A stretch of DNA of 64,000 nt from Actinopolyspora lacussalsi subsp. righensis. Its GTDB lineage: Bacteria > Actinomycetota > Actinomycetes > Mycobacteriales > Pseudonocardiaceae. Position 1 is the stretch's first letter. Each line of letters begins with the position of its first letter. The stretch is taken from assembly GCF_900116555.1 (NCBI RefSeq), contig NZ_FPAT01000005.1, forward strand, positions 1 through 64,000, given 5' to 3'. Of the stretch, positions 1 through 64,000 are shown piece after piece. The notes beneath the pieces are model-generated. The model made no database searches, had not been told where the DNA came from, and saw only the letters and a program-made list of their open reading frames with translations. The position numbers were made by a program, and so were the translations under genes.

Positions 1-395
1 AGCCCCTGGTCACCGGCACCCTGCTGGGCGATCTCGTCGATGACACCCTCGACACGGGACTCGTGCGCACTGTCGACACCCTGACCGATGTCCGGCGACT
101 GCGCGTCGATCGAGACGTTGATGCCGCAGGAATCGCCGTCGAAGCCCTTGGCCGAGTTGTCGTACCCGATCTCCAGGACCTTCTCCCGCACGATCGCGGG
201 CAGGTCCACGTCGGCGGCGGTGGTGACCTCACCGGCCAGGTGCACCTGGCCCGTGGTGATCATGGTCTCCATGGCCACACGCGAACGCGGGTCCTGCGCC
301 AGCATCGCGTCCAGGATCGCGTCACTGATCGAGTCGGCCATCTTGTCCGGGTGGCCCTCGGTCACGGACTCACTGGTAAACAACCTGCGGTTCAT
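1..395 (-). CDS. metK: S-adenosylmethionine synthetase, N-terminal part
   Basis: Makes SAM from ATP and methionine in the cytoplasm. Only the first 131 residues lie in the window; the 3' end runs off the left edge. The start ([18 protein letters not shown]) is the MetK N-terminal signature, including the ATP-binding His of GHPDK at about residue 15, and the [10 protein letters not shown] segment of the methionine site is near residue 93. The gene lies 66 bp downstream of the glycine/sarcosine methyltransferase fusion on the same strand and is probably co-transcribed. That would couple SAM production to an enzyme that uses three SAM per betaine. Family assignment is secure. Confidence 0.95.
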
Positions 396-461
396 CTCAG
401 TCACGGCTGATCTTCACCTCACTGCTTGTTGCTTCGATTATTCTTCGTACTCGACGGCCTG

Positions 462-2159
462 TCATGCCTTGGCGTGGATGATGCCCCAGGCAAGGTTCCC
501 GCCATTTCCGCCCTGCACCCAGTTGCGCAGGCCGGTCTTCATGCGAGTCCGGTATTCCTCGCCGATGAAGTCGGCGAGTTCGTTCTCCCGGCTTTCCAGA
601 ACTTCCAGCACCCGGCCGTAGTGCAGCGGCAGGTACTCGCTGAGGTCCTCGAACTCGACGTTCTGCAGCCCGAGCCTGGTCAGCTCCTTGCGGTAGAAGC
701 CGGGGGACCCGAGCGAGTCCAGGTGCAGCCGGTCCAGGATCGGTCCGAGAGCGCTCTTCTCGGCCGAGTCGGCGGCCATCGGGTCGGTGAACAGCACCGA
801 GCCCTTGGGCTTGAGGACCCTGGAGATCTCCTCCATCACCCTGGTGCGGTCACCGCTGTGCAGGAAGGAGTCCTGCGACCAGACGATGTCGAAGGCATTG
901 TCCTGGTAGGGAATGTCCTCGAACGAGCCGTCGGCCACCTCGATGAGGTGATCGAGCCCCTCGGCACGGCTGATCTCGCGGTTGCGCTGGTTCTCCACCT
1001 CGCTGAGGTTGAGGCAGGTCACCTTGCAGCCGTAGGTGCGCGCCAGGTAGCGGGCGGCACCGCCGTAGCCGGCGCCCAGGTCCAGGATGGTGGTGTTGGC
1101 GTCGATGTCGACCTTGCTCGCCATCCGCTGGACAGTGCGCTCGCTCGCCGCGGCGATGTCCTCCTGCGGGGTCTGGTAGAGACCGACGTGGATGTCGTTA
1201 CCTCCCCAGACGTGGTAGTAGAAGTTGTCCGCGTCCTCGGAGTTGTAGTAGTCCCGCGCGGTGTGGACCGCGTTGGAGTACATGTCCAGGAACTCGTCCT
1301 CGGTGCGGTAGTTCTTCTCCGCCACGTGGATGAAGAAGTCCGGCTCCGTGTCACCGTAGGTTTCCTGAAAGTCACCGTAGGTGTCAATCCGCTGGAAACC
1401 GACCTCACGCATGAGCCGCCGGACGTAGTCCTTCCGCAGCGGGTACATGTTCAGGAAGAATTCGGACTTGTCCGGGAACGTGTACTTGAACCGCGCCAGA
1501 CCGTCGTCGATGTGGTCAGGCTCGGCGGAAACGTCCTCACCGGCGTAGTAATAGGTGTGCTTACTGGAGAAGCCGGTGTCCAGAATGGAATCGTAGTTAC
1601 GCTGGTCGATGATCAGAACACCGTCGTGCTTGAGCATCGCGTAGAACTCCGCCAGCGTCTTGCGGCGGTCCCGCTCCGAGAAGAGGTGGGTAAACGAGTT
1701 ACCCAGGCAAATGATCGCGTCGTATTCACCGTGCACGTCGCGGTTGAGCCAGCGCCAGTCCGCGTTGACCACACGCAGAATGTGACCACCGTACTCCAGT
1801 CCGTTACTGAAGGCCTTGGCCAGCATCTGCGGACTGCCGTCCGCGCTGACGGTCTCAAAACCCTCTTCGAGCAGCCGGACCGAGTGGAAACCGGTCCCGG
1901 TCGCTGCGTCCAGCACGGTCTTGACACCACGGGCACGCAATTGATCGATGAAGAAGGTTCCCTCGCTCTCGTAGCGGGCCTTCCAATCGATCAGATCGTC
2001 CCACTTGTCGACGAATCCACCGACATACTCTTGAGTGTAGTGATCAGTGTCGCGTACTTCCAACGGATTGTCGCCGAACGCCTGCTCCTCGAGGTGCACC
2101 GAGTCCTGGTCGTTCGACCCCTGGTCACCACGTGCAAGATCGTCCACGCTCTTGGTCAT
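462..2159 (-). CDS. Fused glycine/sarcosine and sarcosine/dimethylglycine N-methyltransferase
   Basis: Catalyses three SAM-dependent methylations, glycine to sarcosine to dimethylglycine to glycine betaine, the compatible-solute route of extreme halophiles. The protein has 565 residues. Residues 1-283 are the GSMT half (SAM motif VLDAATGTGFH, about 82-92). Residues 287-565 are the SDMT half (SAM motif ILDLGAGYGG, about 358-367). In most organisms with this pathway the two enzymes are separate proteins; the fused form is known from Actinopolyspora halophila, and length and sequence fit that form. ATG 2159 was chosen over upstream in-frame codons because a GGGAGCTGAGT ribosome site precedes it and the residues upstream look non-coding. 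metK follows at 66 bp. Confidence 0.95.
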   Translation of the reverse strand: MTKSVDDLARGDQGSNDQDSVHLEEQAFGDNPLEVRDTDHYTQEYVGGFVDKWDDLIDWKARYESEGTFFIDQLRARGVKTVLDAATGTGFHSVRLLEEGFETVSADGSPQMLAKAFSNGLEYGGHILRVVNADWRWLNRDVHGEYDAIICLGNSFTHLFSERDRRKTLAEFYAMLKHDGVLIIDQRNYDSILDTGFSSKHTYYYAGEDVSAEPDHIDDGLARFKYTFPDKSEFFLNMYPLRKDYVRRLMREVGFQRIDTYGDFQETYGDTEPDFFIHVAEKNYRTEDEFLDMYSNAVHTARDYYNSEDADNFYYHVWGGNDIHVGLYQTPQEDIAAASERTVQRMASKVDIDANTTILDLGAGYGGAARYLARTYGCKVTCLNLSEVENQRNREISRAEGLDHLIEVADGSFEDIPYQDNAFDIVWSQDSFLHSGDRTRVMEEISRVLKPKGSVLFTDPMAADSAEKSALGPILDRLHLDSLGSPGFYRKELTRLGLQNVEFEDLSEYLPLHYGRVLEVLESRENELADFIGEEYRTRMKTGLRNWVQGGNGGNLAWGIIHAKA

Positions 2160-2696
2160 ACTCAGCTCCCACTCGCGTTGGTCAAGCGCCACTGCATCGC
2201 TCGGAACCACGGTGAATTCACCGCCCCGAGCCTTCACGGGCGCGCCGGGGCACCTCACAAGGGGCACACCGCACCGGTGCGGGCAGCCAACTGGCGGGCC
2301 GCGCACTGGCACCGGTCAGCACACTCGGTCGGCACCTTTGCCGCCCGATCCCGACGCAGATTCCGTACGCCGAGAACCCAACTTATTCGCATTCACGAAA
2401 AATGCAAGCACATTCAGCTGTGACCCTAATCATAGAAATAGGATGATCGCGTGATTCGCACAGTTACCCTAAGTAAAAAAATAGGCCGTCACCAGGGGGA
2501 ATTTAGTTTTCCGCACCAGGGGTCACGATCCGGCAAAGGCAATCAAGCTAAAGATGCAGTACAATGCGCGTGCGCCACATACCACAACGGGGACGAATGG
2601 TGCAACCGTACGATCCGATGAAATGAACAACGCGACCGCGGTGCCGCACTGATTCTTTATTCGCCTGTGCCCCTTCCATCGAAGGAGGGACCCCGG

Positions 2697-2795
2697 ATGT
2701 TACGCCCCACTCCACCCCGGGGTGTGATACCCCACTCTTCCGCTACGAAGACGCTGTTCATCCAGGTCAACACCACTTCTCGACGAGAAGAATGA
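2697..2795 (+). CDS. Candidate 32-residue small protein
   Basis: Reads MLRPTPPRGVIPHSSATKTL followed by twelve further residues ending RREE. The reason to list it is its ribosome site: GAAGGAGGG lies 7 bases before the ATG, near-ideal and unexpected in non-coding DNA. I do not recognise the peptide and it lacks a clear hydrophobic segment. It could be a leader peptide, a small secreted or regulatory peptide, or chance. Conservation of the reading frame in relatives would decide. Confidence 0.3.
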   Translation: MLRPTPPRGVIPHSSATKTLFIQVNTTSRREE

Positions 2796-2864
2796 TCAAT
2801 GACTCACGAACCCGTCGACAGTCCTTCGCGAGATCCGCGAAATCGACCCTTTTCCCACTTTATT

Positions 2865-2876
2865 ATTGTCGACAAT
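2865..2876. promoter_or_regulatory. Perfect palindrome ATTGTCGACAAT
   Basis: A 12-bp perfect inverted repeat inside an AT-rich patch. Its core TTGTCGACAA resembles operators of FadR-type GntR regulators (GT-N2-AC core). No GntR gene is visible in the window, so the bound protein is unknown. It sits about 700 bp upstream of the methyltransferase fusion and 490 bp upstream of the GH2 gene, so the target is unclear. Confidence 0.3.
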
Positions 2877-3367
2877 CATTCTAATCGATTGTGCTGGATT
2901 CCTGTTCCGCCGTCCGGAGGGCAATCGACCGGAGGCCGCGGAGCCGGGAGGCCCGCCCCGGCCGGCTGAGCGGCCCCGAGTCGTTCGTCCCTTCGAACCA
3001 CACGAGCGGTCGCTAGCCGCGCCCCGCCACCTACACGGCTTCGCGAGGGCCGGGAACCACTGCTCGTGGCCGGGTGCCGGTGTGGCCCGGCATGGGCCGT
3101 CGACGCCCGCTCGGCGCGTCTGCCGGATGCCACGCGAACGACCTCGCAAACTGACACTGTGCCGCCGTTCGAGTTCACAGCGTTGTACCGGACGGAGCAA
3201 TCTCGTGCACCGATGTTGACGTGAGATGTGTTCTGGCTCATTAATGTTTGTTAGTGGTGATTTAAGTCCGATTGTGTTGCTCTTTGTTGTTGTATGTGCC
3301 TCCTAAGTGGAGGTTCCGACGCTCTCAACACGGATGAGGATCGCCCGACACCGTGTGAGGAGGATCG

Positions 3368-5224
3368 ATGCAGTCACGACCACCGCGTCGTGTGACGGCC
3401 GGGCACCTGGGTGTGCTCTCGATGGCCGCCGCGTTGGCGCTGGGTGCCGCTCCGGCGGCGGCAGCTCATCCCGTCGAGCACAGGTCACCGGCTGAAGCAC
3501 CACTGACCACGCCGTGGACGGATCAGGTGGGACCGGACAACGCACTCCCCGAGTACCCGCGCCCCCAGCTGAAACGCGAGCGCTGGCAGAACCTGAACGG
3601 CGAATGGGAGTACGCGGGCGGTGTCAGCCCTCCGGACCGGAACCAACAGGACCTGGGCGAACGGATCCTGGTCCCCTACCCGGTCGAGTCCGCGCTGTCC
3701 GGCATTCAGCGGCACGACGACCACATGCTCTACCGCCGCGACTTCCGGGTGCCGCCCCACTGGCGCGGCGACGAGCTGCTGTTGCACTTCGGGGCCGTGG
3801 ACCAGGAGGCGACGGTCTGGGTCAACGGTGAGCGAGTCGGTTCCCACCGGGGTGGTTACACCTCGTTCACGGTCGACGTGACCGATGCGCTGCGGCCGGG
3901 ATCACGGCAACGAGTGACCGTGGCTGTCACGGACACCAACGAGCGGGGGCAGTACCCCGTCGGCAAGCAGACCGACAATCCCGGCGGGATCTTCTACACG
4001 GGTTCCTCCGGCATCTGGCAGACGGTGTGGCTGGAGCCGGTATCGCGGACGCACCTGGCGGAACTGAACATCACACCGCGGCTCGAGGCGGAGACGTTCC
4101 AGCTGGAACCAGAGATCCGAGGCTCCCGGGCCGCGAGCGTGGAAACGGTGGTATCGCGCCCGGATGGCGGGGTGGTCTCCCGGACCACCACGGAAGCGGG
4201 CTCGACCGTGCGGGCGCCGGTTCCGAACCCGCGAACGTGGAGTCCCGACGATCCGTACCTCTACGACCTGACAGTGCGCCTGTTGGACGCCGACAGCCGT
4301 GAACTGGACCGCGTCGCCAGTTACGCGGGGATGCGTTCGATCGGACTGATCGAGGACTCGCAGGGCAGACAACGAATCGCCCTCAACGGGAAGATCCTGT
4401 TCCAGCAGGGGATGCTCGATCAGGGCTTCTGGCCGGACGGACTGCACACCCCGCCCGCGGACGAGGCGATGCGTCACGACATAGCGCAGGCCAAGCGGAT
4501 GGGCTTCAACATGCTCCGCAAGCACATCAAGGTCGCCCCGAAGCGCTGGTACTACTGGGCCGACCGGATGGGCATGCTGGTCTGGCAGGACATGCCCTCC
4601 CTTACGGCCCAAACCGGCGGCACCAACGGCGTGCCGTCGGAGGAGGCCAGGACGAAGTTCGAGGCCGAGACCACCGCCGTCGTCGATCAGCTCGACAGCG
4701 TGACCTCGCTGGTGACCTGGGTGCCGTTCAACGAGGGATGGGGTGAGTTCGACACCGCCCGCGTCACGGAGCGGATCCAGCGGCAGGACCCCAGCAGGCT
4801 CGTGAACGCCGCCAGCGGCGTGAACTGCTGTAACTCGTTGCCGGACACGGGAGCGGGCGACATCTACGACAATCACACCTACGTGGGTCCGGGCACCCCG
4901 GAGGCCACCACCGAACGAGCGGCGGTCGACGGCGAGTACGGCGGCCTCGGACTGGTCGAGCAGGGACACCTCTGGCCGGGCCGGCCGGAAGCCTACGAGA
5001 TGACCGACACTCGGGCCGAACTCACCGAGCGCTACGGCCAGCTCAGCGACGACCTGATCGGCGCGATCGAGCGAAACGGCCTGTCGGCCGCGGTCTACAC
5101 CCAGGTCTCGGACGTGGAGAACGAGGTCAACGGTCTGATGACCTACGACAGGAGGGTCACCAAGCCGGATGTCGCCTCGATCCGGGCGGACAACGAGGCG
5201 ATCATCGAAGCCGGCAGCCCGTGA
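3368..5224 (+). CDS. Exported glycoside hydrolase family 2 protein
   Basis: A 618-residue beta-glycosidase of the GH2 (beta-galactosidase/beta-glucuronidase/beta-mannosidase) clan, predicted secreted. An N-terminal signal peptide with a twin-Arg (PPRRVTAGHLGVL) and an AAAAAH cleavage region covers residues 1-34. A sugar-binding jelly-roll domain follows (about 70-225; DHMLYRRDFRVP, GAVDQEATVWVNG), then an Ig-like sandwich (about 226-330) and a TIM barrel (about 335-618). The likely acid/base is Glu456 (FNEGW) and the nucleophile Glu523 (GEYGG). GAGGAGGATCG precedes the ATG. The exported mutarotase gene follows at 120 bp, suggesting breakdown of an external beta-glycoside. Substrate cannot be read from sequence. 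Confidence 0.88.
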   Translation: MQSRPPRRVTAGHLGVLSMAAALALGAAPAAAAHPVEHRSPAEAPLTTPWTDQVGPDNALPEYPRPQLKRERWQNLNGEWEYAGGVSPPDRNQQDLGERILVPYPVESALSGIQRHDDHMLYRRDFRVPPHWRGDELLLHFGAVDQEATVWVNGERVGSHRGGYTSFTVDVTDALRPGSRQRVTVAVTDTNERGQYPVGKQTDNPGGIFYTGSSGIWQTVWLEPVSRTHLAELNITPRLEAETFQLEPEIRGSRAASVETVVSRPDGGVVSRTTTEAGSTVRAPVPNPRTWSPDDPYLYDLTVRLLDADSRELDRVASYAGMRSIGLIEDSQGRQRIALNGKILFQQGMLDQGFWPDGLHTPPADEAMRHDIAQAKRMGFNMLRKHIKVAPKRWYYWADRMGMLVWQDMPSLTAQTGGTNGVPSEEARTKFEAETTAVVDQLDSVTSLVTWVPFNEGWGEFDTARVTERIQRQDPSRLVNAASGVNCCNSLPDTGAGDIYDNHTYVGPGTPEATTERAAVDGEYGGLGLVEQGHLWPGRPEAYEMTDTRAELTERYGQLSDDLIGAIERNGLSAAVYTQVSDVENEVNGLMTYDRRVTKPDVASIRADNEAIIEAGSP

Positions 5225-5344
5225 GCTCCTCGTGCTCCGGCCGGGTGGGCGGAACCGCGCGTTCCCCCACCCGGTGCTCTCCGACAGAAGATCCCGAGAA
5301 CCCGCTCGGAGAACTCCGCGGGCTTCGACAAGAAGGGAGCTCCC

Positions 5345-6415
5345 ATGACCGATGCCGGACCGACGAGGAGTGGCTGGAGCAGGCGCGTCGCGTTGACCAC
5401 TCTCACCGCGACGAGCGCGGCCGCGGCGCTGGGCGGCAGAGCCACCGCGCGATCTTCCGGGAGCGGGCACCACCTGCCCGGTCACGGTGGTGGGGAACAG
5501 AGCGCGAGTGGCAGGCTCTACGAGATCCGCTCGGGGCACCACCGTGCGCTCGTGGGCGGGGTGGCGGCGACCCTGCTCTCCTGGCGGGTGTCGGGCGAGG
5601 AGATGCTGCTTACCCATCCCTCGGACGAGGTGGGCGAGGGCTTCCAGGGCAAAACGATCCTGCCCTGGCCCAATCGGATCGACCGGGGAACCTACGAGTT
5701 CAACGGTGAGCGGCTGCGGGTTCCGATCAACGAACCCTCGAGGCAGGCGGCACTGCACGGGCTGATGAACTTCGTGGAGTGGGAACCGGTGCGGCACCGA
5801 GCCGACAGCGTGTCGCTGCGGTACCTGTTGCACCCGCAGTACGGCTATCCCTTCCGCATGGCGTTCCTGGTGGAGTACAGCGTCGACCGCCACGGTGTGC
5901 GGTGCACGTTGACCGCCGAGAACGCGGGCGAGCACGAAGCACCCGTGGGATGGGCGAATCACACCTACATCGCCGCCGGGACGGGCGGTACCGACAGCAT
6001 GGAGCTCCGGCTGCCCGCGGCGACCTATTACCGCACCAACGAACGGCTCATCCCGACGGGTACCGCCTCGGTCGCGGGAACCGAGTACGACTTCCGGAGC
6101 GGCAGGACCATCGGTTCGACCAGTATGGACACGGCCTTCAAGGATCTGGCGCGGAATCGACGCGGCCACGCGACCGTACGATTCGGGCGCACCGACGGAC
6201 CCGACGTGCTGCTGTGGGTGGACGAGTCCTACGGCTACCTCCAGGTCTACACCGACGACGCTCCCAGCGAACAGCGCCCGCAGCCGGCCCGCTCGGGAAT
6301 CACGGTGGAACCGAACACCTGCCCGCCGAACGCGTTCGTGACCGGCGAGGCCGTACGAGTGCTGCGTCCCGGTGAGCGACACACCGGAACGTGGGGCCTG
6401 CTGGTACCCCGGTGA
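5345..6415 (+). CDS. Exported aldose 1-epimerase (galactose mutarotase family)
   Basis: Interconverts alpha and beta anomers of a free aldose; 356 residues. The N-terminus SRRVALTTLTATSAAAALGG is a Tat-type signal (residues 12-34), so the enzyme should act outside the cytoplasm. Family hallmarks are NR at 110-111 (LPWPNRID), His138 (ALHGL), His206 (WANHTY, catalytic acid) and Glu322 (VEPNTCPPNAF, catalytic base). Its position after the exported GH2 enzyme suggests that it acts on sugars released there. AAGGGAGCTCCC precedes the ATG, and a strong hairpin terminator starts 5 bp after the stop. Confidence 0.9.
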   Translation: MTDAGPTRSGWSRRVALTTLTATSAAAALGGRATARSSGSGHHLPGHGGGEQSASGRLYEIRSGHHRALVGGVAATLLSWRVSGEEMLLTHPSDEVGEGFQGKTILPWPNRIDRGTYEFNGERLRVPINEPSRQAALHGLMNFVEWEPVRHRADSVSLRYLLHPQYGYPFRMAFLVEYSVDRHGVRCTLTAENAGEHEAPVGWANHTYIAAGTGGTDSMELRLPAATYYRTNERLIPTGTASVAGTEYDFRSGRTIGSTSMDTAFKDLARNRRGHATVRFGRTDGPDVLLWVDESYGYLQVYTDDAPSEQRPQPARSGITVEPNTCPPNAFVTGEAVRVLRPGERHTGTWGLLVPR

Positions 6416-6420
6416 AGGCG

Positions 6421-6459
6421 GTGCTTCCGGCACGAGCTGTCGGCTCGTGCCGGAAGCAC
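6421..6459 (+). terminator. Hairpin terminator after the mutarotase gene
   Basis: A perfect 17-bp stem (GTGCTTCCGGCACGAGC, 6421-6437, with its complement at 6443-6459) around a 5-base loop. There is no U-tract, as is common in actinobacteria. It can serve both the plus-strand sugar genes and the minus-strand EPS locus that ends at 6514. Confidence 0.85.
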
Positions 6460-6513
6460 CCGACTCACCGGCATCACCGCTTCCGCACGGAAGCGGTGAT
6501 GGACGAGGTCCGG

Positions 6514-7182
6514 TCAGCTCGCCTCGTCCTCGTCAGGAGGTTCCAGCAGACTGTGCCGCACCGCGAAGGTGGCGGCTTCCAGTCTGGAGTGCACGCCGAG
6601 TTTGCCCAGCAACGCCTGCACGTGGGTGCGTACCGTCGTGCTGGAGACTCCCAGTTGCTTGGCCATGGTCGTGGTACGAGCCCCCGAGACGAGCAGGCGC
6701 AGGCAGTCCTGCTCCCGGGGTGTCAACGACATCCGCGGCGAGGCGCGGTCGTGGCTGTTCGGCAGGCTGACACTGGTGCTGCGACCTTCGGGGAGACGGG
6801 GCAGGCGGGTGACCGGTTCCCCTGCCGCGGCCTTGCCCACGGCCTCCACCAGGGCGGTCAGTCCACACATCTTGGTGACGTAACCGATGGCCCCCTCCCG
6901 CATCGCGCGGCGCATACCATCCGCGTCGGAGTCCGCGGTGAGCAGCAGCACCCGCATTCGTGGTCCTCCGGCGGCCGTGATCTCGTCCAGGCGGTTCAGG
7001 GAGTCGCCATCGGTGAAGAACCTCTCCAGCACGCACACGTCGGGTTTGTTGCGACGCACGCTGCGTACGGTCTCGGTGATGCTGTGCGCGGTGTCCAGCA
7101 CGTTGAGTCCCCGCTGTGGGAGCACCGTCACCAGTGCCTCCACGAACACCGTGTGATTGTCCCCCAGCACCAGGTCAGCCAT
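6514..7182 (-). CDS. LuxR/NarL-type response regulator with Glu at the phosphoacceptor site
   Basis: A 222-residue DNA-binding regulator: receiver domain (about 1-120), linker, LuxR-type HTH (about 150-212; LTPREQDCLRLLVSG, VRTHVQALLGKLGV). Aligned with its neighbour at 8584-9270, the phosphoacceptor Asp (PDVAVVD, residue 55 there) is Glu53 here (PDVCVLE), and the acidic pair is D8-N9. Thr82 and Lys104 are kept. Glu can mimic phospho-Asp, so the protein may be active without a kinase; none is encoded nearby. It is the last gene of the EPS locus and likely regulates it. GAGGGGGAAACA precedes the ATG. Confidence 0.88.
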   Translation of the reverse strand: MADLVLGDNHTVFVEALVTVLPQRGLNVLDTAHSITETVRSVRRNKPDVCVLERFFTDGDSLNRLDEITAAGGPRMRVLLLTADSDADGMRRAMREGAIGYVTKMCGLTALVEAVGKAAAGEPVTRLPRLPEGRSTSVSLPNSHDRASPRMSLTPREQDCLRLLVSGARTTTMAKQLGVSSTTVRTHVQALLGKLGVHSRLEAATFAVRHSLLEPPDEDEAS

Positions 7183-7447
7183 TGTTTCCCCCTCGTGGTC
7201 AGCCGTGATCCCGCCGGAGCCCGTTCGCGGTGCACCACGGATCCCGACCTCACGCTCACGGCCTCGACAAGCCGATGTGGACGCGTCCCCTACGCTTCCA
7301 CCGGCGTTTCAGTGCGGCCGGGCTCGGGCGGCCCCACCGCCGACTCGGGTTCGAAAGAGCACCACAGTCGCCACACTGGTGTTATACCCGTTGCGGACGG
7401 CACGCGCACGCTCTGTCGTTGTTCGAATCCGTTAAGTAGCAAACGAT

Positions 7448-8578
7448 TCATTTACCCCGGTAAACGGATTCCAGCTCGCGGGCGACCGCCGCGATGCCGA
7501 ACCGCTCGCCGTCGATACCGCGGTTACCAGCACTTCCCATGCGGGCCCGTTCGGCCGGGTCCTCCAGCAGGTCGGAGAGCGCTCCGGCCAACAGATCGGG
7601 GCGGCGTGGCGGAACCAGCACCCCGTTGTGCCCTGTCACTACGAGGTCCGGGACAGCGTTGACCGCCGTGGCCACGACGGGGAGACCGCACAGCATGGCC
7701 TCGATCACCGCCAGCGGCAGCCCTTCGTACCTGCTGGGCAGGGCGAACACGTCGAAGGCGGGCAGCAGCTCGGCGACATCCGAACGATGCCCCGCGAACA
7801 CGAAGCGGTCACCGAGCCGCTCCCGTGCCAAACGTTCGATCCGCTCCCGCAGCTCCCCCTCGCCGAGCCAGACACCACAAACATCCGTTCGGGGCAGCCG
7901 GGCCAGTGCGTCGACGAGGTCCTCCGGCGCCTTCTGGTAGGTCAGCCTCCCGACAGCACCGACGACCAGCCGGTCGTCGGGGATGCGAAGCGCACGACGG
8001 GCTCGGCGTCGACTCTCGGCGTCCGCGCGTGGGGGCTCCAGCGAAACGGGAACGCCGACGGCGCGGATCCGGTCGGGGGTGGCCAGCCCGAGCCGCGTCG
8101 CCTCGTTCGCGACTCCCTCCCCCACGCACAGCACATCGTCGGTGAGTCGGCCGAGTAGCCGTTCCACCGCCGCGTAGCAGAGTCGCAACCAGCGCGCCTG
8201 AAACCGGTGGAACGGGAACCCGTGGTACGTGTGCACCACTCGCGGCACCGCTGACAGCCGGGCGGCCACCCGCCCGAGCGCCCCGGCCTTGGCGGTGTGG
8301 GTGTGCACGACGTCGAACCCTGCCCGGGCGAACAACGCGGTCAACCGGCACAGCGCGACGAGGTCCCACCAGGGGACGATCGGCTTGCGCAGTGCCGGTT
8401 CCACCACGACGTCGAGTCCGGCCCGTTCCGCGTGCCTCACCAGTTCCCCATCGCTGCCGGTGACGAGGGTGACCGGCCAGGAGTCGGCATGTTGCGCGAG
8501 TGCGCAGCGCAGGGCCACCAATCCGGCCCCGCCCTCCAGACGCGTGATGACGGTGGCTACCCGTGGGTGCTCGCGCAT
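7448..8578 (-). CDS. Glycosyltransferase family 4 (GT-B fold)
   Basis: A 376-residue retaining glycosyltransferase of the Glycos_transf_1 type, predicted cytoplasmic or membrane-peripheral, that adds a sugar to a lipid-linked EPS intermediate. The N-terminal acceptor domain (about 1-190, HTHTAKAGALGR) is followed by the nucleotide-sugar domain with the E-x7-E motif in SRYEGLPLAVIEAM (about 288-301). It starts 5 bp after the stop of the response regulator at 8584-9270, so the two are co-transcribed. A 265-bp gap separates it from the last regulator gene. Donor and acceptor are not predictable. Confidence 0.88.
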   Translation of the reverse strand: MREHPRVATVITRLEGGAGLVALRCALAQHADSWPVTLVTGSDGELVRHAERAGLDVVVEPALRKPIVPWWDLVALCRLTALFARAGFDVVHTHTAKAGALGRVAARLSAVPRVVHTYHGFPFHRFQARWLRLCYAAVERLLGRLTDDVLCVGEGVANEATRLGLATPDRIRAVGVPVSLEPPRADAESRRRARRALRIPDDRLVVGAVGRLTYQKAPEDLVDALARLPRTDVCGVWLGEGELRERIERLARERLGDRFVFAGHRSDVAELLPAFDVFALPSRYEGLPLAVIEAMLCGLPVVATAVNAVPDLVVTGHNGVLVPPRRPDLLAGALSDLLEDPAERARMGSAGNRGIDGERFGIAAVARELESVYRGK

Positions 8579-8583
8579 CTCGT

Positions 8584-9270
8584 CTACCGCGGCAGAGCAC
8601 GCACGGTGGTTTCCGAGAGGACGGGCGTCTCTCCCCCGGAGTTGGCGAGCATGGCCGCCTCGAGTTGAGTGTGCACGTTGAGCTTGGTGAGGATGCCGCG
8701 AGTGTGCTTGCGAACCGTCTGCACCGATATGAAGAGTTCGGCGGCTATCTGCCGACCACGTTTGCCCTCCGCCATGACGCCCAGCACTTGGCGCTCGCGC
8801 ACACTGAGGACGGCGAGCGGATCATCGCCGGTCCCGACGGGGCCGGCCTCCTGCCGCAACGCGCACAGTACCTCAGCGAGCACTTCAGGGGGGTACCAGG
8901 CGTGTCCGCGACCGACCAGCCGAATGACCTCGACCAGTTCGGTGATGCCACGCTCCTTGGGCAGCCAGGCGGCCGCGCCGGCCCGCGCGGCACGCACCGC
9001 GGGCTCCGGGTCGAGGGTCGAGCTCAGCACCACCACCCGCGCGTCGGGACACGCTTCTTCGAGTCTTCGCAGCACTTCGTGCACGCGATTTCGCAGTATC
9101 GCGATGTCGACGACAGCGACGTCGGGCCAGGCGATTCGTGCCCGGTCGAGCAGATCCGTCTCGCTCGGATACGCACTGTCGGACACCCAGAGGTCCGACT
9201 CGGTGGACAGGTACTGCGTGAGAGCCTCGACGAACATGCGTTGTTCGTCCACGAGCAACAGGCGGAGCAT
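8584..9270 (-). CDS. LuxR/NarL-type response regulator
   Basis: A 228-residue regulator with a receiver domain (about 1-120; Asp8-Glu9, phosphoacceptor Asp55 in PDVAVVDIAIL, Lys in LPKERG) and a C-terminal LuxR HTH (about 158-220; LSVRERQVLGVMAEG, VRKHTRGILTKLNV). It sits inside the EPS gene order between the GT2 synthase and a GT4, with no sensor kinase nearby, so its signal is unknown; control of the EPS operon is the simplest reading. GGGGGAAGC precedes the ATG. Confidence 0.9.
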   Translation of the reverse strand: MLRLLLVDEQRMFVEALTQYLSTESDLWVSDSAYPSETDLLDRARIAWPDVAVVDIAILRNRVHEVLRRLEEACPDARVVVLSSTLDPEPAVRAARAGAAAWLPKERGITELVEVIRLVGRGHAWYPPEVLAEVLCALRQEAGPVGTGDDPLAVLSVRERQVLGVMAEGKRGRQIAAELFISVQTVRKHTRGILTKLNVHTQLEAAMLANSGGETPVLSETTVRALPR

Positions 9271-9407
9271 GCTTCCCCCAGGACACGGCCGGCGCGGTTA
9301 CCTCCCGTACCGGCGAATTCTGCAGTAGCCGCACAGCACGCGCAGCACGAGGGGAACGCGCCGCCCCGGCGGGCGCACGAGACGTTCCGAGCCGAATGAC
9401 GTGATGT

Positions 9408-10820
9408 TCACGTTCCTGAACCACTCGATGTGGTGACATCGGCCCCGACCGAAGGGCTCGGCTCCACCGGCGATGGCGCGGGAGCACGCCGTCCCGGACT
9501 CCGCCACCGCCCCGTCGACCTGGTCAGCCATGCCAGCGGGAGGGTGTACAGCGACAGGGCGGCATCCAGTATCCGCAGGAACAGGAAGAAGGCGCCGAAC
9601 ACGAGAAATCGTGGTTTGCGAAGCGCCAGAGCCACCAGCAAGGTCAGGGACAGGTCCACTATCACCACGCCCAGCAGCAACGAGGACAGGCTGACGTAGC
9701 TCGACACCGCGTCGTGCAGTGGTCCCAGCACGGCGAGATCGGCCGTGCCGGGGAAGAGCAGCGGCAACAGCAGCAGGAGGAGGACGAGCGGCAGCGCGAC
9801 CATCAACAGACCGCTGGTGAGCAGTTCGGTCAACAGCAGCAACAGCATGCAGGTGAACAGATTGGTCCTGGGACGATGTCGGCGCACGGTCTGCCACAGT
9901 CCCAGCGCCCAGCGCTTGGTCTGCCGGACGTAGTCATGAAGGTTGTCCGGATCCTGTGTCACTGCCACCGCGGCGGGCGTGAAACCGACCTTGCCGAGCC
10001 GTTTCTGATACACCTCGAAGGTCATGTTGAAGTCCTCGATGACCAGACCGGGTGGATTCATCTCGATGTGGGGCAGCACCTCGGTGCGGTACATACTGGC
10101 GAAGCCGGGAACGATGTGTGTGGCGTTGCACCGCAGCCAGGTCTGACCGAACTTGAGCAGGTACTGGCTCAGCGCGTAGATCCGCTGCCGGTGGGACACC
10201 AGCAACCTGCCCAGTGGAGAGAGCCCGCCGCGGTCCCAGTCGGTGCGTACGAAGCCGGCGACCGCGGCGACCCGCGGATCACCGAACAACGGCAGGGCCG
10301 CCCGGAAGTAGTTCCTGTCGAGCCGGGTGTCGGCGTCCAGCAGCAGCACGGCCGGATAGTGTTCGACGAGGCGGAACCGCTCGATCGCCTGCTGCAGCGC
10401 GCCCGCCTTCCCCACGTTGCTCCAGGTGCTGATCACGTTCACGCCCGCCCGTTCGGCGAGTTCGACGGTTCGATCCGTGGACCCGTCCGAAACCACGTAC
10501 ACGTTGTCGCGTGGCACGAGTTCGGTCACCGACTCCAAACTGTCGTTGATCACGAGCTCCTCGTTGTGGGCGGCCATGAGCACTGCTACCCGATCGGCGC
10601 CGAAGGGGGGCTCGCCACCGGCACCCCGTCTCCGTCCGAGGTCGACGTCACCGGGAAAGCAACCGGAGCCGCGGCGCGAGAACGGTGGGCGGATCCGGCG
10701 TGCCACGCGGTCGTAAGACGCGGCGCAGCTCGTAGTGATCATCCGGAGCAGTCCCATACTTCCCCAGAGCACGAAATTCGCCCCGAAAATCAGCACGGCC
10801 ACAAGCCACCACGGAATCAA
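9408..10820 (-). CDS. Membrane glycosyltransferase family 2, polysaccharide synthase type
   Basis: A 470-residue processive-type inverting glycosyltransferase resembling poly-N-acetylglucosamine, NodC and hyaluronan synthases. One N-terminal membrane helix (about 3-25) precedes a cytoplasmic GT-A domain with DGSTD (112-116), DAD (162-164), ED (262-263) and Q300-x2-RW304, the acceptor signature of processive enzymes. Several helices follow (about 317-357, 370-400, 405-430). It starts with TTG, supported by GAGGAGGTGG seven bases upstream. With the CE4 deacetylase and GH18-like gene of the same locus it forms a PNAG-like set (synthase, deacetylase, hydrolase). The sugar is inferred, not proven. 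Confidence 0.87.
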   Translation of the reverse strand: MIPWWLVAVLIFGANFVLWGSMGLLRMITTSCAASYDRVARRIRPPFSRRGSGCFPGDVDLGRRRGAGGEPPFGADRVAVLMAAHNEELVINDSLESVTELVPRDNVYVVSDGSTDRTVELAERAGVNVISTWSNVGKAGALQQAIERFRLVEHYPAVLLLDADTRLDRNYFRAALPLFGDPRVAAVAGFVRTDWDRGGLSPLGRLLVSHRQRIYALSQYLLKFGQTWLRCNATHIVPGFASMYRTEVLPHIEMNPPGLVIEDFNMTFEVYQKRLGKVGFTPAAVAVTQDPDNLHDYVRQTKRWALGLWQTVRRHRPRTNLFTCMLLLLLTELLTSGLLMVALPLVLLLLLLPLLFPGTADLAVLGPLHDAVSSYVSLSSLLLGVVIVDLSLTLLVALALRKPRFLVFGAFFLFLRILDAALSLYTLPLAWLTRSTGRWRSPGRRAPAPSPVEPSPSVGADVTTSSGSGT

Positions 10821-10862
10821 CTGGCCACCTCCTCAACACCCGAACCACCGCGTGGACGGACG

Positions 10863-12011
10863 TCATCGGCGTGCCCGAACGGAACGACGGGCCACGGGAA
10901 AGGTCTGGCGCAGTCGCGGCCAGGTGGCGGGATCGGCCGGGCCGTACATCCACAGGTAGACACCACCGATACCGGACCGGTCCGCCACTTCGAACTTGGC
11001 GTGCGAACTGGCCGCGTTCTCGAACCACACCTCGTGCGGTGTCCCGTCCGTGTCGGTGTAGCGGAACCACGGGGTACGGCTGTCCTCGTCGAACCGGATC
11101 CGCACGTCGTGCCGCCGCGCGATTCGAGTGGCCTCGCCCCAGGTCACCGGCTGCCCCTTGCCCTGTGACCAGTCGTATCCGTAGAGCGGTATCCCCAGCA
11201 CTACCTTCTCGGGCGGCATGGTGCCACGTGCGTAGTCGAGCACGTCTCGTATCCAGTCGACCGGCGCCACCGGCCCGGGCGGCGAGGTCGACCAGTGCCG
11301 GTCGTACCCCATCAGACGCACCTGGTCCGCGGCACGCCCGATGGCCGCGTAGTCCTGCGCGACGTTGCGTTCGTCGTAACCACGCCGGCTGGCCTTGGCG
11401 AACACCGCCACCGACAGTGTTCTGTCGTGGGCGTGCAGCGCGTCCGCCAGTTCCCGGACCAGCGTGCTGAACTCATCGCGGTCCTCGGCCTTGAGGTCCT
11501 CGTAGTCGATGTCGATACCGGCGTAGTCGTTGGAAAGCACCAGGTCGACGATCTCCCGTACGTGCTGTCGCATGCGCCGCGGATCGTGCAGGATCTGAGC
11601 CACCGAGTCGTAGGACCAGGCACCGTGGGTCATGTTCGCCACACTGGGGGTGAACCGCAGTTCGGTTCCCCGCAGGGAGTTCAGGGCCTCACGGGTCCGC
11701 CCGGCTCGGTCCGAGGGGATCTGGCTGACCACGTTCCCCTCGGGATCGAGCCCGTACATCCAGGGCGAGACCTCGGTGAACCCTTCGGTGTGCCGCATCA
11801 GCTCCGAGGTCCCGCCCTGGAAGTTCCAGAACGGCAGGGCGGCGACCACCTCACCGGAGCCGGCGGTGGGGCGCGGAGCGGGATCGCGTCGCACCGAAAG
11901 CACGACCAGTATCAACGCCAGACACAACACCGCCACACCTCCCACGAGGGCGATGCGCCGCACCCTGGATCCGAGCACGGCGAACCACCGGGTTACGGGC
12001 TTCCCACGCAT
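10863..12011 (-). CDS. Membrane-anchored GH18-type glycoside hydrolase
   Basis: A 382-residue protein with a short cytoplasmic tail, one membrane helix (about 20-39) and an external GH18 barrel like those of chitinases and YaaH/SleL spore-cortex hydrolases. The catalytic motif DxDxE is intact in GIDIDYEDL (Glu about 171), and YDRHW and PLYGYDW fit later barrel strands. ATG 12011 is preferred over GTG 12017 because GGGGG is then 7 bases upstream. It lies 21 bp after the epimerase and 42 bp before the GT2 synthase. A role in trimming or releasing the polymer made by that synthase is inferred. Confidence 0.85.
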   Translation of the reverse strand: MRGKPVTRWFAVLGSRVRRIALVGGVAVLCLALILVVLSVRRDPAPRPTAGSGEVVAALPFWNFQGGTSELMRHTEGFTEVSPWMYGLDPEGNVVSQIPSDRAGRTREALNSLRGTELRFTPSVANMTHGAWSYDSVAQILHDPRRMRQHVREIVDLVLSNDYAGIDIDYEDLKAEDRDEFSTLVRELADALHAHDRTLSVAVFAKASRRGYDERNVAQDYAAIGRAADQVRLMGYDRHWSTSPPGPVAPVDWIRDVLDYARGTMPPEKVVLGIPLYGYDWSQGKGQPVTWGEATRIARRHDVRIRFDEDSRTPWFRYTDTDGTPHEVWFENAASSHAKFEVADRSGIGGVYLWMYGPADPATWPRLRQTFPVARRSVRARR

Positions 12012-12032
12012 GAGCACACCCCCAACCGCGCG

Positions 12033-13037
12033 TCAGCCGGTGTCAACACGACCCGACCTGACAGTGACGCCCTCCCCGATGCGGGTGTGCTCGTCGACGA
12101 CCGATCTGATGATCGAATCCAGATCGTGAGCGGGCCGGAAACCGACCAACTCCCGCGCCAGCGAACAGTCGGGCACACGCCGCGACATGTCCTCGTAGCC
12201 GGAGCCGTACACGGCCTCGTAGGAGCTGTGCACGATATCGCTCGGGGAGCCGGTGGTGGCTATCACCCGGTGTGCGAGTTCCTCGATCGACACCTGCTCG
12301 GTGCTGCCGAGGTTGACCGCACGACCACGTGCCGAGTCACTGTGCACCAGCGAGACCAGAGCGGGAACCACGTCGTCCACATGGCAGAAGCAGCGGATCT
12401 GCTCGCCGCTCCCGAACACCGTGAGCGGGTGCCCGCGAAGCGCCATCGACACGAAACGGGGTAGCACCATGCCGTAGCGCCCGCTCTGTCCGGGCCCGAC
12501 GGTGTTGAACAGACGCACGATGACCGCCCACAACCCCTGTTCGTCCACGAAGGACCTGGTCATGCTCTCGTCGACGGCCTTGGCCTCCGAATAGGACCAC
12601 CGCGACTTCAACGGCGAACCGACTATCCTGTCGTCGTCCTCGGTGAGGCCGATCTTGTCGTTCTTGCCGTAGATCTCGCTGGTGGAGGCGATCAGCACCC
12701 GGCTGCCGTGCCGGTGGGCCGCCTCCAGCACGCGGTGCGTGCCGTGGATGTTGGTGAGCAGGCTTTCCAACGTGCGGTCTCGGATGACGAATGCCCCGAC
12801 AGCGGCGGCCAGGTGGAACACCACGTCACAGCCGGCCGTGGCCCGCTCCACGGTGTCCCCGTCCACAACGCTGCCCGGAACCGGGCACAGCCGTTCGTGC
12901 TCGGCCACCCCGGCGAGATTGTCCCAGTCCCCGGTGCTGCCGTCGTCCAGCGCGACGACCGTGTGTCCCGCCGCGAGCAGATACCGAACCAGGTGTGATC
13001 CCACGAAACCCGCGGCCCCGGTGACGAGTGCCCTCAT
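12033..13037 (-). CDS. NAD-dependent nucleotide-sugar epimerase/dehydratase (extended SDR)
   Basis: A 334-residue extended short-chain dehydrogenase acting on a nucleotide-sugar precursor. It has the Rossmann motif GAAGFVGSH (7-15), a Thr/Ser of the active site in IASTSEIYG (about 116-124) and catalytic YSEAK (Tyr about 148). The family contains UDP-glucose 4-epimerase, UDP-glucuronate decarboxylase and dTDP-glucose 4,6-dehydratase; the sequence alone does not choose. ATG overlaps the stop of the preceding GT4 (ATGA, 13034-13037), so translation is coupled. Confidence 0.85.
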   Translation of the reverse strand: MRALVTGAAGFVGSHLVRYLLAAGHTVVALDDGSTGDWDNLAGVAEHERLCPVPGSVVDGDTVERATAGCDVVFHLAAAVGAFVIRDRTLESLLTNIHGTHRVLEAAHRHGSRVLIASTSEIYGKNDKIGLTEDDDRIVGSPLKSRWSYSEAKAVDESMTRSFVDEQGLWAVIVRLFNTVGPGQSGRYGMVLPRFVSMALRGHPLTVFGSGEQIRCFCHVDDVVPALVSLVHSDSARGRAVNLGSTEQVSIEELAHRVIATTGSPSDIVHSSYEAVYGSGYEDMSRRVPDCSLARELVGFRPAHDLDSIIRSVVDEHTRIGEGVTVRSGRVDTG

Positions 13038-14185
13038 GGGTTCACCCCCGAACTCGCGGGATCACCGACGGTGCCCTGCTGCCGAACACGCCGTCCGTCA
13101 CGACGACCGCTCAGCAGCTCGTCGTAGAGCTGATCGATCCGCTCGGTCACGGCGTCCATCCCGTACAGCTCCCGCAACTCGGGAACCTGGGTGCGTGGCC
13201 GAGCTGCCGACAGCTCCGCACGCAGCGCGGACCGCAGCTCCTTGACCTCGCCCGCCACCTCGATCGCGCGGTCGGTGCTGACCCCGTCCAGTGCCGGGCA
13301 GGTGGTGTAGAGCACCACGAGCCCGTTGGCCAGCGCCTCCAGCACCGACAGCCCGAACGTCTCCTGCTTGGAGCAGGCGACGAAGAGGTCCAGCGCCGAC
13401 AGCACGGACGCCACGTCACTTCGCTTGCCCGCGAAGATCACCTTGTCGGAGACCCCGTTGGCTTCCGCGAGTTCCTCCAGCCGTTGCCGGTCCGGACCGT
13501 CGCCCACCAGCAACAGCCTGGTGTCCTCGTCCAGCAACGGAGTGGCGGACTCTATGAGCAGGTCGAACCGTTTGTTCGGGTCGAGCCTGCCGAGCACTCC
13601 GACCACCCGGTGTCGCTCGGAGAGTCCGAGTTCGTTCCTGGTGCGTGCACGGGCGTCCGGATCGAAGGCGACCCTGTCGAAGTCGACGCCGTTCGGAATG
13701 ACACGCACCTTGCGCGCGGGCAGACCCCACCGACGCAACCGGGCTGCCACGGTGTCCGACACCGCTATGGTGGTGTCGGAGAACAGATCGCTGCCCAGGT
13801 AGAGCAGCCGCACACCCGCGCTCATGCGTCTGCGCTCGAGGTGGGTTTCGCCGATGGAGTGCTCGCTGGCGACGACCACGGGAACGCCCGCGAGTCGCGC
13901 CGCTGTCCGACCGTAGACGCAGGAGCGGTAGAGATGCGTGTGCACGGCGTCGAACCCGCCGGAACGCATCAGGGAGCGGAGCCGGAACAACGCGCCCAGC
14001 TCGGTGTTGCTGGTCATGCCGAGATCGTGCACCGGAATCCCGGCTCCGGAGATCATGTTCGCGACCTCGCCCGCGTTGTACAGGGTCACGACCTCGCATT
14101 CGTGTCCGCTACGGCGTACCAGCTCGTAAACCTGCAGTTCGGCTCCGCCGATCCCCAGTCCGGTGATCACGTGTAGGACTCGCAC
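13034..14185 (-). CDS. Glycosyltransferase family 4
   Basis: A 383-residue GT-B retaining glycosyltransferase for EPS assembly. The N-terminal GLGIGGAELQVYEL is typical of GT4; the C-terminal half contains GRLDPNKRFDLLIE and the E-x7-E motif in KQETFGLSVLEAL. GTG 14185 was chosen: GAGGGGG lies upstream and the start shares a base with the stop of the sugar-phosphotransferase gene (TAGTG). The open frame upstream of this GTG is extension without similarity. Its end overlaps the epimerase start by 4 bp. Confidence 0.88.
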   Translation of the reverse strand: MRVLHVITGLGIGGAELQVYELVRRSGHECEVVTLYNAGEVANMISGAGIPVHDLGMTSNTELGALFRLRSLMRSGGFDAVHTHLYRSCVYGRTAARLAGVPVVVASEHSIGETHLERRRMSAGVRLLYLGSDLFSDTTIAVSDTVAARLRRWGLPARKVRVIPNGVDFDRVAFDPDARARTRNELGLSERHRVVGVLGRLDPNKRFDLLIESATPLLDEDTRLLLVGDGPDRQRLEELAEANGVSDKVIFAGKRSDVASVLSALDLFVACSKQETFGLSVLEALANGLVVLYTTCPALDGVSTDRAIEVAGEVKELRSALRAELSAARPRTQVPELRELYGMDAVTERIDQLYDELLSGRRDGRRVRQQGTVGDPASSGVNP

Positions 14186-15639
14186 TATTGCCCCCTCTGC
14201 CGGTTGTGGCGCGACCCGATGAGTCCCGTGAGCACGACTCCGGCCGTGCGCACGAGAATCACCAGGTCCAACCAAAGTGACCAGTACTCGATGTACTGGT
14301 TGTCGAAACGGGCCCGCTCGACGATCGAGGTGTCACCGTGCAACCCGTGTACCTGTGCCCAGCCGGTGATCCCTCCCACGACGCGATGCCGGTCGGAGTA
14401 GCTCGGTATCGCCGCCGCGAAGCGCATCGCGTAGTACGGCCGCTCGGGACGTGGCCCGACCAGGGACATACCACCCCGTAGTACGTTCCAGAGCTGCGGT
14501 AACTCGTCGAGATGATTGCCGCGCAGCCAGCCACCCAGCTTTCCGCACTGCCCCGGTGTCGGTGTCCACTCCGTATGACCGGTCGCGTTGACGGTGCGGA
14601 GTTTGGTGACGCGGGTAAGAGCTCCGGCGGCGGTGATCCGCTCCTGCCGGAAGAACGCCGCGGGGTTCCGGCAACGCACGGCGATGCTCAGCAGCAGCAG
14701 TACCGGCAGCGTCAACAGCGACAGCACCGGGGCGAGCAGCAGATCGAGGGTTCGTTTGGCGAAGCCCCCGCCGGGGGCGTGTGCGCCGCGGCGGAGCGGC
14801 AGCAGCGGTATCCCCCACACCTCGTCCAGCGACGCCCGTGATGCGGCCAGCCCCAGCCCGGGCATCCGGGGAAGCACGCAGATGTCCAGCGTCGAACTCC
14901 GGCACCGACGCACCACACCGGTGATCTCGGGGCTCCGCTCGTCGGTGCAGCACAGCACCACCCGGGTGACGCGGTGGCGTCGAACGACCTCGGTCAGCTC
15001 TTCCGGGCGGGCCAGTACGTCCCGCCCCACCTCCTCCGCCGCGTCGGGGTGATCGAGAAACCCGACGAACCGCAGGCCGAGTTCACTGCGCCGCGTCATG
15101 GCGTGGGCCAGCTCGGTCGCGACCTCGTTACGTCCGACGATCACCACGGATTCGAGCAGCCTTCCCCGACTGCGGGCACTACGGAGCACGAACACGGCGA
15201 CCGACCTGCCGAACAGCAGCGCCGTGGCGGAGCAGGCTCCCAGCAGCAGCACACGGGATACCGGTAACCAGGCGAACAACACCAGCAGCGGCAGACCGGC
15301 GGCGGTCAGCAGGCTTCCGGCGTCGTCGGAGATCCTGCTACGCAGTGGGAGACGTTGCGTCCCCCGAACGGCCAGCGACAGCAGCACCGCGGGTACGTAG
15401 AGCAACGCCGCGGGTCCCGGCAGTCGCAGCACGATCGCCACCGCACCGAGCACGAGCAGATCGACCGCCGGAAACAGCCGCGGTAGCAGCGAGGGCGTCC
15501 AGCTCGCGGGCAGCGGCGAGTCGGTCCCGAGGGTCCCGGTGAGTCCCTCCGACTCACCGGGTCGCCGCGTCTCCCCCGGTCCCGCCGCTCGTGGAGCGGG
15601 CACCGCCCGGTGCCGATCGCGCACCGGTTGCCAATTCAT
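14185..15639 (-). CDS. Polyprenyl-phosphate sugar-1-phosphate transferase (initiating EPS enzyme)
   Basis: A 484-residue WbaP/WcaJ-type membrane enzyme that starts repeat-unit synthesis by moving a sugar-1-phosphate from a nucleotide sugar to undecaprenyl phosphate. It has an N-terminal hydrophobic region (several helices, about 52-145), a Rossmann-like CoA-binding-type domain (about 160-275) and the catalytic bacterial sugar transferase domain after a helix at about 290-315 (KRTLDLL). The hallmark segments LDELPQLWNVLRGGMSLVGP, RPE and GITGWAQVHGLHGDTS are present; Asp-Glu of LDELPQ are the catalytic acids. Its start overlaps the preceding flavoprotein gene by 4 bp (ATGA). Confidence 0.93.
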   Translation of the reverse strand: MNWQPVRDRHRAVPAPRAAGPGETRRPGESEGLTGTLGTDSPLPASWTPSLLPRLFPAVDLLVLGAVAIVLRLPGPAALLYVPAVLLSLAVRGTQRLPLRSRISDDAGSLLTAAGLPLLVLFAWLPVSRVLLLGACSATALLFGRSVAVFVLRSARSRGRLLESVVIVGRNEVATELAHAMTRRSELGLRFVGFLDHPDAAEEVGRDVLARPEELTEVVRRHRVTRVVLCCTDERSPEITGVVRRCRSSTLDICVLPRMPGLGLAASRASLDEVWGIPLLPLRRGAHAPGGGFAKRTLDLLLAPVLSLLTLPVLLLLSIAVRCRNPAAFFRQERITAAGALTRVTKLRTVNATGHTEWTPTPGQCGKLGGWLRGNHLDELPQLWNVLRGGMSLVGPRPERPYYAMRFAAAIPSYSDRHRVVGGITGWAQVHGLHGDTSIVERARFDNQYIEYWSLWLDLVILVRTAGVVLTGLIGSRHNRQRGQ

Positions 15640-16865
15640 CTACCCACCCCCGGCAGGGCGAACGCGCGGCGCTCCCTGGCGGGCGAGATCCGGCCGGTGA
15701 CGGCGCGAGCGGCGTGATCGGCACCGTAGACGAACCGCATCACCGGACCGAACGTCGGAGTGACGGCGGGTCCGATGAAGTACAGTCCCGGCACTGTGGA
15801 CTGGTATCCGGGATCGACACGCGGCGCCCGGTCCAGCGTTCCCACCCTGCCGCGCAGCTCGGGGCTGATGAAGGGCAACCGCCCGAGGTCGGGTCGATAG
15901 CCGGTGGCACTGATGATGTGATCCAGCGTGAGCGTGGTGGTCTCGCCGCCTCGGCGCAATCCCAGCCTCAGCCGGTCCCCGGTGGGATCGGCCCAGTCCA
16001 ACTGGCGGTCCAGCAGCATCGGGATGCGGCCGTCCACGCGTTCCCGCAACCACCAAGCGCCGGCGGGCCCCATCGCGGTGCGGGCGAGCCGCACCCGAGT
16101 ACTCACCGGCAGCCTGCGGAACAGGTCGGGGTGTTCGGAATAGAACCAGGTCGCCCAGCCCGAACCGAGTCCCGCTTCGGGCTCGCGGATTCTGCGGCGC
16201 AGTGATTTGTCGTCGGTGGGTGGTAGACCGTTCCACACGATGTCACTGGCTCGGGCGATGATCCGGACCGAAGCACCGGACTCCCGCAACAGCGCGGCGG
16301 TCTCCAGCGCGGACTGTCCGGAACCGACAACGGCCACCTCGCGGTCCCGGAAGACCCCGAGATCCACGTGAGCACTGCTGTGGGAGGCCAGGTGGGCGGG
16401 TAGCTGGGCGAGCACGTCGGGAACCCGGGTGAAGTGCTCGACGCCGGTGGCTATCACGACGTTTCGGGCGGTCGCGCTCCTGCCGTCGGTCAGCTCCAGT
16501 TCGTAATGGTCCCCGGCGCTACGAACGTCCTCGACCAGCACCTGCTCCACGTCGGGAGCGTGGTGGCGCTCGAACCACGCACCGTATTCCAGAAAGGTCT
16601 CCAGCGAAACCGGGATTCCGATATCGGCGTAGGCCCGTCCGGTCTCGCGGCAGAACTTTTCGAGTGTGTGGCTGGCATGGGGATCGGAGAGGTTGGAGGC
16701 GAATCCCTGCGATTTGAGGTACATCCCCCGAGGCATGGCGGTACGCCAGAGGTTGAGCGGAACTCCGAACTGTCTGTGGCTCACTCCGGCGGTTCGCAGG
16801 TGGGCCGCCAACGACAGGCCGTAGGGACCTGCTCCGACAATGGCGACGTCGACTGTTTCGTTCAT
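15636..16865 (-). CDS. FAD/NAD(P)-binding oxidoreductase of the N-hydroxylating monooxygenase type
   Basis: A 409-residue two-Rossmann flavoprotein: FAD motif GAGPYGLSLAAHL (11-23), second nucleotide motif GSGQSALETAALL (about 196-208) and C-terminal ATGYRPD, as in lysine/ornithine N-monooxygenases and related Pyr_redox_3 proteins. The substrate is unknown. Its place between an ATP-grasp ligase and the initiating sugar-phosphotransferase suggests it oxidises an amino or amino-acid group destined for the polysaccharide, but this is inference; some relatives are not hydroxylases. It lies 12 bp from the ATP-grasp gene and overlaps the next gene by 4 bp. Confidence 0.78.
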   Translation of the reverse strand: MNETVDVAIVGAGPYGLSLAAHLRTAGVSHRQFGVPLNLWRTAMPRGMYLKSQGFASNLSDPHASHTLEKFCRETGRAYADIGIPVSLETFLEYGAWFERHHAPDVEQVLVEDVRSAGDHYELELTDGRSATARNVVIATGVEHFTRVPDVLAQLPAHLASHSSAHVDLGVFRDREVAVVGSGQSALETAALLRESGASVRIIARASDIVWNGLPPTDDKSLRRRIREPEAGLGSGWATWFYSEHPDLFRRLPVSTRVRLARTAMGPAGAWWLRERVDGRIPMLLDRQLDWADPTGDRLRLGLRRGGETTTLTLDHIISATGYRPDLGRLPFISPELRGRVGTLDRAPRVDPGYQSTVPGLYFIGPAVTPTFGPVMRFVYGADHAARAVTGRISPARERRAFALPGVGR

Positions 16866-16877
16866 CGCTGTACCCCC

Positions 16878-18233
16878 TCAACTCGGAACTGAAGTACTGG
16901 ACTCGGTCGACTCGTTCACCGTGGGCGAGCCCCGACGGGCCCCCGCTCGTCCGAAACGGAACTCGGGTGCGCGCGCCCGTTGCGGCCGACGCGACACCGG
17001 AATCCGACGCGACAGCGCTCGCCATCCCATCCGCAGACACATCAGCCCGAACGGAGCGAGGTCGTCCCGTGCGAACCAGGCGGTTTCCTCGGTGCCACGC
17101 AGCGAGGTGATCCACTCCCGGAGACCGAGGCGACCGCCGCGCCACCCTCCGAACGCCGCCAGCGGGTCGTAGTTCTCCACCACGAAACGACGCTCGGGAC
17201 CGTGCGCTATGCGTGGAACACGCTGTCCGGTCAGGTCCAGATAGGCCGTCACCGCGAGGTCCAGCCCGGCCCGGTCGCTGAAGAGTCGGAACTGAGCGCC
17301 CAGCCTGGGGTTGCAGTCGAGCAGTTTGTAGTGGCCGTCCCTGGGATCCCAACGCCAGTCCATGTCCACGAGACCGCGGAAGCCGGTTCGGCGCAGCAGC
17401 TCGACGGCTTGTCGCCCGAGCTCGTGGTTGGTCACCCAGCGACCGAAACTGGTCAGTCCCGCCGCCGCGGGATAGGAGCGTTCCTTGACCCCGGTGCACA
17501 CCGGGCTCTGTGCCGGATCGTCACCCAGATAACCGTGGAGGAACCAGTCCTGGCCACGTCCCGGCGTCGTCGCGTGGGGCAGGAACTCCTGCAACACGAT
17601 CGGCTGCCCCGCGGCGCGGTGCAGTTCCGCGAGTTGATTCGGGGTGCGTACCACGCTTGTACTGGGAAGGCGGTGGCCGTCGCGGCGCCAGGGACTGGCC
17701 AGCTTGGCGATCAGTGGATAACCGACCGAGGCCGCGAACGCACGGGCTCTCGGCCAGGTGGTGACCGTCTCGGTTCGGGGAGCGGGAACTCCGTGATCCC
17801 GGCAGAGCCGGTACAGCGAATCCTTGCCCGCCAGTTTCCGCGGCAGGTCGGTGGGAGGGCGGGGGAACAACAACCACGGGTGCAGTCCGGCCGCGTGTTC
17901 GGCCAGCAGGATGGCCCCGGCGTCGTCGGTCGGCAACACCACCGTGGGCCGTCCGAGGCGTTCGACGATCCGTGCCAGCCCGTCCACGACGTCGAGTTCG
18001 GTGCCCTCCCCGGCACGCCATCGCCAGTGGCCGTGCAGGTAACGGGAGTGAGCGGTGGGAACGAGCGGATCCTCGCAGACCCCGTAGACCGGCACTCCCA
18101 GCCTGCCCAGACCGCGGATGATCCCCAGACCACCGTGGTGCAGCGGGTTGTCGTCCAGTTTGAGCACCACCACTGGTGTGGCGGTGTCGAACGCCCCCGC
18201 GGCGGGCGACGGTGTGTTTCGTGAACCGGGCAC
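16878..18233 (-). CDS. ATP-grasp carboxylate-amine ligase-like protein
   Basis: A 451-residue ATP-grasp protein. The N-terminal pre-ATP-grasp domain (about 15-120) is followed by the ATP-binding fold, with LPRKLAGKDSLYRLCRDHGV, YPLIAKLASP, VLQEFLPH and a metal-site segment LVDMDWRWD...LLDCNPRLG (about 320-345), as in amino-acid ligases. It would join an amine to a carboxylate through an acyl-phosphate. With the neighbouring uronate-forming dehydrogenase it could amidate a uronic acid with an amino acid; this is inference. GTG 18233 is supported by AGGAGG six bases upstream. The frame stays open further upstream but overlaps the dehydrogenase gene there. Confidence 0.75.
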   Translation of the reverse strand: MPGSRNTPSPAAGAFDTATPVVVLKLDDNPLHHGGLGIIRGLGRLGVPVYGVCEDPLVPTAHSRYLHGHWRWRAGEGTELDVVDGLARIVERLGRPTVVLPTDDAGAILLAEHAAGLHPWLLFPRPPTDLPRKLAGKDSLYRLCRDHGVPAPRTETVTTWPRARAFAASVGYPLIAKLASPWRRDGHRLPSTSVVRTPNQLAELHRAAGQPIVLQEFLPHATTPGRGQDWFLHGYLGDDPAQSPVCTGVKERSYPAAAGLTSFGRWVTNHELGRQAVELLRRTGFRGLVDMDWRWDPRDGHYKLLDCNPRLGAQFRLFSDRAGLDLAVTAYLDLTGQRVPRIAHGPERRFVVENYDPLAAFGGWRGGRLGLREWITSLRGTEETAWFARDDLAPFGLMCLRMGWRALSRRIPVSRRPQRARAPEFRFGRAGARRGSPTVNESTESSTSVPS

Positions 18234-18244
18234 GGCACACCTCC

Positions 18245-19612
18245 TCACACGAGCCTGCGATGCGGCGCGTGGTCGAACCGGTAGGTGGCGTCGAGCACCA
18301 GCGGGAAGCGGCCGACCCAGCGGTAGTCGAACTCCGGATGGGGCGTGTGCACCAGCACGAGATCCCAATGTCCGTCGGCGGGGCTGAGCTCGCTGGCCAG
18401 CTCGGTGCTCTCGGAGAGTCGGACTCGCGGAACCAACGGATCGTAGTAACCGATCTCGGCCCCCAGTTCCGCGAGCCCGGACAGAATGGGCAGTGCGGGC
18501 GACTCCCGCAAGTCGGCCACGCCGGCCTTGTAGCTGACCCCTACCAGCAGAACGCGCGCCCTCTCCGGGGTGAGCCCGGCCTCGTCGAGCAGTTCGGTGA
18601 CCCGCGCCACCACCTGTTGCGGACGGTCACGGATCACACGCATCACCTGCTCCAGCAACGGAGCGGACACTCCCTGGGAGCGCAGCTGCCACAGCAGGTA
18701 GTAGGGGTCGCAGGGAATGCAGTGGCCCCCCACACCGGGGCCGGGGAACCCACCCAGAAACCCGTAGGGTTTGGTGCCCGCGGCCAGGGTGACCTCGATG
18801 GGATCCAGCTCGAGGTTCCGGCACACCTCGGCGAACTCGTTGGCCAACGCCAGCGTGACCGCGCGGAATATGTTCTCGTACAACTTGGTCAGCTCGGCGG
18901 CTTCCGGGGAACTGACCAGGAACACCGAGTCGGTCACCTGGTTGATCACGTCAGCCGCCCGCACCGAACAGCTCTCGGTGACCCCACCCACGACACGCGG
19001 CGTGTCCTGCTGCCGGTGGTCCGGATTTCCCGGATCGATCCGTTCGGCGCTGAACGCCACGTGGACGTCCCTGCCCGGCAGCAACCCACGTCGCCGGAGG
19101 GATTCGACCAGCAGCTCACGCGTGGTGCCCACATAAGTCGTGGAGGTCAGGATCAGGGTTTGGCCCGGACGGGCGTGCGATGCCACCTCGGTACAGGCCG
19201 CCCGCAGCGCGGCCAGCTCGGGAGTGCCGTCCTCACGTACCGGCGTGGGAACGCATATGACTATCGCCTCCGCCTCGGCGATGGCTCCGCTGTCGGAGGT
19301 GAGTCGGATCCCTCCGGTACCGAGCGCGTGCCGCAGCGCCTCCCGGTCGGATTCGGCCAACTCGACGTCGCCGTCCAGTATGGTGCGCAACCGCTCACCG
19401 CTGGTGTCCACTCCGATCACGTCGATTCGTTTGGAGTGGAACTCCACGACGGTCGGCAGACCCACGTAGCCCAATCCCACCACCGCCACCCTGGCGGGAG
19501 CGGAACCGGCGAGTCCGTCTTCGCCGTCCCCGAGCGGCGAATGAGTCACCAACCGATCGTTGAATTCGTACTCCCGGCCGTTGACCGCCAGCGAGAGCGG
19601 AAGTTCCCCCAC
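18245..19612 (-). CDS. Nucleotide-sugar 6-dehydrogenase (UDP-HexNAc dehydrogenase type)
   Basis: Oxidises C6 of a UDP-sugar to the uronate with two NAD; 455 residues. Motifs are the Rossmann VAVVGLGYVGLP (about 42-53), the middle domain ELTKLYENIFRAV and the catalytic Cys298 in GPGVGGHCIP. The GGHCIP form is typical of UDP-GlcNAc/UDP-ManNAc dehydrogenases (WbpA, TviB, WecC) rather than UDP-glucose dehydrogenase (GGSCFPKD). GTG 19612 follows GGGAGGAATC; the alternative ATG at 19669 has no ribosome site. About 40 residues precede the Rossmann fold, more than usual. It supplies an acidic sugar for the EPS. Confidence 0.88.
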   Translation of the reverse strand: MGELPLSLAVNGREYEFNDRLVTHSPLGDGEDGLAGSAPARVAVVGLGYVGLPTVVEFHSKRIDVIGVDTSGERLRTILDGDVELAESDREALRHALGTGGIRLTSDSGAIAEAEAIVICVPTPVREDGTPELAALRAACTEVASHARPGQTLILTSTTYVGTTRELLVESLRRRGLLPGRDVHVAFSAERIDPGNPDHRQQDTPRVVGGVTESCSVRAADVINQVTDSVFLVSSPEAAELTKLYENIFRAVTLALANEFAEVCRNLELDPIEVTLAAGTKPYGFLGGFPGPGVGGHCIPCDPYYLLWQLRSQGVSAPLLEQVMRVIRDRPQQVVARVTELLDEAGLTPERARVLLVGVSYKAGVADLRESPALPILSGLAELGAEIGYYDPLVPRVRLSESTELASELSPADGHWDLVLVHTPHPEFDYRWVGRFPLVLDATYRFDHAPHRRLV

Positions 19613-19773
19613 GATTCCTCCCAGGATCGACGGTGCCGTATCACTGCCGATGCCGTTCGACCATGCCATCGGCAGGACCCCGCGTTCCTCCTCCGCAGTG
19701 GGGAAAAGCGTCTACCCTCCCGGCAGGAGGGGACTCCTCCACCACTCGACGGGACGCCGCACCGGACTCGCCG

Positions 19774-20514
19774 TCAACGGCTCGGGCGCAACCGGGCGCG
19801 CCACCGCTTGGCCTCCAGCCGCGGCCCGTTGTCACGGTCACCGACGTGGATTCGTGGTATGGCGAATCCACAGGCGAGCGAACCCGGCCGAACGGCGCAG
19901 GCGTAGGCGTAACCGGCCTCGTGGACCTCGCGCATCGTGTTCCGGTCGAGGTCACCGTAGGGATAGCAGAAACCCTCGATCGGGTGATGCAGTAACTCCG
20001 TGAGCTCGGAACGGCTGCGGTGCACCTCCTCGGCCATCTCGGCACGGGAGAGCGTGGACAGCGGGCGGTGCAGCAGACCGTGCGAGCCGATCTCCATCCC
20101 CAGTTCGGCGGCGCGGTGGATCTGCTCGGCGCTCAGCAGGGACTTGCGTGGACCGTCCCCGTCCCACGCGTTGTGCCCGTCGATCCGTCGGGCGAGCACG
20201 AACACGGTCGCGGTGAAACCGTGTTCACGCAGCGCGCCCACCACGGTGGTGTCGAAGTCGGCATAGCCGTCGTCGAAGGTGAGCCCGATGAGCCCACGCG
20301 CGAGTCCCTGCCGGTGCGCGCGGAGCAGCTGCCCCACCCCCACCCCGGTCCAGCCGCGCAGGCGGAGCCAACGCAACTGCCGCAGGAAACGCTCGGGGCG
20401 AACCGTCACCCGGTAAGGGTCAGTCGTGTACTCCTGCACGGAGTGATACATCAGCACCGGCGGCATGTCACCCGACAACCGCTGAGCAGTGCCTGTCGTT
20501 TCCGAGCCGATCAT
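19774..20514 (-). CDS. Polysaccharide deacetylase (CE4, NodB domain)
   Basis: A 246-residue metal-dependent deacetylase that removes N-acetyl groups from GlcNAc-type polymers. Motifs: TFDDGY (Asp81-Asp82), SHGLLH (metal ligands His145, His149) and FCYPYG. No signal peptide or membrane helix is visible, unlike PgaB or IcaB, so it may act in the cytoplasm on precursors, or its true start could be missed. ATG 20514 follows GGGGGAGGACG. It is probably the first gene of the EPS transcription unit; 161 bp separate it from the dehydrogenase. Confidence 0.87.
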   Translation of the reverse strand: MIGSETTGTAQRLSGDMPPVLMYHSVQEYTTDPYRVTVRPERFLRQLRWLRLRGWTGVGVGQLLRAHRQGLARGLIGLTFDDGYADFDTTVVGALREHGFTATVFVLARRIDGHNAWDGDGPRKSLLSAEQIHRAAELGMEIGSHGLLHRPLSTLSRAEMAEEVHRSRSELTELLHHPIEGFCYPYGDLDRNTMREVHEAGYAYACAVRPGSLACGFAIPRIHVGDRDNGPRLEAKRWRARLRPSR

Positions 20515-20604
20515 CGTCCTCCCCCGCGACGGGCACTCGTGCGGGGTCGACGGTAACCGGCGACCCGCCCCGACGGATCCGTCAAGGCGGGTATCGCGCC
20601 TACC

Positions 20605-21662
<1,058 letters not shown>

Positions 21663-21666
<4 letters not shown>

Positions 21667-23579
21667 AGCTCGACTCCCTGAACCACATCGGACAGCACGT
21701 TTTCCAACTCCTCGGCCTGGAACGGCAAGCCCGCCACTTTGGTGTAGGACTGAGCGTCCACCAGGTACCGCGATCGCAGCAACATCGCCAACTGCCCCAT
21801 GTTCATCTCCGGTACCACGACTCGCTCGTAACGCCGGAGTATCTCGCCGAGGTTGCCCGGCATGGGGTTGAGATGGCGCAGGTGTGTCTGCGCGATCGAC
21901 ATTCCGCGCGCTCGCAGCCTGCGGCAGGCCGCGCCGATCGGCCCGTAGGACGAACCCCATCCCAGCACCAGCACTCGCGCGTCGGCGCCGGGATCATCCA
22001 CCTCGACATCGTCCACCTCGATGCCGTCGATCCTGCGTTGCCGCAGCCGCACCATCGCGTCGTGATTGTCCGGGTCGTAGGAGATGCTGCCCTTACCGTC
22101 CAGCTTCTCCAACCCGCCGACGCGGTGCTCCAGACCGGCCGTACCGGGAATCGCCCACTGTCGGGCGAGGGTCCGCGGGTCACGCAGATACGGCCAGAAC
22201 TCCTCGGAACCGTCGGTTGCGTTCGTCTCGGTCGCGAAGTCGACCCGCAGGTCGGGAAGGTCCGCCACCTCGGGGATCATCCAGGGTTCGGAGCCGTTGG
22301 CCGTGGCCCCGTCCGACAGCAGCAGCACAGGGGTGCGGTAGGTCAACGCGATCCGTGCGGCGTCGATGGCGATGTCGAAGCAGTCCGCCGGTGAACGTGG
22401 CGCCAGCACCGGTACCGGGGACTCCCCGTTGCGGCCGTACAGCGCCTGCAGCAGGTCGGCCTGTTCGGTCTTGGTGGGCAGCCCGGTCGACGGCCCGCCA
22501 CGCTGGATGTCGCAGATCAGCATCGGCAGCTCCAGGGCCACCGCCAGTCCGATCGTCTCCGACTTCAGCGCCAGCCCCGGCCCGGAGGTGGTGGTCACGC
22601 CGAGCGAACCACCGAAGGCGGCCCCCAACGCGGCCCCCACACCCGCGATCTCGTCCTCGGCCTGGAAGGTCGTCACACCGAAGTTCTTGTGCTTGGCCAT
22701 CTCGTGCAGCACGTCGGAGGCGGGCGTGATCGGATAACTGCCCAAAAACACCGGGAGTTCGCTGCGCTGCCCGGCCGCCACGAGACCGTAGGACAGCGCG
22801 AGGTTGCCGGTGACCTGCCGATAGGTCCCCTCGGGCAGGCTGGCGGGCTGAACCTCGTAGGTCACCGCGAACGACTCGGTGGTCTCCCCGTAGTTCCATC
22901 CCGCCCGGAACGCGAGCAGATTCGCCTCGGCCACCTGTGGTTTGCCGGAGAACTTCTCACGCAGGAAGCGCTCGGTGTTCTCGGTGGGACGGTGATACAT
23001 CCACGACAGCAGCCCGAGCGCGAACATGTTCTTGCAGCGCTCCGCCTCCTTGCGGGTCAGCCCCGTCTCGGCCACCGCTCCCTTGGTCAGCTCGCTCATC
23101 GCCACCCGGTGCAGCGTGAACCGGTCGAGCTCACCGGTCTCCAGCGGAGACTGCTCGTAGCCCACCTTCTTCAGGTTGCGCTTGGTGAACTCGTCGGTGT
23201 TGACCACCACGGTCGCGCCGTGCGGAAGATCGCCGAGATTGGCCTTGAGCGCGGCCGGGTTCATCGCCACCAGCACGTCCGGCCGGTCACCGGGTGTGAG
23301 AATGTCGTAGTCGGCGAAGTGGAGTTGAAAGCTCGAGACTCCGGGGAGGGTTCCCGCGGGGGCCCTGATCTCGGCCGGGTAGTTCGGCAGGGTCGCCAGG
23401 TCGTTGCCGAACGCGGCGGCTTCCGAGGTGAAACGGTCGCCGGTCAACTGCATACCGTCGCCGGAGTCCCCGGCGAACCGGATCACGACGCGGTTCACCT
23501 TGCGCTGCGTGTCCGGCTGCTGTTCGTCAGCCCCGGCTCCCGCTCGCTCAGCGGGTTGTTGCCCGTTCGTCGCCACCAC
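21663..23579 (-). CDS. korA: 2-oxoacid:ferredoxin oxidoreductase, fused gamma/alpha subunit
   Basis: A 638-residue partner of KorB. The N-terminal gamma domain (about 28-205; VIRFAGDSGDGMQLTG, FPNYPAEIRAP-like segment at LPNYPAEIRAPAGT) binds CoA, and the alpha pyrimidine-type domain follows (about 225-600; GSYPITPASDVLHEMA, TTSGPGLALKSE, VVPEMNMGQL). GTG 23579 has AAGGGA about ten bases upstream. It forms a two-gene operon with korB, followed by a short palindrome (GACGGATCCGTC, 20572-20583) that may end transcription. Confidence 0.92.
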
Positions 23580-24381
23580 TTGACCAGTTCCCTTTCACCG
23601 TGCGAGGAAGCCCCCATCGCGGAATGGGCGACTCGTCCACCGCCGCTGTTCGTACCCTGAGCCGCGTCCGGCGATCAAGTCGCAACCCGTCCGCAGCATA
23701 CTCGTGGCACAACGAACTCGGCAGTCATCGCATTCCGTTTTCCGGGAAACCCCGTTCCGCACGGCACGGGAGGAGGCGCGGTCGACGACGGAAACGAGAA
23801 TCGACGTGACCGATTCGAACACCTCCCACGACAGTGAAAACCGCCACGACTGGCTCGGAGCACGTGGCGAGCACCCGCTCGGCGACGGTCGAGCGAAGTG
23901 GGTATGGGTGGCGCGCCTCCGGCGCGCCGACCGTGAGCACGGCATCACCACTGCGCATCCCACAACCAGCCCCACGGCAGCGGTTCCGCGTTCCGGCGGC
24001 ACGTGTGTCCCGATCCGCACGTCGGATCCGTGAGCACGGCACGAACGGCTCGGCACGGTGCCGTCGTGCACCTCGAGCCCGATCACGCGAGCGGATGCCG
24101 GCCCGGTGGCGGATGACCCGTTCCGCCCGTGCATTCGAAACAGCGGACGCCCATTCCGGACGACACCTGATCGGCGACGCGATTTCCCATTACTCGACCG
24201 AAAAAAGAGATGTGATTTCCACCATATCGAATGGCGGGACTTTTCCGCCGTCACCGGGCGGCAGCCACAACACCCGCGACCACGACGCTCGGGCGTCCCC
24301 ACCGGTTCGGGGAAGCCGGTGTGTCCTCGCGCGGCACGGATCACGTGGTGGAGGCGAGACCCCTGGCTCGGTTCTCGCGAT
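23580..24381. other. 0.8-kb region without a recognisable gene
   Basis: Lies between the korA start and the end of the TetR gene. Open frames on both strands (for example 23595-24344 minus) encode Arg/Ser/Pro-rich sequence without family similarity and look like chance ORFs. It should hold the korA promoter near its left end. No repeat or RNA structure was recognised. Confidence 0.5.
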
Positions 24382-25011
24382 TCAATCTCGGCCGGATACC
24401 ACCATGCCGTCGCGGAAGATACGAGTGTACTGCTCCGCGATCCCTTGAACGCTCATGCGGCCGCTGGGGTTGTACCAGCGCACGGCGGCGGAGACGGAGT
24501 CCCGGATGAACCGGTGCGCCAGCCGGGGACTGAGCTCGGCGCGAAACACCCCCGTCCGCTGGCCCTGCCGCAGCACACGTACCCAGATGCGCTCGAAGTC
24601 GCGGTTCGCGGTGTCGATGTAGCCGAACCTGTCGAACCCGGCGAGGTATCCGGCCTCGTTGTGCAGGACGGCCATCGCCCACCGATGGCGGTGCAACGCC
24701 GCGAACGCCTCGCGAATCAACTCGCCCACCGTGGTGTGCGGGTCGTGGCCGGCGTCGACCACTCGGCGGAATCGCTCCAGCTGCGCGTTCAGATACTCCC
24801 GCAGGATCTCGTCGACCATCGCCTCCTTCGAGTCGAAGTGGTGGTAGAGACTGCCGGACAGTATCCCCGCCTCGTCGGCGATCTCACGCATCGTAGTGGC
24901 CGCTACCCCGCGGGTCGCGAACATCCGGGCCGCCATGGACAGCAGCTCCGCCCTGCGCCCGGAACCACGCTCCTTGCCGCTCGTCCGATTCCCACCGGTC
25001 ATCAACGACAT
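24382..25011 (-). CDS. TetR family regulator
   Basis: A 209-residue repressor-type protein. The N-terminal HTH (about 19-65) has AARMFATRGVAATTMREIAD and AGILSGSLYHHFDSKEAM, the latter close to KstR2-like and fatty-acid/CoA-ester sensing TetR proteins. The C-terminal ligand domain is about 75-205. ATG 25011 or the ATG three codons later (25002) could be used. It is divergent from the GT39-like gene (175 bp between starts), which may be a target; the ligand is unknown. Confidence 0.85.
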   Translation of the reverse strand: MSLMTGGNRTSGKERGSGRRAELLSMAARMFATRGVAATTMREIADEAGILSGSLYHHFDSKEAMVDEILREYLNAQLERFRRVVDAGHDPHTTVGELIREAFAALHRHRWAMAVLHNEAGYLAGFDRFGYIDTANRDFERIWVRVLRQGQRTGVFRAELSPRLAHRFIRDSVSAAVRWYNPSGRMSVQGIAEQYTRIFRDGMVVSGRD

Positions 25012-25185
25012 TGTCCGGGCGCACGCGGGAGTTCGCCCGAAAGCAGCGGTGGTGCCCGACGGCTGGAACTCCGCCGTACTCGCGGTCCGGCCTTGTCCGG
25101 GAGCGACCGGACTCGGGCACTTGATCCCGCACCGCCTGGGCGGGACCTAGGCTGATCGTGGTCGAGTTCGCTTGGAGGAGTTTCG

Positions 25186-26721
25186 GTGTCCGCGTCCCTG
25201 TCCACCGCCGAGCGGCGGAACCCGAACACGCGTGCGGCGATGGAGACCACCTCGTTCGCACGCGTGCCGGTACTGCTGCTCGCGGGAACGATCACAGCCC
25301 TGTTGCTGGTGCTCAGCCCTCGTTACGGCTACCTCTCGGACGAGCTGTACTTCCTGGCCGCGGGCAAGTACTACCTGGACTGGGGATACATGGACCAGCA
25401 GCCGCTGGTCCCGTTGTTGGCGCGGTGGGCCGACGCGCTGGCTCCGGACTCACTGCTCGTGCTGCGGTTCGTCCCCGCCCTGGTGACCGCGGGCGGAATC
25501 GTGCTCACCGCCCTGATCGCCCGGGATCTCGGTGGGGATCACCGGGCACAGACCCTGGCGGCCGCTGCCTACGCGATCTCACCGTGGCTGCTGCTCAGCG
25601 GCCACTGGCTGGCCGCCGCCACGCTGGCACCGCTGGAGTGGGGTCTGATCCTGTGGTTGCTGATCCGCTGGACCCGGTGGCACCGAGCCGGATTTCGCAG
25701 GGACAGGCTGCTGTGGGGCACGACGGCGGTCGCGGTCGTGGGGGTGCAGACCAAGTTCCAGGTGCTCCTGTTGTGCGTGGCGGTCCTACTGGCGGTGCTC
25801 GCCGTCGGGCCACGTCGGATGCTGCGCAGGCCGGCGGTGTGGTTCGGCGCCGGAGCGGTGCTGGTCACGTCCGTGCCTACCCTGCTGTGGCAGCACCGGA
25901 ACGGATGGCCCGCCCTGGACATGGGCGCGGTGGTGGCGGGTGAGACGCGGCGCCTGCTGTTCGTGCCGAACGCGCTGTTCTACTCCGGCGTCGTGGTGGG
26001 AGCGGCGCTGTGCTGCTACGGGCTGTGGCAACTGCTGCGAGCTCCCGAATTCGCCGAGTACCGGTTCCTGGGGTGGACGGTACTGGGCCTGGTGCTGTTC
26101 TTCCTCGCGGCCAGTGGCAGACCGAACTATCCGGCGGGAACGTTCGGGCTGCTGTTCGCCGCGGGCGCGGTGGGACTGCGGCGCCACCGCGAACTACGCG
26201 GGCACAACAGGGCCCGTTGGGTCCCGTGGGTGGTCTATCCGCTGTCGGCGTTGCTGCCGATCGCGCTGCTGCCGATCTATCCCCTGCCGCTGTTGGCCGC
26301 CCACCCCGAGCTGCCCAGCTACAGCAGGATGTACGAGACGGGATGGCGAGCGCTGGCGCGAACCACCGCGAGGGCCTACCGCGAGCTGCCCGCGGAACTG
26401 CGCGAGGACACCGTGGTGGTCGCGGAGAGCTACCCGGTCGCGGCGGCACTGGACGTGCACGGGCGGGAACTCGGGATACCCCGGGTCTACAGCCCGCACC
26501 GGGGGTACTGGTTCTTCGGGGCCCCGCCCGACTCGGCGCACGCGATGCTCTACGTCGGCAGCGAGCACCCGCTCGCGCCCCACTTCGGCGACCGGCGGCA
26601 GCTGGACACCGTGCGAACCGAGCACAACGTGGTCAACATCGCGCGCGGTGTCGCCGTCACCCTCTACACCGGGCCCGAGCTGAGCTGGTCCGAGCTGTGG
26701 CCCCGGATCCGCGGGATGTGA
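25186..26721 (+). CDS. GT39/ArnT-like membrane glycosyltransferase
   Basis: A 511-residue integral membrane protein of the PMT_2 (GT-C fold) family, which uses polyprenyl-phosphate sugars outside the membrane. The first periplasmic loop has the acidic signature DELYF (about 50) and DQQPLVP (about 69-75). About ten hydrophobic helices lie between residues 28 and 380, and a soluble C-terminal domain of about 130 residues follows. GGAGGAG lies 6 bases before GTG 25186. Acceptor could be a protein or a lipid-linked glycan; not predictable. Confidence 0.85.
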   Translation: MSASLSTAERRNPNTRAAMETTSFARVPVLLLAGTITALLLVLSPRYGYLSDELYFLAAGKYYLDWGYMDQQPLVPLLARWADALAPDSLLVLRFVPALVTAGGIVLTALIARDLGGDHRAQTLAAAAYAISPWLLLSGHWLAAATLAPLEWGLILWLLIRWTRWHRAGFRRDRLLWGTTAVAVVGVQTKFQVLLLCVAVLLAVLAVGPRRMLRRPAVWFGAGAVLVTSVPTLLWQHRNGWPALDMGAVVAGETRRLLFVPNALFYSGVVVGAALCCYGLWQLLRAPEFAEYRFLGWTVLGLVLFFLAASGRPNYPAGTFGLLFAAGAVGLRRHRELRGHNRARWVPWVVYPLSALLPIALLPIYPLPLLAAHPELPSYSRMYETGWRALARTTARAYRELPAELREDTVVVAESYPVAAALDVHGRELGIPRVYSPHRGYWFFGAPPDSAHAMLYVGSEHPLAPHFGDRRQLDTVRTEHNVVNIARGVAVTLYTGPELSWSELWPRIRGM

Positions 26722-26759
26722 GTGTCTCACCCCGCCGAATGGAAGCTCAGCCCGGAATC

Positions 26760-27449
26760 TCAGCGACGCGACACGGGCCTGCGGCAAACGTAGACGCGGG
26801 CGGGCGGCACGTTGCGCCAGACGGTGCGCGAGGTGATCACCTCGTCGAACGCCGCTCCCAGCCGATCACGGAATCGCCGGGCACCCGACATCCCCAGCGC
26901 GTGCGCGTAGGCGATGGTGGTGAATCCGCCGCCGGGTGCCAGTACGGAACCGATCTCGCGCAGGATCCGCCGCTGCGATTCGGCGGCGAACAACGACCAG
27001 GGCAGCCCGCTGACGACGGCGTCCGCCGACTCGATCCCGTGCTCGGCGAGCAACTCGCCCAGCCGCATCGCGTCCCCTTGCAGGACCTCCAACCAGGGCG
27101 CCTCGGTGCGCAGGTGCTCGCACATACCGGGGTCGACCTCGACGGCGACGTGGCGTCCCCCTTCGGGGACGCGCTCGGCGATGGCACCGCTGAGCGCGCC
27201 GGTTCCGGGACCCAGCTCGACGACGACCGGCCGTTCGACGCTCGGCACGACGGCTGCCATCTCCCTGGCCAGCACGGGAGAACTCGGCAGGACGGCACCG
27301 ACGGTGGAGGGTTCGCGCACCGCCCGGTTCACGAAAGTGCGGTACTCGGACAGCAGCGAACTGCTGCGGGATGCCGGTCCGGCGGGGTCACCGGATCGGT
27401 GCTGCTGGGATCGTGTCAACGAATGGCCTTCTCGTTCGGTCCTGTCCAC
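26760..27449 (-). CDS. Class I SAM-dependent methyltransferase, phospholipid N-methyltransferase-like
   Basis: A 229-residue methyltransferase with SAM motif VVVELGPGTGALSGAI (about 75-90), acidic loop VEVDP and motif IV VVSGLPWSLF. The N-terminal FVNRAVREPSTVGAVLPSS is typical of PmtA-like phosphatidylethanolamine N-methyltransferases and related rRNA-dimethylase-like proteins. GTG 27449 is the longest start; TTG 27419 has a better ribosome site (GAAGG, 7 bases) and may be the real one. Convergent with the GT39-like gene (38 bp). Lipid substrate is inferred from family only. Confidence 0.8.
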   Translation of the reverse strand: MDRTEREGHSLTRSQQHRSGDPAGPASRSSSLLSEYRTFVNRAVREPSTVGAVLPSSPVLAREMAAVVPSVERPVVVELGPGTGALSGAIAERVPEGGRHVAVEVDPGMCEHLRTEAPWLEVLQGDAMRLGELLAEHGIESADAVVSGLPWSLFAAESQRRILREIGSVLAPGGGFTTIAYAHALGMSGARRFRDRLGAAFDEVITSRTVWRNVPPARVYVCRRPVSRR

Positions 27450-27623
27450 GCCGGGGTCACCGATCGTGGCGGTATTTCGACCGGAAACCCGGCACGATGT
27501 CTGACTCCGGGCGTCACGGGGTTCGGGACGGCCACGCCGGAGCGAACCACCCCTACTGGCAACCAGCCTAGCGCCCGGTGATGCGGGAGCGCGGCCGTGG
27601 CCGCTGCTACGCCCGTTCGGGAG

Positions 27624-28946
27624 TCACGAGGCGGGCGTCGCGGCGCGCAACGCCTCGACCAGCGCCCGAGCCCCTTCGGTCGCCTCCTCCTCGGTGACGC
27701 TCAGCGGCGGGGCGATGCGCAGCACGTTTCCCTCCAGTCCCCCTTTGCCTATCAGCACCCCGCGTTCCCGCGCCCGCTCGGTGACGGCGGCCGCGGTCTC
27801 GGGGGCGGGGGTTCCGTCCGCTCGCGCCAGCTCGACACCGAGCATCAGCCCCTTGCCGCGGATCTCGGCAACCGAGCTCAGGGACTCGGCGGACCGCAGT
27901 TCGTCGCGCAGCACCGCACCGACCCGACGCGCGTTCTCCCGCAGGTCGTGGCGCTGGTGGTAGTCGAGGTTCGCCAGCGCGCCGGCGGCTGTCAGCGGAC
28001 TGCCGCCGAAGGTGGAGATCGAGTTCGCGGCGACGCTGTCCATGACCTCACCCCGGGCCACCACCCCGGCTATCGGAAGACCGTTGCCGATCCCCTTGGC
28101 GAAGGTGACCACGTCCGGCGCGCCGTTGGCGGCGTGCGCCTGCCAGCCCCAGAAGTGCTCGCCGGTGCGTCCCCAGCCGGTCTGCACCTCGTCGCTGATC
28201 CACAGGATGCCGTGCCGGTTCAGCACTTCCCTGAACCGCGCGAGCAGGCCGTCCGGGGGCGCGGCGAACCCACCGACGCCCTGGATCGGCTCGGCGATCA
28301 GGCACGCCACGTTGCCGTGCAGCTGATCGAGGGTGTCCTCCAGATCGCGCACGCATGCCTCGGTGAACTCCTCGTCGCTCAGCCCCTCCAGCATGGTGCC
28401 GCGCCTTCGGGTGCCGTGGACGTAGCTGGTCTGCACCGGTGAGAGGCTGCTCGGCGACCAGCTCCGGTTGCCGGTCACCGCCAGCGAGGCGAACGAACGG
28501 CCGTGGTAGCTGTTGCGCAGCGCCAGGATCTGGTTGGAGGCCCGGTAACCGGTGGCCAGCAACAGAGCGGTGTCGTTGGCCTCGGTGCCGCTGGTGGTGA
28601 AGAAGACCCTGGGGTCGTCCAGGCCCGACAACTCGGCGATCCGTTCCGCCAGGTCCACCATCGGCCGGTTCAGGTACAGCGTCGAGGAGTGCAGGATCCT
28701 GCCCGCCTGCTCGGCCACGGCCTTGGTCACCTCGGGCACGGCGTGACCGGTCATGGTCGTGAGGATGCCGCCGAAGAAGTCGAGGTAGCGGTTTCCCTCG
28801 CCGTCCCACACGTGTCTGCCGGATCCGCTCTCGATGTCGATCGGCTCGGAGTACATGGCCGACAGCCAGGACGGCATCACCGCGGCACGCCGCCGCGCCA
28901 AGCGTGCGTGCTCTCCGCCCTGCTCGAAGCCCGCTTCGGCGTTCAT
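27624..28946 (-). CDS. Class III PLP-dependent aminotransferase
   Basis: A 440-residue fold-type I enzyme of the omega-aminotransferase group (4-aminobutyrate, beta-alanine, alanine-glyoxylate transaminases). It has SGTEAND (about 119), ISDEVQTGWGR (Asp252 binds the PLP nitrogen) and TFAKGIGNGLP with the Schiff-base Lys284. ATG 28946 follows AGGAG at 5 bases and is preferred to GTG 28952. Neighbours do not indicate a pathway. The FFGGILTTMTGH segment resembles alanine-glyoxylate aminotransferase 2-like proteins, but the amino donor is not certain. Confidence 0.88.
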   Translation of the reverse strand: MNAEAGFEQGGEHARLARRRAAVMPSWLSAMYSEPIDIESGSGRHVWDGEGNRYLDFFGGILTTMTGHAVPEVTKAVAEQAGRILHSSTLYLNRPMVDLAERIAELSGLDDPRVFFTTSGTEANDTALLLATGYRASNQILALRNSYHGRSFASLAVTGNRSWSPSSLSPVQTSYVHGTRRRGTMLEGLSDEEFTEACVRDLEDTLDQLHGNVACLIAEPIQGVGGFAAPPDGLLARFREVLNRHGILWISDEVQTGWGRTGEHFWGWQAHAANGAPDVVTFAKGIGNGLPIAGVVARGEVMDSVAANSISTFGGSPLTAAGALANLDYHQRHDLRENARRVGAVLRDELRSAESLSSVAEIRGKGLMLGVELARADGTPAPETAAAVTERARERGVLIGKGGLEGNVLRIAPPLSVTEEEATEGARALVEALRAATPAS

Positions 28947-29130
28947 CGTCACTCCTGTCAGCCACGCCGTTGATACCGCCGGACCGCTTTTCGGACCAGC
29001 GTGGCATCGAACCTATGGGCGAATCGTGGGCGGGGCAATACCGGAGCGCGCGAACGGAGGGGCTTCGGGAGGGGCTCATCCGGCCCGGGGGTATCCGACC
29101 GGCCCGGTGGTCGGGTTCGTTCGGGTGGAC

Positions 29131-29517
29131 TCATTCGGGTCGTCCACGCCTGCGCGCCTCGTCCCGGGTCGCCCTGCGGACCTCGCGGTACATCGCGCGG
29201 GTCTCACGTCCGATCCCCGGGGTATAGCCGTGTTTGATCACGCGGTGTTCACAGCTCTCGCCCATGGCGCTGATCGAGTAGAACAATCCCACCAGCAGGC
29301 CCAGGACGACCGAGGACAACCGGATGTAGAGCGGACCCGGCAACAGCAGCACCACCACGCAGAACGGGGCGAGCTGCGTCAGGGCGCGGAGGAGATGACG
29401 GAGCACCCAGGTACGGCAGGTCACGTCGTGCAGTACCCATTCGGCCAGGTGAGCGGGTAGCTTGCCGCCGAACGTGTACCAGACCCACTGCGGAGGGTTG
29501 GGCCGGTGCTTCCCCAT
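29131..29517 (-). CDS. DUF5313 family membrane protein
   Basis: A 128-residue actinobacterial protein of unknown function. Near its start is RPNPPQWVWYTFGGKLP, the family signature. Two hydrophobic segments follow (about 48-72 and 75-90) and the tail is Arg-rich. ATG 29517 was chosen because similarity starts right after it; the longer upstream frame is unrelated sequence. The gene stands alone between the aminotransferase and tRNA-Pro. Confidence 0.75.
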   Translation of the reverse strand: MGKHRPNPPQWVWYTFGGKLPAHLAEWVLHDVTCRTWVLRHLLRALTQLAPFCVVVLLLPGPLYIRLSSVVLGLLVGLFYSISAMGESCEHRVIKHGYTPGIGRETRAMYREVRRATRDEARRRGRPE

Positions 29518-29637
29518 CGTCTCGACGATAGCTCGCCTGCCGCGGCTCGCTCGCCACCGGCGGGTGAACATGACCGCCACCCCCGTGCTCCGGGGGTATG
29601 GGAGGTGGTGTAAGCTGATCACAGTTCAACAGAAGAG

Positions 29638-29714
29638 CGGGACGTGGCGCAGCTTGGTAGCGCACCTGACTGGGGGTCAGGGGGTCGTGGGTTCGAATCC
29701 CGCCGTCCCGACCA
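29638..29714 (+). tRNA. tRNA-Pro(GGG)
   Basis: A complete cloverleaf: acceptor CGGGACG/CGTCCCG, D-loop AGCTTGGTAGC, anticodon stem CCTGA/TCAGG with loop CTGGGGG (anticodon GGG), T-loop GGTTCGAATCC, and an encoded CCA. It reads Pro codons CCC and CCU. A strong terminator follows. The low-GC and broken genes of 30-36 kb lie downstream of it, but no copy of its 3' end was found that would mark an integration site. Confidence 0.96.
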
Positions 29715-29720
29715 GAACTC

Positions 29721-29761
29721 AGCCCCGCTCACCCGGCACGTCGCCCTGGGTGAGCGGGGCT
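29721..29761 (+). terminator. Terminator of tRNA-Pro
   Basis: A perfect 14-bp stem AGCCCCGCTCACCC (29721-29734) with its complement at 29748-29761, a 13-base loop, and a short CTTCGT tail. It begins 7 bases after the tRNA. Confidence 0.85.
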
Positions 29762-29911
29762 CTTCGTGGTCCCTTCCCCGTGTTGGTCTCGATTCGGTAC
29801 GACGATACGAGCGCATCGCACAGCAGGGAGCTCGTCGTGCTCGAACAATTCACCGTGATTTCGAACGCGACAGGATCGGAGTACCCGGAACGGACCGGCA
29901 CAACCTCCGAA

Positions 29912-30295
29912 TTACCGGGATTCACCGGTTTCGTCGGAAGGCAGTGCGGTCGTCTCCTGGATATGCTGCACCTCCGCCCAGTAGCCCTGGGCCTGCTCGG
30001 AGGCTTGATTCAGCACCTGCCGCAGATTGCTGAGATGTTCGACGGCCCGATCGAGCGCTTCGTGCGGGTGATCCTGAAGTGCATGACGGTAGAGGCGTTC
30101 GCGATCGTCCTCGTCGATCTGGGAAACCAACTCACCCGCGAACGCGGCCATCGCACCCAGCGTTCCCACCAGAGCCGAACCGTAAGCGGTCCAATCCATC
30201 TCGTCGAGACGGGTATGGCGCTGGCTTTGTGCCGCGTTTTCGAGTTCGGTCCGCGCGTTGTAGATCGATTCCAACGGGTGGTCCGGCATACTCAC
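29912..30295 (-). CDS. Small alpha-helical protein of unknown function
   Basis: A 127-residue acidic, probably all-helical soluble protein with the pattern ARTELENAAQSQRHTRLDEM, an Ala/Gly-rich middle and EHLSNLRQVLNQASEQAQGYW near the end. No family is recognised. GTG 30295 or ATG 30289 could be the start; neither has a strong ribosome site. It is divergent from the GGDEF gene (154 bp between starts), so both could share a control region. Confidence 0.6.
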   Translation of the reverse strand: MSMPDHPLESIYNARTELENAAQSQRHTRLDEMDWTAYGSALVGTLGAMAAFAGELVSQIDEDDRERLYRHALQDHPHEALDRAVEHLSNLRQVLNQASEQAQGYWAEVQHIQETTALPSDETGESR

Positions 30296-30449
30296 GAATT
30301 CATTCTATCTCGATAGCCGAGGCCGTGCTCGCTGCTCGACAGAGCCGAGGACATGCTCGTCGACCTTTCCCACCGGGCCCGCGCGGAGCGTAGAGTGCGA
30401 CAGCTACCAGCGGAGAGACGAGCGGTGAATCCGGCCCCCGGCGGTTAGC

Positions 30450-31712
30450 GTGGATGCCGTGGAGGCCAGAGCGTGGCGAGCGAGGGAACACGTGCTGTGG
30501 GAAGCCCTGTGGAATCAGGCAGCGGGCCCGATCGCGCTCGTCGACCTGTCGGGATGCCACCTGGACGTCAACCCCGCCCTGTGCGATCTCCTCGGCTACG
30601 ACCGGGAGACGCTGCTGCGGCTGTCACCCGCGGAAGTCACGTACCCGGGCGACTACGCGTTGGAACGAGAGACGATCAACAGCCTCGTACGGGAGGAGAT
30701 CGACTGCTTCACCTCGGAGAAGCGGCTACTGCGTTCCGACGGCCGCGCCGTCCTCGTCCTCATCAACAGCTCGCTGATCAGGACGGCGGACGGTTCCCCC
30801 GAGATGATCGTATCCCAGTTTCACGACATCACCGCGCGCCGGGAGTCGGAACGACTGTGGCAGCAGACGCTGGTCAACGCGCCGGTCGGGGTGACATCGA
30901 TGGATCTGGAGGGACGTCTCACCGAGGCCAACGGCAAGTTCTGCGAACTGGTCGGTCTGGGCAGGCAAGAACTAATCGGTCAACTGTGCACCGGTCTGAT
31001 CTACGACGCGGACCAGGCACAGGTCGATGCCCTGAACGCCGAGTTCCGTAACGGAAGCACCGACTCGGGGACAGTCGAGATTCGCCTGCGACACCGGGAC
31101 GGCCATACCTTGTGGGTCCTGGGCAGGCTGGGTCTTGTTCGAGGACTCGACGACCAGCCGGTCTATGTCATCGGCCAGTACGAGCCGATCGGCGACGATA
31201 CGCAGGTCGACGAGGAACGCCTGGCAGAGCTGACCCGCATGGCGCTGCACGATCCGCTGACGGACGTAGCCAACCGTTCCCTGCTCGGCGACCGATTCCA
31301 GCAGGAAGTACGCACGCTGTCGAAATCCGACGGCGTACTGGTCGTACTGCTGGTCGACCTCAACGGGTTCAAAGAGGTCAACGATCAATACGGCCACGAC
31401 GCGGGCGACGAGATCCTGCGAGCCGTGGCGCACGAACTGTCGAACGCCGTACGCTCCGGCGATACAGTGGCCCGCATCGGAGGGGACGAGTTCGTCGTCC
31501 TCGCCTATCTGGACAACCAGGCGGAGGCTGTCGAGCTGCGTAACAGGGTCGAGTACCGACTCAATACCGCGACCGCCACAACGAGTGGACACATCCGAGT
31601 CACGGCCAGCGTCGGCATGTCCACCACCCGCGATCCGTCGACCTCCTACCGCGACCTGAAGAACGAGGCCGATCAGGACATGTACGTTCGCAAGCACAAT
31701 TACAGCTTGTAG
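30450..31712 (+). CDS. PAS-PAS-GGDEF diguanylate cyclase
   Basis: A 420-residue cytoplasmic protein predicted to make cyclic di-GMP from two GTP. PAS domains occupy about 15-130 and 135-245, and GGDEF about 255-420. The active-site GGDEF is intact at 344-348, and an RxxD inhibitory site (RSGD, 335-338) lies five residues before it, so product feedback is likely. No membrane helix or EAL domain. The start is uncertain: GTG 30450 has a weak ribosome site and GTG 30459 is also possible. Targets may include the EPS locus (inference). Confidence 0.88.
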   Translation: MDAVEARAWRAREHVLWEALWNQAAGPIALVDLSGCHLDVNPALCDLLGYDRETLLRLSPAEVTYPGDYALERETINSLVREEIDCFTSEKRLLRSDGRAVLVLINSSLIRTADGSPEMIVSQFHDITARRESERLWQQTLVNAPVGVTSMDLEGRLTEANGKFCELVGLGRQELIGQLCTGLIYDADQAQVDALNAEFRNGSTDSGTVEIRLRHRDGHTLWVLGRLGLVRGLDDQPVYVIGQYEPIGDDTQVDEERLAELTRMALHDPLTDVANRSLLGDRFQQEVRTLSKSDGVLVVLLVDLNGFKEVNDQYGHDAGDEILRAVAHELSNAVRSGDTVARIGGDEFVVLAYLDNQAEAVELRNRVEYRLNTATATTSGHIRVTASVGMSTTRDPSTSYRDLKNEADQDMYVRKHNYSL

Positions 31713-32097
31713 CTCGACAACCCAGCGACGGCTCCGAATCCGGGCACAGGACCCGCTTTTACGATCCTACCGGGTCCGGGAAAACCGAGTTCGGCTACGG
31801 TTCGAATGATCTTCCTTTCACCGGAAATTTTCCGATACGGCTTCGAGGGGCTAGTACGACTTCCGGCAAGAGAGAAAGGCACGTGCCTCCGCTTGGCTCA
31901 CACAGCAAGTCTGCCGAATGAGGAAGTCAGCACCACGATCCGCAAACCACCTTTCAGGGATGTTCTTCGCTCCACACATCCCCATCAGACTCCAGGTGAC
32001 AACTACGCAAGCCAGTGGATCCGCCACTCATCCACAGCTTCAATCCCCACGCTTCCCGAACGGATAAAATATCAAAAATTCAACCAGAAACCATGAC
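31713..32097. other. Intergenic region of lowered GC
   Basis: About 385 bp without a convincing gene between the convergent GGDEF and orphan genes. An open frame at 31806-32096 has no ribosome site and no similarity. GC falls visibly here and in the following gene compared with the rest of the window. Confidence 0.5.
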
Positions 32098-32580
32098 TTA
32101 GTCCGACCAAGGAATAACCCGCGGGCAACGAAAATACCACCAATAATCCCCACGGAAACGAATCCCTTGTCTTTTAAGTTCGGCACCTCCGTCGTGTACG
32201 GTAACCCTGCAAAACCTTCGATCGACAGGATCGACGATACTCTCCAAGGCGCCGGACAAATTCACCCCAACACGATCAATAAGTTCCTGAATTCCGCTCC
32301 TGATGTCGAGATCGTTATGGTATTCGAATACCATATACCAGTCATAGGGCGACCAATCACTCTCCATAACTTCCATCAAGATCTCCCAATTACGCAAACG
32401 ATTTCTCGTCGAATGGACACCACGAAGACCCTCGAACACAATCGGACTCACACCAGGAAACCTCGACAAGGCATCACTGTAATCAATTGATGATATCAAA
32501 TCCTTGTCTTCCCCTGAAAGACGATCGAACATCCGCTCAACCCAAGTGACACGAGGAATATTTTCGGACAAAACAACCAC
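32098..32580 (-). CDS. Orphan protein of atypical base composition
   Basis: A 160-residue acidic protein with WYMVFEYHNDLDIRSGIQEL in the middle and an aromatic C-terminus (YWWYFRCPRVIPW). No family is recognised. GC content is clearly lower than its neighbours, a sign of recent gain. Size, acidity and isolation would suit an orphan immunity protein of a contact-dependent or polymorphic toxin system, but no toxin gene is adjacent, so this is only a guess. GTG 32580 or TTG 32571 may be the start; AAAAGGG precedes both. Confidence 0.55.
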   Translation of the reverse strand: MVVLSENIPRVTWVERMFDRLSGEDKDLISSIDYSDALSRFPGVSPIVFEGLRGVHSTRNRLRNWEILMEVMESDWSPYDWYMVFEYHNDLDIRSGIQELIDRVGVNLSGALESIVDPVDRRFCRVTVHDGGAELKRQGIRFRGDYWWYFRCPRVIPWSD

Positions 32581-32688
32581 CCTTTTGCTTGACCTGACGA
32601 CCTGAAGTGCTTACGCCCCCCCCGCTCTTTCTCCGCCAGCCTGACGCAATGCGACCGGTCGGGAATATTTCTTCGTTTCGGGAAATTA

Positions 32689-33408
32689 TCACGGCGTCCG
32701 GAATCCGCGAAAGGTAACCGCTTTGCGGACCACGAAACCGAGCCGTTCGTAGAGCGCGCGGGCATCGGTGTTGGCAGCGACCACGTGCAGGAACGGACGC
32801 TCGCCCCGGGACTCGATACGTTCGATCATCGCGAGCACCAGCCGGGCGGCGTGACCTCGACCGCGCGCTTCGGGAGCGGTGCAGACGGCACTGATCTCGG
32901 ACCAGCCCGTTGGGCGGAGCCGCTCGCCCGCCATAGCGACCAGCGTGCCGCTCTCGCGGATGCCCAGATAGGTGCCGAGTTCGTGCGTGCGGGGCCGGAA
33001 CGGACCCGGGGCGGTCCGCGCGGTGAGGTCGAGCATCTCCGGAACGTCTTCGACACCCAGCTCGACCACGGCCGGACCGTGCTCGCAGGCGTCGTGCTCG
33101 AGTGGGTTGTGACCGGGGTGACTGTCGGCGGGACGGATCATCTGGAGACCTTCCAGGGAGAAGACCGGCTCCCAGTCCGACGGCGGGGTCGCCGGGCAGC
33201 TGAACATGTCGGCCAGCTCGCCACGACCGAGCAGCTCCGCCAGCTCCGACCACGAGTCCTCGTCCGGCTCGGCGGGCAGCGCGCAGAAGGTGGCGACCTC
33301 CGGCGTGTAGGTGGCCGCCCGGCCGACCAGGCGAGCCAGGTGCGCGTGGTGCCCGCGCAACGACTCGCCGACGGGGTCGTCGAGTACCTCCGCGTCGCGA
33401 TCGCCCAT
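32689..33408 (-). CDS. GNAT family N-acetyltransferase
   Basis: A 239-residue acetyl-CoA-dependent acyltransferase. The C-terminal half (about 120-239) has the GNAT core: VCTAPEARGRGHAARLVLAM is the acetyl-CoA pyrophosphate loop (R/Q-x2-G-x-G/A), and LHVVAANTDARALYERLGF is motif B (FR47 type). The N-terminal 115 residues look like a divergent second domain. ATG 33408 has GAGGAGGGG upstream; the longer frame is not supported. Substrate unknown. Confidence 0.82.
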   Translation of the reverse strand: MGDRDAEVLDDPVGESLRGHHAHLARLVGRAATYTPEVATFCALPAEPDEDSWSELAELLGRGELADMFSCPATPPSDWEPVFSLEGLQMIRPADSHPGHNPLEHDACEHGPAVVELGVEDVPEMLDLTARTAPGPFRPRTHELGTYLGIRESGTLVAMAGERLRPTGWSEISAVCTAPEARGRGHAARLVLAMIERIESRGERPFLHVVAANTDARALYERLGFVVRKAVTFRGFRTP

Positions 33409-33617
33409 CGTGGTGCCCCTCCTCCGCCTGGCAGGTGTTCGCGGCGAGCTCCGCTTTCCGGAGCATCCCACCGCCCGATCCCCGTTCCTCCGGGTCCCCC
33501 ACCACCGGCTGGTGGAAGAAACCGCCGCACGAGCCCGGGACAAAGCGGGTGCACCCGGCGCAGCCCGCCCGGAGATCCGATCGCGTCGGAGGACGGTGTC
33601 TGGGAGGCTGCGTGGTC

Positions 33618-34040
33618 ATGCGGGACACGGATGGGGGATCCGGGCTCGGTGACGCGTTCGGCATTGCTCTTCGGCAGCACCACGAGGGCCGGAGGTCCTT
33701 CGAGATCGTCGAGCGCGACGACGGTCTGATCGGCGTGAACGACCTCGCTCCCTACTTCGCCGATCGGGCCGACTGGCCCGCGATCGATCAGCGTGCCGCA
33801 TCGGGGATCACCGGCAGGGTGCTCGACCTCGGTTGCGGGGCGGGCAGGCACGCCGTTCCGCTGACCCGCGACGGCTTCGACGTGCTGGGGATCGACTCCT
33901 CGCCCGGCGCCGTGGACGTGGCACGCGAGCGAGGCACAGCCGCGATGGTGGGTCGTGCCGACGCCCTGCCGGACGATGTCGGCGGCTTCGACACGATCCT
34001 GCTGCTCGGCCAGAACATCGGGCTACTAGTCCGCCGCTGA
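33618..34040 (+). pseudogene. Truncated class I methyltransferase (3' end lost)
   Basis: Encodes 140 residues with a normal methyltransferase start: SAM motif GRVLDLGCGAGRHAVPL (about 67-83), acidic loop GIDSSPGAVDVA, motif FDTILLLGQNIGLL, then VRR and a stop. Members of this family run to about 230-260 residues, so the second half of the fold is missing. No continuation appears in another frame before the next gene at 34140, so a deletion is likelier than a simple frameshift. GTG 33612 is an alternative start. Probably not functional. Confidence 0.7.
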
Positions 34041-34139
34041 CCGAGTCGTCCGAGCGGAAGACGAGCACGCTTTCCGAGATTGACTTCCAGTTCGATCGAA
34101 GTCCTATTCTCGGTTCGATTCCGTTCGAAGGAGCAGCGC

Positions 34140-34562
34140 ATGACCACGAAGGTACGGCCGAGGTTGAGCGACCCGGCTTCCCAGGATGCCGCGAAGGAAG
34201 CGGTGGAGCGTTTCACCGCACAGCTGCAGCGGGGACTGGACACCTATGACGCCGAGCTCTACGACCACGACTTCGCGGCGGACGTGCTGTGGGGAAGTCC
34301 CTACGGGGAGACGCTGGACGACGTCGAGGAGCTGCTCGACACGCATCGCGTGCTCATGGCGGCGGAGGCGGCGCCACCCTCGCGGTTCGAGGTCGTGCGG
34401 GTCACCGCTCCGGCTCCCGGCGTGGCGATCGCTCACATTCGCCGCCGGGCGCTCGACGAGACCGGGTTCTCCGAGATGGCGCTGTACACCCTGGTCGAAC
34501 GGGACGGGCGGTGGTGGCTGGCCGCCGCGCAGAACACGCCGATCGTCGAGCCGCACGACTGA
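34140..34562 (+). CDS. SnoaL/NTF2-like (DUF4440-type) protein
   Basis: A 140-residue alpha+beta cone protein of the SgcJ/EcaC group. Evidence is the pattern AVERFTAQLQRGLDTYDAELYDHDFAADVLWGSPYG, read in two parts (about 21-40, 41-56), IAHIRRRALDETG and the end VERDGRWWLAAAQNTPIV, where the Trp-rich strand is typical. Function may be a small hydrolase, isomerase or ligand binder; not predictable. AAGGAG lies 7 bases before the ATG. Confidence 0.75.
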   Translation: MTTKVRPRLSDPASQDAAKEAVERFTAQLQRGLDTYDAELYDHDFAADVLWGSPYGETLDDVEELLDTHRVLMAAEAAPPSRFEVVRVTAPAPGVAIAHIRRRALDETGFSEMALYTLVERDGRWWLAAAQNTPIVEPHD

Positions 34563-34748
34563 GTACCAACCGCCCTCCGAGCGAGGGGACGGACAACCGC
34601 GCGGCCAGGGTCACTGTGGACCGAACAGTGATTTTCCCGAAAGGTTGCCCCCGCATGTCCTGAACCTCCCCTGAGCAGCTACCGGTGAACGCGTCGTCGA
34701 GCACGAATCCGCGGCGACGACGCGTTCGCCCGGCGAAGCAACATCGGC

Positions 34749-35054
34749 TCAAGTTTCCGGCAACCAGACCAGCCGGAGCTCGCGAACCATCCCGAACACC
34801 TCGCACGCGCTCTCGGCGGAGCCGAAACTTCCCCGCATCCGCCCCGCCGCACCGAACACTTCGGCATGTTCTGCCAGGGCGAGGCCCCACGCGAAGATCT
34901 CGGCGTCGCCGCGCTCCCCTGTCTCCTCGACCAGCGCGAACACGCGCGGCGCCTGCTCGCGAACGAAGCTCTCCACCAGCGCGGCTAACTCGGCTTCGTC
35001 TCCCAGTGGCTCGGCCGGTGCGTGCTCCGCCGCGAGAATCTCGTTGTCGCTCAT
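34749..35054 (-). CDS. Small acidic protein of unknown function
   Basis: A 101-residue acidic, helical protein (MSDNEILAAEHAPAEPLG start; ending ELRLVWLPET). AGGAGG lies 5 bases before ATG 35054, so it is very likely expressed. No family is recognised. It is divergent from, and almost touching, the truncated Scr1-type regulator, and seems to occupy the place where that regulator's 5' end should be. Actinobacterial XRE-DUF397 loci often carry such small partners. Confidence 0.65.
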   Translation of the reverse strand: MSDNEILAAEHAPAEPLGDEAELAALVESFVREQAPRVFALVEETGERGDAEIFAWGLALAEHAEVFGAAGRMRGSFGSAESACEVFGMVRELRLVWLPET

Positions 35055-35072
35055 GGCTACCTCCTGACCTGA

Positions 35073-35849
35073 AAGCTTCCGACGTGCACCAAAGCGAAGG
35101 TTTCCTACATCGAGACCGCCGAACGCCCCGTCGTGCTCCGGGACCTGGAAGAGGTCCTGCTTCCGTTCTACGGAGTTCCGGAGGAACGCTGGCCGACCTA
35201 CCTCGAAGCTGCCCGCAACTCCCGCCGGAAAGGTTGGTGGGAAAGCTATGGCTCGGAGACGTTGCCCGACTGGTTCTCCTTGTTCGTCGGGCTCGAACAG
35301 GGCGCTTCCCGGATACGAACCTACGAGGCCCAGCTCGTGCCCGGACTGTTGCAAACCAGCGATTACGCGAATGCACTGCTACGCCGCAGTACGATGGAGC
35401 GCAGTGAACACGAGCTGGAAACCTCGGCCCGGTTTCGGATGTCTCGCCAGTCGATCTTCGACCGCAAGAGCCCGCCACGTCTGTGGGCAGTACTGGACGA
35501 AGCCGTCCTGCGACGCCTCGTAGGCAGCCGGGAGACCATGCGATTCCAGCTCGAACGCCTCGCGAACGCCACCCATGACCCCAAGATCACCATCCAGGTG
35601 GTTCCTTTCTCCACTGGAGCGCATCCAGGCATGACAGGCCCCTTCACCATGTTGGGCTTCCCCTGGGAGCACGACCCCGGCATGGTTTTCCTGGAATACC
35701 GTTCGGGTGCGCTCTACCTCGAGGAAGCTCATGCGATCGAAAGTCACACCGTGGCTTTCGAACACCTCTGTGCCCTCGCTCTACCGCCGGACGAATCGGT
35801 CAGCATGATCCGAACCATCGCGAAGGAGTTCTCGGATGACGAGCACTGA
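35073..35849 (+). pseudogene. Scr1-type XRE/DUF5753 regulator lacking its N-terminal helix-turn-helix
   Basis: The open frame begins after a stop at 35070 with TCTKAKVSYIETAERPVV, which matches the end of an XRE helix-turn-helix. It then continues as an intact DUF5753 ligand domain (RRKGWWESYG, YEAQLVPGLLQTSDYANALL, AVLDEAVLRR). Intact relatives have about 280 residues and 30-45 more at the N-terminus. The only internal start, GTG 35133, has no ribosome site and would remove the rest of the HTH. The remnant overlaps the DUF397 gene by 14 bp, the normal arrangement. Probably broken, though a DNA-binding-free protein cannot be excluded. Confidence 0.7.
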
Positions 35850-36126
35850 ATTATTCGACGTGGATTCATTGTATTGGCGTAAGTCGAGCCGCAGCTCGGA
35901 CCAAGGCGGCAACTGCGTGGAAGTGGCAGCAGTGCCGGGAGAGCCAAGCTGGCTCAGGAGCAGCCACAGTGGGGATCAAGGGTCCTGCGTCGAGGTCGCC
36001 TACCCGGCCGGCGGGGTCGCCGCGCGGGACTCGAAGAACCCGCACGATGGCGTGCTGGTCTTCGAACGCTCGCACTGGAACAGCTTCCTGACCGCCGTAC
36101 GGCAGGGTGCATTGGAGCGCGAGTGA
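35836..36126 (+). CDS. DUF397 protein with a duplicated motif
   Basis: A 96-residue small protein, the usual partner of Scr1-type regulators in actinomycetes. The DUF397 core W-R-K-S-S-x-S-x-x-GG-NCVEVA occurs twice: residues 14-31 (partial copy) and 39-58 followed by the rest of the domain (VAARDSKNPHDGVLVFERSHW). Most members have one copy. AAGGAG lies 6 bases before ATG 35836. The regulator gene just upstream is truncated, leaving this gene as an orphan. Confidence 0.85.
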   Translation: MTSTELFDVDSLYWRKSSRSSDQGGNCVEVAAVPGEPSWLRSSHSGDQGSCVEVAYPAGGVAARDSKNPHDGVLVFERSHWNSFLTAVRQGALERE

Positions 36127-36157
36127 GAGCGGGAACCGGTTCTGATTGGATCGGGGC

Positions 36158-36733
36158 GTGACGGCCGAGAACGAACCGGTGCTCGAATTCGCCTCCGGTG
36201 CGGAGTGGCGGGACTGGTTGGCGGACAATCACGACGACTCGTCGGGGGTGTGGCTGCGCATCGCGAAGAAGAACGCGGCGACGACCTCCGTCTCCTACGC
36301 GCAAGCCCTGGACGAGGCGCTGTGCTTCGGATGGATCGACGCCGTGAAACGCTCCCACGACGACAGCTCCTGGTTGCAGCGCTTCACCCCGCGCAAGTCC
36401 CGCAGCAAGTGGTCGCGGATCAACCGGGACAACGCGGAGCGCCTCATCGAAGCGGGGCGGATGCGCGAGCCCGGACACCGCGAGATCGAGAAGGCCAAAC
36501 AGGACGGCAGGTGGCAGGCCGCCTACGAGCCGCAGCGCACGGCCACGGTACCCGACGACCTGCGGCGTGAGTTGGAGGCCAACCCGACGGCCAAGGAGTT
36601 CTTCGACAACCTCGACAGTCAGAACCGGTACGCGATCCTGCACCGGGTGGCCGACGCCAAGCGCGCAGAGACCCGCGCTCGCCGGATCTCGCGGTTCGTC
36701 GCCATGCTGGCCGAGCACCGCAAGTTGCACTGA
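36158..36733 (+). CDS. YdeI/OmdA family protein
   Basis: A 191-residue protein of the bacteriocin-protection YdeI/OmpD-associated family. Hallmarks are the N-terminal WRDWLADNHDDSSGVWLRIAKK, ALDEALCFGWIDAVKR and FTPRKSRSKWSRINRDNAERL. Biochemical function is unknown; in Salmonella relatives affect resistance to cationic peptides. GTG 36158 was chosen as the start; an upstream TTG at 36146 is also in frame. Confidence 0.85.
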   Translation: MTAENEPVLEFASGAEWRDWLADNHDDSSGVWLRIAKKNAATTSVSYAQALDEALCFGWIDAVKRSHDDSSWLQRFTPRKSRSKWSRINRDNAERLIEAGRMREPGHREIEKAKQDGRWQAAYEPQRTATVPDDLRRELEANPTAKEFFDNLDSQNRYAILHRVADAKRAETRARRISRFVAMLAEHRKLH

Positions 36734-36783
36734 AGAACCGGCCGTCCCCATCGCTTTCCTCACGCACCCGGAGAAACCGCCGA

Positions 36784-37155
36784 TCAAGCCAGTGAGTCGT
36801 CGTAGGAGGCCGTAAGCGAACTGTCCGTCGCGTCACCGGTGTTGACCACTCCTCGCGGCTCCATGAGCACCGCGTGCACCTCTCCCTCGGCCACGGGACA
36901 GTGCTCCACCCCGCGAGGAACGACGTACAACTGCCCGGCGCGCAGCCGAACGTCGCCGTCCCGCAGCTGAATGGTCAGTTCACCGTCGACGACCAGGAAC
37001 AGTTCGTCGGTGTCCTCATGGGTGTGCCAGACGAACTCACCCTGAACCTTGACCACCTTGATCTCGTAGTCGTTGAGCCGGGCCACCACTTTCGGCGCCC
37101 AGTGCTCGGAAACCCGGGAGAGCTTGTCGGCGATATCAACCGGATGATCAGTCAT
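36784..37155 (-). CDS. Single-domain cupin protein
   Basis: A 123-residue beta-barrel. Cupin motif 1 is HTHEDTDELFLVVDGELTI (metal-binding His44, His46, Glu50 region) and motif 2 PRGVEHCP (His). It resembles mannose-6-phosphate-isomerase-like cupins of unknown substrate. It stands alone, convergent with the YdeI-like gene (50 bp). Confidence 0.85.
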   Translation of the reverse strand: MTDHPVDIADKLSRVSEHWAPKVVARLNDYEIKVVKVQGEFVWHTHEDTDELFLVVDGELTIQLRDGDVRLRAGQLYVVPRGVEHCPVAEGEVHAVLMEPRGVVNTGDATDSSLTASYDDSLA

Positions 37156-37616
37156 GGCCCGAGTCTAGTGCGAGCTCGTCGACTCGGCCTCCCCGTTCCG
37201 ACCGGCGGAATCCATCGCGAATTCTCGCTCAGCACGCCCCGACATCGAGCGGCTGGATCCGCACTGCCCTGGCACTACGGGCTTCCCGGCACTACGCCCT
37301 GTCCTGGCGCCGCGAGCCGTCGAACACCCCGAACCGTACGAACCGGTAAACTCCCGCTCCCGGGAAAATCGCCGTACGCGTATTCGTGCGATTGCAGATG
37401 CATATTCGCCCTGCCCACGCGAAAACCGCACGCAACGCAAAATATATCCATTTTTCACGTGTTACTAATAAATGGCACAACGCGCTCACCCAAACGGGCT
37501 ATTAAGCATCCCGGGAAACTGTCACTAGAGTGATTACTCATCAGTAGCACGAACTGCGGAGCAAGAACCGGAGTAGCGAACCGGTTCTCCTCGCCTCCGT
37601 TGCACGAGGGAGGGTT
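37156..37616. other. Promoter region of the PucR-type regulator
   Basis: About 460 bp without a gene between divergent starts. AT content rises at 37430-37545, where the plus-strand promoter probably lies. An inverted repeat AGAACCGG-N9-CCGGTTCT occupies 37564-37588, listed separately. Confidence 0.55.
37564..37588 (+). promoter_or_regulatory. Inverted repeat before the PucR-type gene
   Basis: AGAACCGG (37564-37571) and CCGGTTCT (37581-37588) form a perfect 8-bp inverted repeat with 9 bases between, ending 28 bp before the ATG. It could be an operator for autoregulation or an RNA hairpin in the leader. Confidence 0.4.
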
Positions 37617-38849
37617 ATGCCGAAACTGGCCAACAGTACCGAGTCCACCAGACTGTGGGCAGCGCTCCCCGACAACCTCGCGACCCTGTTGCGGCCCGAG
37701 ATACCCAGTCTGGCGACCCAGATCCTCACCGAGATCCAACGACAGATCCCCGAGTACGCCCGCCCGCTGGACCAGCACTACGTACACGCGATACGTCGCG
37801 GCATCGAGGAAGCCCTGACCAGGTTCGTCGACCGGATCGCCGACCCGAGCACACCGCTGCGACGCTGCGCCGAGGTGCATCGTGCGCTGGGCAAGGCCGA
37901 GATGCGGGAGGGCCGCAGCCTGGACAGCCTGCAGGCCGCCTACCGGATCGGCGCAAGGCTGGCCTGGCGACGGGTGGCGGGTATCGGCGAGCGGATACGG
38001 CTGGCACCCCGCACCACGCTGTTGCTCGGCGAGGCGATCTTCGCCCACATCGACGAGCTGACCGCCCTGTCGGTGGAAGGCTACGCGGCCGCCCAGGCGC
38101 GTGCCGCGGGTACGCTGGCTCGCAGGCGCAGGAGGTTGCTGGAGCTGCTGGTGTCGGAACCACAACCGGCGCAGCGCACCATCGAGGAGTCGGCCGTTAC
38201 CGCGCAGTGGCGGGTGCCGCGCCAGGTGACCGTGGCGGCACTGGAGCAGTACGACGAAACCCACTCCCGAACCGGCACGCCGTTGTCCCGTTGGAACGCC
38301 CTGGTCGACCTGGAGTGCGTCGAACCGCACGTGCTGCTCCCCAGTGACCACGGCGAACCGGACGAGATCGACTGGGAGACCGAACTGGCCGGGTGGCGGG
38401 TGGTGGTGGGTTCCCCGGTCGCGCTCGACCAGGCGGGCAAGTCGCTGCGCTGGTGCCGGAGGATGATGGGACTGATCCGCTCCGGCGTATGGCCGGACCA
38501 GCACATCAACCGGTGCCATGAGGACCTGTCGAGCATCCTGTTGCTGCAGGACGAACATCTGATCAGGGAACTCGCCAGGCAACGGCTGGCACCGCTGAAC
38601 GGGCTGCGTCCGAAACAGCGGACTCGGTTGGCCGCCACACTGCTGAGCTGGCTGCAGACCCGTGGCGGTGCCCCCGAGATCGCCCAGCGGTTGCGGGTAC
38701 ACCCGCAGACCGTCCGCTACCGGTTACGGCAGTTGGAAGAGTTGTTCGGCGAGGCACTGCACGATCCGGAGTCCCGTTTCGACATGGAGATAGTGTTGCG
38801 GGCCTCGAACATGCTCTCCGGTGACACAGCGGACTGGCTGGCGGACTGA
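37617..38849 (+). CDS. PucR/CdaR-type transcriptional regulator
   Basis: A 410-residue activator-type regulator. The C-terminal HTH_30 (about 345-400) shows EIAQRLRVHPQTVRYRLRQL, the PucR signature. The middle is a GGDEF-like CdaR domain without catalytic residues (about 190-300), and the N-terminal helical domain (about 15-160) has the RRGIEEALTRFVDRI pattern. In mycobacteria a related regulator (Rv2242) lies beside fatty-acid synthase II genes. Here it is convergent with the acyl-carboxylase/PKS/FAAL operon, so control of lipid synthesis is a reasonable inference. GGGAGGG precedes the ATG. Confidence 0.87.
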   Translation: MPKLANSTESTRLWAALPDNLATLLRPEIPSLATQILTEIQRQIPEYARPLDQHYVHAIRRGIEEALTRFVDRIADPSTPLRRCAEVHRALGKAEMREGRSLDSLQAAYRIGARLAWRRVAGIGERIRLAPRTTLLLGEAIFAHIDELTALSVEGYAAAQARAAGTLARRRRRLLELLVSEPQPAQRTIEESAVTAQWRVPRQVTVAALEQYDETHSRTGTPLSRWNALVDLECVEPHVLLPSDHGEPDEIDWETELAGWRVVVGSPVALDQAGKSLRWCRRMMGLIRSGVWPDQHINRCHEDLSSILLLQDEHLIRELARQRLAPLNGLRPKQRTRLAATLLSWLQTRGGAPEIAQRLRVHPQTVRYRLRQLEELFGEALHDPESRFDMEIVLRASNMLSGDTADWLAD

Positions 38850-38913
38850 GGGCCCCGCTCGGAATGACAGACCCCCGATCAGGGAAACCTTCCGTCCGCC
38901 CTCACTTCGGAAG

Positions 38914-38950
38914 ACCCGACGTCGAGTGGACGCCTACGCCGTCGGGTTTT
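38914..38950 (+). terminator. Terminator after the PucR-type gene
   Basis: Stem ACCCGACG (38914-38921) and CGTCGGGT (38940-38947) followed by TTTTCCCC. It lies 65 bp after the stop and separates the gene from the convergent accD. Confidence 0.65.
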
Positions 38951-39044
38951 CCCCGCGAGAGCACGGCTCCATCCGGAAGACGGTCCGACCCGGGCGTCAA
39001 TTTCTCACGAAATCGCCGGGACGGTGAGGCCTGTCGACAGGGGA

Positions 39045-40619
39045 TCACAGTGGCATGGTGCTGTGCTTCTTCGGTGGGGATTCCTCCCGTTTCGCCTCGA
39101 GCATCAGCAACGCGTCGGACACTCGGGCGCGTGTCATGGCGGGCCGGATCACCGAATCGACGTAGCCGCGTTCGGCCGCCACGTACGGGGTCGTCATGGT
39201 GGCCCGGTACTCGGCGATCAGCTTCGCGCGGACCGAGGCGCGGACGCCGTTGGCCTCGGCTTCGGCCAGCTCGGCGCGGTAGAGCAGCTCGACCGCGCCT
39301 TCTGCCCCCATGACCGCGATCTCCGCGGTGGGCCAGGCCAGGTTGACGTCGGCACCGAGATGTTTGGACCCCATCACGGCGTAACCGCCGCCGTAGGCCT
39401 TCCTGGTCACCACGGTCACCTTGGGAACGGTGGCCTCCGAGTAGGCGTAGAGCAGCTTGGCACCGCGTCGGATTATCCCCCGCTGTTCCTGTTCCCTGCC
39501 GGGAAGATAACCGGGCACGTCGGCGAACGTGAGCAGGGCGATGTTGAACGCGTCGCAGAACCGCACGAAGCGTGCGGCCTTCTCGGAGGCGTCGATGTCC
39601 ATTATCCCCGACTGCCGCAGTGGCTGGCTGGCGACCACTCCGACGGTTCGTCCCCGCACTCGGCCGAAACCGCACAGCACGTTCGGGGCGAACGAGGCGT
39701 GCACCTCCAGCAGTTCGCCGTCGTCGAGCACCGCCGCCAGTACCCGCCGCATGTCGTAGGACTGATTGGGTGAGTCGGGCACCACGGTGTCGAGCTCGGA
39801 CGCGGCAGCGGCGGGCTCCAACACCGGATACTCCGGCGGCACGGCCATGTTGTTGGCCGGCAGGAACGCCAGCAGCGTCCGCACCCAGTCGAGCGCGTCG
39901 ACCTCGTCCGAGGCGACGTAGTGGGCGTTGCCGGTCACGCTGCCGTTGACCTCGGCTCCCCCGAGTTCCTCGGCCGAGATGTTCTCCCCGGTCACCGAAC
40001 GTACGACGTCGGGGCCGGTCACGAACATGCGCGAGGTCCGGTCGACCATCACGGTGAAGTCGGTCAGCGCGGGCGTGTAGACGGCGCCACCCGCACACGG
40101 CCCCATGACCACCGATATCTGGGGAACCACCCCCGATGCCTTCGAGTTGCGCCTGCTCAGCTCCGCGTAGTAGGCGAGTGAGACCACCCCTTCCTGGATT
40201 CGCGCCCCGCCGGAATCGTTGATACCGACGACGGGGCACCCCGCCTTGGTGGCCATGTCCATGATCTTGAGAACCTTCTCGCCGAATGCCTCACCCATGC
40301 TTCCGCCGTAGGTGGTGAAGTCGTGCGAGAAGAGGCAGATTCGCCTGCCGTCCACCGTCGCGTAACCGGTCACCACCCCGTCGCCGTAGCAGCGGTCGTC
40401 GCCCGTGTCGAACGAGGTGGGGCGCCGCAGCGTGAACTCACCGACCTCGACGAAGGAGTCCTCGTCGACCAGTAGCTCGATGCGTTCCCGTGCGGTGTAC
40501 TTGCCCTTGGGGTGCTGCTTGGCCGCCGCTAACTCGTCTGCCCGGGGAACCGCTTCGACACGCCGTTGTTCGAGATCGTCGATGCGTTCGGACGTACCAC
40601 TGGGTTCGTTGTCCGCCAT
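39045..40619 (-). CDS. Acyl-CoA carboxylase beta (carboxyltransferase) subunit
   Basis: A 524-residue AccD/PccB-type carboxyltransferase that moves CO2 from biotin to the alpha carbon of an acyl-CoA, giving a malonyl-type extender. N-half oxyanion motif INDSGGARIQEG (about 133-144); C-half QPLRQSGIMD and the acyl-binding loop GGGYAVMGSKHLGADVN. The specificity position that is Asp in propionyl-CoA carboxylase and Ile in AccB-type enzymes is Ala414 here, leaving room for a larger acyl chain. It starts 3 bp after the PKS stop with AGGGAG upstream, so it likely makes that PKS's extender, as AccD4 does for Pks13. No biotinylated alpha subunit lies in the window. Confidence 0.9.
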   Translation of the reverse strand: MADNEPSGTSERIDDLEQRRVEAVPRADELAAAKQHPKGKYTARERIELLVDEDSFVEVGEFTLRRPTSFDTGDDRCYGDGVVTGYATVDGRRICLFSHDFTTYGGSMGEAFGEKVLKIMDMATKAGCPVVGINDSGGARIQEGVVSLAYYAELSRRNSKASGVVPQISVVMGPCAGGAVYTPALTDFTVMVDRTSRMFVTGPDVVRSVTGENISAEELGGAEVNGSVTGNAHYVASDEVDALDWVRTLLAFLPANNMAVPPEYPVLEPAAAASELDTVVPDSPNQSYDMRRVLAAVLDDGELLEVHASFAPNVLCGFGRVRGRTVGVVASQPLRQSGIMDIDASEKAARFVRFCDAFNIALLTFADVPGYLPGREQEQRGIIRRGAKLLYAYSEATVPKVTVVTRKAYGGGYAVMGSKHLGADVNLAWPTAEIAVMGAEGAVELLYRAELAEAEANGVRASVRAKLIAEYRATMTTPYVAAERGYVDSVIRPAMTRARVSDALLMLEAKREESPPKKHSTMPL

Positions 40620-40622
40620 GAG

Positions 40623-43600
40623 TCACTCCCTGGCTTCACTGCTGTCACCGATGCCGAGTAGTCGCCGGAGGTGGTCGGTCATGACGTCGACGTGCGGGGG
40701 GTCGATCATCGAGAGGTGGTCACCGGGCACCCGCACGACTTCCAGGTCCGCGGCGTAGTCGTCCCAACCGAGCGAGTCGTCCGAGCGCAGGTAGCGGGGA
40801 TCGAGGGTGGTCGTGGTGCTTTCGGCCGCGGCGGCGCGGTACAGCACCACCGGCCCCTCGTAACGACCCGGTTCGTAGCGCTCCGCGATTCTGGCGTCCA
40901 CATAGGATGTGTACTGGTGCCGCAGCACACCGGCGCCGATACCGAGTTCGTCGCCCGCGAGCGCCGACATGACCCGTTCCATCTGTTCCCGCTCGTCGAA
41001 CTCGTCCAACTCGTCCACCGGAACCGGCAGCGAGACCCCGTAGGTGTGCTCGATGTGTCCGACGAATCGCCGGAAGCGGCGGGTTATCAGTTCCTCGTCC
41101 GAGAACTCCGGAGCGGGCAGCGGCAGGATGGAGTCGATGAGCAGCACCGTTTCCACTTCCTCGCCACGGTCGGCCAGTTGACGCGCCGTCTCGAAGGCCA
41201 GACATCCGCCGAAGGACCAACCACCCAGGCGGTAGGGCCCCTCGGGTTGGATCTCGCGGAGCAGCTCGATGTAGCGGGTGGCTTTCTCGGGAACGGTCTC
41301 GTACTGGTCCAACCGTTCCATGCCGTAACAGGGCTGCTCCCCGCCGAGCCGTTCGACCAGTGGCTGGTACACGCTGGTGGGACCACCGGCGGGATGGAAC
41401 AGGAACAGTGGCGTGGCCCTCCCCTCGGCGCGGAGCGTCCGTACCGGCCCGTCCGCCAACTCGAAGGAGTCCCGGACGAGATCGGCCATCCGTTCGATCG
41501 TGGGTTGTCCGAACAGTTCCGGGACCTCGGTCCCCAACCGCTCCCGCACCGCCGCGGTGACCTTCTCCGCCAGGAGCTCGTCACCACCGATCCGGTAGAA
41601 GTCCTGGTCGACTCCCACGCTGTCCAGCCCCAGGACTTCGCGCCACAGGTGCGCCAGCCAGCGTTCCGTGGCATCGCGCGCACCGATCGCACGAGGGGCT
41701 GTCGGTTCGGCGTTCACCCGCTGGGCACCGGGGGAATCGACGCCGAGGTCGACGAGCAACTGGTTCGCCAGTTCGGCGGCGCTGCACCCCCGCAGCAGCA
41801 TGGCGGGGGCTATACCGACCCCGAACTCGCGTTCGACCGCGTTGCGAGCTCGCATGGCCATCAGCGAGTCGAGTCCGAGCCCGGTCAACGGTCGGTCGGG
41901 GTCCACATCGGCCGCGGCCGTGCCGATGATCTCCCCCAGCAGCCGCGTCAGCGTCGAAGTCACCGTGCGCAGCGCCTCTTCCGGGGCGACGGCGCGGAGC
42001 TGTTCGGAGTCGGTGCCGACAGCGGCACCCGGTTCCTCGCCGACCACGTGCCGGAAGAACGGGCGCGTGGACAGTTCCGGGAACATCCGACCGGCCCGGT
42101 TCCCGTCGAGCCACGCCACTCCCGTGACCGGCTGTTCGCTTCCCAGCAGAATCTCGAACGCCTCGGTGCCGGTGGCAGTGGACAACGGCCGCAGCACACC
42201 GGTGAACGACTCGCTCGCGCCCCCAACCTGGCCCCACACTCCCCATTGCACGCTGGTGCCGACGAGCCCTTGTGCACGGCGCCACCGCACGAGGTCGTCG
42301 AGGGCCGCGTTGGCGGTGGCGTAAGCGGCCTGGCCCGGTGAGCCGAGCAGTGCCGCCGCCGAGGAGAAGGCGACCCACCAGTCCGGTTCGGAGCGGAGGG
42401 TGGCCTCGTGCAGTCGTAGGCCGCCCTCCACCTTGGCGTGCCAGACGCGTTCCAGCCCCTGCTCGGTCGACTCGGTGAACGGACCGTCGTCCAGGGCTCC
42501 GGCGGCGTGCAGCACCCCGCACAGCGCGAGCCCGCCATCGGTGGCGGCCGCGACCAGCCGCTCGGCCGTGCCCGCTTCGCCGATGTCACCGGTGACCACG
42601 ACGACCTCGGTTCCACCCGCACGGAGTCGTTCTATGTCGCGCTCGATGTCCGGAGCGGGATCGCGGCGGCCGTTGAGCACCACCCGAGCGGCCCCCCGCT
42701 CGGCCAGCCACCGGGCGAAGGTGTGGCCGAGACCGCCCAGCCCACCGGTGATCAGATAGGACTGCGGCCGCACCGCGGGTGTGGCGACCGAGGACTCCGG
42801 CCGGACCCCGTGCAACCTGGCGACGTGCCGACGCCCCTGCTCGTGACGTACGTCGTCCTCGGCGGAGTCGGCGCACAGCTCGTCGGCCAACGACTCCGCG
42901 TCCGCCCCGGCCGCCTCGACGAGTGAAACGCGCACCCGGGGGTGTTCGAAGGTGAGCACCCGAACCAACGCCCGAAGCTCCGCGTTTGCCGAGCCAGTGC
43001 TGACCAGCCACAGCCGCGCGGGAGCACCGTCGTGGGTCTCCAGGACCCGCACCAGCCCCGCTAGCCGGAGCAACCGCTCCCGAGCCGCCGAGAAGTGGGC
43101 TTCGAGGGTGTCCTCCTCCCCGACGAGAACGACCATTCCGGCGGGAGCTACGGCTTCGTCCAGGAAGCGCTCGACCTCGTCGAAGCGCCGCGGCAGCCCG
43201 TCGTCCGGCCCCGGCGTAGCGCTGGTGACGCGTCGACCACGGTCCCGCAACCGCTGGGCCAGTTCCGGAGCCGCACCGAACAGCAGCCAGTCACCGCCGT
43301 CGGGGGCGGGCTCCGGCAGGTCGGACTCCTCCCAGCACAGCCGCAATCCGGCTTCGGCAGGATCACGCGGTACGGGAGTGGCCCCCATGCGGCGCGCGCG
43401 GACCAGGCCGATCCGCAACACCGCGCGCTCGTGCTCGTCGGTGACGAACACGGATCCGGTCACCTCCGGCTCTCCGGGACTCGTGACCAGCCTGGCGTGA
43501 CAACGAACCCGGGAGGGCACGCGACGGAACAGCCGCACGTCGCGCAACTCGACCGGAACGAACAACTCGACTTCCGCGGAGCCGTCGGTACCCATCGCGG

Positions 43601-46600
43601 CCGCGACGAGAGTCTGCAGACAGCCGTCGGTGATCACCGGATGCGCGAGGAACTCCTGGCGGCTCCCCGCCTCGTCGGGCAACGCCAGCTCGGCCACCGC
43701 GCTCGCGTCACCGGCGTGCGCCCGCTGCACGGGTCGGAAGGCCGGTCCGTACTCCTGGCCCGCCGCGCGCAGCGCTGGGTACAGCCGCACCTGTTCGCCC
43801 CCGTCCGCGGCAACGGTGGAGTCACGACCGGCCGAGTCGCGCTCGGCTCGCTCCTCGGGCGTCGTGCGAACCACCTCGGCGACGGCGTGTCGGTGCCAAC
43901 CGCCGTTCGCGGAACGGCTGTGCACCTCGACGGTCACACCAGCGGTGCCGTACGGCTCGGGCTCGTGCGGGGTGACCACCGTGGTGACCGTCAGCTCCGG
44001 AGCGAGCACGAGCATGTCGTGCAGTTCGAGCCCGCCGAGCAGCAGACTGTCCGGTGGGAGGTCCAGCACTCGGCCGGCGGCGGCCAGCGCCATCTCCAGA
44101 TACCCGGTACCGGCCAGGACCTCGGTGTCGTGCACCCGGTGGTCGCCCAACCAGGGAAGGGAGCCGGTCCCGATCTCGCCCTGCCAGGCGTGTCGCCCGT
44201 CCGGCAGCTCCACGTGATGTCCGAGCAGCCGGTGCTCTCCTCCGACGGAGCTCGCCCCGGCGACGGAGATCCAGTACCGCTCGTGCTCCCAGACGGGCAA
44301 CGGCAGCTCGGCGATGTTGCCCGTGGGAAGGCCGGGCGGTTCGGGCAGTCGTCCGTGGACGTGCAGTCGGGCGAGGTTCTCGCGGAACGTCGCCGTCTCG
44401 TCGGTGTCCCGTCGTGAGGCGAACACCAGCAGCGGATCCCGCACGCCCGCGTCGACCGCCGTCTCCTCGACACCGGAGGTGACTATCGGATGCGGGGCGA
44501 TCTCGACGAAGGTGTCGAACCCGCCGGTCACCGCCTCCCGCACGGCGCGATCCAGCAACACCGGGCGACGCAGGTTCCGAGCCCAGTAATCGGCGTCGAA
44601 CGTCGGTGTGACCCCGGATTCGTGCTCGACGGTGCTGTAGACGGGAATCGCCGGGGTGGCCGGGGCGAGGTCGGCCAGTTCTTCCCGCAACCTGCCCAGC
44701 AGCGGATCGACGGCGGAGGTGTGTCCGGCTCCGGTCACGTCGAGCACCCGCACCACGCGGTCACGACGCCGGAAGTGCGCGGCCAGCAGCTCGATCTCGT
44801 CGGCAGGGCCCGCGACGGTGCAACGGCGGGAGGAGGTGTGCACCGCCACTACCGCCCCCGGAAACCAGTCAGCCAGCTCGGCGACCTCATCGGGTGATCC
44901 CTCCAGAACCGCCATGGCCCCACCGCCGGCGGCTTCCATCTCGGCCAGCAGTCGGGTGCGGGTGTCCATGACCCGCAGTCCCGTGCCGTGGTCCAGCGCA
45001 CCGGCCGCCACGGCGGCGGCCACCTCCCCCATGGAGTGCCCGATGATCGCGCCCGGTCGTGCGCCGTGGGACTTCCACAGTTCCGCCAGCGCGAGCTGGG
45101 TACCGAACAGTCCGAGCTGGGTTCGGTACAACCCGTCGAGTTCGGATCCCGCCGTGAGCGCCTCGTACAGCGAGAACCCGGTCACGGCGCTGAACTCGGT
45201 GTCGTTCCGCCGCAACGACTCCGCGAGAGCCGGCTCGTCCCGCAGCAGTTCACGGCACATGCCGGGCCACTGTGAACCGTATCCGGAGAACACCCACACC
45301 GGTTCGCCCGCCGATCCGGCGTGCCCGCGCACCACTCCGGCCGCGGTGTCCTCGGTGGCGAGGGCATCCAATCCCTCCGCGAGCCGAGCACGGTCCTGAC
45401 CGACGACCGCGCCGCGCCGCACGTGCTGCCTGCGGTGCCGCAGCAGGGTGTGGGCGATATCGGTGACCGGAGTGTCCGCGTGTTCGGGGTCTCGCAGCCG
45501 TTCGGCCAACCGCGCCGCCGTCCGCCGCAGGTGGGAATCGGTGCTTCCGGACAGGAACAGCGTGTGCGGTCCGGCGACTTCCCGCTCGCTCTCGGGCGGG
45601 TCCGGCCAGGACTCCAGCAGCACGTGCGCGTTGGTGCCACCGAATCCGAAACCGGAGACACCGGCCCGTGCGACGCCGGAGTACTCCGGCCAGGGGCGGT
45701 CTTGCCCCACGACTTCCAGGCGTGCGCGTTCGAAGGGAATGTGGGGGTTGGGAGTCCGGTAGTGCGGTGTGGCAGGTAACCGGCCGTGCCGCATGGCCAG
45801 CACCACCTTGATGATCCCGGCGATGCCCGCGGCCGCCTCCAGGTGCCCGAGGTTCGCCTTGACCGAACCGAGCAGCAGCGGCCGATCCACCGTGCGATCG
45901 GCACCGAAGACCGCGCCCAGCGCCGTCGCCTCGATCGGATCTCCCAGCAGGGTTCCCGTGCCGTGGGCCTCCACGTAGTCCAGCACGCCGGGATCGAGAT
46001 CGGCGGTGGCACAGGCCGAACGCAGCAGCCCTTCCTGGGCGGAGGGGTTGGGGGCCATGAGTCCGTTGGAACGGCCATCGGAGTTCACCGCGGAGCCGCG
46101 GATCACCGCGTGCACCCGGTCACCGTCCCGGTTGGCCTCGGACAGCAGTTTGAGCACGACGACGCCGCAGCCCTCGCCACGGACGATGCCGTCGGCGGCG
46201 GCGTCGAAGGGTTTGCACCGCCCGTCGGCGGCCAGTGCACCGGCACTGTGGAAATTGGCGGTTATCGCCGGGGACAACAGCAGGTTCACCCCGCCGGCCA
46301 GGGCGGTGCGGCTCTCCCCCGTGCGCAGGCTGGCGCACGCCTGGTGCAGCGCCACCAGCGAGGACGAGCAAGCGGTGTCGACGGCGAGGCTGGGGCCGCG
46401 CAGATCCAGCAGATAGGACAGGCGGTTGGCGATCACGCTCATCGCGCCGCCGGTGCCGGTCCACGCGTCGATCGCCCCGAGATCCCTGGTGGTCAGCTGG
46501 CCGTACTCAGTGGCAGCGGCCCCCACGAACACGCCGGTGTTCGATCCCCGCAGGCCTTCGGGAACCACACCCGCGTTCTCCAGCGCCTCCCAGCTCACTT

Positions 46601-47144
46601 CGAGCAACAACCGCTGCTGCGGATCCATGACCTCGGCTTCACGCGGGGAAACCTCGAAAAACCCCGCGTCGAACGCGGCGACGTCGTCCAGATATCCGCC
46701 GGCGGTGGGAAGATCGTCCAGCACGCTCCGCTGCCCGGGGGCGAAGTCCTGCCAACGTCGGTCGGGAACGGTTCCGACGGCATCGGTTCCCGAGCGCAGC
46801 AGCTCCCAGAACCGTTCGGGGCCGTCGGCTCCGGGGAAACGGCACCCGAGACCGATCACCGCGACCGGTTCGGCCGGTTCGGTTCCGACAACGGTCGAAC
46901 CGGCCGAACCGGAACCGGCCAGCGCTTCGGCCAGCCGTTCGATCGTGGGGAACTCCCAGAGCAGCGTGGCGGGTAGTGATCTGCCCAGCAGGGTTTCCAG
47001 ATCACCCGACAGCGCCACGACGTCCCGGGAGGAGAGTCCGAACTCGTCGAAGGGCCGGTCGGTTTCGATCCGTGCGGGGCGCGTCCCGGTGCGCTCGGCG
47101 ATACGGTGCACGAGCCACTCGCCCAGTTCCGAGCGATCAGTCAT
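40623..47144 (-). CDS. Pks13-like type I polyketide synthase with added DH and KR domains
   Basis: A 2173-residue synthase. Order: ACP1 (about 5-75; Ser39 in GLSSRD), KS (92-512; Cys259, His394, His434), AT (615-905; Ser704 in GHSMGE, His808 in GAGH), DH (970-1250; His1002, Asp1173), KR (1460-1640; Ser1595, Tyr1608, LDD at 1551-1553 indicating B type), ACP2 (1725-1795; Ser1760), a third carrier-like domain (1825-1892; Glu1856 replaces Ser in GGDEL), and TE (1910-2165; Ser1977 in GWSFGG, Asp2004, His2143). No ER. Mycobacterial Pks13 is ACP-KS-AT-ACP-TE. Here a FAAL should load ACP1, KS-AT would condense with a carboxyacyl unit, KR would reduce, and TE would release. The DH motif is altered (H-x3-D-x4-A), so dehydration is doubtful. 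Start overlaps the FAAL stop by 8 bp. Confidence 0.93.
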
Positions 47145-48906
47145 GGGCCTTCTCCGAGCTCAGTTCGCCATCGAGGTAACGCCGCCTGCACTCGCGGCGC
47201 GCGACCTTGCCGCTGGACGTGTGGGGGACGGTGTCCGGTTCGAGCAGCAGCAGCTCGTGCACGCTCACGCCGTGCGCGTTGGCGATGTCCTTGCGCAGGG
47301 CCGTTTCGATGTCCGAGGGGAACCGTCCTTCGAGCGGAAGCGAGCGGGAGTACTCGGCGGCTATCACCACTCGTTCGGTGTCGTCGACGCTGACGGAGAA
47401 CGCCGCGGTGTGGTGCTTGCGCACCTCGGAGCGCTGTTCCACGGTCTGCTCCAGATCCTGCGGATAGTGGTTCCGACCGTCCAGAATGATCAGGTCCTTG
47501 ATCCTGCCCGTCACGAACAGCTCACCGTCGTAACGAACCCCGAGATCACCGGTGCGCAGCCAGCCGGTTTCCGGTAGCTCACCGGCTTCGTGCAATCGAG
47601 CTCGGAAAACCTCGTCGGAGGCGGCACCGTCCCAGTTCCAGTAGCCCTGTCCGATGTTGGGGCCGTTCACCCAGATCTCACCCACTGCCGCCTCCGGGAG
47701 CGGGCGGTGGGAATCGGGATCGACGATGGCCACCCGCTGCCCGAGCGGGCTGCCGCAGGAGACCAGCGTGCTCGACGGGGCATCGTCGTCCGCCGTTACC
47801 GCTGCTCCCCTACCGAGGGAATCGCGGTCGAACCGAACACTCCGGGGAGCGGTCCCGGCCGGACTGGTGGCGACGAACACGGTCGCCTCCGCCAGCCCGA
47901 ACGAACAACGGTGGGTCTCCGGACGCAGACCGCAGAACTCGAACGCCCGGTTGAACCGCTCCACGGTCGACGGCAGCACGGGCTCGCTGCCGTTGATCAT
48001 CGCGACCACCCGGTCCAGTCTCGTCCACGCCTTCTCCCGATCGGTCACCCTGGCCGCGGTGTAGTCGAAGGCGAAGTTGGGAGCGGCGGTGATGCAGCGC
48101 GGGTTCGCCGCGAGCTGGCGCAACCAGCGTCCCGGCTGCCGCAGGAACGCCGCGGGATCCAGCAACACGGACTTTATGCCACCCACCACGGGGGCGGCCA
48201 CGGACAGCACCAGCCCCATGTCGTGGAACAGCGGTAGCCAGCTGACGGTGGCCCCGCCCTCGATACGCTCGCCGAAGTAGGCCGACAGGGCCTGTCGCGC
48301 GTTGGCGACCACATTGGCGTGCGTGATCCGTACGCCTGCGGGCACCCGCGTCGAACCTGAGGTGTACTGCAGGTAGGCGACATCGTCCGGTGCGGCGGTC
48401 GGCGGAAGCGACTCGGACGACCACTCCTCCTGGAGGGTGTCGACGGCCAGGCACTCACGCGGCGCACGGGCACCGCGCTGCCGGATCACCTCCCGAACCC
48501 GGTCGAACGCGTCCTTCGTGGTCAGCACGCACGCCGGTTCGCAGTCGTCGAGTACGGCATCGAGCCTGCCCTCCTGGCCGGGCATGTCCGGCTGGAACAG
48601 CGGAACCGCGATGGCACCGGCCCGGATGGCTCCCAGGAAACCGATGACGTACTCGATTCCCTGCGGAGCGAGGATCGCCACCCGTTCTCCCGGATCACAG
48701 CGGTGTGCCGTCCAGGCCGCCACCGCGTGAACACGACGATGCAGCTCGGAGATCGTCAACGAAGTGGTGAGACCGTCCTTGCTCGCCTCGTAGTCGACGA
48801 AGGTGATCGCGGTGGCATCCGGTCGCTCCGCCACGGAGCGGTCCAGGTACCCGGTCAGAGTCGCCGCCCCGTCGTGCGGCACGAACTCCGCGGCCGTAGA
48901 TTCCAT
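47137..48906 (-). CDS. Fatty acyl-AMP ligase (FadD32-like)
   Basis: A 589-residue adenylating enzyme that activates a fatty acid as acyl-AMP and passes it to an acyl carrier domain instead of CoA. It has YTSGSTRVPAG (181-191), LPLFHDMGL, the adenylate-binding NGSEPV, TGDLG and GRIKDLIILDGRNHYPQDLE, typical of FAALs such as FadD32, plus the C-terminal SSGKVARRE. ATG 48906 follows GGAAGGTGTT; upstream in-frame residues are unsupported. It overlaps the PKS by 8 bp and almost certainly loads its first ACP. The chain length accepted is unknown. Confidence 0.93.
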   Translation of the reverse strand: MESTAAEFVPHDGAATLTGYLDRSVAERPDATAITFVDYEASKDGLTTSLTISELHRRVHAVAAWTAHRCDPGERVAILAPQGIEYVIGFLGAIRAGAIAVPLFQPDMPGQEGRLDAVLDDCEPACVLTTKDAFDRVREVIRQRGARAPRECLAVDTLQEEWSSESLPPTAAPDDVAYLQYTSGSTRVPAGVRITHANVVANARQALSAYFGERIEGGATVSWLPLFHDMGLVLSVAAPVVGGIKSVLLDPAAFLRQPGRWLRQLAANPRCITAAPNFAFDYTAARVTDREKAWTRLDRVVAMINGSEPVLPSTVERFNRAFEFCGLRPETHRCSFGLAEATVFVATSPAGTAPRSVRFDRDSLGRGAAVTADDDAPSSTLVSCGSPLGQRVAIVDPDSHRPLPEAAVGEIWVNGPNIGQGYWNWDGAASDEVFRARLHEAGELPETGWLRTGDLGVRYDGELFVTGRIKDLIILDGRNHYPQDLEQTVEQRSEVRKHHTAAFSVSVDDTERVVIAAEYSRSLPLEGRFPSDIETALRKDIANAHGVSVHELLLLEPDTVPHTSSGKVARRECRRRYLDGELSSEKAHD

Positions 48907-49553
48907 AACACCTTCCCACGCTGGGAGCGAAACACGAATACCGACAACGAACGAAACGAAAAGCACGAAGCATCGGATCCCGCAACGGAGCGAATTTTTC
49001 ACGCGGGACAGGCGGTGTCAAGACGAACGAACGCACGAAACACCGGGAAAGAAACAACACGCATTCCGGTGCGCATGACGGACGATCTTCTTGTCACCTG
49101 TCTGATAATTACGATCGAACGCCGAAACGGCGACCGAATCGCCGTGCTTTCGTCGCCGAACCGGCGGAACCTGACCGGCATCGCACTCGCCCAACAGCAG
49201 CCTGTCGTGGCGAGCACGGAGTCACGGAACCCCGGGCGTGCGGTGAGAACCGCGCCCCGCGCCGGAAGCGGCCGTGCAGCGGCACCACGCGAGACCGAAC
49301 CTTCCGATGTCGTCGCGAACCGAAAAACGAAAATCCGATTCGAGAGCGAAAGGTAGAGCGGCGAACGATTCCACCTGCGGATGGCGGCATCCGTGTCGGA
49401 AGACAGAAACATTTCTTCCTCGAACCGGACCACAACCGAATTTTCGCTTTCGAGCGGAATCCCGAACGAATTCCCCACCACTACCGAGAACAGTCCGGCG
49501 GAAGCGGGCGAAAACGCGTGGATCGACCGTGGGAGCGCCGAACGCGGCCGGTG
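48907..49553. other. 0.65-kb leader region of the FAAL-PKS-accD operon
   Basis: No gene recognised. GC is somewhat lower at 48920-49110 and 49300-49450, compatible with the operon promoter on the minus strand. Open frames on both strands are Arg/Ser-rich and overlapping, typical of chance. Confidence 0.5.
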
Positions 49554-50108
49554 TCACTCCCGTGGCGGAACCGGGCCGTCGAAGTCGGCTCGTCGGACGC
49601 GAAACACCTGCAACAGCAGGCCGTAGTACTTGGTGGTCTCACCGACCCACTCCATGCCGAGCTTTCGCGCGGTGGAGACCGCACGCGCGTTGGAGGAACG
49701 CGCGACCGCGAAGACCTCGTCGACGTCCTGGGTGAACGCCCACCCGAGCAGCGCCCGTGCACCTTCCGTGGCATAGCCCTTCCCCCACTCGTGCTGACTG
49801 ACCTGCCACCGGATCTCGATGTCCTCCTCGTAGGGCGGGAGCAGGCGTAGCGCGAGCCCACCGATCAGCACGTTGTCCGAGCGGCGCACCATCGCCCAGC
49901 GCCCGGTCGGCGGCGCCAGATTGGGGGCGGACTCCACCCACGCCTCCAACACCGAGCGCATCGCACTCGGATCGGTGACGCGCTGCATCATGGGGGCCAG
50001 CCACATCGCGACTTCGGGATTGCCGTAGATACGGAAAGCCGCATCGGCGTCCTCGACCCTCCAGTCGCGTATCAACAACCGCTCGGTGGTCAGCGAGAGT
50101 GACGCCAT
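49554..50108 (-). CDS. GNAT acetyltransferase, RimJ/RimL type
   Basis: A 184-residue acetyltransferase of the group that modifies ribosomal-protein N-termini or small molecules. The N-terminal LTTERLLIRDWRVEDADAAF is the family start, the acetyl-CoA loop is WQVSQHEWGKGYATEGARAL, and VFAVARSSNARAVSTARKLGM is motif B. Its target is unknown. Isolated gene, divergent from the methyltransferase at 50362. Confidence 0.87.
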   Translation of the reverse strand: MASLSLTTERLLIRDWRVEDADAAFRIYGNPEVAMWLAPMMQRVTDPSAMRSVLEAWVESAPNLAPPTGRWAMVRRSDNVLIGGLALRLLPPYEEDIEIRWQVSQHEWGKGYATEGARALLGWAFTQDVDEVFAVARSSNARAVSTARKLGMEWVGETTKYYGLLLQVFRVRRADFDGPVPPRE

Positions 50109-50310
50109 ACGGCCACGCTACCCGTTTCCGCCTTATTCGGCCGATCGACGACGTGGGGATGCGAACCACCAACCCGCGCGGGATCGAGATGGGAAAGGGC
50201 ATGGCCGGGGAGTTCCATCACCGGCTGTCCTGCCGCCCCGGCACGCGGGAGCCCACGGGAGGTCCCGTCGAGCGGGAACAGCGGAACTCCACCGGGGGCG
50301 GTCCTACTAG

Positions 50311-52099
<1,789 letters not shown>

Positions 52100-52107
<8 letters not shown>

Positions 52108-52822
52108 TTGTCACCCCGGGCTTGTAGAGGTAGGTGACGATGCTCTTGCCCAGCACCGGGTTGAGGGCGCGCTCCAGGCTCCGGGTCAACCACGGTGCCC
52201 GGAGCATGTCCCACACCAGCAGCCGGTGGTACAACCGCGTGAGCGGATGATCACGATCGACCCCCACCGCGCACTTCAGCCACCAGTACGGCGAGTGCAG
52301 CGCATGGGCGTAGTGGTGGTGAACCGGTCGCAGCCCGGCCGAGCGCAGCCTGCCGAACAACTGCTGTCGCTGGTAGATACGAACGTGGCCGCCCTCGACG
52401 CGGTGGTACTCCTCGGACAGTGCCCAGCAGACCCGTTCCGGGAACCGGTTGGGAACGGTGACGGAGACGCGCCCACCCGGTTTGAGGACCCGCACCACCT
52501 CGTGCATCGCCTTGTCGTCCTCGGGAATGTGCTCGAGGATCTCCGAGGCGATGACGTGATCGAAGGATTCGTCCGGAAACGGCAGGTCGAGCGCGTCGCC
52601 CTGCACGGTGGTGGCAGCCCCCGTGGCGGGAACCTCGCCCGCCTGCTCCATGGCGCCGAACATCGCGGCCACGTCGGCCAGATCGGATTCGTCGTGGTCG
52701 AAGGCAACCACGTCCAGCCCGCGCCGATAGAGTTCGAACGCGTGCCGACCGGCACCACAACCCAGATCCAGCACTCGCTGGCCCTGTCGCACTCCGAGCG
52801 TGTCGAAATCCACCGTCAGCAA
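52100..52822 (-). CDS. Class I SAM methyltransferase similar to mycobacterial Rv3030
   Basis: A 240-residue Methyltransf_11 protein with SAM motif RVLDLGCGAGRHAFEL (about 17-32), GDALDLPFPDESFDHVIASE, EILEHIPEDDKA and VVRVLKPGGRVSVTVP. The start LLTVDFDTLG and the HHHYAHALHSPYWWLKCAVG segment match, from memory, Rv3030, whose locus makes methylated glucose lipopolysaccharides. TTG 52822 is favoured for that similarity; GTG 52813 is possible. It lies 4 bp after the GT4 stop. Confidence 0.82.
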
Positions 52823-52826
52823 CGCT

Positions 52827-54065
52827 TCACCGCCCTTTTCTGCTTGCTTCGATCGCCTCGGCGTAGCAGTCGACCGTGGCGGCGGCCACCGACGACCAGC
52901 TGTAGCGGGTGAGAACCCGCTGTCTGCCCGCTTCGCCCAGCGCGGTCCTGCGGCTGGGATCGGCCAGCAGCGTGCCCAACCCGGCGGTGAGTGCTTCCGC
53001 GTCGCCGGGCGGCACGAGTTCGGCGGTGGTTCCGTCGGGCCCCACCACCTCGGGAATCGCACCCGCCCGGCTCGCGATCAGCGGGGTACCGCAGGCCATG
53101 GCCTCCACCGTCGGCAACGAGAAACCCTCGTACAGCGACGGAACGCAGGCGATCTCGGCGGAGCCGAACAGCTCGGCGAGCCGCTCATCGGTGAGTCCGC
53201 TGACCGTTCGGACCACGTCACCGATGGCCAGTTCCTCGATCAACCGCTCGGTGGGCCCACCCTTGGTGGGTTTGGCGACCAGCACCAGTTCCACGGCGCG
53301 CTCGGTGCGCAGTTTCGCCACTGCCTCCAGCAGCGTGCCGATGCCCTTCATCGGGGTGTCCGCGCTGGCCATGGCCACGATTCGACCCGGAACCCTGGGG
53401 CGATGAGGTGGGCGGAAAACCTCGGGGTCCACCCCGAGCGGCACGACCCGCAGGTTCGCCCGGTCCACGGCGAAGTCGCGCACGATGTCCTCGGCTGAGG
53501 ACTCCGAGACGGTCAGCACTCGCGGTACGCGGCGGGCCACTCGGCGCTGCATCCGCAGGAAGCCGTACCAGCGTCGAACCCCGAGCTTGCGCCACCCCCG
53601 GGCGGCCGCCAGTTCGACACGCCGGTCGTGGGTGATGGGGTGGTGCACGGTGGCCACCAGCGGAATCCCGGAGCGGCGCAGGTTGAGCAGGCCGTAACCG
53701 AGGGACTGGTTGTCGTGCACGACGTCGAACTCGCCCGCCCTGGAGCGCAGTATCCGTGCGGCACGCAGGCTGAACGTCAACGGTTCGGGAAAGCCCGCCG
53801 ACCACATGATCCCCAGTTCGGCCAGGTCGAGCGGGCCGCGCAACTCACGGGGGTGCGGGGTTCGGAACGGGTCGGACTCCCGGTACAGGTCGAGGCTGGG
53901 AACCCGGGTCAGCCGCACTCCCTCGTCCAGTTCCGGATACGGCTGTCCCGACAGGACCTCGACCTCGTGTCCGAGTTCGGCGAGTCCACTGCTGAGGTGA
54001 CGAACATAGATACCCTGCCCGCCGCTGTGCGGCTTGCTTCGATAGGAAAGCAGCGCAATTCGCAC
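52827..54065 (-). CDS. Glycosyltransferase family 4
   Basis: A 412-residue GT-B glycosyltransferase. The N-terminal SKPHSGGQGIYVRHLSSGLAE binds the acceptor side; the C-terminal domain shows ADTPMKGIGTLLEAVAKL and the E-x7-E motif in SLYEGFSLPTVEAMACG. GTG 54065 follows GAGGTGAATC. It leads an operon with the Rv3030-like methyltransferase and the barrel protein, suggesting a methylated glycan or glycolipid; donor unknown. Confidence 0.87.
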   Translation of the reverse strand: MRIALLSYRSKPHSGGQGIYVRHLSSGLAELGHEVEVLSGQPYPELDEGVRLTRVPSLDLYRESDPFRTPHPRELRGPLDLAELGIMWSAGFPEPLTFSLRAARILRSRAGEFDVVHDNQSLGYGLLNLRRSGIPLVATVHHPITHDRRVELAAARGWRKLGVRRWYGFLRMQRRVARRVPRVLTVSESSAEDIVRDFAVDRANLRVVPLGVDPEVFRPPHRPRVPGRIVAMASADTPMKGIGTLLEAVAKLRTERAVELVLVAKPTKGGPTERLIEELAIGDVVRTVSGLTDERLAELFGSAEIACVPSLYEGFSLPTVEAMACGTPLIASRAGAIPEVVGPDGTTAELVPPGDAEALTAGLGTLLADPSRRTALGEAGRQRVLTRYSWSSVAAATVDCYAEAIEASRKGR

Positions 54066-54280
54066 GATTCACCTCACGCATCCGGAACATCGCGGAACGA
54101 GCAGGCTGAGACATGTTTCGGTTCCGGCTCCGCGTAAGCTTACCCGGTAGTAACTCGAGCCGAGCACCCTCCTGGCCGCAGCGGGCGCAGCACATCGGAA
54201 CAGCTGCACACGGCGGAGCGCACCACCGGACAACGGGAGACCGAGTGGTGCCGACCGGTCTCGCCCCCACCGAACACGAA

Positions 54281-54310
54281 ACAGGGGCGTCCACCCGGGT
54301 GGACGCCCCT
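54281..54310 (-). terminator. Terminator of the GH25 gene
   Basis: A perfect 30-bp palindrome, CAGGGGCGTCCACCC and its complement. On the minus strand it is followed by TTTCGTG, 74 bp after the GH25 stop. It lies within the 318-bp gap 54066-54383, where nothing else was recognised apart from the GT4 promoter region. Confidence 0.8.
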
Positions 54311-54383
54311 GTTGTCGCTACCGCGCTGTTGTCACGATCGTTCTGTTGTCGACCGCACCGTGTCGCTCAGCGGACGGTCGTAC

Positions 54384-55826
54384 TCACCGGGCGAGTTCGA
54401 GCAGGTCGGAACCGCTGCCCTGGAACAGGTTCCTGTCCACCGGACCGGTGATACCGGGGATGCTGCCCTTGTTGGTGTACTGCCAGAACGAGTAGGCGTC
54501 CCACCCACCGAACAGGCTCGGCTGCGGGACCCCGTAGGAGGCCAACCACAGCGGGTTTTCCGAGAATGCCTGCGAGCCCGCCATGCAGCTGCTCCAGAAC
54601 GACGGGCTGGCGTAGACGATGGCGTCCTCGCCGGTCTTGGACTTCACCCTGTCGAGGAAGCTCTGGGTCCAGGAGTGCAGCTGGCCGGAAGTCTTGCCGT
54701 AGCAGCCGCCTCCGTTGGGCGAGACCTCCAGGTCCAGCACCGGCGGAAGGGTCTTTCCGTCGTCGGTCGAGCCCATCGTATTCAGCAACCGATCGGCCTG
54801 TCCGACAGCGGAGCCGGTGGGCCTGCCGAAGTGGTAGGCACCGGCGAGCATTCCGGCGTTCTTGGCGCCATTGAACTGCTGGTCGAACATCGGGTTGGTG
54901 AAGTTTCCGCCATCGGTCGCCAGCACGAAGGCGTAGTGCTCACCGGAGGCGGCCACCTCGTTCCACTGGATGGGGCCGTTGTGGTTGGAAACGTCGATGC
55001 CGTGCGCGTTCGGCGGAATGTCGACGGCGGGCTTCGCGGGGGAGCTCTTGGCCTCGGGGGCGCTGTCCGAGTCGGGGTTCTCGGCCCGCGCCTGGGCCCG
55101 CTCCTGGTCCGAAGCGGAGTCCTGCTCCGAGGAGGAGTCCTGTTGGGTTCCGCCCTGGTCGGACTGCGCCTGGTCGGGGGAACGCAGCTCGACCGTGTGG
55201 GCCGCCGGGGTGGTCCGCTCGCCGGTGTCGGGTCCCGCGGTGCCGACGAGGATCGCCAGCACGCCGAAGGCCGCCGCAGCCGCGGTCAGCTGCACCGAAC
55301 GGCTGCGCAGCTGCGCCCGGTGGCGGCCGGAGCTCTCCGGCAACCTCGCGCGCAGCTTGGCGACGCGGGGACGCAACTCGTCGCGGATCCGGTGTGCGAT
55401 GGGGGCCAGCCGCTGCCGGACCGGTTCGATCACCGGCGAAAGCCGCTGCCGCACGCGCCGCACGACTGGATCGATTCGGCGTTGCACCCCCTCGATGGCG
55501 GGGATCAGCCACGCGTGCGCGCGCCGCGCGTAAGGAGCGGCCCAGCGCACCACACGTTGGGTCAGCGTCGCCAGTGCGGCCAGCACTTGCCGCAACCACC
55601 GGATGATCCGATCCGTGGTTCGACGCGCGACGGGGCGCAGCCGGTAGGCGGTGTCACGCGCGAACTGTTCGGTTCCGCGCGCGCTACGCCGCCAACCGTT
55701 GGAAGCACCCGGTGCGTTCGAGGGCCGCTCCGGGTTCGCTCGACGCTCGCTGGCGTCTGCCGACTCGGAAGAGCCGACCGGTTCACGGGGTTCTTCTTCG
55801 GGGTTGTGTTGGCCGGGGGTATTCAC
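54384..55826 (-). CDS. Membrane-anchored GH25 muramidase
   Basis: A 480-residue cell-wall hydrolase cutting MurNAc-GlcNAc bonds. A long cytoplasmic Arg-rich region (about 1-180) precedes one membrane helix (about 182-203), an external Ser/Gln/Asp-rich linker (about 205-270) and the GH25 barrel (about 275-480), which begins HGIDVSNHNGPIQW (catalytic Asp) and has the acidic pair in VLDLEV. GTG 55826 is preferred: GGGGAC lies upstream and the sequence before it is unsupported. The large basic cytoplasmic tail is unusual for a secreted lysozyme. Confidence 0.87.
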   Translation of the reverse strand: MNTPGQHNPEEEPREPVGSSESADASERRANPERPSNAPGASNGWRRSARGTEQFARDTAYRLRPVARRTTDRIIRWLRQVLAALATLTQRVVRWAAPYARRAHAWLIPAIEGVQRRIDPVVRRVRQRLSPVIEPVRQRLAPIAHRIRDELRPRVAKLRARLPESSGRHRAQLRSRSVQLTAAAAAFGVLAILVGTAGPDTGERTTPAAHTVELRSPDQAQSDQGGTQQDSSSEQDSASDQERAQARAENPDSDSAPEAKSSPAKPAVDIPPNAHGIDVSNHNGPIQWNEVAASGEHYAFVLATDGGNFTNPMFDQQFNGAKNAGMLAGAYHFGRPTGSAVGQADRLLNTMGSTDDGKTLPPVLDLEVSPNGGGCYGKTSGQLHSWTQSFLDRVKSKTGEDAIVYASPSFWSSCMAGSQAFSENPLWLASYGVPQPSLFGGWDAYSFWQYTNKGSIPGITGPVDRNLFQGSGSDLLELAR

Positions 55827-55883
55827 GAGTCCCCAGACTCCCAGCACTGAGCGTGCACGTAACCACCGGAAAACACGTACACG

Positions 55884-55910
55884 ACTACCTAGATTGCCCT
55901 CGTAGGTAGT
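55884..55910. promoter_or_regulatory. Inverted repeat upstream of the GH25 gene
   Basis: ACTACCT (55884-55890) and AGGTAGT (55904-55910), a perfect 7-bp inverted repeat with 13 bases between, 58 bp upstream of the GH25 start. Position fits an operator or promoter element; no matching regulator is known. Confidence 0.3.
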
Positions 55911-56084
55911 ACTCAGAGGGCCAATAAGTCACTCAGCGTGTCGACATCGCCCCGAAGCGTCGGAATCGACCCCCACGAAGTAAGGCAACAGAGGTCCGAA
56001 CCACACCACATCGACCCTATACCTTCCACCGCGGCCGTCGAAGCGGGCGGTGATCCGTGTCGCAGTGGCTGCCATGCTGGGGGT

Positions 56085-56477
56085 ATGAGCAACGAGCGCA
56101 ACGTCCTCGGCGAGCCTCTCGAAGAGTGCGGCACCGATCCGCTTACCGGTTTCCACCGCGACGGCTGCTGCGCGTCCGGCCCGGAGGACACCGGAAACCA
56201 CTCGGTGTGCGCGGTGGTCACCAACGAATTCCTGGAGCAGCAACGCGAGTCGGGCAACGATCTCACGGCCGCGCTGCCCCAGTTCGGTTTTCCCGGTCTG
56301 CAGGCCGGGGACCGCTGGTGTGTCTGCGCCTCCCGCTGGCTCGAGGCATACCACGCGGGAGTGGCCCCTCCGGTGGTGCTGGCCGCCACGCACGAGCGTG
56401 CCGTCGAGGTCGTCTCCCTGGACGTACTACGCGAACACGGGGTGGATGTCCCGGCCGACCCGAGCGCGTTGAGCTGA
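56085..56477 (+). CDS. DUF2237 family protein
   Basis: A 130-residue protein of a widespread family of unknown function. Signature segments are RNVLGEPLEECGTDPLTGFHRDGCC (seen as two parts, residues 5-20 and 21-29), VCAVVTNEFL, GLQAGDRWCVCASRW and PPVVLAATHERAVEVV. Conserved Cys residues (15, 28, 29 and others) suggest metal or redox involvement. The ribosome site GGGGGT is close to the ATG. Divergent from the GH25 gene; SixA follows at 94 bp. Confidence 0.87.
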   Translation: MSNERNVLGEPLEECGTDPLTGFHRDGCCASGPEDTGNHSVCAVVTNEFLEQQRESGNDLTAALPQFGFPGLQAGDRWCVCASRWLEAYHAGVAPPVVLAATHERAVEVVSLDVLREHGVDVPADPSALS

Positions 56478-56571
56478 GGCCCACCGGGTATACGTCTCCC
56501 GAGGGCCTTGGCCGGTCGAGCACTCGAGCGGGCTCTGCCACGGGCCTTTCGACCGAGGAAGGAGTACGGCG

Positions 56572-57072
56572 ATGCGGGACCGACAACGCCGACTCGTCAC
56601 AGTCCGGCACGCCAAGTCGGACCGCACCGCCGAGGTGGCCGACCACGATCGGCCACTCGCCGCTCGGGGCCGACGCGAAGCCCCGTCGGCGGGCCGATGG
56701 CTGCGCGAGCACGAAGGTCCTGTCGACCTCGTCCGCTGTTCCACCGCCGTCCGGGCTCGAGAGACCGGGGAGCTGCTGCTTCCCGAACTCGCCGCGGCCG
56801 CGCGGGTCGAGCACGAGCCGAGACTGTACGGGGCGGACATCGGCGAGCTGCTCGCCCTGGTCCGCGAGCTCCCCGACGAGGACCGCACCGTGCTGCTGAT
56901 CGCGCACAATCCGGGGCTGGAGGAGCTGGTCACACTGTTGACCGGCACGAGCGTGGAGCTGAAGACCTCGGGAATCGCGGTGCTGAGCGCCCCCGGAGGG
57001 TGGAGCGATGCCGACGCCGGGTGGGCCTCGCTGGAGTCGCACGTCACACCGCGCCCGTCGGAAACGTCCTGA
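56572..57072 (+). CDS. SixA-like phosphohistidine phosphatase
   Basis: A 166-residue short histidine-phosphatase-superfamily protein. The active-site RHAKS (Arg12, nucleophile His13), the second RARET and IAHNPGLEEL with the acid/base region are intact. In E. coli SixA dephosphorylates His-containing phosphocarrier domains; the actinobacterial substrate is not known. AAGGAG precedes the ATG. It ends 17 bp before the left end of an insertion-sequence remnant. Confidence 0.88.
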   Translation: MRDRQRRLVTVRHAKSDRTAEVADHDRPLAARGRREAPSAGRWLREHEGPVDLVRCSTAVRARETGELLLPELAAAARVEHEPRLYGADIGELLALVRELPDEDRTVLLIAHNPGLEELVTLLTGTSVELKTSGIAVLSAPGGWSDADAGWASLESHVTPRPSETS

Positions 57073-57089
57073 ACGACCGGTACGACTAG

Positions 57090-57608
57090 TACTCCAGCGA
57101 TAGTTCGTGATACAGCCGATGTCGTGCTCGGCCACCCAGCCCCGAAGCTGGGGCTTTGTCCGTAGACCTCGTCGGCGGTCACCCGGGAAAACGCCAGGCC
57201 GGCCTGCCGGGCGCGAGCGATCATCTGCTGGGCGAGTTCGGGGTTGGTGGCAAATACCCCGACCTGGCAGTTCTCGATGCGCCCGGCGGTGCCGGAGTAC
57301 TGCCGCTGCATCCGTTCGGGACGGGCATACCCGGCCTGTTCGGCCAGCTGCCAACAGGTCTTGCGTTCGATCGGCGCTACCAGCCCGGACACCAACGCTC
57401 GGGCCGTGCTCCGAGTTCCCACTCGGCGAAAACACCCGGCCACTCGGTCCATCATCGACTCGAATACCGCGCTACCGCGGGCCGGGGCTACCGTGTGGCC
57501 CACGGCCACCACGTGCTCATGCGTCGTCACACACTCGTGATCACGCGGTGGCAGCCCCCATCTCACCACCCCTCTCACCAGCAAGATCACAAAGTGACGC
57601 TGGAGTAT
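57090..57608 (-). mobile_element. Internally deleted IS701-like element
   Basis: A 519-bp segment bounded by inverted ends TACTCCAGCG (57090-57099) and CGCTGGAGTA (57599-57608). The minus strand encodes pieces of an IS701-type DDE transposase: MMDRVAGCFRRVGTRSTARAL onwards to GYARPERMQR, then YSGTAGRIENCQVGVF, then ELAQQMIARARQAGLAFSRV and TADEVYG. The parts between are missing, so no enzyme can be made. Both ends remain, as in a MITE. Flanking CTAG on the left and TTGA on the right do not match, so a simple target duplication is not visible. Confidence 0.75.
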
Positions 57609-57671
57609 TGAGTGCGCGGCTGGCCGCAACGCGTTCCGGAGCCCGCCGTCAGGCGTCCGGTCCGGCGAGTT

Positions 57672-57860
57672 TCAGCGGGCGTCTTCGACGGCGGAGTACC
57701 GAACCGCGTCGGACCCGAGCAGCAGCCGCACTGGCGGCTCGTCCAACGAGGCGAGCTTCAGCAGCAACTCTCCCACCTTGTCAGGGTCTGTCGGCTCAAA
57801 GCCGCTCCCGGCTCGGAATCGCCGCGCCGTGGCACCGACCGTCTGCTGACAGGGAGCGCT
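57672..57860 (-). pseudogene. C-terminal fragment of a short-chain dehydrogenase
   Basis: The minus strand reads ...DPDKVGELLLKLASLDEPPV then RLLLGSDAVRYSAVEDAR and a stop, the typical C-terminal tail of SDR oxidoreductases. The catalytic and Rossmann parts are absent. It is sandwiched between two insertion-sequence remnants, which probably removed the rest. Confidence 0.6.
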
Positions 57861-57950
57861 GACCTCCGGAATCGTCATCTACGCCCCTGCCCGATCGGGG
57901 GACTGTCAGATGAACGGTGGATCTGTTCTTGGTGCTTCCAGGGTGCGTCT

Positions 57951-58134
57951 CCTGATTCCGTACGGCGGTGCGGGAGATCATGATCGCTGCTGCCAGGAGG
58001 ACACCGTCGAGGAAAGTCGGGGCGTACTTGTCGTAGCGGGTGGCTAACCCGCGCCACTGCTTCGCACGGCCGAATGCGCGCTCCATGGTGTTGCGCCGTT
58101 TGTAGATCTCGGCGTCGAACGCCGGTAGCCGGCC
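57951..58134 (-). pseudogene. C-terminal fragment of an IS5-family transposase
   Basis: The minus strand encodes LPAFDAEIYKRRNTMERAFG then RAKQWRGLATRYDKYAPTFL and DGVLLAAAI, the conserved C-terminal end (containing the catalytic Glu of MERAF) of IS5-type DDE transposases. The frame then runs into unrelated sequence and the N-terminal two-thirds are missing. The junction with 58140-58250 shows no further transposase. Confidence 0.75.
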
Positions 58135-58254
58135 ACCGGCGGATCATCACCCGCTACCAGCCCAAAATTCGGAGACACGCCTTAGACGGAGGGCTCGTGC
58201 CGCTCGTGGAGCGCGGTGGCCCCGAATCCCCGCGGCGGGTTCCCGAACGAGGCG

Positions 58255-59208
58255 CTACGAGAAGTAGCGACGCGGATTGTCCACCAGCATGGTGTCGAGC
58301 TGTTCCCGCGTAACGCCTCTCTCCCGCAGCGCGGGCAGCACCTCCTGATCGATGTGCCGGTAGTGCCAGTTGGGCGCGGCACGGGCCAGCTCGTCTTCGT
58401 CGAACCAGTCGATGAAGCAGGAGGCGTCGTGCGAGAGCACGACGCTTTCCGCGTAACCGCGCCGCACCAGCTCCGCCACCGTGGCGACACGGCTCCCAAA
58501 GTCCAGCAGGGCGTCCAGCCCGAAGCGGTCCATCCCGAGCAGGCAGCCCGCGTCGGCGATCTCGGTCAGGTAGTCCAGGTCTGTGGTGTCGCCGCTGTGC
58601 CCGATCACGACCTTGCCCAGGTCGACCCGCTCCTCGGACAGCACCCGCAGGGCGGTTCGGCCCGAACCGTTGTGCGGGTTGGTGTGCACGGTTATCGGTG
58701 CCCCGGTGCGACGATGTGCCGCCCCCACCGCGCGCATCACGCGTTCCACTCCCGGCGTGAGGCCCGGACTGTCGATGGCGCACTTGAGAAACGCCGCCCT
58801 GACTCCCGTGTCGGCTATTCCCTCGGTCAGCTCGCGAACGAAGAGCTCGGTCATCGGGTCGGGCCCGTCGAACATGAGTCCGGGGCCGCGGAACCAGAAC
58901 TGCGGAGGCACCTCGTTGTAGGTGTAGACACCCGTCGCGGGAACGATGTTGATGTCGACGTGCTCGTTGACGCGGAGCAGGCGGGGCAGGTCCCGGCCGA
59001 GGCCGAGAACGGTCGGATCAACGATGGTGTCGATCCCGGCGGAGCGCAGTCCGCGCAACTTGTTGACGGCGTCCTCGACTCGTGCACCTTCGTCCCAGTA
59101 GTGCGGCGCGTTCGCGAGGAACTCGGTACCGAGCACGAACACGTGTTCGTGCATCAGGACCGTGCCCAGCTCGGCGGGTGAAACGGCGCCGCGGAGCGTC
59201 GACACCAT
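58255..59208 (-). CDS. Phosphotriesterase-family metallohydrolase
   Basis: A 317-residue TIM-barrel amidohydrolase of the PTE/PLL family (lactonases and phosphotriesterases). Binuclear-metal ligands are visible: His20 and His22 (HEH), Lys142 (LKCAID, normally carboxylated), His175, His204 (GHSGDTTD) and Asp261 (SHDASC). The natural substrate could be a lactone or an ester; PLL enzymes often cut acyl-homoserine or other lactones, but this is not shown here. GGAGGAGACG precedes the ATG. Confidence 0.88.
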   Translation of the reverse strand: MVSTLRGAVSPAELGTVLMHEHVFVLGTEFLANAPHYWDEGARVEDAVNKLRGLRSAGIDTIVDPTVLGLGRDLPRLLRVNEHVDINIVPATGVYTYNEVPPQFWFRGPGLMFDGPDPMTELFVRELTEGIADTGVRAAFLKCAIDSPGLTPGVERVMRAVGAAHRRTGAPITVHTNPHNGSGRTALRVLSEERVDLGKVVIGHSGDTTDLDYLTEIADAGCLLGMDRFGLDALLDFGSRVATVAELVRRGYAESVVLSHDASCFIDWFDEDELARAAPNWHYRHIDQEVLPALRERGVTREQLDTMLVDNPRRYFS

Positions 59209-59857
59209 CGTCTCCTCCGGAGAACGGATCCTCGTAGTACGTAGTACTTAGCCGGTTCGGACGTTTCCGCCGGACGTGTTGCCACGCCGGCATTTTTCGG
59301 CGCTGCCCGCGCCGAAACGACCGCTCCCGCGGATCGGTGGCCCGCCGGAGCTCCCACGTGTCCTCTCGGAGGCGTGGCGCGGCACCCGCCCGATGTCGGG
59401 CCCGGCCGCGGCGAGGACCCGCGCGAGATTCCGCCGAGCGGACCGCCGGGGAAACGAGCCGACAAGCCCTGCTCGGAGCAGACCTTCCGGCCCCCTGTCG
59501 CTGAGTCGGGTGAGGGGACGGGACGGGACGGGCTCAGCCGCTTCTCGCGAGCCGAGTCGGACGCACGGCGGGGCGACGGGACACGTGGCGCAGGACGCTG
59601 CCGGATGTTTCCCGCCACACTGCCGAGACGCCGACCCGACCACCGGTTGGTGGCATTCGACCGGACTTCCGGAGGGACTCCCGGGACCAGCGGAAGCGCC
59701 GTGCGGATACCTCGGCGGGTTACGCGTGCCCGGTGCCCGTTCCCGGCGAACACCGAAAGCGGACACCGCGCACCGTGCGCTCCGAGCCACCACGGTACGG
59801 CTCTCGCGGACGCTGCTCCACGCCCAGAGGCCTCTTCGCCCGTGGCGAGCGGAACGC
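59209..59857. other. 0.65-kb region without a recognisable gene
   Basis: Between the phosphotriesterase-like gene start and the end of the coiled-coil gene. Overlapping Arg/Pro/Ser-rich frames on both strands have no similarity. Apart from the heptamer repeat near 59240 nothing was recognised. Confidence 0.5.
59234..59247. promoter_or_regulatory. Tandem heptamer GTAGTAC
   Basis: Two perfect adjacent copies of GTAGTAC, 26-39 bp upstream of the phosphotriesterase-like gene. Such tandem repeats near a start may bind a regulator or form part of the promoter. Confidence 0.3.
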
Positions 59858-60853
59858 TCAGCTCTTCTCGGCCTGCCCGCCGGAGGCACCCGACAACACG
59901 GTCGTGTCCTCGTCCTCGGACGCGTCTGCCTGCTCGACCGCCCGTTGCCTGGGCAGTTCGACCGGTTCGTCCCGCATCTCGTCCGAGTCCTCACCACGGG
60001 TCGTTTCCCGCACGTAGTCATCGGCCTGCTCGGACTCGGTCCCGGTCACCGAGGCGGCCAGGAACGGCTCCGCCTCGCTGAGCAGATGCTGGCCCGCCCT
60101 GACCTGCTCGGCCATGTTGCGACGCAGTGCCCGCATCGCCTCGACCTGCTCGTCGGCGCGCTTGGTGCGTCGTTCCGCCTCGGCCGCCGCCTCGCTGATC
60201 CGCCGCTCGGCCTCCTGCCTGCTGGCGAGGTCGCGTTCGGCCAGTTCGCGCATGGCCTCCTGACGGCGTGCCGCCATCGATATCTCGAAGTCACGCTCGA
60301 TCTCGTTGCGCCGCTGCTCGGCGTCGCGGTCCAACCTGCGGCGGTGTTGCTCGGCCTCCTCGGCCATTCGCTCGATCTCACGACTGGTCTGCTCCAGCGC
60401 CTGCTGCCGCTGATCCTGCGCCTGCTGCCGCCATTCGTCCGCCTCGGCGACCAACCGCTCGTACCTGGCACGCAGTTCGGAGGCGGCCTGCTCCGAACGC
60501 GACCACTCGTGCTCGGCCGTCGCCCGGGCCGAGGAAATGATCTCGGCGGCCTCGTCGTTGGCCAGCTGGACCATACGACGCAACCGATCCGACAGCGCCT
60601 TCTCCTCGACGGGAGTGCGGCAGACATCGTCCAGTTGCCTGCGTAACGAATCGATCTCGGCACGTGCCTGTTCGAGCTGGGTATTGAGGTCGGATACCTG
60701 GCTTAGAGCGGAATCACGATCCTCGGTCAGCATCCGGACCTCGGCCTCGGTCTGCTGAATGTAGAACTGCACCTGCGAACGCCGGAATCCGCGCCACACG
60801 ACGTCGAAATCCGACTCGAGCGGCACTAGCTCACGGCTGTCATTGTGCCCCAC
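59858..60853 (-). CDS. DivIVA/FilP-like coiled-coil protein
   Basis: About 331 residues. A short conserved N-terminal domain (FDVVWRGFRRSQVQFYIQQT) resembles the membrane-binding region of DivIVA. A coiled coil of about 200 residues with Glu/Arg/Gln heptads follows (about 35-260), then an acidic tail. Streptomyces relatives (Scy, FilP) build a cytoskeleton at hyphal tips, so a role in polar growth or shape is likely. GTG 60853 with GGGGTGAGACC upstream is preferred; ATG 60889 and GTG 60907 are in frame and possible. Confidence 0.8.
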   Translation of the reverse strand: MGHNDSRELVPLESDFDVVWRGFRRSQVQFYIQQTEAEVRMLTEDRDSALSQVSDLNTQLEQARAEIDSLRRQLDDVCRTPVEEKALSDRLRRMVQLANDEAAEIISSARATAEHEWSRSEQAASELRARYERLVAEADEWRQQAQDQRQQALEQTSREIERMAEEAEQHRRRLDRDAEQRRNEIERDFEISMAARRQEAMRELAERDLASRQEAERRISEAAAEAERRTKRADEQVEAMRALRRNMAEQVRAGQHLLSEAEPFLAASVTGTESEQADDYVRETTRGEDSDEMRDEPVELPRQRAVEQADASEDEDTTVLSGASGGQAEKS

Positions 60854-61123
60854 GGTCTCACCCCATCCCTGATCACTCAGTGGTTGCATGTGGTTGGAGC
60901 GAGCCACGCCCCCGACGCGGCAATTTCCGTTTTACACCCGAAATGCGTCCGGCGATGTCCGCCACTCGACTGAACTACGTACGGTTCACATCGCACTGTG
61001 CACACGGGCTGGAAACGGATCGCTGCCACACATTGTCCACACCAACCGGTGCGGCGATCAACGGCAGGGACGAAAAAGCGGGTAACCGTCCGGTGTCGGA
61101 CCGGACAATACGAGAAAACCGGC

Positions 61124-61735
61124 TCAGCCGTGGGCGGTATCGCCGACCGCACGCCGAAAGATCGTCTCGATCTCGTCGCGGTCGGGCAACGGTTCACGAA
61201 CGATCCCCTGCCACAGCAGGCCGCAGAACACCGCCGCGAGCATTTTGCCCGAGACCTCGTCGGTGTAAGCGGTGAAAAGGTCCCGCAACGCCCCGTCCCA
61301 CTCGGTGCTGGCGGCCCGCAGGGCGGGACGGTGCAGCGCGGCCACGTAGAGTTCGTGCTCCACCACGGTACGTTCCCGCTCGGGGCCGAGGTAGCGCAGC
61401 ACCAGATCGGTCAACACGGCGGGCAGATCGACACCGGAGTCCATTCCGTCCGCCCACTCCCGCAGTTCGGCGACGTTGTCCTGGGCCGCCTGTCGCAGCG
61501 CGACGGCGAGCAGGTCGTCCAGCGTGGCGAAGTGATAGGTCGTGGAACCGAGCGGAACACCGGCCGCCGCGGCCACCGCACGGTGGGTGATCTTCTCGAT
61601 GCCACGCTCGGCGACGACGCTGATCGCGGCCCGAGCGATTCGTTCCCGCCGCCCGGGATCCTTGCGCGAACCGCCGTTCCGACCTCGTCGCTCATCGACC
61701 GTCGCGTGCAGCGACTCGGAGTCCGTCGTGGTCAT
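61124..61735 (-). CDS. TetR family regulator divergent from betB
   Basis: A 203-residue regulator with HTH IARAAISVVAERGIEKITHR and AGVPLGSTTYHFATLDDLLA (about 30-75). It is divergent from the betaine-aldehyde dehydrogenase gene with a candidate operator between, which suggests a BetI-like role (choline-responsive repression). BetI itself is a TetR protein, but sequence identity with BetI could not be checked. ATG 61735 was chosen; the frame is open further upstream without support. Confidence 0.82.
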   Translation of the reverse strand: MTTTDSESLHATVDERRGRNGGSRKDPGRRERIARAAISVVAERGIEKITHRAVAAAAGVPLGSTTYHFATLDDLLAVALRQAAQDNVAELREWADGMDSGVDLPAVLTDLVLRYLGPERERTVVEHELYVAALHRPALRAASTEWDGALRDLFTAYTDEVSGKMLAAVFCGLLWQGIVREPLPDRDEIETIFRRAVGDTAHG

Positions 61736-62212
61736 CGTCTGTCGTGCGCCCTCCGCCGGTTCACCTACACCTCGTACTCGCCGGAACACCTTCGGTGATT
61801 CCGACCCGCAGAACGAACAACACCCTGCCACGAAACCACCGGACGGCGATGCGACCCACCTCACGACAACCGCTTCTTGGCCGGTCAAAGCCTCGACAAT
61901 GATCGAACCGAACCCCTCACGAGCAACTATGTGTACATCTGTACATAAAAACTGCTAGAGTTCGCCCCCGGCAGTCGCTGGTGCGTGTCATACGGGCTCG
62001 CCCCAGGTACACACCGTCCCGGTACACGACGACGGAACCAGTGGCCGCGCCGGACAACCACCCGGTGACGGGACCTCGCCGCCCGGACCGGACGCCCCCG
62101 GGGAGCGCTCACCCGCGCCGCGGTGATCCACCGAGTGTTGCCGGGCACGGCCGAACGGCCGGGTGGCGTGCCACTCGGAAAGCAAGCAAGCAGCCTCGAC
62201 GGGAAACTCACT
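61736..62212. other. Divergent control region of TetR and betB genes
   Basis: A 477-bp gap. AT-rich DNA near 61910-61960 holds the inverted repeat 61928-61947 and a possible -10 (TAGAGT, 61955-61960). The remainder shows no gene. Confidence 0.6.
61928..61947. promoter_or_regulatory. Candidate TetR operator
   Basis: TATGTGTACATCTGTACATA is a near-perfect inverted repeat containing two TGTACA cores, close to a possible -10 of the betB promoter. Size and symmetry fit a TetR-family dimer pair, so the adjacent TetR regulator is the natural candidate. Confidence 0.5.
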
Positions 62213-63760
62213 ATGTCGCAGACCCACGCCCCGCCGAACGAGTCGATCGCCACGCGAACCGGGGATCCGACCGCTTCCGGCACCCTGTTCATCGATGGTG
62301 TGTGGCAGGCGGCCTCGGCCGGGAAAACCCGGGAGATCCGCTGCCCCGCCGACGGTTCTCCGGTGATCACGGTCTCCGAGGGCGACCGCACGGACGCCGA
62401 AAACGCCATAGCGGCGGCCCGGGCCGCGTTCGACGAGGGAACGTGGCCGGCCACCTCGCCCTGGGAACGCGGCGACCTGCTGCTACGGGTGAGTGAGATC
62501 CTGGTCCGCGACCGTGCGGAATTCGCACGCGCGGAGTCGCTGGACACCGGTAAGCGGCTGGTCGAGAGCGGCTACGACATGGACGACATCGCCGCGTGCT
62601 TCCGCTACTACGGCAAGATCGCCGGAACCGACGCGGGCCACGTCGTCAACACCGGTTCCACCGATGCCATCAGCAGGGTCGACTACGAACCGGTCGGCGT
62701 GTGCGGCCTGATCACACCGTGGAACTTCCCGCTGCTGCAGGTGGCCTGGAAGGTCGCTCCCGCTCTCGCCGCGGGCAACACCTTCGTGCTCAAGCCGAGT
62801 GAGCTGACTCCGAGCACCGCGATGCTGCTGATGCGCGCACTCCGTGAGGCGGGCATGCCCGCGGGCGTGGGAAACCTGGTTCTCGGCAACGGCGCCGAGA
62901 CCGGAGCCCCGCTCGCGGAACACCCCGACGTCGACCTGGTCTCGTTCACGGGTGGACTGCACACCGGTCGGAACATCGCCGCCTCGGCCGCCGCGACCGT
63001 GAAACGGGTCGCCCTCGAGCTGGGCGGGAAGAACCCGAACGTCGTGTTCGCCGACGCGGACTTCGAAACCGCCGTGGACTACGCGTTGACCGCGATCTTC
63101 CTGCACTCCGGCCAGGTCTGCTCGGCGGGCGCCCGTCTGATCGTGCAGGACGAGATCCACGACGCACTGGTCGACGAGATCGTGCGGCGTGCCGAGCGCA
63201 TCGGACTCGGCGGCCCCTTCGACGAGACCGCCGAGTCCGGACCGCTGATCTCGGCCGAACACCGTGCCAAGGTCGAGGATTACGTGGCTCGCTCGGTCGA
63301 GGAGGGAGCGGTGCTGCGTACCGGCGGGAGCCGCCCGGAGGACGCCGAGCTGCGGGCTGGCTACTTCTACCTGCCCACCGTGCTCGACGAGGTACGGCAG
63401 GGCTCTGTCGCCGTGTCCGAGGAGTCCTTCGGACCGGTGTTGACCGTGGAACGCTTCCACGACGAGGACGAGGCCGTGCGCATCGCCAACGACACGCACT
63501 ACGGCCTGGCCGGTGCGGTGTTCACCTCCGATGTGAGCAAGGCGCAGCGGGTGGCCGGGCGGCTGCGGCACGGCACCGTGTGGATCAACGACTTCCACCC
63601 CTACCTGCCCCAGGCCGAGTGGGGCGGCTTCAAGCAGTCCGGTATCGGACGTGAGCTGGGCGGCGGCGGCCTCCGGGAATACCAGGAGGTCAAGCACGTC
63701 TACCAGAACCTCCGTCCAGGACCGCAGTACTGGTTCGCGGGACAGCAGCCGAACGCGTGA
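62213..63760 (+). CDS. betB: Betaine-aldehyde dehydrogenase
   Basis: Oxidises betaine aldehyde to glycine betaine with NAD(P), the second step of choline oxidation; 515 residues. Aldehyde-dehydrogenase motifs: PWNFP (Asn171), FVLKPSE (Lys184), ELGGKNP (Glu269 base) and GQVCSAG (Cys303 nucleophile). The NAD loop reads FTGGLHTGRNI, with Gly-Gly-Leu instead of the usual Gly-Ser. Substrate is assigned from overall similarity and from the halophile context. ATG 62213 has GGGAAA about 9 bases upstream. A short GTGA-coupled ORF follows. Confidence 0.87.
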   Translation: MSQTHAPPNESIATRTGDPTASGTLFIDGVWQAASAGKTREIRCPADGSPVITVSEGDRTDAENAIAAARAAFDEGTWPATSPWERGDLLLRVSEILVRDRAEFARAESLDTGKRLVESGYDMDDIAACFRYYGKIAGTDAGHVVNTGSTDAISRVDYEPVGVCGLITPWNFPLLQVAWKVAPALAAGNTFVLKPSELTPSTAMLLMRALREAGMPAGVGNLVLGNGAETGAPLAEHPDVDLVSFTGGLHTGRNIAASAAATVKRVALELGGKNPNVVFADADFETAVDYALTAIFLHSGQVCSAGARLIVQDEIHDALVDEIVRRAERIGLGGPFDETAESGPLISAEHRAKVEDYVARSVEEGAVLRTGGSRPEDAELRAGYFYLPTVLDEVRQGSVAVSEESFGPVLTVERFHDEDEAVRIANDTHYGLAGAVFTSDVSKAQRVAGRLRHGTVWINDFHPYLPQAEWGGFKQSGIGRELGGGGLREYQEVKHVYQNLRPGPQYWFAGQQPNA

Positions 63761-63924
63761 GCTTCCCCGACCTCGGGGCGTCGGTGGTCGACGCGACCAC
63801 CGAGGTGATCGATCCGTTCCGCCGAGTGGACTCCGAATCCCCCCGAACCACCGACGTCCCGGAACCAACCACGCCGGACTCCGCCCGCGGCGACCCGTTC
63901 GACGGCCGCGGGGCGAACCGGTGA
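63757..63924 (+). CDS. Possible 55-residue ORF coupled to betB
   Basis: GTG 63757 overlaps the betB stop (GTGA). The frame encodes a Pro/Asp/Thr-rich, low-complexity peptide (VSFPDLGASVVDATTEVIDP start) and ends 72 bp before the next ATG. Overlap and position fit translational coupling, but composition gives no family and it may be spacer sequence. Confidence 0.3.
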   Translation: MSFPDLGASVVDATTEVIDPFRRVDSESPRTTDVPEPTTPDSARGDPFDGRGANR

Positions 63925-63984
63925 GCTCCCGATCGTCCCCGGCTTCGACGGGCCCAGGACGTATCGCGGTGTCGCGCACAGAAC

Positions 63985-64000
63985 AGGAGAGCAACGATGA
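63985..64000 (+). promoter_or_regulatory. Ribosome site and start codon of the next gene
   Basis: AGGAGAG followed by CAACG and ATG (63997-63999) marks a gene starting at the window edge. GTG 63969 in another frame (VSRTEQESND...) could also be its start. By position after betB it may be a choline dehydrogenase or betaine/choline transporter gene, but no coding sequence is visible. Confidence 0.4.

Follow-up and report, generated by a model that had tools for sequence, protein, structure and literature searches.

The 64,000-nucleotide stretch of Actinopolyspora lacussalsi subsp. righensis analysed here (contig NZ_FPAT01000005.1, positions 1 to 64,000, hereafter the window) probably carries an operon of the mycolate-synthase type, akin to fadD32-pks13-accD4. 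Its polyketide synthase (PKS) has full reductive domains, and the operon would work along the lines proposed below. We have computed the extent of the operon, its domains, its kinship, its catalytic residues and its linkage and co-occurrence with a transferase gene. The fatty acyl-AMP ligase (FAAL), the PKS and the acyl-CoA carboxylase beta subunit (AccD) follow each other as fadD32, pks13 and accD4 do, and the FAAL and AccD are also of the corresponding types, in agreement with the original prediction that these genes copy the mycobacterial operon. The FAAL and PKS reading frames overlap by 8 nt, AccD begins 3 nt past the PKS stop codon, and the same three-gene order was found in six of the eight other Actinopolyspora genomes, which is beyond chance. 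A PucR-type regulator adjoins the operon in all six fetched Actinopolyspora loci and homologues of it occur at seven of the 23 other loci of the family (two cut off where the stretch ends). The features are as follows.

37617-38849, plus: PucR-type HTH regulator, convergent with AccD (Pfam, neighbourhood comparison)
39045-40619, minus: AccD, acyl-CoA carboxylase beta subunit (Pfam, residues, trees)
40623-47144, minus: type I PKS, 2173 aa, ACP-KS-AT-DH-KR-ACP-ACP*-TE (Pfam, translation, trees)
46905-47144, minus: ACP1, residues 1-80, serine in FGLSSRD; presumed FAAL acyl acceptor
45375-46871, minus: ketosynthase (KS) and linker, residues 92-590, Cys-His-His present
44352-45299, minus: acyltransferase (AT), residues 616-931, GHSMG; GAGHT where YASH/HAFH would stand
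43374-44234, minus: dehydratase (DH), residues 971-1257, His and Asp present, motif H-x3-D-x4-A
42231-42761, minus: ketoreductase (KR), residues 1462-1638, catalytic residues and LDD motif
41763-41954, minus: ACP2, residues 1731-1794, serine in GLDSLMAM
41430-41639, minus: ACP*, residues about 1836-1905, serine-less carrier, GGDE replacing GGDS
40623-41411, minus: thioesterase (TE), from residue 1912, GWSFGG, Asp and His present
47137-48906, minus: FAAL (FadD32-like fatty acyl-AMP ligase), ATG start; alternative in-frame GTG at 49002

Domain composition and kinship with Pks13

Pfam places three PP-binding domains in the PKS, together with ketoacyl-synt (92-337), Ketoacyl-synt_C (to 462), Acyl_transf_1 (616-931), PKS_DH_N (971-1077) plus PS-DH (1120-1257), KR (1462-1638) and Thioesterase (from 1912), and the same search found no ER domain in it. 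The predicted order ACP-KS-AT-DH-KR-ACP-TE holds for the domains it named, but it had overlooked the third carrier, ACP*, in which GGDE stands without the phosphopantetheine serine. An intact KR, which the original prediction took as a condition, is supported by its Ser, Tyr, Asn, Lys and LDD motif. Compared with solved structures the PKS matches Mas best, and against the NCBIfam model NF040607 (mycolic_Pks13) it scores 1370.8 bits, below the 2100 cut-off. This cut-off was passed in 11 of 101 genomes of the order, all in family f8, and the hosts of window-type operons fall outside this sole family. Asp264 of Pks13, reported in 2026 (PMC13324839), apparently corresponds to the DTAC Asp, which precedes the active Cys by three residues; it was rejected as a discriminating residue, being present in all family, Pks13 and other rows with a printed motif.

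Nine fragment loci (L075, L076, L083, L084, L087, L088, L090, L092 and L093) were left out before the trees were made, and the KS+AT tree was computed on 49 of 67 rows, leaving out 18 names with long branches or as near-copies. It places the window PKS with Pks13 in a clade of 28 rows (support 100/99), and the AccD-type reducing, Pks13 and non-reducing rows form one clade (97/97 with LG+G4, 100/99 with LG+C20), outside which stand the modular and the Mas-type KS domains. This comparison had been suggested as a check of the original prediction and did not refute it: both KS and AT appear in the Pks13 clade, and an ordinary modular PKS was rejected as an identity for this enzyme. The window system shares with Pks13, FadD32 and AccD4 the operon order, the frame ACP-KS-AT...ACP-ACP*-TE and the KS-AT clade, as well as the AT motif GA[GS]HT (GASHT or GAGHT) and the AccD4 pocket residues. 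Pks13, however, has a partial DH and no KR, whereas the window PKS has both in full and departs from the description "no full reductive domains". With Mas/Pks2-type synthases it shares the KS-AT-DH-KR order, but it differs from them in its N-terminal ACP, its C-terminal TE, the lack of ER and its KS-AT clade. At one Mas-like row (L097) a FAAL gene adjoins, as at the window operon.

The FAAL has AMP-binding (217 bits) and DIP2-like C-terminal domains in Pfam, and its best NCBIfam models are fatty-acid--AMP ligases; with the FadD32 model (NF038339) it reaches 547.2 bits, short of the cut-off of 975. In a tree with 10 of 11 FadD32 sequences (L030, L033 and L107 left out) the FAALs of the operon family and FadD32 form a clade of 37 rows (96/93), in which FadD32 is not nested within the operon family.

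Carboxylase, acyltransferase and extender unit

The AccD (Carboxyl_trans, 607 bits) carries Ser155 and Ala414 at its acyl-length positions, both longer-acyl signatures when a long-acyl pocket is taken as one with Ala for Asp421/422 and a residue other than Phe at position 161. The meaning of the two positions is that given in PMC5187497 and PMC7835884. Ala for Asp combined with Gly, Ser or Ala for Phe was found in 17/17 operon AccDs examined (from 19 AccD-linked family copies, near-copies L030 and L033 left out) and in 11/11 AccD4, and the two signatures together in none of six presumed propionyl-type paralogues, which keep Phe (6/6) and Asp (5/6). The window AccD is 62% identical to the paralogue from its own genome (L130) and 47–54% identical to AccD4. 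In the tree the operon AccDs and AccD4 may stand apart from the propionyl-type paralogues (only 88/88, with nine distant rows dropped and L136 and L142 counted in); a group of operon AccDs and AccD4 without these two AccD4-like paralogues is incomplete (p 0.0002 against it). MccB, of the alkylmalonyl-CoA pathway of stambomycin, also has Ala for Asp and has lost Phe (PMC5187497), but it supplies a modular antibiotic PKS, whereas the product served by the window AccD would be a lipid.

The AT motif GA[GAS]H is found in 19/19 family rows with an adjacent AccD and in 11/11 Pks13, in one of 11 family rows with no adjacent AccD and in none of 25 other rows (six names were left out of this comparison, one of them having no AT). 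Pocket residues and AT motif together favour the predicted branched-lipid product.

Transferase, exporter and acceptor

Outside Actinopolyspora, 20 of 23 family loci have a gene for a PS1/Ag85-like acyltransferase close to the operon. Within this genus it is located away from the operon, in 7/7 genomes that have the operon and in 0/2 of those that do not, and in the source genome it is outside the window, on contig C7. Overall it is present in 17/17 operon genomes, 2/2 Pks13 genomes and 8/42 others. The protein of the source genome belongs to PF00756 and has a signal-peptide-like start, judged by eye; its closest solved structures are PS1 of C. glutamicum (E 1e-48), then Cmt1, then Ag85, with which it has the fold and a catalytic-domain similarity in common. 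NCBIfam gave no mycolyltransferase match for it, the only hits being weak, below-cut-off hydrolase and depolymerase models. In the transferase tree (two rows shorter than 200 aa left out) the copies of f8, the mycolate makers, and all 38 others occupy the two sides of one branch (100/99), so the function of this predicted transferase may differ from that of the mycolate-maker copies.

The MFS gene beside the PS1-like gene has drug exporters as its best models, all below their cut-offs; both genes are on another contig in the source genome and near the operon in relatives. An MMPL transporter is found in four family loci that have no AccD, and a lipase and the PucR regulator are linked to the operon in some family loci. 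Arabinogalactan was rejected as a general acceptor, since an EmbC-type arabinosyltransferase was not found in two operon-bearing genomes, G009 and G048.

Proposed pathway and alternative products

From this gene content we infer the catalytic steps, the chain lengths, the product, its export and its acceptor. The FAAL would adenylate a fatty acid and load it on ACP1, from where the acyl chain would pass on to the KS, while AccD, with a presumed biotin carboxylase encoded elsewhere, would carboxylate a medium- or long-chain acyl-CoA and the AT would transfer the carboxyacyl unit to ACP2. One decarboxylating Claisen condensation by the KS would give an alpha-alkyl beta-keto thioester, which the in-built KR would reduce to the 3-hydroxy form, so that a separate CmrA-like reductase would be unnecessary. 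The DH may convert this form into an acyl chain that is alpha,beta-unsaturated and alpha-alkylated. Release of the chain, or its transfer to a sugar, would be the task of the TE, and the MFS exporter and the secreted PS1/Ag85-like acyltransferase would attach the lipid to an extracellular acceptor. Lipstatin and OleA-type pathways also join two fatty acids into alpha-alkyl beta-hydroxy acids, but by stand-alone condensing enzymes and with no type I PKS.

The original prediction had read the DH motif correctly as H-x3-D-x4-A, but the dead DH deduced from it is unsupported. The His and the Asp of DGCLQ, which we take to be the catalytic residues, are retained in 7/7 Actinopolyspora enzymes, where the Gly and the Pro of the motif alone vary, each separately. 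Family-wide, His is present in 23/26 rows and Asp in 24/26 (29th and 12th in conservation among 290 DH columns). The dN/dS of the DH is 0.28–0.41 in 5/5 pairs. An AlphaFold2 model of the DH region (four sequences) had a mean pLDDT of 39.8 and was set aside.

Retained residues and low dN/dS make the beta-hydroxy acid one of two outcomes. The other, in which the DH of the same operon works and the enzyme yields a 2-alkyl-2-alkenoic acid (alpha-alkylated and alpha,beta-unsaturated), has an almost even chance: the KR is of the LDD type, which usually feeds a DH, but the motif Gly and Pro are substituted in the window enzyme, the His is lost in L045, L101 and L047, where the DH would be dispensable, and in each of the five pairs dN/dS is higher for the DH than for the KS. 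A wider departure would be an ordinary methyl-branched lipid synthase, in which AccD, as a propionyl-CoA carboxylase, would supply an iterative PKS of the Mas kind with methylmalonyl units. The identity of AccD to its propionyl-type paralogue, the KS-AT-DH-KR order and the structural match to Mas speak for it, yet we consider it improbable given the replaced Asp and Phe in every operon AccD examined, an AT with no YASH motif, the lack of ER and the position of Mas-type KS-ATs outside the family clade. Somewhat less unlikely, though still doubtful, is a secreted small molecule such as a beta-lactone or a lipid antibiotic, the MFS protein giving self-resistance and the PS1-like protein being a hydrolase. 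Alpha-alkyl-beta-hydroxy acids do serve as precursors of the lipstatin type, and the drug-efflux and hydrolase models, together with the lipase and PucR genes linked in some loci, would agree with it; against it, the esterase is closer among solved structures to the mycolyltransferases PS1 and Cmt1 than to hydrolases, the transferase is linked in most loci and MMPL transporters occur in four AccD-less ones.

Origin of Pks13 and distribution of the system

Pks13 is a tuberculosis drug target with two reported catalytically dead domains, a pseudo-DH and an inactive ACP. With the post-AT linker trimmed from every row, the AT-ACP2 linker of Pks13 matches the family DH (E 1.3e-9) and, on fewer rows, the DHs of other PKSs (5e-5 to 1e-4), and controls with KR, ACP*, the reversed sequence and 10 column shuffles gave no match (0.05–0.93). 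Judged by these alignments its likeness to DHs is firm, and that to the DH of this family in particular less firm. In Pks13 the inactive ACP* lies in the ACP2-TE linker, and this linker matches the family ACP* (E 1e-11), with no match to ACP2 (0.09) or in four shuffles (0.26–0.81).

An AU test, with groups chosen post hoc, once the first tree was known, rejected trees that keep Pks13 apart from the family of reducing and non-reducing rows (p 0.00045 and 0.0003). Trees, AU test and remnants alignable to DH and ACP* thus suggest that Pks13 descends from an enzyme of this kind, and it looks like a decayed descendant of a full reducing synthase that has lost KR and most of DH. The original prediction had anticipated neither this course of evolution, nor the inactive carrier common to both enzymes, nor the transferase linked in relatives. 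The reverse course, with Pks13 ancestral and DH-KR acquired by the Actinopolyspora-type enzymes, seems unlikely. Only outgroups fix the root, Pks13 sits on a long branch (0.59) and a clade of Pks13 with the non-reducing rows is not rejected (p 0.17), all of which leave it some room; against it stand the AU result, the partial DH of Pks13, which misses the strand bearing the catalytic His, as loss would leave it, and the DH-KR pairs of L038, L039, L041 and L042, beyond the AccD-type clade. The branch that would tell a Pks13 sister to the AccD-type rows from one nested in them has a support of 49/5.

Actinopolyspora-type organisms, the salt-loving source bacterium among them, are not known to produce mycolic acids. 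Related synthases, carboxylases, ligases and PS1/Ag85-like transferases co-occur beyond f8, the sole family passing the Pks13 cut-off. According to a 2018 analysis (PMC6194230), mycolic acids are exclusive to Corynebacteriales, Ag85 genes are restricted to mycolate-positive species and the origin of the mycomembrane is a continuing mystery. We advance tentatively, as a reading a shade less probable than its opposite, that actinobacteria held to be mycolate-less possess a full surface-lipid system of a mycolate-like kind (FAAL, a synthase that reduces its own product, long-acyl carboxylase, exporter and secreted PS1/Ag85-like transferase). On this reading true mycolate synthesis would have grown out of that system: the synthase gave up its KR and the greater part of its DH, with DH* and ACP* remaining as scars, and a separate enzyme took over the reduction. 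The operon family would offer a source for the dead Pks13 domains, the partial dehydratase and the inactive carrier, and with its linked transferase it suggests a waxy surface lipid not yet described, a possible origin of the tuberculosis-type cell coat and a lipid class to be sought in strains that are harmless and cultivable.

Among the neighbouring genes, a glycosyltransferase and a methyltransferase were rejected as parts of the system, having matches solely in loci of the genus, and the LLM-oxidoreductases common to several loci (cluster 7) were judged a superfamily coincidence. A contig scan with peptide patterns of the query alone returned four loci, three from Actinopolyspora and one Nocardia PKS, the latter being placed outside the self-reducing PKS family.

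The Operon and Its Relationship to Pks13

The genome studied here (G000) has a size of 4.92 Mb, with the window located on its contig C15, and the synthase is encoded together with two other genes:

39045-40619, minus strand: AccD, 3 nt from the PKS
40623-47144, minus strand: PKS, with Pfam matches to ACP, KS, AT, DH, KR, ACP, a third PP-binding stretch, and TE
47137-48906, minus strand: FAAL, overlapping the PKS by 8 nt

Gene positions and Pfam domain annotation confirm the FAAL-PKS-AccD order and the DH and KR between the AT and the second ACP, as proposed in the original prediction. The top NCBIfam model for the window PKS was mycolic_Pks13 (1370.8 bits, cut-off 2100), and the FAAL scored 547 bits against the FadD32 model (cut-off 975). 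Because both scores fall below the cut-off, these proteins are near the curated Pks13 and FadD32 families, yet not members of them. The window PKS is related to Pks13 but self-reducing, sits in an operon mirroring fadD32-pks13-accD4, and is not Pks13 itself. The enzyme likely works in the manner of a mycolate synthase, and the predicted product of the operon is probably an exported alpha-alkyl lipid. Among the papers listed in searches of the open-access literature, titles and abstract starts gave no account of this synthase family or of its link to Pks13.

In the trees of KS (67 rows) and AT (61 rows), Pks13 groups with the family of ACP-KS-AT-...-TE synthases that includes the window PKS, apart from modular and Mas-type PKSs, and the same placement appears with both models used for the joined KS+AT tree (49 rows). 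The kinship originally predicted thus holds, and the KS is not found among those of modular PKSs. With the mixture model, the joined tree unites Pks13 with the non-reducing rows and the AccD-type reducing rows (18, including L037, L047, and L103, which have no adjacent AccD) in a single clade, with branch supports of 100/99. The tests rejected placing Pks13 beyond the reducing and non-reducing rows as a whole (p 0.00045 and 0.0003) and also a clade made up of just the reducing rows (p 0.0035), while a clade of Pks13 and the non-reducing rows was not rejected (p 0.17). All of these p-values are post hoc, since the groups to be tested were chosen once the first tree had been seen. Pks13 may be sister to the AccD-type rows or lie among them (branch supports 49/5). 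The FAALs of the family and FadD32 also form a clade (96/93) versus three outside rows, in a tree that does not place FadD32 inside the family, and the operon AccDs and AccD4 are on the same side of a branch (88/88).

Distribution and Variants of the Family

Domain maps revealed the synthase in at least 17 of 61 genomes (G000 and 60 relatives), seven of the nine within Actinopolyspora plus 10 others, a lower bound since six first-look candidates were scored per genome. More members came from a Pks13-model search covering 101 genomes of the order, and from Nonomuraea gerenzanensis. Pks13 passed its own cut-off in 11 of the 101, all from the taxonomic family of mycolate makers (f8). Within the fetched stretches, 22 of the 23 family loci outside Actinopolyspora contain FAAL (L009 is the exception) and 12 contain AccD; both genes accompany all 11 Pks13 loci and the six fetched Actinopolyspora loci. 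Some family members have no recognisable DH or have lost the DH His, and a non-reducing ACP-KS-AT-ACP-TE form is present in three fetched loci (L048, L104, and L107).

These three loci (L048 at 8204-12406) belong to a genus, g16, outside f8, and show a Pks13-like architecture with a short AT-ACP linker, a FAAL and a PF00756-type gene nearby, and no AccD within the fetched stretch. Another branch of the family (L038, L039, L041, and L042), also with no AccD in the fetched stretch, has an MMPL transporter nearby and AT motifs of the VASH/YASH/VAAH/VAGH type; these synthases are possibly methyl-branched, MmpL-exported cousins. Locus L046 (2-14549) has a FAAL and a TE-less ACP-KS-AT-DH-KR-ACP PKS followed by more reading frames with KS-AT, which may form a multi-PKS lipid line.

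DH* and ACP* of Pks13 as Probable Relics

Cryo-EM and AlphaFold2 work on M. tuberculosis Pks13 describes a pseudo-dehydratase (DH*), similar to the N-terminal half of a DH, along with an ACP* at 1376-1447 that is inactive (PMC11649247, available text); a word search of that text found no account of the origin of either. In profile comparisons, with the post-AT linker removed from all rows, the Pks13 AT-ACP2 linker matched the family DH at E 1.3e-9. The values were 1.5e-8 for 22 rows without the four no-AccD ones, 5e-7 for five Actinopolyspora rows, 4e-6 for the four no-AccD rows, and 5e-5 to 1e-4 for other PKS DHs (seven or eight rows), versus 0.05 to 0.93 for KR, ACP*, reversed, and ten shuffled profiles. 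In the alignment, Pks13 lacks the strand that bears the catalytic His. These profiles argue firmly for the linker being a DH relic, and the suggestion that the family DH is its nearest relative draws on the trees and on comparisons between profiles that differ in their number of rows. The Pks13 ACP2-TE linker matched the serine-less ACP* of the family (E 1e-11) and gave no match to ACP2 (E 0.09) or to four shuffles. The ACP* serine is absent in all 26 reducing rows aligned.

The simplest reading is an ancestor with DH, KR, and ACP*, from which Pks13 then lost the KR and most of the DH. This proposed derivation of Pks13 from a fuller enzyme is the most valuable part of the analysis. The overall interpretation is carried by the trees, the ACP*, the AccD, and the transferase evidence (see below), with less weight on the DH comparison.

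Reduction and Acyl Units

The window KR has complete catalytic residues and an LDD motif. The inactive DH suggested in the original prediction is not supported, as the DH His and Asp are present in all seven Actinopolyspora enzymes and the dN/dS of the domain is below neutral (0.28-0.41 in five pairs, higher than that of the KS in each). Among the family rows, His is found in 23/26 and Asp in 24/26, ranking 29th and 12th in conservation of 290 DH columns; the motif Gly and Pro that are replaced in the window come 83rd and 77th, and each varies independently of the other in Actinopolyspora. The predicted product may be either 3-hydroxy or 2,3-unsaturated.

According to the MccB study (PMC5187497), Ala in place of Asp421 and a lost Phe at position 161 mark a carboxylase of longer acyl-CoAs, whereas all carboxylases known to use acyl groups of up to four carbons have Phe161; a role of the Asp is backed by PMC7835884. 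All 17 operon AccDs examined, out of 19 AccD-linked family copies, have Ala and Ser/Ala/Gly at these two acyl-pocket positions, and the AccD4s have Ala and Gly/Ser (11/11). L136 and L142, two more f8 paralogues that group with AccD4, have Ala and no Phe, and the six paralogues nearest the operon AccDs, presumably propionyl-type, have Phe in 6/6 and Asp in 5/6. The AT motif GA[GAS]H is present in 19/19 family rows with adjacent AccD and 11/11 Pks13 rows, in one of 11 family rows without adjacent AccD (L009), and in none of 25 other rows (YASH, HAFH, VASH, and others). Taken together, pocket residues and AT motif point to a branch that is likely longer than methyl.

Predicted Transfer and Export

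According to PMC6194230, Actinopolysporales and Pseudonocardiales have arabinogalactan and no mycolic acids, mycolate-positive species are the only ones with Ag85 genes, and how the mycomembrane arose is a mystery. Outside the window, G000 encodes P0004, a PS1/Ag85-like (PF00756) acyltransferase:

358356-362446, contig C7: P0004 transferase, MFS, and lipase genes together

P0004 matched C. glutamicum PS1 best (E 1e-48), with Cmt1 and Ag85 next. Homologues (E 1e-20) were found in 27 of the 61 genomes, namely 17/17 with the synthase, 2/2 with Pks13, and 8/42 others; inside Actinopolyspora they occur in 7/7 genomes with the synthase versus 0/2 without. Leaving Actinopolyspora and Pks13 aside, the fetched stretches of the 23 family loci, several of which come from one genus and so are not independent, contain a PF00756-type protein in 20 (absent in L040, L045, and L101), MFS in 13 (with just 32% identity in three of them), PucR regulators in seven, and MMPL in four, with Pfam run on examples. 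A single locus, L044, has transferase, AccD, PKS, FAAL, MFS, lipase, and PucR. In the transferase tree the Actinopolyspora copies appear among operon-linked copies, whereas the 11 f8 copies occupy their own side. EmbC-type genes were detected in G000 and four other genomes (G002, G005, G023, and G043) and were looked for and not found in G009 and G048, which means that arabinogalactan is not necessarily the acceptor.

Other Features of the Window

Upstream of the FAAL, a tight minus-strand run (51007-54065), with matches solely in Actinopolyspora loci, encodes a GT4 glycosyltransferase and a class I methyltransferase, along with a 366-aa protein that has a weak oligosaccharide amylase match but none in Pfam. 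A likely exopolysaccharide cluster (NCBIfam; 7448-19669, minus strand) comprises polyprenyl glycosylphosphotransferase-like, three glycosyltransferase-like, and epimerase/dehydratase-like genes and a nucleotide-sugar dehydrogenase, the last alone over the NCBIfam cut-off. Alpha and beta subunits of a 2-oxoacid:acceptor oxidoreductase are found at 20605-23579 (minus strand), alpha over the NCBIfam cut-off, and a GH25 muramidase-type protein at 54384-55847 (minus strand), whose N-terminal region matches the Apolipoprotein family weakly, below cut-off. Finally, a betaine-aldehyde-dehydrogenase-like gene (62123-63760, plus strand; below the NCBIfam cut-off) is consistent with a halophile.
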